From the IMG/VR virus record IMGVR_UViG_3300032288_006424, positions 1 to 20,174 of that record: DNA of 20,174 nucleotides; one strand, given 5' to 3'. A program made the translations under genes and the position numbers. The notes below the pieces were generated by a model. The model had not been told where the DNA came from. It was given only the letters and a program-made list of their open reading frames with translations, and made no database searches. Shown one piece after another: positions 1 through 20,174 of the stretch. The stretch comes from a virus. Position 1 is the stretch's first letter. Each line of letters opens with the position of its first letter.

Positions 1-108
1 GATATATCTATCGTCCTACACCCCATACAGAGCCGCAGTCAAGTTTCAAAACAGTTTAGCCTCAAACAGTATGCCAGTGGTGATCTGCTCAAGGGAGGAT
101 TCTGGTAA
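1..108 (+). CDS. 3' end of an unidentified upstream phage gene (partial)
   Basis: This frame is open from the first base and ends in TAA at 106-108, giving about 35 C-terminal residues that finish with the sequence YASGDLLKGGFW. Its stop overlaps the start of the next gene as TAATG, the same junction seen at 10223-10227, which supports this frame. A second frame is also open across the left edge but runs on to a stop at about 143, inside the next gene, and the third stops at 57-59. The fragment is too short to identify. In T4 the genes before gene 53 are head-completion genes, but nothing visible here shows this is one of them. It is probably a virion structural gene, judging only by its neighbours. 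Confidence 0.6.
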   Translation, partial: DISIVLHPIQSRSQVSKQFSLKQYASGDLLKGGFW

Positions 109-407
109 TGGCCGTTTACAATTCCACCAGTCCGTATTTTGATACCTCATACACCCAGTTTTATTTGGATGTGATGACCAATCGTCCCATACCCAAAGAG
201 GTCGATGATCAGATCTTGAAAATCACCGAAGTCTATCAATACCGACCGGACATGCTGGCCTATGACCTATATGATCTTCCGGAACTATGGTGGGTGTTTT
301 ATCAGCGCAATCCCAACACGCTCACAGCACCGCCCTGGGACTTTGAATCTGGCAAAGAGATTTATCTGCCAAAGATCACCACTCTCCGTGCCGTGCTAGG
401 ATTCTGA
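108..407 (+). CDS. 53: gp53-like baseplate wedge protein (short form)
   Basis: This 99-residue protein resembles T4 gp53, the wedge subunit that helps join the inner baseplate ring to the hub. The recognisable block is residues 46-70. It contains RPDMLAYDLYDLPELWWVF followed by the motif RNPN, and it lines up with the RPEELANAIYGNPQLYWVL stretch of T4 gp53. An acidic/aromatic segment with IYLP (residues 85-88) follows, as in short marine relatives. T4 gp53 is 196 residues, so this is about half that length; the C-terminal half of the T4 protein is absent rather than broken. The ATG at 108 overlaps the upstream stop and has a strong GGGAGGA ribosome-binding site at 93-99. The position before the hub genes matches T4 order (53 then 5). 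Confidence 0.82.
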   Translation: MAVYNSTSPYFDTSYTQFYLDVMTNRPIPKEVDDQILKITEVYQYRPDMLAYDLYDLPELWWVFYQRNPNTLTAPPWDFESGKEIYLPKITTLRAVLGF

Positions 408-409
408 TC

Positions 410-1981
410 ATGGCCGATATCGCAGCACTACTCGTCAAGAAAGATCAGCTGATCGACCGGATCGCTAATCTCACTGCGGCCGTTGAAAACCGCCGGCGTG
501 CTCTGGCCAGGGCAGAAAGCGATCTAAAATTCACCACCGATCCTGCTCGAAGAGGGAGACTAGAATCTCAGATCTCAGAGTTGGAAAGAGATGTCGCGGC
601 ATTTGCGAGCGATATACCGGGATTGAATCAACAACTGTCGGCAGTGAACAACCAGATCGCACAGGCTCAGAGTCAACAAGGAGCACAGGCCAGCGCCGGA
701 CAGCAGGTCAAGCAAGGTCAGACAGCCAGAGATGATGGTGCTAGCCCCATTAATCCGCCTCCTCCGGCCCAAGTCTCTGAAGACGGTCGTGTTGTAACGG
801 CCCAGGATCGTCCGGCCTCGAATGCCCAGCGCCCAAAAACCGGAGCCGCATCTGTTGATGCAGGTACCAATGCTCCCACCCGAAAGATAACCAACACACA
901 ATCAACACCACCCATCACTGCAGCGCCCGGACCGGTGAGATCTCCTGCGACCAGCAGCACCACTGGAATAACTCCCACAAACCAAGCCGGTGCCGGAGCA
1001 TCCAAGGATGATAACCCCGGCGGTACCGGAGTGCGTGCCAGGTTAAACAATCTTTTTGGCGGCCTGAACAACCGGATAACTCCATCACCCAATGTGCTGG
1101 ATCAATATGCCAGTTACACCTACAACATCTCTGTGTATCTCATGAGTCCTGATCAGTACAAGACCTTGATCCGCAGCAAGAAAAAAACCGTGGCCGGCTA
1201 TCAGCTCCTATTCATGAGTGGTGGCGCTGGTCCGTCGGGATCAGTAGTGCCCAATGATCAGGTCACTTCACAAGATTCTGTGGTGGCAGCGCAAGAACGG
1301 GTGGCCAATCTTGGTCGTAACGAATTTTTTACTTTGGATTACTACATCGACGATGTGCAGGTCAAGAGCGTCATTTCGGGCAAGGGCACTGGCGGCGCAC
1401 ACAATGTGACCGAATTGAAATTCAAAGTGATCGAACCCTACGGACTGACCTTCTTGGATAATCTGTTTGCCGCCACACAGCAGTATATCAAAGTCACTGG
1501 CGGAGATATCAATAAAAATTATGCAGCCCAGAACTTCCTCATGGTCATACGATTCTACGGTTACGATGATCTGGGTAATCTAGTGCAGGCCGGTCGTGCT
1601 GGCCAGGATGCTGCCGGCACAGATGTCAACTCCATAGTGGAAAAATTCATACCTTTCCAGTTTACTGGTATCAAATTCCGCATAGCCAACAAGGTCGTAG
1701 AATATGATTGCTCGGCAGTGTGTCCCCAGAACAATGTCAACAACGGTGCCAGTCGCGGAGTGATTCCGTACAATATCGAACTGCAGAGCCAGACTTTGAA
1801 AGATCTCTTGACAGGCACACCAAAATTCGCCAGCAACAACAGCGAAGGACGAGCGACAGGCGCTGCCGCGGCTGCCGCTGCGCAGAACGCTGCTGGTGTA
1901 AGAAATCCCGCCAATGCCGGTTACCTTGGTACCAATGAAGCCGGAGCAGGCACAGACTACACTCTAGGAGTATCAGCCTGA
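410..1981 (+). CDS. Virion structural protein: coiled coil, Pro/Ala linker, hub-like C-terminal domain
   Basis: The 523-residue protein has three visible parts. Residues 1-90 are a charged helical region with heptad-like leucines and isoleucines, probably a coiled-coil hairpin. Residues 90-210 are a low-complexity linker rich in Ala, Pro, Thr, Gly and Gln. Residues 225-470 are a folded domain with alternating hydrophobic strands, including YTYNISVYLMS near 236, FFTLDYYIDDVQVKS at 306-320 and FKVIEPYGLTFLDNL at 338-352. The tail (480-523) has an alanine run and ends in disorder. I recognise the C-terminal domain as a type found next to gp5 in marine T4-like phages but cannot give it a firm family name. 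The ATG at 410 has AGGA at 398-401 and lies 2 nt after the gp53 stop. It may be the first half of a gp27-like hub module completed by the next gene; this is inference. Confidence 0.72.
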   Translation: MADIAALLVKKDQLIDRIANLTAAVENRRRALARAESDLKFTTDPARRGRLESQISELERDVAAFASDIPGLNQQLSAVNNQIAQAQSQQGAQASAGQQVKQGQTARDDGASPINPPPPAQVSEDGRVVTAQDRPASNAQRPKTGAASVDAGTNAPTRKITNTQSTPPITAAPGPVRSPATSSTTGITPTNQAGAGASKDDNPGGTGVRARLNNLFGGLNNRITPSPNVLDQYASYTYNISVYLMSPDQYKTLIRSKKKTVAGYQLLFMSGGAGPSGSVVPNDQVTSQDSVVAAQERVANLGRNEFFTLDYYIDDVQVKSVISGKGTGGAHNVTELKFKVIEPYGLTFLDNLFAATQQYIKVTGGDINKNYAAQNFLMVIRFYGYDDLGNLVQAGRAGQDAAGTDVNSIVEKFIPFQFTGIKFRIANKVVEYDCSAVCPQNNVNNGASRGVIPYNIELQSQTLKDLLTGTPKFASNNSEGRATGAAAAAAAQNAAGVRNPANAGYLGTNEAGAGTDYTLGVSA

Positions 1982-1982
1982 C

Positions 1983-3803
1983 ATGGCCAGCACATTTGAC
2001 GCATATTCTGAATCAACTGAATCTGTAATAGCACGCGGTGTACAACCTCCCGTGGTGGCCGGCAAGACTGGCTCTGGCGCTGCATCTGCACCTCCCAAAG
2101 CCGATGCTGCTCGCAACAAGACCTTGGTCACAGGATTGGTTGATGCATTGAACAAGTTCCAAGCCGAGATATCGGGCCCTGAAAAAGACAAACCACAACT
2201 GTATCCTGACAAGTATAACATCGTCATAGTCGATGAAGTTTTGCAACAGGCCAAGGTTGTGCCCCCGGGCGAGACCAATCTCAAACAAGTTCCCATGACC
2301 CAGGCACAGACTGCCAATCAACAAAAGAACCCAGCCACACAAAAGGTCGATAACAACGCCAAGACCACCAAGGTCATAGCAGGTACCAGCATCGTACAAT
2401 TCTTGGATCAGTTGGTGCGTACCAGCACCTACATCTATGATCAGCAGATAGCCCAGTATGACCCCAAGACCAAAGAACTCAAGCCCAACGGAACACCAGC
2501 GGACACAGTGGGTTGGTATCGTATAGGACTGGAAGCCACGCCACAACTAGATAAATTTGACACCAAGCGCAATGACTACGCATATGATATCACTTATCAG
2601 CTCAACATCTATGCTGTCAGCGATGTAAAAAGTGACTTCTTCCCTAGTCCTAGATTTCGTGGTACACAGAAGAAATACAACTACTGGTTCACGGGTGAGA
2701 ACACGCAGATCCTAGATTTTACTCAAGATTTTAACTATCTCTATTACATCGTCAGCAATGGTCCTCGTCAACCTCGTACCACTACCAGTGATTTCCGCGA
2801 AGTAGAAAAACGCTATTACCAAGTCAACAGTCCGCAATCCAGCCAAGGTCAGGACGACGACAAGGTCAATGAACCCAGCGCCAACGCTGCCGACTATCTC
2901 TACAGTCCGGGAGATCAGAGTCGAGTCAAACTCAAGATTATTGGTGATCCGGCCTGGATCTTCCAGGGAGAAACCTGGTCAGGCATCCAGGGATTGAAAT
3001 TTAATTATGGTCCGTTTCTGCCTGATGGAACCATCAACTACGAAGGCCAGGAGATCTTGTTTGAGTTGGCATGGAACAAGCCTGTGGACTATGATCTTGA
3101 AACGGGTATCGCAGATCCCACTACGAAGAATTTCAATAAATCTGCCAAATCGGCTGGCGAAGCACGACAGAGCTATGTATATCAAGCCATCGAATGCACC
3201 AGCACTTTCAGCCGTGGAAAATTTGAACAAGACCTCAATGGTGTGCTCAAGATATATCCTATACCTCAAAAAGACAAGTCTGAGACCAGTCGCCAGACCA
3301 GCGCTGCGAAACCTGCCGCAGTTACTAGGACTTCTAATTACCAAAAGGCCAGGGATATCGATGATCGCCTCAAGGACAAGTATGGAATACCCCCAGTGGG
3401 CACTGATGTAGAATTTGATAACAAACTATCTGGAGGAACTACTAACAGCAGTTCCGGCGGCACACCAACACCAGCACCGTTGAAAAACACACCGGCCACT
3501 TCTGGTACACAGGTGGTAGGTACCACTTGGGAAGCCGAAACTGGTGGTGCTGCACAACAGACTGGAGGAGCATCAGGAGCCACGGGCCCAGCCAATGTGG
3601 GCCCGCCAAACGCCTTCGTGGTGTTAAAGAATGGTGGGGGACAAACAGTGACCAGCCAGGCACAGATTGCTGAGTTGGTATCAAGCGGCCGAGCCACTCA
3701 ATCCGAAGCTCAGTTGGCCAGCCGGCAATTGTCAGCGCGACAGAACGCTGCCAACAATCCAACAACCAGCGCACCACCACAGCGAGGATCGAGAGAAGCA
3801 TAA
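1983..3803 (+). CDS. Virion structural protein, putative gp27-like baseplate hub component
   Basis: The protein has 606 residues. Residues 1-45 are low-complexity. Residues 48-260 form a structured region containing YPDKYNIVIVDEVL, GTSIVQFLDQLVRTSTYIYD (134-153) and YNYWFTGENTQILDFTQDF (232-250). Residues 313-425 form another, with LKIIGDPAWIFQGE at 317-330. Residues 430-606 are a Gly/Thr/Ser/Ala-rich tail. The two structured blocks look like those of hub proteins in marine T4-like phages, where a gp27-type protein binds gp5 and adapts the tail tube to the spike. I saw no direct similarity to T4 gp27, so the name rests on resemblance and position. The start is credible: the same frame has a TAG at 1965-1967, only five codons upstream, and TAGGAG lies at 1965-1970. 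It abuts the previous gene (1-nt gap) and the gp5-like gene (0-nt gap). Confidence 0.72.
   Translation: MASTFDAYSESTESVIARGVQPPVVAGKTGSGAASAPPKADAARNKTLVTGLVDALNKFQAEISGPEKDKPQLYPDKYNIVIVDEVLQQAKVVPPGETNLKQVPMTQAQTANQQKNPATQKVDNNAKTTKVIAGTSIVQFLDQLVRTSTYIYDQQIAQYDPKTKELKPNGTPADTVGWYRIGLEATPQLDKFDTKRNDYAYDITYQLNIYAVSDVKSDFFPSPRFRGTQKKYNYWFTGENTQILDFTQDFNYLYYIVSNGPRQPRTTTSDFREVEKRYYQVNSPQSSQGQDDDKVNEPSANAADYLYSPGDQSRVKLKIIGDPAWIFQGETWSGIQGLKFNYGPFLPDGTINYEGQEILFELAWNKPVDYDLETGIADPTTKNFNKSAKSAGEARQSYVYQAIECTSTFSRGKFEQDLNGVLKIYPIPQKDKSETSRQTSAAKPAAVTRTSNYQKARDIDDRLKDKYGIPPVGTDVEFDNKLSGGTTNSSSGGTPTPAPLKNTPATSGTQVVGTTWEAETGGAAQQTGGASGATGPANVGPPNAFVVLKNGGGQTVTSQAQIAELVSSGRATQSEAQLASRQLSARQNAANNPTTSAPPQRGSREA
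3583..3605 (+). other. GC-rich perfect stem-loop inside the hub-like gene
   Basis: CGGGCCCA at 3583-3590 pairs perfectly with TGGGCCCG at 3598-3605 across a 7-nt loop. Each arm also contains the palindrome GGGCCC. It lies in the part of the gene coding for the Gly/Pro/Ala-rich C-terminal linker, so it may simply follow from repeated Gly-Pro codons. No T-run follows, so it is not terminator-like. Confidence 0.5.
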
Positions 3804-6314
3804 ATGCCTGAGAATATAAATCGTACCAAAGGTAGATCGTCAGGATATAAGTTTGATCGAGGAGGAACTCCCTCTGAACCGGGCCCAGTCATTGGTATAG
3901 TTAAAAACAATGTAGATCCTTCTAGGTCTGGACGACTACAGGTCTATGTGGAACAATTTGGTGGCGAAGATGAAACCGACGAGAGCCTTTGGCGCACCGT
4001 CAATTATATCCCGCCGTTCTACGGGGTCACTCCTGGGGGCGGTGCCAACGGTGAAACAGCTGGCACCTTTACCGGCAATCAACAGAGTTATGGTATGTGG
4101 TTCACGCCGCCCGACCTTGGGACACAAGTCATCTGCTTCTTTGTTGCAGGTGATCCCAACCAAGGATACTATATTGGTTGCGTCCCACAGCCCGCCATCA
4201 ATCACATGCTACCGGCCATTGGTGCCAGCCGCCGATTTGATCTACAAAATGGTCCACAGGACAGTTATTTCGCCGGCGCCAGCCAACTTCCGGTCACTGA
4301 GATCAACAATGAAAATCAAGAAATAGCCGAAGATCCTAGATTCTTTGACAAGGTAAAGCCTGTACACAGTTACTTGGCTGGTATCATGATGCAGCAGGGC
4401 TTGATCAAGGATATTACCCGAGGTCCTATCACATCAAACGCCCAAAGAGAGTCACCGTCAGCGGTGTTTGGTATATCTACACCAGGACAGGCCATCTATC
4501 AAGGTGGTCTCAACGAGCGAGACATCAAAGGTCAACTTGAACGAGGGCAATTAAAACCACAGGATGTCCAAGTGATCGCTCGACGCGGCGGTCACACCAT
4601 AGTGCTAGATGATGGCGATCTTGAAGGACGAGATAATCTTGTTAGGATCCGCACAGCCAAAGGCCATCAGATCACCATGAGCGATGATGGTGACTGTTTC
4701 TATATCATACACGCCAATGGCCAGACTTGGTTGGAGTTTGGCAAGCAGGGAACTGTGGATGTGTTCAGTACCAACTCTGTGAATATCCGCACACAGGGCA
4801 CGATCAACCTACACGCCGACAAAGACATCAATATGTACGCAGGTGGTAGTTTCAATGTCAAAACTCCTGTGATGAAACTAGAAGCCGAAGCCAGCGTTGA
4901 TATCATCGGAACAGGTAAGATGACCTTGTACAGCAAGAATCTCATTGGCATCAAGAGTGATGGTAGTCTTAATCTGAAGAATTCGTCAGCAGGATCTTGG
5001 GACGCCGGTTCTAGCCTGAATCTCAAAGCAGGCTGTATCAATCTCAACTCCGGAGGCGGTTCTCCAGTAGATACACCTACCAATCTCAAAGATCTAAATC
5101 TAGTGGACACCAAATTTGTACAAGGTAGCGGCTGGACAGCACAACCAGGAACACTGAAAACCATAGTCACCCGCGCACCCACTCATGAGCCTTATCCTTA
5201 TCACAATCAAGGAGTGAATGCCACCACGAGTCTGGGCGTTACACCCGCCCAAGATCTTTCGGAAAAGACAGCCAATGCCCTGGCCAGCACTGAAACCTTG
5301 CCTGTGACCAATGGCATAGACACCGCTGCGTATCTTGAACAAACACCAGCAGAAATCTCAGTGGGATCATTGGACACCGGTCAAGTCACTGGTCTCATGG
5401 CACAAACAGCGGCTGATGTTGGCCAAGCAGCTGATGTGGTAAGCCTGGACAAAGGCATCGGAAAATATGGATTATCGCCCGAACAGTTGGAATCGTCGGG
5501 ATTCCTCAAACCCGGTACTGTGCAGACTTACTTGCAAGATCCTGCGCAACTGGAATCAGTGTTGTCATCACCGTCGGTGTGGACTGGCAAAGGTGATGTG
5601 GTTGGTTTGAATAACTTACTGGGAGATGTCAATCTCCAAAGCCTGACCCAGAACGAAATACTCAGCAGTAGCCTGCAAGGACTGCAGTCTGCCGGAATCG
5701 TCACTGGCCTAGAAGCACCGCAGCAATTGGCCGGGCTAGTGCAATCTGCCAGCAAATTTGGTGTTGACAATACCGTAGCATGGGTGCAGGGCATAGCACC
5801 ACCAGAAGTAGCAGCCAGCATCGGATCAGTGGCCAAAAATGCCCAGTATGCCGTGAATTTCGTCGATGAAAAAGCCAGCTCTGTGGTCACAGGATTGCAG
5901 TTAGGTGGATTCTCAAACACAGTGGCACGAGATGAAGTAGATCAGGCCCTGGCCGAAGTAATCGGCGACGACAAAATACCCACTCCTGACTTTAGTTCAG
6001 GACTTTACGGATCGACCCCAACTTCTGACCTGGTGTACGATGCTGCAGATGATGAACAGGTGCAAGAAGAGATCGATGTTGAACGAGAATCTCGAGGGCT
6101 GGCACCATTGACTAATCCAGCCACCGGTGAAATCTCTACCCGGGTCAGCGAAGCAGCCGATCCGCGGGCACAGACCATAACAAGGCTGCGCAACGAGATC
6201 CTTGATCTAAACACCATCATTGCCGGCCGTCGTCGGCGCGGGCAGGATACCACTATACAATATGCTGAACTGGCGCGGTTAGAAGCACAACTCAGTACCT
6301 TGCAAAACGGGTAA
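3804..6314 (+). CDS. 5: gp5-like baseplate hub / central spike protein, no lysozyme domain
   Basis: The 836-residue protein has an OB-fold-type N-terminal domain at about 27-145, with VIGIVKNNVDPSRSGRLQVY and PPDLGTQVICFFVAGDPNQG, matching the gp5 pattern of T4. Residues 262-418 are a spike-type beta-helix with short alternating strands, for example VDVFSTNSVNIRT and INLHADKDINMYAGG. T4 gp5 carries a lysozyme domain between these parts; here residues 146-260 are a linker with no lysozyme-like sequence. After the helix come the motif TRAPTHEPYPYHNQG (456-470), an Ala/Leu-rich helical domain (550-700) and a coiled coil (788-834). The last three parts are absent from T4 gp5. The protein should form a trimer at the tail tip that pierces the outer membrane. 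It starts directly after the previous stop, with purine-rich GAGAGAAG upstream. It may need a separate PAAR-type tip, which is not in this window. Confidence 0.87.
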   Translation: MPENINRTKGRSSGYKFDRGGTPSEPGPVIGIVKNNVDPSRSGRLQVYVEQFGGEDETDESLWRTVNYIPPFYGVTPGGGANGETAGTFTGNQQSYGMWFTPPDLGTQVICFFVAGDPNQGYYIGCVPQPAINHMLPAIGASRRFDLQNGPQDSYFAGASQLPVTEINNENQEIAEDPRFFDKVKPVHSYLAGIMMQQGLIKDITRGPITSNAQRESPSAVFGISTPGQAIYQGGLNERDIKGQLERGQLKPQDVQVIARRGGHTIVLDDGDLEGRDNLVRIRTAKGHQITMSDDGDCFYIIHANGQTWLEFGKQGTVDVFSTNSVNIRTQGTINLHADKDINMYAGGSFNVKTPVMKLEAEASVDIIGTGKMTLYSKNLIGIKSDGSLNLKNSSAGSWDAGSSLNLKAGCINLNSGGGSPVDTPTNLKDLNLVDTKFVQGSGWTAQPGTLKTIVTRAPTHEPYPYHNQGVNATTSLGVTPAQDLSEKTANALASTETLPVTNGIDTAAYLEQTPAEISVGSLDTGQVTGLMAQTAADVGQAADVVSLDKGIGKYGLSPEQLESSGFLKPGTVQTYLQDPAQLESVLSSPSVWTGKGDVVGLNNLLGDVNLQSLTQNEILSSSLQGLQSAGIVTGLEAPQQLAGLVQSASKFGVDNTVAWVQGIAPPEVAASIGSVAKNAQYAVNFVDEKASSVVTGLQLGGFSNTVARDEVDQALAEVIGDDKIPTPDFSSGLYGSTPTSDLVYDAADDEQVQEEIDVERESRGLAPLTNPATGEISTRVSEAADPRAQTITRLRNEILDLNTIIAGRRRRGQDTTIQYAELARLEAQLSTLQNG

Positions 6315-6322
6315 ATATCAGC

Positions 6323-6697
6323 ATGCCCACATTCATTGGATTCAACACTATCAATCAATACAAAAAATTCACCTTGGTGGATTTTGAACTGATCAAGCGC
6401 GATCTAGCCAACGCTTTTAATATACAGCAAGGCACCCTGCCTGGGCGTCCTGGATATGGCACCATCATGTGGAGCTATGTGTTTGAAAATCAGACTCCAG
6501 AAACTGAGCGTGCTATCCTAGCCGAATGCCAGCGAGTGGCCGGTGGGGATCCCAGGGTATATCTGACCAGCGCCAACTCTTATCCACAAGACAATGGCAT
6601 CTTGATCGAACTAGAAATACAAGTAGTGGCCACGACCACGGCCGAACGCCTGTCCATCTTTTTTGATCAAGAGACCCGCCGGGCCAGCTTCGTGTAA
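6323..6697 (+). CDS. 25: gp25-like baseplate wedge protein
   Basis: The protein has 124 residues, close to T4 gp25 (132). It belongs by appearance to the GPW/gp25 family, whose members nucleate sheath polymerisation by giving the first sheath ring a docking handshake. The family signature is the loop QQGTLPGRPGYGTIMWSYVF at 35-54, followed by a helix (residues 59-73) and two strands around ILIELEIQVVA. The family was once called 'lysozyme-like', but enzymatic activity is not expected. It lies 8 nt after the gp5-like gene, and its ribosome-binding site is weak, so translation may depend on coupling. In T4, gene 25 is in another cluster; here it sits next to its partner gene 6, which makes sense because gp25 and gp6 form the wedge core together with gp53. 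Confidence 0.9.
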   Translation: MPTFIGFNTINQYKKFTLVDFELIKRDLANAFNIQQGTLPGRPGYGTIMWSYVFENQTPETERAILAECQRVAGGDPRVYLTSANSYPQDNGILIELEIQVVATTTAERLSIFFDQETRRASFV

Positions 6698-6718
6698 AAC
6701 TACTCAGTTTTTGCCAGC

Positions 6719-6726
6719 CATAAATA
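6719..6726 (+). promoter_or_regulatory. T4-type late promoter-like element upstream of gene 6
   Basis: CATAAATA differs by one base from the T4 late promoter consensus TATAAATA, which is read by the gp55 sigma factor with the gp45 clamp. It lies in the only intergenic gap longer than 10 nt in the window (6698-6745). It stands about 20 nt before the gene 6 ATG, with GAGGAA at 6738-6743 as ribosome-binding site. Initiation about 8 nt downstream would give a very short leader, as is common for T4 late transcripts. An 8-bp match is weak evidence by itself; position is the main support. Confidence 0.5.
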
Positions 6727-6745
6727 CAAGACTTAGTGAGGAATC

Positions 6746-9700
6746 ATGGCCAAGACTGCTAGACAAACCGCGATATTTGGTGTAGAAGACTGGAAAAGAC
6801 TGTACCAGACTTTCCGCGAAGCCGACTTCCAATCCTACGATTTTGAGACTCTGCGCAAGAGTTTTGTAGACTATCTCCGCGTTTATTATCCAGAAACATT
6901 CAATGATTACATAGAGTCATCGGAGTTTATCGCTCTGTTAGATGTCATGGCGTTTATGGGACAAGCCCTGGCATTCCGTAACGATCTCAATGCAAGGGAA
7001 AACTTCTTAGACACTGCCGAACGCAGAGATTCAGTGGTGCGCCTGGCCAACTTGGTTTCTTACACCCCCAAGCGCAACGAGGCAGCACAGGGATTTTTGA
7101 AAGTTTTTTCTGTTTCGACCACAGAAAATGTCATAGACTACAACGGTATAAACCTAGCCAATATCACAGTAGACTGGAATGATCCCACAAACGTTGATTG
7201 GTTAGAGCAATTCACGCAGATCATCAATGCTGCCCTGGTTGACAGCCAGAAATTTGGTCGTCCCGGCAACGAACAGAACATCCTAGGCGTGCGCACTTCT
7301 GAATACGCCATCAATCTAGTACCGGGCTTTTTGCCTGTGCTTCCTTATACTTCTACTGTAGATGGCATCAACATGCCGTTTGAAGCGGTAAGTTCCACCA
7401 GCGAAGGTCGCGATTATGTCTATGAACCAGCGCCCCGTCCTTCGGGAACTTTCAACGTCTTGTATCGCAATGATCAGTTGGGATTTGGATCGGACAACAC
7501 AGGATTCTTCTTCCTGTTCAAACAAGGTACATTGCAGAATCAAGATTTTAACTTGGCTGAAGCACTGACCAACCGTACAGTCAATATCAATATCGAGGGC
7601 TGTAACGACCAAGACCACTGGCTGTTTAAGTTAGATGATCTTGGCAGCATCGCCGATGAGTGGGATTATGTAGAGAGTATCTATGCTGGAGCAGTGGAAC
7701 AATTGCCCCCGGATCAGCGCCAATTATACAGCATCACCAGCCGAGCCAATGATCAGATCACTTTGACCTTTGGTGATGGTGTGTTTGCTGAAATACCGGT
7801 GGGCACATTCCGTGCCTATGTGCGTGCCAGCAACGGCTTAGAGTATATTATCAATCCCGAAGAGATGCAGGCCGTGGATCTCCAGATCAGTTATGTCAGC
7901 CGCTATGGTCGGCTAGAGACCTTGACTTTGGTCTGTGGCATCACTGAACCTGTGAGCAATGCGCAGGCACGCGAGACCATAGAAGAGATCAAGCAACGAG
8001 CCCCGGCCCGTTACTACACGCAGAACAGGATGGTCAACGGAGAAGATTACAACAACTTCCCATTCACCCGATACAATTCGATCATCAAGAGCAAGGCAGT
8101 GGCTCGCTCGGCAGTGGGTACAAGTCGCTACATCGATCTAACAGATGTCACTGGCAAGTATTCATCTACTAACATATTTGCATCCGATGGTTTGATCTAT
8201 AGAGAAAATCAACTTCCAACTTTTGATTTTGACTGGATCAACCGTAACGAGATAGTGGATGTGATCAACAATTCAGTAGAACCTCTGTTGCCCAGCCGAG
8301 GCTTCATACAGTTCTACTATGATCCTACGAATTTTCCTCGTGTGCCATTCACAGTATTCCAGCAGGGTTGGTTCCAGAGTACTCGATTGGTCAATGAGAC
8401 CACAGGTTATTTCTACATCAATTCGCCGGCACAACCTCAGCCCATCGGTGCCTACACCTCGGGCGCAAACAAGTACATCACACAGGCGGCCCTGATCAAA
8501 TTCGTTCCGCCAGCAGGATATTATTTTGACGCCAACAACAGGCTAGCAGCCGGGGTGCCCATTCGCGCCGACGAGAAATTGGTGATTTGGGCCACAGTCA
8601 CAGCAGTGGTATTGGATGGTACCAACAACGGATTGGGCAATCTCGAAGATGGTACCGGTCCTGTGACCATCAACAACTTCGTCCCTACCGGAGCCTTGGT
8701 CAGCCAAGTCATACCCAAGTTTGTCACTGACCTACCCTCTGCGCTGGAACAAAGCATGATCCAGCAGATTGAACTCTACAGAGATTTTGGACTGGGATAT
8801 GATTATCTTGGTACGGTCACGGGAACTGCTGGAACTTGGTACCTGATTACCTCCACAAATCTAGACAATAATGCTCCCTTCAGCCTGACTTATGCTGGCA
8901 ATACCACAGGTGCCGGCCTTGATGCGTCGTGGTTGATACAGTTTGTCACTGACGGTATAAATTATACCGTGACCAACAGGCAATTAGATTATCTTTGGGC
9001 ATCCGTGATCCAGACTAGATTTTTCTATGATGGCAGCCAAGAAGTCTATGATAGTCGCACCGGTCTAACCATTGCCGACTATATCCGAGCGCTTAAAACC
9101 AACAGCCGGCCTGACAGCAATGAACCGTTGACCGGAGATGTTGTCATGGATATCATCGCGCAACCAGTGGAGAGCGATGGCTTTGTCAATGATTATCAGG
9201 TAGTGGTCAGTTACAGTGACAGTGATGGAGATGGAGTAGCCGACGATCCAGATTTCTTTGATACACTGGTAGCACCCACGGTCAATGCTTCCCAGAAAAA
9301 AGTTTTCTTGGAATTGTTGACCGATACAGATGGACTAGAAAGATATCTCCCAGTGGCAGCCGGAGTAATCAATACAAGTTACGCCACCCTGGATGAAATA
9401 GAATTAGTCAAAGCACAGTTCATCGATGGGCAGTTATTTTACACGACCACCGAAGGTTATTTCTATAAACTAGTTATAACCACGGTCAATGGTATAGTAA
9501 ATCGCACCTTGGTTGAGCAGACTGCCTATATCAGCCGCACCGGTCGGCAGAGTTTGTATTTCCAATATAGACACAACAGCCCATTGACCAATGTCATAGA
9601 CCCCGGAGCGACCAACATCATTGATCTTTATGTGGTTACCCAAGAATACTATACCCAATATCAAAACTACATCAAAGATACCACTGGCACAGTACCTGAA

Positions 9701-10225
9701 CCTGCTATCCCCACCATTGCCCAACTGACCACGGCCTACAGTGGTCTCAATGACTACAAGATGATATCAGACAATGTGGTCCTAAATTCAGTGCTATTCA
9801 AACCTTTGTTTGGTGCCAAAGCCGCACCTGAATTGCGCGGTGTGATCAAAGTGGTGCGGGCACCCAATACCACGGCTTCGATCAGCGAGATCAAGAGCCA
9901 GGTCGTGGCAAACATGAATGATTATTTCAGTATAGACAAATGGGATTTTGGTGACACATTCTTCATGAGCGAGCTTTCGGCTTTCTTGCATGAGCGAATT
10001 GGATCTATCATATCTTCTGTGGTCTTGGTACCACTGAATCCTCTCAAAACATTTGGCGATCTCTATGAAATACGATCGGCACCCAATGAAATATTTGTTA
10101 ATGCCGTGACTGTGTCCGATGTAGAAGTCATTGATGCACTCACGCAGTCTGAACTCAGGACACAGTCTACTGTGTCAGGACTATATCCCACTGAGAACTC
10201 TTTGAGCCAAACAGGTGAATACTAA
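6746..10225 (+). CDS. 6: gp6-like baseplate wedge protein (baseplate J family), very long
   Basis: The 1159-residue protein resembles gp6, the wedge subunit that dimerises to form the inner baseplate ring and switches shape at contraction. The N-terminus carries the gp6 block ALAFRNDLNARENFLDTAER (74-93) and VVRLANLVSYTPKRNEAAQG. A baseplate-J-type core follows with LTFGDGVFAEIPVGTF (from about 340) and QRAPARYYTQNRMVNGEDY (417-435). The C-terminal region has LRGVIKVVRAPN (from 1030) and FMSELSAFLHERIGSIIS. T4 gp6 has 660 residues, so about 500 extra residues are present, mostly in the middle (roughly 450-1000). One acidic loop there, DSDGDGVADDPD (825-836), looks like a calcium-binding loop. 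A GAGGAA site at 6738-6743 and a late-promoter-like element precede the start. The stop overlaps the next start as TAATG, implying coupled translation. Confidence 0.9.
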   Translation: MAKTARQTAIFGVEDWKRLYQTFREADFQSYDFETLRKSFVDYLRVYYPETFNDYIESSEFIALLDVMAFMGQALAFRNDLNARENFLDTAERRDSVVRLANLVSYTPKRNEAAQGFLKVFSVSTTENVIDYNGINLANITVDWNDPTNVDWLEQFTQIINAALVDSQKFGRPGNEQNILGVRTSEYAINLVPGFLPVLPYTSTVDGINMPFEAVSSTSEGRDYVYEPAPRPSGTFNVLYRNDQLGFGSDNTGFFFLFKQGTLQNQDFNLAEALTNRTVNINIEGCNDQDHWLFKLDDLGSIADEWDYVESIYAGAVEQLPPDQRQLYSITSRANDQITLTFGDGVFAEIPVGTFRAYVRASNGLEYIINPEEMQAVDLQISYVSRYGRLETLTLVCGITEPVSNAQARETIEEIKQRAPARYYTQNRMVNGEDYNNFPFTRYNSIIKSKAVARSAVGTSRYIDLTDVTGKYSSTNIFASDGLIYRENQLPTFDFDWINRNEIVDVINNSVEPLLPSRGFIQFYYDPTNFPRVPFTVFQQGWFQSTRLVNETTGYFYINSPAQPQPIGAYTSGANKYITQAALIKFVPPAGYYFDANNRLAAGVPIRADEKLVIWATVTAVVLDGTNNGLGNLEDGTGPVTINNFVPTGALVSQVIPKFVTDLPSALEQSMIQQIELYRDFGLGYDYLGTVTGTAGTWYLITSTNLDNNAPFSLTYAGNTTGAGLDASWLIQFVTDGINYTVTNRQLDYLWASVIQTRFFYDGSQEVYDSRTGLTIADYIRALKTNSRPDSNEPLTGDVVMDIIAQPVESDGFVNDYQVVVSYSDSDGDGVADDPDFFDTLVAPTVNASQKKVFLELLTDTDGLERYLPVAAGVINTSYATLDEIELVKAQFIDGQLFYTTTEGYFYKLVITTVNGIVNRTLVEQTAYISRTGRQSLYFQYRHNSPLTNVIDPGATNIIDLYVVTQEYYTQYQNYIKDTTGTVPEPAIPTIAQLTTAYSGLNDYKMISDNVVLNSVLFKPLFGAKAAPELRGVIKVVRAPNTTASISEIKSQVVANMNDYFSIDKWDFGDTFFMSELSAFLHERIGSIISSVVLVPLNPLKTFGDLYEIRSAPNEIFVNAVTVSDVEVIDALTQSELRTQSTVSGLYPTENSLSQTGEY

Positions 10226-13200
10226 TGGTCCAGCGCCGCACTGTTGACTTACTGCCTGAAATTTTCCGCACCGAAACTAATCGTCAGTTTTTGGCTGCCA
10301 CCTTGGATCAACTCACGGCCGAGCCTAATCTCAAACGCACACAGGGATATGTAGGTCGGCGTGTGGGACCTGGGGTCAACCCCGCAGATAATTATGTCAC
10401 TGAACCCACAGCAGTCCGTCAAGATTATCAACTAGAACCTGCTGTGACTTTCTTCGAACCTGAGACCAATCGGGCCTTGGATGCCATCACCTATCCTGGC
10501 ATGATAGATGCGCTGAACTTGCTGGGAGCCAACACTCAGAGACAAGATCGTTTATGGGAAAGCCAATATTATACCTGGGATCCGTTCTGTGATCTCGACA
10601 AGTTTGTAAACTACAGCCAATATTACTGGTTACCATCTGGCCCTGACTCGGTAGATGTTTTCACTGGCATAGTACCGTTGACCGACGCCTGGGAGGTTAC
10701 TCGTGGACAGACCTCCTATACTTTCAGTGATGTTGCCGGAAACAATCCAACTTTGACTTTGGTCCGCGGTGGAAATTACACATTCACTGTGAATCAAACT
10801 GGAACTCCTTTCTACATCCAGGCTGCCCTGGGGATTTCAGGCCTGATGCCTGGCACTGACAATATCAGCAGCCGCGGAGTCATGGGTGTGCTCAACAACG
10901 GTGAAGACAATGGCACTGTGACCTTTGATGTACCGTTCAAAGATGCGCAGAGTTTTTACACCAACATGCCTTACACAGGTCAAGCAGCCGGCAAGCCCGC
11001 TGGTACAGTAGATTTGCTGACCAATCTCAACTTTGACCAGATCAACAATGTCTATGTCAACACTTTCTTGGCACAGAACCCATCGGGCATAGATGGAGTC
11101 ACTGGACTTGATGGCTTGACCGTGGCATTCTTGAATCAAGAACCAGATCCTGAGTCCGGTGGTTGGCTGCTTACTACACAGTTTGACCCTGAATCACAGA
11201 TGTCATTTACCGTGCCCACAGGCAACAGATCTGGATCGATATCAGTGGTCAGTGCCACATTTGACAATATCAATGATACTGCTACCTTCTTCTTTGCTGC
11301 TATTTCGGGCAGTGCTCCTTTTGTGCCAGGATGCCAGATACAGGTAACCGGTGCCAGCCCCAGTGATTACAATGGTACTTGGACAGTTTTGTCATGCACG
11401 ATAGACTCAGTCACTGTGGCGGCCAATGGAATAACAGCATCGTGGCTGGCAGGCGGCGTCATGCAAGGACTTGGTTTATTCCAAAATTTAACGACCACGA
11501 CCAGCGGTTCCGGGGTCGGAGCACAGATAACTGTGAACTTGCCATTGGGCTCTGGTTCATATGCAGACATTGATGCTTCTGTCATAGTCTCTTCGCCTGG
11601 GTCCGGATATAACGTTGGAGATATTCTCACGATATCCGGTGATCAATTGGGAGGCACTACTCCGGCCAATGACCTATCGTTGGTAGTGACTGCCAACAGC
11701 AACAACGGACAGATTGGTAGTTTTGACACACAGACTTATGACCAAACTACTGTACTCTCGGTAGCAGATCGATACAGTATCTGGTTGATCCAATATCAAT
11801 ATGACAATGATGGCAATGCTATATTGCAATTGACACCCGTGCTGCCAGTCTCCCAACTGACCAAATTTAGGATTTTATTTGGTACCCAGTATTCCAACAC
11901 CGCATGGTTTAAAAACGCAATTGGCTATTTCGAACAGATTCCTCTGTTGACCGCTAGCCTGGATACTTTGTATTACCAGGATGCTACTAATCCTTTGTTG
12001 TTTGGAAAGATACAGTTGATCGATCAATCAGATTTCACACCGATCAATGTTGACGACATCATTGGCGCTAAAAATTATACCAGCCCAAACGGGGTAATTT
12101 TCACCAATGGACTCAAAGTCCAGTTCCGTGGGACTACTAACCCGACGAACTATAGCAACCTTGAGTACTATGTAGAAGGTGTAGGAAGTGGACCTGGGAT
12201 AGACGCAAGGGTAGGGTTCATTGATGGAGAAGCCTATTTTGGTCCTTGGCACTATTATTTGGGACAAAAATTAACAGGAGCTGTCCATACCGACACTACC
12301 TTCCAGCAATACATCTACGACACAGTAGCGGAAAGTCTTGCCAACCAAGGTGCTGGATATCCCGAGGGCGCACCATTGCCTAACGAACCGCAGCAAGGAG
12401 CCACCTTGGGCAATGGCATAAGACTGCTGCCAGTCACAGATTTTGTCACACCTGAGACTTATACAGTCAGCGCCACTGTACCTTTTGATAGCTTACCGTA
12501 TGATGTAGGAAACTACGACTCTACATTGAATGCGCCAGTAGTTCCAGACTATCTGACAGTAAATCGGGCCAGCCGAGATCTTAATGCTTGGACGCGAAGC
12601 AATAGATGGTTCCACAGAGATGTGATCCAAGCCACTGCTGATTACAATAATCAGATCGCTGTGTTTGACAATGCACAAAGAGCTAAAAGGCCTGTGATTG
12701 AATTCCGCGCCAACATGCGATTGTGGGACTTTGGTACCCAAGGCAAACAGCCAGTCAATATCATAGATTTCGGCCAGAGCAATGCATTACTCAATGTCAA
12801 CGGTAGCACCTTTTATGCCACTGATGGATATGCTCTAGTCGATGGGTCTACTGTGATCTTTGCCGCGGACGAAGATCCAGATGTGCGTAATCGCGTGTAT
12901 CTAGTGAGATTTATCGATCCCGACGGCCTAACTACTACACAGCCCGTGATCGATCTTGAACCTCTTACTTTTGGCCAGGCCTTGGTAGATCAAAATGTGG
13001 TCATACTCAGCGGCAATACACTGCAAGGCAAATCTTATAGATTCGATGGTGCTGACTGGATCCTGGCGCAACAGAAAACCAGTGTGAATCAAGCGCCTCT
13101 ATGGGATGTGTTTGACAGCCTGGGACGCAGTCTTGGCGACCGCGACACCTATCCTTCGACTACTTTTGAAGGCAGCAAATTATTTGGTTATGCGCTGGGA

Positions 13201-16200
13201 GGAACCAGCCAAACTGATCAAGTTCTAGGATTTGCTTTAAAATATCTCAACATCAACAACGTTGGCGATATAGTTTTTGACAACTATTTTTATAATGATA
13301 CATTTTTGTATGTGCAAAACAATGTCAGCACCACTGAAAACATCAGCATTGGTACAGCACGCCAGTACATTGATAGAACTCTATTTTCCGGCCTTATTGG
13401 CTGGCAGACAGCAGCACAAGAAAATCGTAGCAGACAAATTTTCCGATTTGTCTACGACGGAACTCCGTTGATTTTAGATGTGCCCATTGATCAGGAATCT
13501 ATATTTGCTCCTCTGCAGATATTCCAAGGCACAGAGTTTATCGATCCCACACAGTACACAGTGAACTTGCCCGGAAATGGTAGCACAGTCATAACCTTGA
13601 CTGATTCCCCGATCATCGGTGAAATCATTGAAGTACAGGCTATCAGCGATGTGGCATCAGAGGTAGCGTTTTACCAAGTTCCTTTGAACCTAGAAAATAA
13701 TCCTCTCAATGAGGATTCCACAGCATTTACACTGGGCACGATCCGCACCCATTATCAAGGCATTGGTCAAAATCTGCGCACTATACAGGGTGCCATTGAT
13801 GGTGCCAATAACACCAGAGATCTTGGAGACATCCTAATCTACGGAGACAACATTGTACAACACAGTGCTCCTTTGACGCTGGCAGGTAGTTTCTTGCGCC
13901 GGCGACAGTACGAAGCCGCTGCGTCTATACAGTTTAACAGCAACGAGTACCAAAAATTCAAAGCCAGATTGATCTCTTTGGCTGCCAATGGAGACTATGT
14001 CAACAATACACCTACGCAGGTGTTGGATTCAGTCTTAGACGAGATATCATCAACTCGAACTGACATCAGCCCATTTTACTGGTCAGATATGTTGCCACAC
14101 GGTGGAAACTATACTACTACCACTTATACCTATTCGGTTATCTCTACACCGACTTTCCCTACGCAACAGACTTACAATTTTACTCAAAGCAATTACCAAG
14201 CGTTGAGCGTTTACCTTAACGGCACTTTATTACAACGCGGATCTGATTACACTGTGGCCGAAGACGCTGCCAACTTCACGATCACTTCTGCATTGATTGT
14301 AGGTGATGCTATTGTTGTAAGAGAATACTCTGCTACCTATGGAAGTTATGTTCCTAATACACCAACCAAGATGGGCTTGTATGGAGCTTACCGACCAGAA
14401 ATCTATCTCGACGAAACCTACATCACTCCAACCATGTGTATCCGTGGGCACGATGGATCGGTTACCGTGGCCTATGGTGATTATCGTGACGATGTGTTGC
14501 TAGAGTTTGAAAATCGTATCTTCAATAACATAAAGATAGTAACTCCCATACCATTGACTGCAGACGAGGTCATCCCAGGCCAGTTCCGCGAGACTGAGTA
14601 TTCATTGTCTGAAATCAATACCATACTGGCACCAGATTTTTTAAGTTGGGTAGGATGGAACAAACTCAATTATACCGAGCAGACCTATCTCAACGATGAT
14701 GGATTCACCTGGAACTATAGCCAAAGTGCAAACAAATTATCCAGTGATCCTTTGCCTGGAGGTTGGCGAGGTATTTACAACTATTTTTACGATACTATCT
14801 ATCCCAATACCAGACCATGGGAGATGCTGGGATTCAGCGAAGAACCCACTTGGTGGCAAGATTACTACGGACCGGCTCCGTATACCTCGGGCAACACCGT
14901 GCTATGGCAAGATCTTTCCCAAGGACTAGTTCGAGATCCCAATGGTGAGTATATCTTGCCTCAGTACATACGACCTAACTTGCTGGATGTCATACCCAGT
15001 GACACGGAAGGTGCTTTGATACCTCCCATCGATTCTACCGTGGGCAACTATGATCGCACATCGTTCCGTCGCAGTTGGATATTTGGTGACGATGGCCCAG
15101 TAGAGAATGCCTGGCGTACTTCTTCGGCGTGGCCTTTCGCTGTAATGAGATTATTGATGTTAGTGAAACCGGCCAAGTTTTTCAGCCTGTTTGGAGACAG
15201 AGATCGATATGTCTATGACGAGACTCTAGGCCAATATCTATGGAACCAGAGATATCGACTGGATTCTGCCAATCTCAGTCCGTTGTATGGCGATGGCACC
15301 AGCCGCGCTAGTTATATCAACTGGGTCATAGACTACAACCGACAGTTGGGTGTAAACAGCACGACAACATTGACTGATTTTCTAGCCAACACTGATGTGC
15401 GCTTGGCCTGGCGAGTGGCTGGGTTCACTGATAAGAGACTGATGAAGATCTACACCGAGAGATCTACTCCCAATAGCCAGAATGAAAGCTTGTTGCTGCC
15501 AGACGAAAGTTATCAGATATTGCTGTACAAAAATCAGCCTTTCCAGCAGGCAGCATACAGTTCGATCATCGTCCAGACTACCACAGATGGTTGGCAGGTT
15601 TTTGGCTACAGCGCATTCACTCCTTACTTCCAGATCTTGACCAGCGTGCCCAATGGCAACACATTCTTGGTTGAAGCCGGTGGTGCTTCTGCACGCATCG
15701 CTTTAGATCACAGCAGCGATGTGGTGCAAGTCCCCTATGGTTATACCTTCACAAATCGTACTGCAGTCTGCGATTTCATCTACAGTTATGGACTGTTTTT
15801 GTCTCAACAGGGCTTTGTAGTTGACACACAGGAAAATGGATACACCATGGATTGGACCCAGATGTGTCAAGAGTTCTTGTATTGGTCAAATCAAGGATGG
15901 GCTCCTGATTCTATAATCAATCTTAACCCCGGAGCCCTCAAGGTATCAGTAACTAGGCCAGGCGCGGTGGTAGACAGTCTCACAGATCTGCGTCCAGAGA
16001 ATCTCATACTGAATCAAAATCGGCAACCGTTGCCTTCGGGTGAATTAGTCATTGGTCGACTGGATAATACCTTTACGGCACAGACACTGAGCAACAATAC
16101 TATCAATTACCTCAATGTCAGCCTTACTTCCTACGAACATCTAGTGGTACTTGACAATGTGTCAATATTTGCTGACTTGATATATCAACCAGTCACAGGC

Positions 16201-19200
16201 GCTCGGCAAAGCCGAGTTTTAGTGTCGGGCTATATTTCCGGTGATTGGAACGGTACAGTCAATGCTCCTGGATTTGTTCTCAACCAGACTGATAGCATCA
16301 TTGAGTGGATACCCAATCGGAAATACACCAAGGGACAGATAGTCAAATTCAAAAATGAGTACTGGGCTGCTTCGACCATCATTGAACCATCACAGGAGTT
16401 TGATTATACGCTCTGGCTCAAGAGTGATTTTGATGAGATCATGCAAGGTCTATTGCCCAACGCGGCCAACGCCAGCGACCAGTTGGCCGGTGCTTACTCG
16501 GTGTTTTCGGCCAACCTCGAGGGAGAGGTAGATTTATTCAGCTACGGACTCATTGGATTCAGACCGCGAGAGTATATGCAGGCTCTCAACATCAGCGACA
16601 CCAGCCAAGTCCAACTATATCAGCAGTTCTTGGGCAGCAAAGGCACCTTGCGCTCGGCCGAGATTTTCTCTTATGCAGATCTAGGCAAAGAGACCGCCCA
16701 GTATGATATCTTTGAGTATTGGGCTATCAATCGTGCAGAGTATGGTGCCACCGCCAATAGAAATTACATCGAGTTCAGGCTTGAGCAGCAGAACTTGTTG
16801 TCGGATCCCTCTACATTGCAGGTCATTGATCCTACGGAATCCAGCCAAGCTGATCAGACACTATTGGTCAGTGGAATCTGGAAATCCAGCGACACAATCA
16901 CATCACCAGATTATCTTCCCACAACATTGCTACCGGTTGCAGACGCGGTTTTCCCCACAGCCGGTTATGTAAATCTCGATGATGTGGATTTTTCAATCAT
17001 GGAACTGGGCAACGCTGCATCAGAAGAATTCAATATCACGGGCAGCGGAACAACAGTATGGGTGGCCAAAGTCAACAACTACGATTGGAGTGTGTATCGA
17101 CTGCAATCATTGACAGCCACAGTGCTTGAAGTGTCAGACAATCTTGATGGCAGATCGTTGGCACAGTTTGACATGGATCACGGTTTGGTAGCAGGTGACT
17201 GGGTAATAATCCGTGAGTTTGATCCAGTGGTCGATGGCTCTTATAGAGTTATATCTACTCCTTCGTTATCGTCGATTATCATCAGTCTGTTGATCACAGG
17301 ACAGCAGACGTCGATCACAGGCACCGGCATAGCCTTTACCTTGCAAACAGCCAGGGTGGCACAGGCATCTGATGTGGTCACATTGCCCTATGCCAATAGT
17401 GTTGTGTCGGGCAACAAAGCCTGGGTAGACAACGACGGAACCGGGCACTGGGAAGTGCTTGAAAAGACCGAAGTATTCCAAATAAATCTCGATACTACCA
17501 TAGATGCCGAAACAGCAGTGGCCAACAACCGGTTTGGCGCCAGCGTGACACAGGGATTCAATAATCTAGCAGCCATGGTAGGAGCTCCAGGATATCTAGT
17601 GTCAGGCGATGACAGTGTGCTCAAACCTGCTGGTGGGGTTTACAATTATACCAAGGCCACGGAAGCCGCCAGTTTTGAATTTAACTTTATACAGACCTTA
17701 GATACTGCGGATACTGCCGGGTATGGATCTGCCATGGATATGGGCGATCAAACCTGGGCAGCTGTGGGAGCTCCGGGCAGCGATGCCGATCGTGGTTACG
17801 TGGCCATGATCTATAATCCGCCTACCAGCACAGCCTTCCTACAGAAGCAACTGCTAATCGGCGACATCGATGGCAGATTTGGAACCAGTGTTGCTGTTGC
17901 CAACAATGAGCGCTGGTTATATGTAGGTGCCCCCGGTAATGATCAAGTTCATGTCTATGCCCGGATAGATGTTGAATCGCAGATTATCACTTATGTGACC
18001 ACTGGATTAACTTCTGTCTTTAATTACGACAACAGCATCGTGGTAGATAGCGGATCCGCAGCCGACCAACTGGTGGTCGTGCTCAACGGTCAAGAGTTAG
18101 TACCAGGAGTAACCTATACCACCGGTGCAGGATCAGTCATACTAACATCAGTTCCAGTTGTTGGACAGTCTTTGTATATCGCCCGCCGCACAAATGACAC
18201 TTACATTGGTGATGGTAGCACCACCACCTTCTTTGTTGACAACATCTATACCTTGAACAATCTAGTGAACGAACCGGAAGCAGTGACCGTTTTAGTAAAC
18301 GATGTGCTGCAACGACTCAACATTGATTATGTGATAACACCCTCTGGAGAAGTTGATTTCTTCTCTGGCCCTGCACTTGGCACAGCCATCAAGCTGATTT
18401 CTGGTACCTACTTCCGTAGCGTGCATACCATACAAGGTACTGGTTTGTCAACTCCAGCACAGTCTGGATCTAATTTTGGTCGGTCAGTGGCGACCACAAC
18501 AAATGGCAGGATGGTAACCATTGGTTGCCCGGATCAGGATGTCACGGTAGATGGTGACACTTACACCGGTGCTGGTCAGGTATTCATGGTTGGTCGCACA
18601 GTGCAAAACATCCAAGTAACCAATGCCACAGTTGAAATCTATACTTCTGTGAGAAATTTCAGTAGCATCAATGCTCCCATTGCTGTGCAGGTCAACGGAG
18701 TCTATCTTGTCGAAGACAATGGATACAATCTCAATCCACAGTATTCTGTGAATTATACCAACGACACAGTGACTATATCTGATTATGATCTCGCTGTGGG
18801 TGATGTCATTACCATCGAGTCCAACAATTTTGATCTTGTGCAAGTTATCACATCAGATAATCCTCTTGAAGGCGCACAGTTTGGATGGGATGTTGATCAG
18901 TGCTTCAACAATTGCAGCATCTATCTAGGTGCACCCAGAGACAGCGCTGTTCTACCTCAGGCTGGTAAAGTAGAATTCTGGCAGAATGCACCCAGGGTAT
19001 TTGGTACTATAACCAGTCCGGTAGCCGGTGAGATATCATTGACTGCCGATCAGTATCTTGGCATCAATGGTTATTTGGTACAACTCTCAGATCCTGTGAC
19101 ACACAACAGCAGCAACACATATATCGCAGGCGATCTTGTGAAGTCCGGTAGCAATCTATTCCGTGCAAGGATTGCAGTACCCGCAGGTACTGCTATAACA

Positions 19201-20174
19201 GACACTACATATTGGCAGCCCATCAATTGGAGTCGGGTCATGTCGCAAGATATTGTTGATGCGGCAGTGCCCAATGCCACCTCATCAGTGACCATGGATC
19301 TGGATTTTGTTGGAGATGGGACTACTAAACAGTTTACTGTTGGCACACTATATGATGCCACCGACACTCCTCTAGTCTATGTCAACAATGTCAAGAAGGT
19401 CTTCAATGTTGATTATACCTTTGATGTGGATGCAGGCACCATTGATTTTGTGACAGCCCCAGCAGATAATTCAATAATTGATATCATAGGAAGCCAACTG
19501 GTGATTTCTGTGATCAACACGGATGCAGCACCTGTTGGCAACAAACTAGAGATCACACCAGGAAGTACCACCAATGGCAGCGGTGCAGGATCACTGTTCC
19601 AGATTCTGGAGTTTGACCAAGAAGATTATGCCCACATCCAGACACTGACCAGCCCAGTGCCGCAGGATTTTGCCCAGTTTGGCTACAGCGTTTTCATCAG
19701 TGATAGAACTACCGATTTAGTAGTTGGCGCTCCAAATGCATCACCTATCCAACCTACTACCTTCGACAACGGAACCACATACTTCGATTCTGAGAGCACG
19801 AATTTCATAAATGTCGTCAGCAACAGCGGAACCGTCTATACTTTTGATTATCTATCATCATCCACCAATGCGGCCAACAACCCTGGGCAGTTTGTCTTTG
19901 GACAACAGATTTTCAATCAGACGATCGCCAGCGGGGATGAATTTGGTTCGGCAGTAAATTACACCACGGGCATTTTGCTAGTGGGCTCACCAGGCACTGA
20001 CATTGACAATGAAATCTCGGCCGGCGATATACATGAGTTTGATAATCTATCACAAAGTCCTGCCTGGGCTGTGATCCGCAGGCAAGTACCAGTGGTTGAT
20101 ATCGATCTCATGAATACTGTGTTCATGTATGATCGGTTAAGCAATGCCACAAAACAGTATTTTGATTTCTTTGA
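10225..20174 (+). CDS. Giant virion structural protein at the gene 7 position (partial, 3' end outside window)
   Basis: The frame starts with ATG at 10225, overlaps the gene 6 stop, and has AGGTGA at 10213-10218. It stays open for 3316 complete codons to the window end. Residues 1-150 (LLPEIFRTETNRQFLAATLD, then DKFVNYSQYYWLPSGPD) are of a type I know from large structural proteins after gp6 in marine T4-like phages. Further landmarks are a beta segment TLVRGGNYTFTVNQTGTPFY (176-195), GSGYNVGDILTISGDQLGG (459-477), VPNTPTKMGLYGAYRPEIYL (1379-1398), and GPVENAWRTSSAWPFAVMRL (1625-1644). Two carbohydrate-binding-like motifs (2028-2064, 2966-2997) and seven FG-GAP blades (2436-3272) follow. T4 gp7 has 1032 residues and I see no direct similarity to it, so the gp7 role rests on position only. 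Likely roles are peripheral wedge scaffold and receptor contact. The visible end (VVDIDLMNTVFMYDRLSN) is a conserved-looking block, so much more sequence probably follows. Confidence 0.85.
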   Translation, partial: MVQRRTVDLLPEIFRTETNRQFLAATLDQLTAEPNLKRTQGYVGRRVGPGVNPADNYVTEPTAVRQDYQLEPAVTFFEPETNRALDAITYPGMIDALNLLGANTQRQDRLWESQYYTWDPFCDLDKFVNYSQYYWLPSGPDSVDVFTGIVPLTDAWEVTRGQTSYTFSDVAGNNPTLTLVRGGNYTFTVNQTGTPFYIQAALGISGLMPGTDNISSRGVMGVLNNGEDNGTVTFDVPFKDAQSFYTNMPYTGQAAGKPAGTVDLLTNLNFDQINNVYVNTFLAQNPSGIDGVTGLDGLTVAFLNQEPDPESGGWLLTTQFDPESQMSFTVPTGNRSGSISVVSATFDNINDTATFFFAAISGSAPFVPGCQIQVTGASPSDYNGTWTVLSCTIDSVTVAANGITASWLAGGVMQGLGLFQNLTTTTSGSGVGAQITVNLPLGSGSYADIDASVIVSSPGSGYNVGDILTISGDQLGGTTPANDLSLVVTANSNNGQIGSFDTQTYDQTTVLSVADRYSIWLIQYQYDNDGNAILQLTPVLPVSQLTKFRILFGTQYSNTAWFKNAIGYFEQIPLLTASLDTLYYQDATNPLLFGKIQLIDQSDFTPINVDDIIGAKNYTSPNGVIFTNGLKVQFRGTTNPTNYSNLEYYVEGVGSGPGIDARVGFIDGEAYFGPWHYYLGQKLTGAVHTDTTFQQYIYDTVAESLANQGAGYPEGAPLPNEPQQGATLGNGIRLLPVTDFVTPETYTVSATVPFDSLPYDVGNYDSTLNAPVVPDYLTVNRASRDLNAWTRSNRWFHRDVIQATADYNNQIAVFDNAQRAKRPVIEFRANMRLWDFGTQGKQPVNIIDFGQSNALLNVNGSTFYATDGYALVDGSTVIFAADEDPDVRNRVYLVRFIDPDGLTTTQPVIDLEPLTFGQALVDQNVVILSGNTLQGKSYRFDGADWILAQQKTSVNQAPLWDVFDSLGRSLGDRDTYPSTTFEGSKLFGYALGGTSQTDQVLGFALKYLNINNVGDIVFDNYFYNDTFLYVQNNVSTTENISIGTARQYIDRTLFSGLIGWQTAAQENRSRQIFRFVYDGTPLILDVPIDQESIFAPLQIFQGTEFIDPTQYTVNLPGNGSTVITLTDSPIIGEIIEVQAISDVASEVAFYQVPLNLENNPLNEDSTAFTLGTIRTHYQGIGQNLRTIQGAIDGANNTRDLGDILIYGDNIVQHSAPLTLAGSFLRRRQYEAAASIQFNSNEYQKFKARLISLAANGDYVNNTPTQVLDSVLDEISSTRTDISPFYWSDMLPHGGNYTTTTYTYSVISTPTFPTQQTYNFTQSNYQALSVYLNGTLLQRGSDYTVAEDAANFTITSALIVGDAIVVREYSATYGSYVPNTPTKMGLYGAYRPEIYLDETYITPTMCIRGHDGSVTVAYGDYRDDVLLEFENRIFNNIKIVTPIPLTADEVIPGQFRETEYSLSEINTILAPDFLSWVGWNKLNYTEQTYLNDDGFTWNYSQSANKLSSDPLPGGWRGIYNYFYDTIYPNTRPWEMLGFSEEPTWWQDYYGPAPYTSGNTVLWQDLSQGLVRDPNGEYILPQYIRPNLLDVIPSDTEGALIPPIDSTVGNYDRTSFRRSWIFGDDGPVENAWRTSSAWPFAVMRLLMLVKPAKFFSLFGDRDRYVYDETLGQYLWNQRYRLDSANLSPLYGDGTSRASYINWVIDYNRQLGVNSTTTLTDFLANTDVRLAWRVAGFTDKRLMKIYTERSTPNSQNESLLLPDESYQILLYKNQPFQQAAYSSIIVQTTTDGWQVFGYSAFTPYFQILTSVPNGNTFLVEAGGASARIALDHSSDVVQVPYGYTFTNRTAVCDFIYSYGLFLSQQGFVVDTQENGYTMDWTQMCQEFLYWSNQGWAPDSIINLNPGALKVSVTRPGAVVDSLTDLRPENLILNQNRQPLPSGELVIGRLDNTFTAQTLSNNTINYLNVSLTSYEHLVVLDNVSIFADLIYQPVTGARQSRVLVSGYISGDWNGTVNAPGFVLNQTDSIIEWIPNRKYTKGQIVKFKNEYWAASTIIEPSQEFDYTLWLKSDFDEIMQGLLPNAANASDQLAGAYSVFSANLEGEVDLFSYGLIGFRPREYMQALNISDTSQVQLYQQFLGSKGTLRSAEIFSYADLGKETAQYDIFEYWAINRAEYGATANRNYIEFRLEQQNLLSDPSTLQVIDPTESSQADQTLLVSGIWKSSDTITSPDYLPTTLLPVADAVFPTAGYVNLDDVDFSIMELGNAASEEFNITGSGTTVWVAKVNNYDWSVYRLQSLTATVLEVSDNLDGRSLAQFDMDHGLVAGDWVIIREFDPVVDGSYRVISTPSLSSIIISLLITGQQTSITGTGIAFTLQTARVAQASDVVTLPYANSVVSGNKAWVDNDGTGHWEVLEKTEVFQINLDTTIDAETAVANNRFGASVTQGFNNLAAMVGAPGYLVSGDDSVLKPAGGVYNYTKATEAASFEFNFIQTLDTADTAGYGSAMDMGDQTWAAVGAPGSDADRGYVAMIYNPPTSTAFLQKQLLIGDIDGRFGTSVAVANNERWLYVGAPGNDQVHVYARIDVESQIITYVTTGLTSVFNYDNSIVVDSGSAADQLVVVLNGQELVPGVTYTTGAGSVILTSVPVVGQSLYIARRTNDTYIGDGSTTTFFVDNIYTLNNLVNEPEAVTVLVNDVLQRLNIDYVITPSGEVDFFSGPALGTAIKLISGTYFRSVHTIQGTGLSTPAQSGSNFGRSVATTTNGRMVTIGCPDQDVTVDGDTYTGAGQVFMVGRTVQNIQVTNATVEIYTSVRNFSSINAPIAVQVNGVYLVEDNGYNLNPQYSVNYTNDTVTISDYDLAVGDVITIESNNFDLVQVITSDNPLEGAQFGWDVDQCFNNCSIYLGAPRDSAVLPQAGKVEFWQNAPRVFGTITSPVAGEISLTADQYLGINGYLVQLSDPVTHNSSNTYIAGDLVKSGSNLFRARIAVPAGTAITDTTYWQPINWSRVMSQDIVDAAVPNATSSVTMDLDFVGDGTTKQFTVGTLYDATDTPLVYVNNVKKVFNVDYTFDVDAGTIDFVTAPADNSIIDIIGSQLVISVINTDAAPVGNKLEITPGSTTNGSGAGSLFQILEFDQEDYAHIQTLTSPVPQDFAQFGYSVFISDRTTDLVVGAPNASPIQPTTFDNGTTYFDSESTNFINVVSNSGTVYTFDYLSSSTNAANNPGQFVFGQQIFNQTIASGDEFGSAVNYTTGILLVGSPGTDIDNEISAGDIHEFDNLSQSPAWAVIRRQVPVVDIDLMNTVFMYDRLSNATKQYFDFF
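16201..16220 (+). other. Terminator-like stem-loop inside the giant gene
   Basis: CTCGGC (16202-16207) pairs perfectly with GCCGAG (16211-16216) across an AAA loop and is followed at once by TTTT (16217-16220). A G-T wobble could add a seventh pair. The shape is that of a short intrinsic terminator, but it lies in mid-gene within codons for ARQSRVL and the T-run is only four long. It may be chance, a pause site, or an RNA-processing structure. Confidence 0.35.
16306..16416 (+). other. Carbohydrate-binding-like motif in the giant protein, copy 1
   Basis: Residues 2028-2064 read WIPNRKYTKGQIVKFKNEYW and then end near FDYTLW. The spacing of aromatic residues (W, Y-x-x-G-x-x-V, Y-W, final W) resembles the short CBM5/12 (chitin-binding type 3) fold seen in chitinases and many phage tail proteins. 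Binding of a sugar is inference; the aromatic pattern is what can be seen. Confidence 0.45.
17530..20040 (+). repeat. Seven FG-GAP beta-propeller blades in the giant protein
   Basis: Seven blades share an F-G-x-S/A-V strand, then 15-17 residues to G-A-P-G or a variant, then a G-x-V-Y-x-F-like strand. They begin at residues 2436 (RFGASV), 2499 (GYGSAM), 2551 (RFGTSV), 2750 (NFGRSV), 2885 (QFGWDV), 3151 (QFGYSV) and 3239 (EFGSAV). The matching GAP motifs include VGAPGYL, VGAPGSD, VGAPGND, IGCPDQD, LGAPRDS, VGAPNAS and VGSPGTD. The form fits the FG-GAP_2 type better than the calcium-binding integrin type, since no DxDxDG loop lies between FG and GAP. Spacing is 52-63 residues for the first three blades, then stretches to 199, 134, 266 and 88 because other modules are inserted. 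Seven blades could close one propeller, but more may follow past the window. Confidence 0.8.
19120..19215 (+). other. Carbohydrate-binding-like motif in the giant protein, copy 2
   Basis: Residues 2966-2997 read YIAGDLVKSGSNLFRARIAV and close with the pair YW. The Y-x-x-G-D-x-V start, a central aromatic and a closing Y-W resemble CBM5/12-type modules. It sits in the long insertion between FG-GAP blades 5 and 6, just before small beta module 6, so it could be displayed as a loop domain on the propeller. Function is inferred. Confidence 0.45.

Follow-up and report, generated by a model that had tools for sequence, protein, structure and literature searches.

The closest described counterparts of the protein studied here are, with regard to fold, the heads of the integrin alpha chains (alpha-M, alpha-4, alpha-V and alpha-IIb), which are built of seven FG-GAP blades. 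Integrin-type propellers bind their ligand on one face, and the integrin I domain is placed between blades 2 and 3. FG-GAP propellers have already been annotated in phages and in large eukaryotic viruses. Stand-alone FG-GAP proteins from two sister-group genomes, namely the Atu_ph07 gp320 'hemagglutinin' and Phosso XYS97288, XYS97289, XYS97266 and XYS97267, share FG-GAP_2 repeats with the protein under study and are partly encoded beside tail genes, but they are products of their own genes and not part of a giant baseplate-cluster protein. The gp320 gene corresponds to positions 5019-6200 of the stretch L282, and two of the Phosso (L283) FG-GAP proteins exceed 3,000 aa. With regard to the protein that carries the propeller, the closest counterparts are the PHROG 10938 giants (PA5oct gp355, Atu_ph07 gp180, PBECO4 gp538, GAP32_230 and SCTP-2 gp140), which have a homologous core and C-terminal part and the same baseplate-cluster position but are without the propeller. 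The T4 baseplate wedge protein gp7 is similar in gene order, being encoded directly after gp6; however, it is 1032 aa long and no profile similarity or fold match to the giant core was detected. In the open literature, no report joining FG-GAP repeats with phage baseplates or tail fibres was found. As far as that literature shows, three things are new: a propeller fused into a giant protein of the baseplate cluster, the fact that this fusion has become fixed across a large clade, and the empty site described below. The propeller-bearing giant is a new architecture made from known parts: an ancient insertion has fixed, within a protein of the baseplate cluster, a fold known best from the adhesion receptors of animals.

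The record IMGVR_UViG_3300032288_006424 is a virus contig of 20,174 bases, and the window, that is the whole stretch of DNA analysed, is the full record. The giant open reading frame codes for 3316 aa and is still open where the window ends; since longer relatives of the protein are about 4,700-4,770 aa at full length, about 70% of it lies within the window. The start of the giant gene is overlapped by the stop codon of the gp6-like gene, and gp53-, gp5-, gp25- and gp6-like genes lie upstream, which agrees with the preliminary description of a propeller inside a protein of more than 3300 residues that begins at the end of gene 6 in a baseplate gene cluster. The genes of the cluster and the core of the giant protein are as follows.

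108..407, plus strand: gp53-like baseplate wedge subunit (phrog_7145, E=6.5e-22)
3804..6314, plus strand: gp5-like baseplate hub with a Phage_base_V OB domain (Pfam and PHROG matches)
6323..6697, plus strand: gp25-like baseplate wedge subunit (PHROG match; Pfam match below cut-off)
6746..10225, plus strand: gp6-like baseplate wedge subunit (phrog_10646, E=7e-274; phrog_219, E=4e-26)
10225..20172, plus strand: giant virion (baseplate-cluster) protein (phrog_10938, E=7.6e-220), about 4,700 aa in longer relatives
14335..16284, plus strand: residues 1371-2020 of the giant protein, the conserved core, common to all cultured jumbo-phage homologues examined

A tblastn search with the giant protein retrieved 59 phage records, made up of the PA5oct group, Phosso, SCTP-2, Atu_ph07 and the Rak2-like group. 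The core has homologues in the giant virion proteins of PA5oct, Phosso, SCTP-2, Atu_ph07, PBECO4, GAP32 and others, and this homology, extending over most of the family profile, makes the protein a member of PHROG 10938. Gene order, the PHROG assignments of the neighbouring genes and the homologue PA5oct gp355, which is flagged ESI-MS/MS in its record, led us to infer that the giant protein is located in the baseplate wedge. The PHROG label of the family ('head and packaging, virion structural protein') and the missing fold link to T4 gp7 would also fit a protein whose gene merely lies next to the baseplate genes. Such a protein could be a different virion component, say a whisker or a long fibre, and the propeller would be one of the domains it contains. 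This reading is considered quite unlikely, because in six of the eight isolates that were examined the giant homologue comes directly after a gene annotated as baseplate wedge (the exceptions are SCTP-2 and Vibrio phage 2.275.O, where the gene before it lacks that name) and because part of the C-terminal region, a repeat region, matches PHROGs named baseplate wedge and hub subunits. Weighing faintly in the same direction, a CBM5/12-like (chitin-binding-like) fold predicted in the core at residues about 2023-2068 (window 16291-16428) matches chains of contractile-tail baseplate structures, the best being a baseplate chain of Agrobacterium phage Milano (Z 8.1 over 45 residues).

The relation of the core to T4 gp7 was examined at the sequence and fold levels. 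Comparison by hhalign with a six-member gp7 alignment gave a probability of 0.6%, and the core profile had no match among PDB sequences at E<=10. The core model (window 13597-17094, pLDDT 82), searched as one large model, matched nothing in the PDB at E<=0.001, with no gp7 among the matches listed. Consequently, the placement in the wedge is based on synteny and PHROG labels, and the modelled region may possibly represent an undescribed fold. In the passages of the MIJ3 paper (PMC6892783) that were consulted, no function is stated for the giant homologue.

Seven strict [FYW]G..G[ASC]P motifs are present in the giant protein, at residues 2437, 2500, 2552, 2751, 2886, 3152 and 3240, spanning nt 17533-19942, whereas 2000 shuffled versions of the protein gave a mean of 0.087 motifs and a maximum of 2. 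The Pfam family FG-GAP_2 (PF14312) matched the giant protein with a score of 32 bits (E=1.4e-7), above the cut-off of 23. From blade 1 to blade 7, the FG-to-GAP offset is 16, 15, 16, 16, 16, 16 and 14 residues, and the length for each blade is identical across 62 relatives, while the distance from blade to blade varies between about 52 and 266 residues because of inserts in blades 3, 4 and 5. An AlphaFold2 model of residues 2393-3316, made from a 62-sequence alignment, reached a pLDDT of 88.4 and a pTM of 0.88, and nearly all the top Foldseek matches of the propeller model in the PDB were integrin alpha chains. The VIA-align superposition on integrin alpha-M (Z 40.9, 2.7 A, 358 residues) covers model residues 24-892 and runs from integrin residue 1 onward; the four integrin heads named above (Z 37-41) share with the model the seven blades, the fold and the register from the N-terminal strand. 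On the basis of one predicted model per region, the propeller is modelled as a closed seven-bladed ring of four-stranded blades. Because of the strand order in the model, the N-terminal strand is taken as the fourth strand of blade 7; by analogy with integrins, this strand, at about residues 2419-2427, most likely completes that blade and so closes the ring.

The seven FG-GAP blades first reported are thus borne out by motif counts, profile search and structure prediction alike. The constant spacing of 15-17 residues first ascribed to them stands insofar as the FG-to-GAP offset is fixed for each blade, but the range is 14-16 and the distance between blades is not constant. The extent given at first (17530-20040) falls slightly short of the whole module, which occupies about nt 17473-20088. 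Further blades past the window, for which a search had been proposed, were not found: the record stops at 20,174, longer relatives show seven at most, and seven is the maximum blade count in any protein. The parts of the module are as follows.

17401..17472, plus strand: left flank motif W-V-D..W-V-EK (residues 2393-2416), after which the module is inserted
17473..20088, plus strand: entire propeller module (residues about 2417-3288), lacking in L166 and the cultured homologues
17479..17505, plus strand: N-terminal strand, putative fourth strand of blade 7 (from the strand list, the alignment range and integrin analogy)
17527..17694, plus strand: blade 1, FG at 17533 (model and motif)
17716..17859, plus strand: blade 2, YG at 17722 (model and motif)
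17872..17967, plus strand: blade 3, strands 1-3, FG at 17878 (strand 4 at 18409-18435)
17980..18405, plus strand: insert 1, separating strand 3 of blade 3 from strand 4, apparently a pair of small beta-rich domains
18469..18600, plus strand: blade 4, strands 1-3, FG at 18475 (strand 4 at about 18820-18849)
18601..18810, plus strand: insert 2, separating strand 3 of blade 4 from strand 4, beta-rich
18874..18987, plus strand: blade 5, strands 1-3, FG at 18880 (strand 4 at about 19627-19647)
18994..19608, plus strand: insert 3, separating strand 3 of blade 5 from strand 4, beta-rich
19672..19911, plus strand: blade 6, FG at 19678 (model and motif)
19936..20043, plus strand: blade 7, strands 1-3, FG at 19942 (model and motif)
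20089..20172, plus strand: right flank motif (PVVDIDLMNTVFMYDR...) opening the conserved C-terminal part, which is continued in relatives

Despite its fold, the phage propeller differs from integrin alpha heads in several respects. It is only about 18-20% identical to them, it is part of a viral protein and it has no known beta subunit; an alpha/beta heterodimer with a MIDAS-bearing beta subunit and a membrane anchor is implausible given the virion context. Calcium-type DxDxDG turns, present in integrin blades 4-7, were found between strands 1 and 2 in none of the seven blades of any of the 62 relatives, and the propeller was therefore not filed as an integrin. Its inserts are placed differently from the integrin I domain, each of them separating strand 3 from strand 4 in blades 3, 4 and 5. 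The corresponding loops measure 147, 73 and 213 residues here; in 61 relatives they range over 139-260, 66-80 and 94-217 residues, so that the inserts are always present, and by integrin topology we take them to lie on one face of the disc. A Pfam scan of the inserts returned nothing but a sub-threshold match of the second half of insert 3 (19273-19608) to the T7 tail-fibre N-terminal domain (PF03906, E=4.7e-5, 23.5 bits against a cut-off of 25.2), with no significant family match for insert 1.

Alignment of the giants showed that the N-terminus, the core (about 650-2250) and the C-terminal part are in common, whereas the propeller region is absent or replaced by unrelated sequence in all eight cultured relatives examined. 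At this site the isolates carry some other sequence of about 160 to 460 aa or, in the case of Atu_ph07 and Phosso, a different repetitive stretch, and the part after the propeller is conserved in all five isolates tested. A blade profile, for which nothing above 5 bits was obtained in shuffled proteins, found no blade in the eight isolates. In the uncultured relative L166 (IMGVR_UViG_3300025458_000019), 38 aa separate the flanks (residues about 2155-2193), compared with about 870 in L002. L166 represents a natural empty site, a propeller-less relative inside the propeller clade, and its state is best explained by a later loss of the module. Residues about 200-650 of the giant protein (window about 10825-12172) form a second long stretch that is absent in the cultured homologues; it has no Pfam match.

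Relatives of the propeller region were found in at least 355 IMG/VR stretches, near-duplicates included. A DNA-level and tblastn search of 50,697 phage records gave no match to the region, and none of 40 candidates from the prokaryote genomes searched was a relative. In a quick core tree of 113 sequences (supported by SH-aLRT only, and with rows taken as the best 80 hits of two queries rather than as a random sample), a branch with SH-aLRT 100 parts 95 rows from 18 rows without any blade, the latter including all isolates in the tree. On the 95-row side, 50 have six or seven blades, 43 have one to five recognisable blades and two have none; because the blade profile derives from relatives of the window, the counts given for distant rows are to be taken as minimum values. 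A single gain and a single loss of the module at the base of the clade both fit this unrooted tree, which does not tell them apart. Core and propeller distances are strongly correlated (Mantel r=0.88, reached by 0 of 999 permutations), which shows that the two evolve together and that the propeller is an old, vertically inherited insertion and not a swapped cassette. Cassette swapping is thus supported neither by the core tree nor by this correlation. FG-GAP_2 matches are confined to the giant frame in ten of ten large propeller-bearing records; Atu_ph07 and Phosso, two cousins lacking the propeller, carry FG-GAP repeats in other genes.

All propeller-bearing phages are uncultured contigs known from sequence alone. 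The explanation that we favour, with moderate confidence, is that these uncultured jumbo myophages possess a giant protein whose long-inherited integrin-alpha-type propeller serves as a peripheral platform on the wedge and binds a partner. A module of about 870 residues has been inserted into the giant virion protein whose gene comes next after gp6, and the two have long been co-inherited. The module is predicted to fold as an integrin-alpha-type FG-GAP beta-propeller, a closed ring of seven blades that has no calcium loops and bears beta-rich inserts in blades 3-5, and it would hang off the baseplate wedge as a rigid platform. Of these points, the motifs, the fold prediction, the limits of the insertion, the empty site, the distribution and the joint inheritance come directly from the data. 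It is regarded as peripheral because a relative does without it, and since it is rigid, has conserved flanks and is dispensable for the giant protein (isolates, L166), a peripheral binding platform is the best reading. The module probably binds something, and it would act by binding either a cell-surface component at landing or a virion part such as a fibre, the former being slightly more likely.

The preliminary description had seen in the propeller a host-recognition surface that is part of the baseplate. An integrin-alpha-type propeller in a baseplate-cluster giant was indeed found, but the variation is not concentrated on one face, the module is inherited with the core and L007 has separate tail-fibre-like genes downstream of the giant gene; an adhesive role and the docking of another virion part are both possible. 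A narrower version of the favoured explanation, in which the propeller is fixed on the baseplate and serves as the surface for adhesion or for binding a host receptor, touching an envelope glycan or protein at landing and perhaps helping to trigger contraction, is tentatively possible. It is consistent with the integrin-type fold and its one-faced ligand binding, with the dispensability of the module for the giant protein as such (L166), with the greater divergence of the propeller (mean identity of 44%, compared with 60% for the core) and with the presence of FG-GAP-like folds in other viral proteins, such as a PaBG protein annotated as tail fibre. However, loop lengths and entropies vary on both faces and no hypervariable top face was observed, so that no binding surface can be pointed to; moreover, receptor-binding modules are often exchanged, whereas this one was inherited vertically, and the tail-fibre-like genes of L007 are separate. 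Going further, an integrin-like adhesion head that is part of the wedge itself and repeated around the baseplate in a widespread clade, and that would sense or grip the cell surface directly and couple contact to baseplate switching in place of fibres, is judged unlikely.

A second narrower version of the favoured explanation, namely a structural dock or brace that would hold fibres or adjoining wedges with no direct host contact, is somewhat doubtful. The retention of the propeller throughout a clade, its invariant blade-turn lengths, its limit of seven blades and its close tracking of the core argue for such a role, as do the FG-GAP repeats encoded separately by cousins without the propeller (Phosso, and Atu_ph07 beside two genes annotated as tail sheath). 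On the other hand, the cultured relatives and L166 make a giant protein without it, and no interaction partner was identified.

Under the favoured explanation of a partner-binding platform, the consequences depend on the partner. If the propeller binds host surfaces, its receptor surface would not be swappable in the manner of a fibre; if it docks fibres, it would show how giant wedges get elaborated. The propeller also provides a clade marker for a large group of uncultured giant phages and defines in them an architecture that had gone unrecognised, and the empty-site relative L166 permits a comparison with and without the module.

Past the window, repeats of the form GGSGYT.PP.V.V.G are present in the C-terminal part of the giants L002, L004, L005 and L008 and match PHROGs that carry the names baseplate wedge, hub and head closure. 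In Atu_ph07 and Phosso, repeats of a similar kind occupy the region that replaces the propeller.
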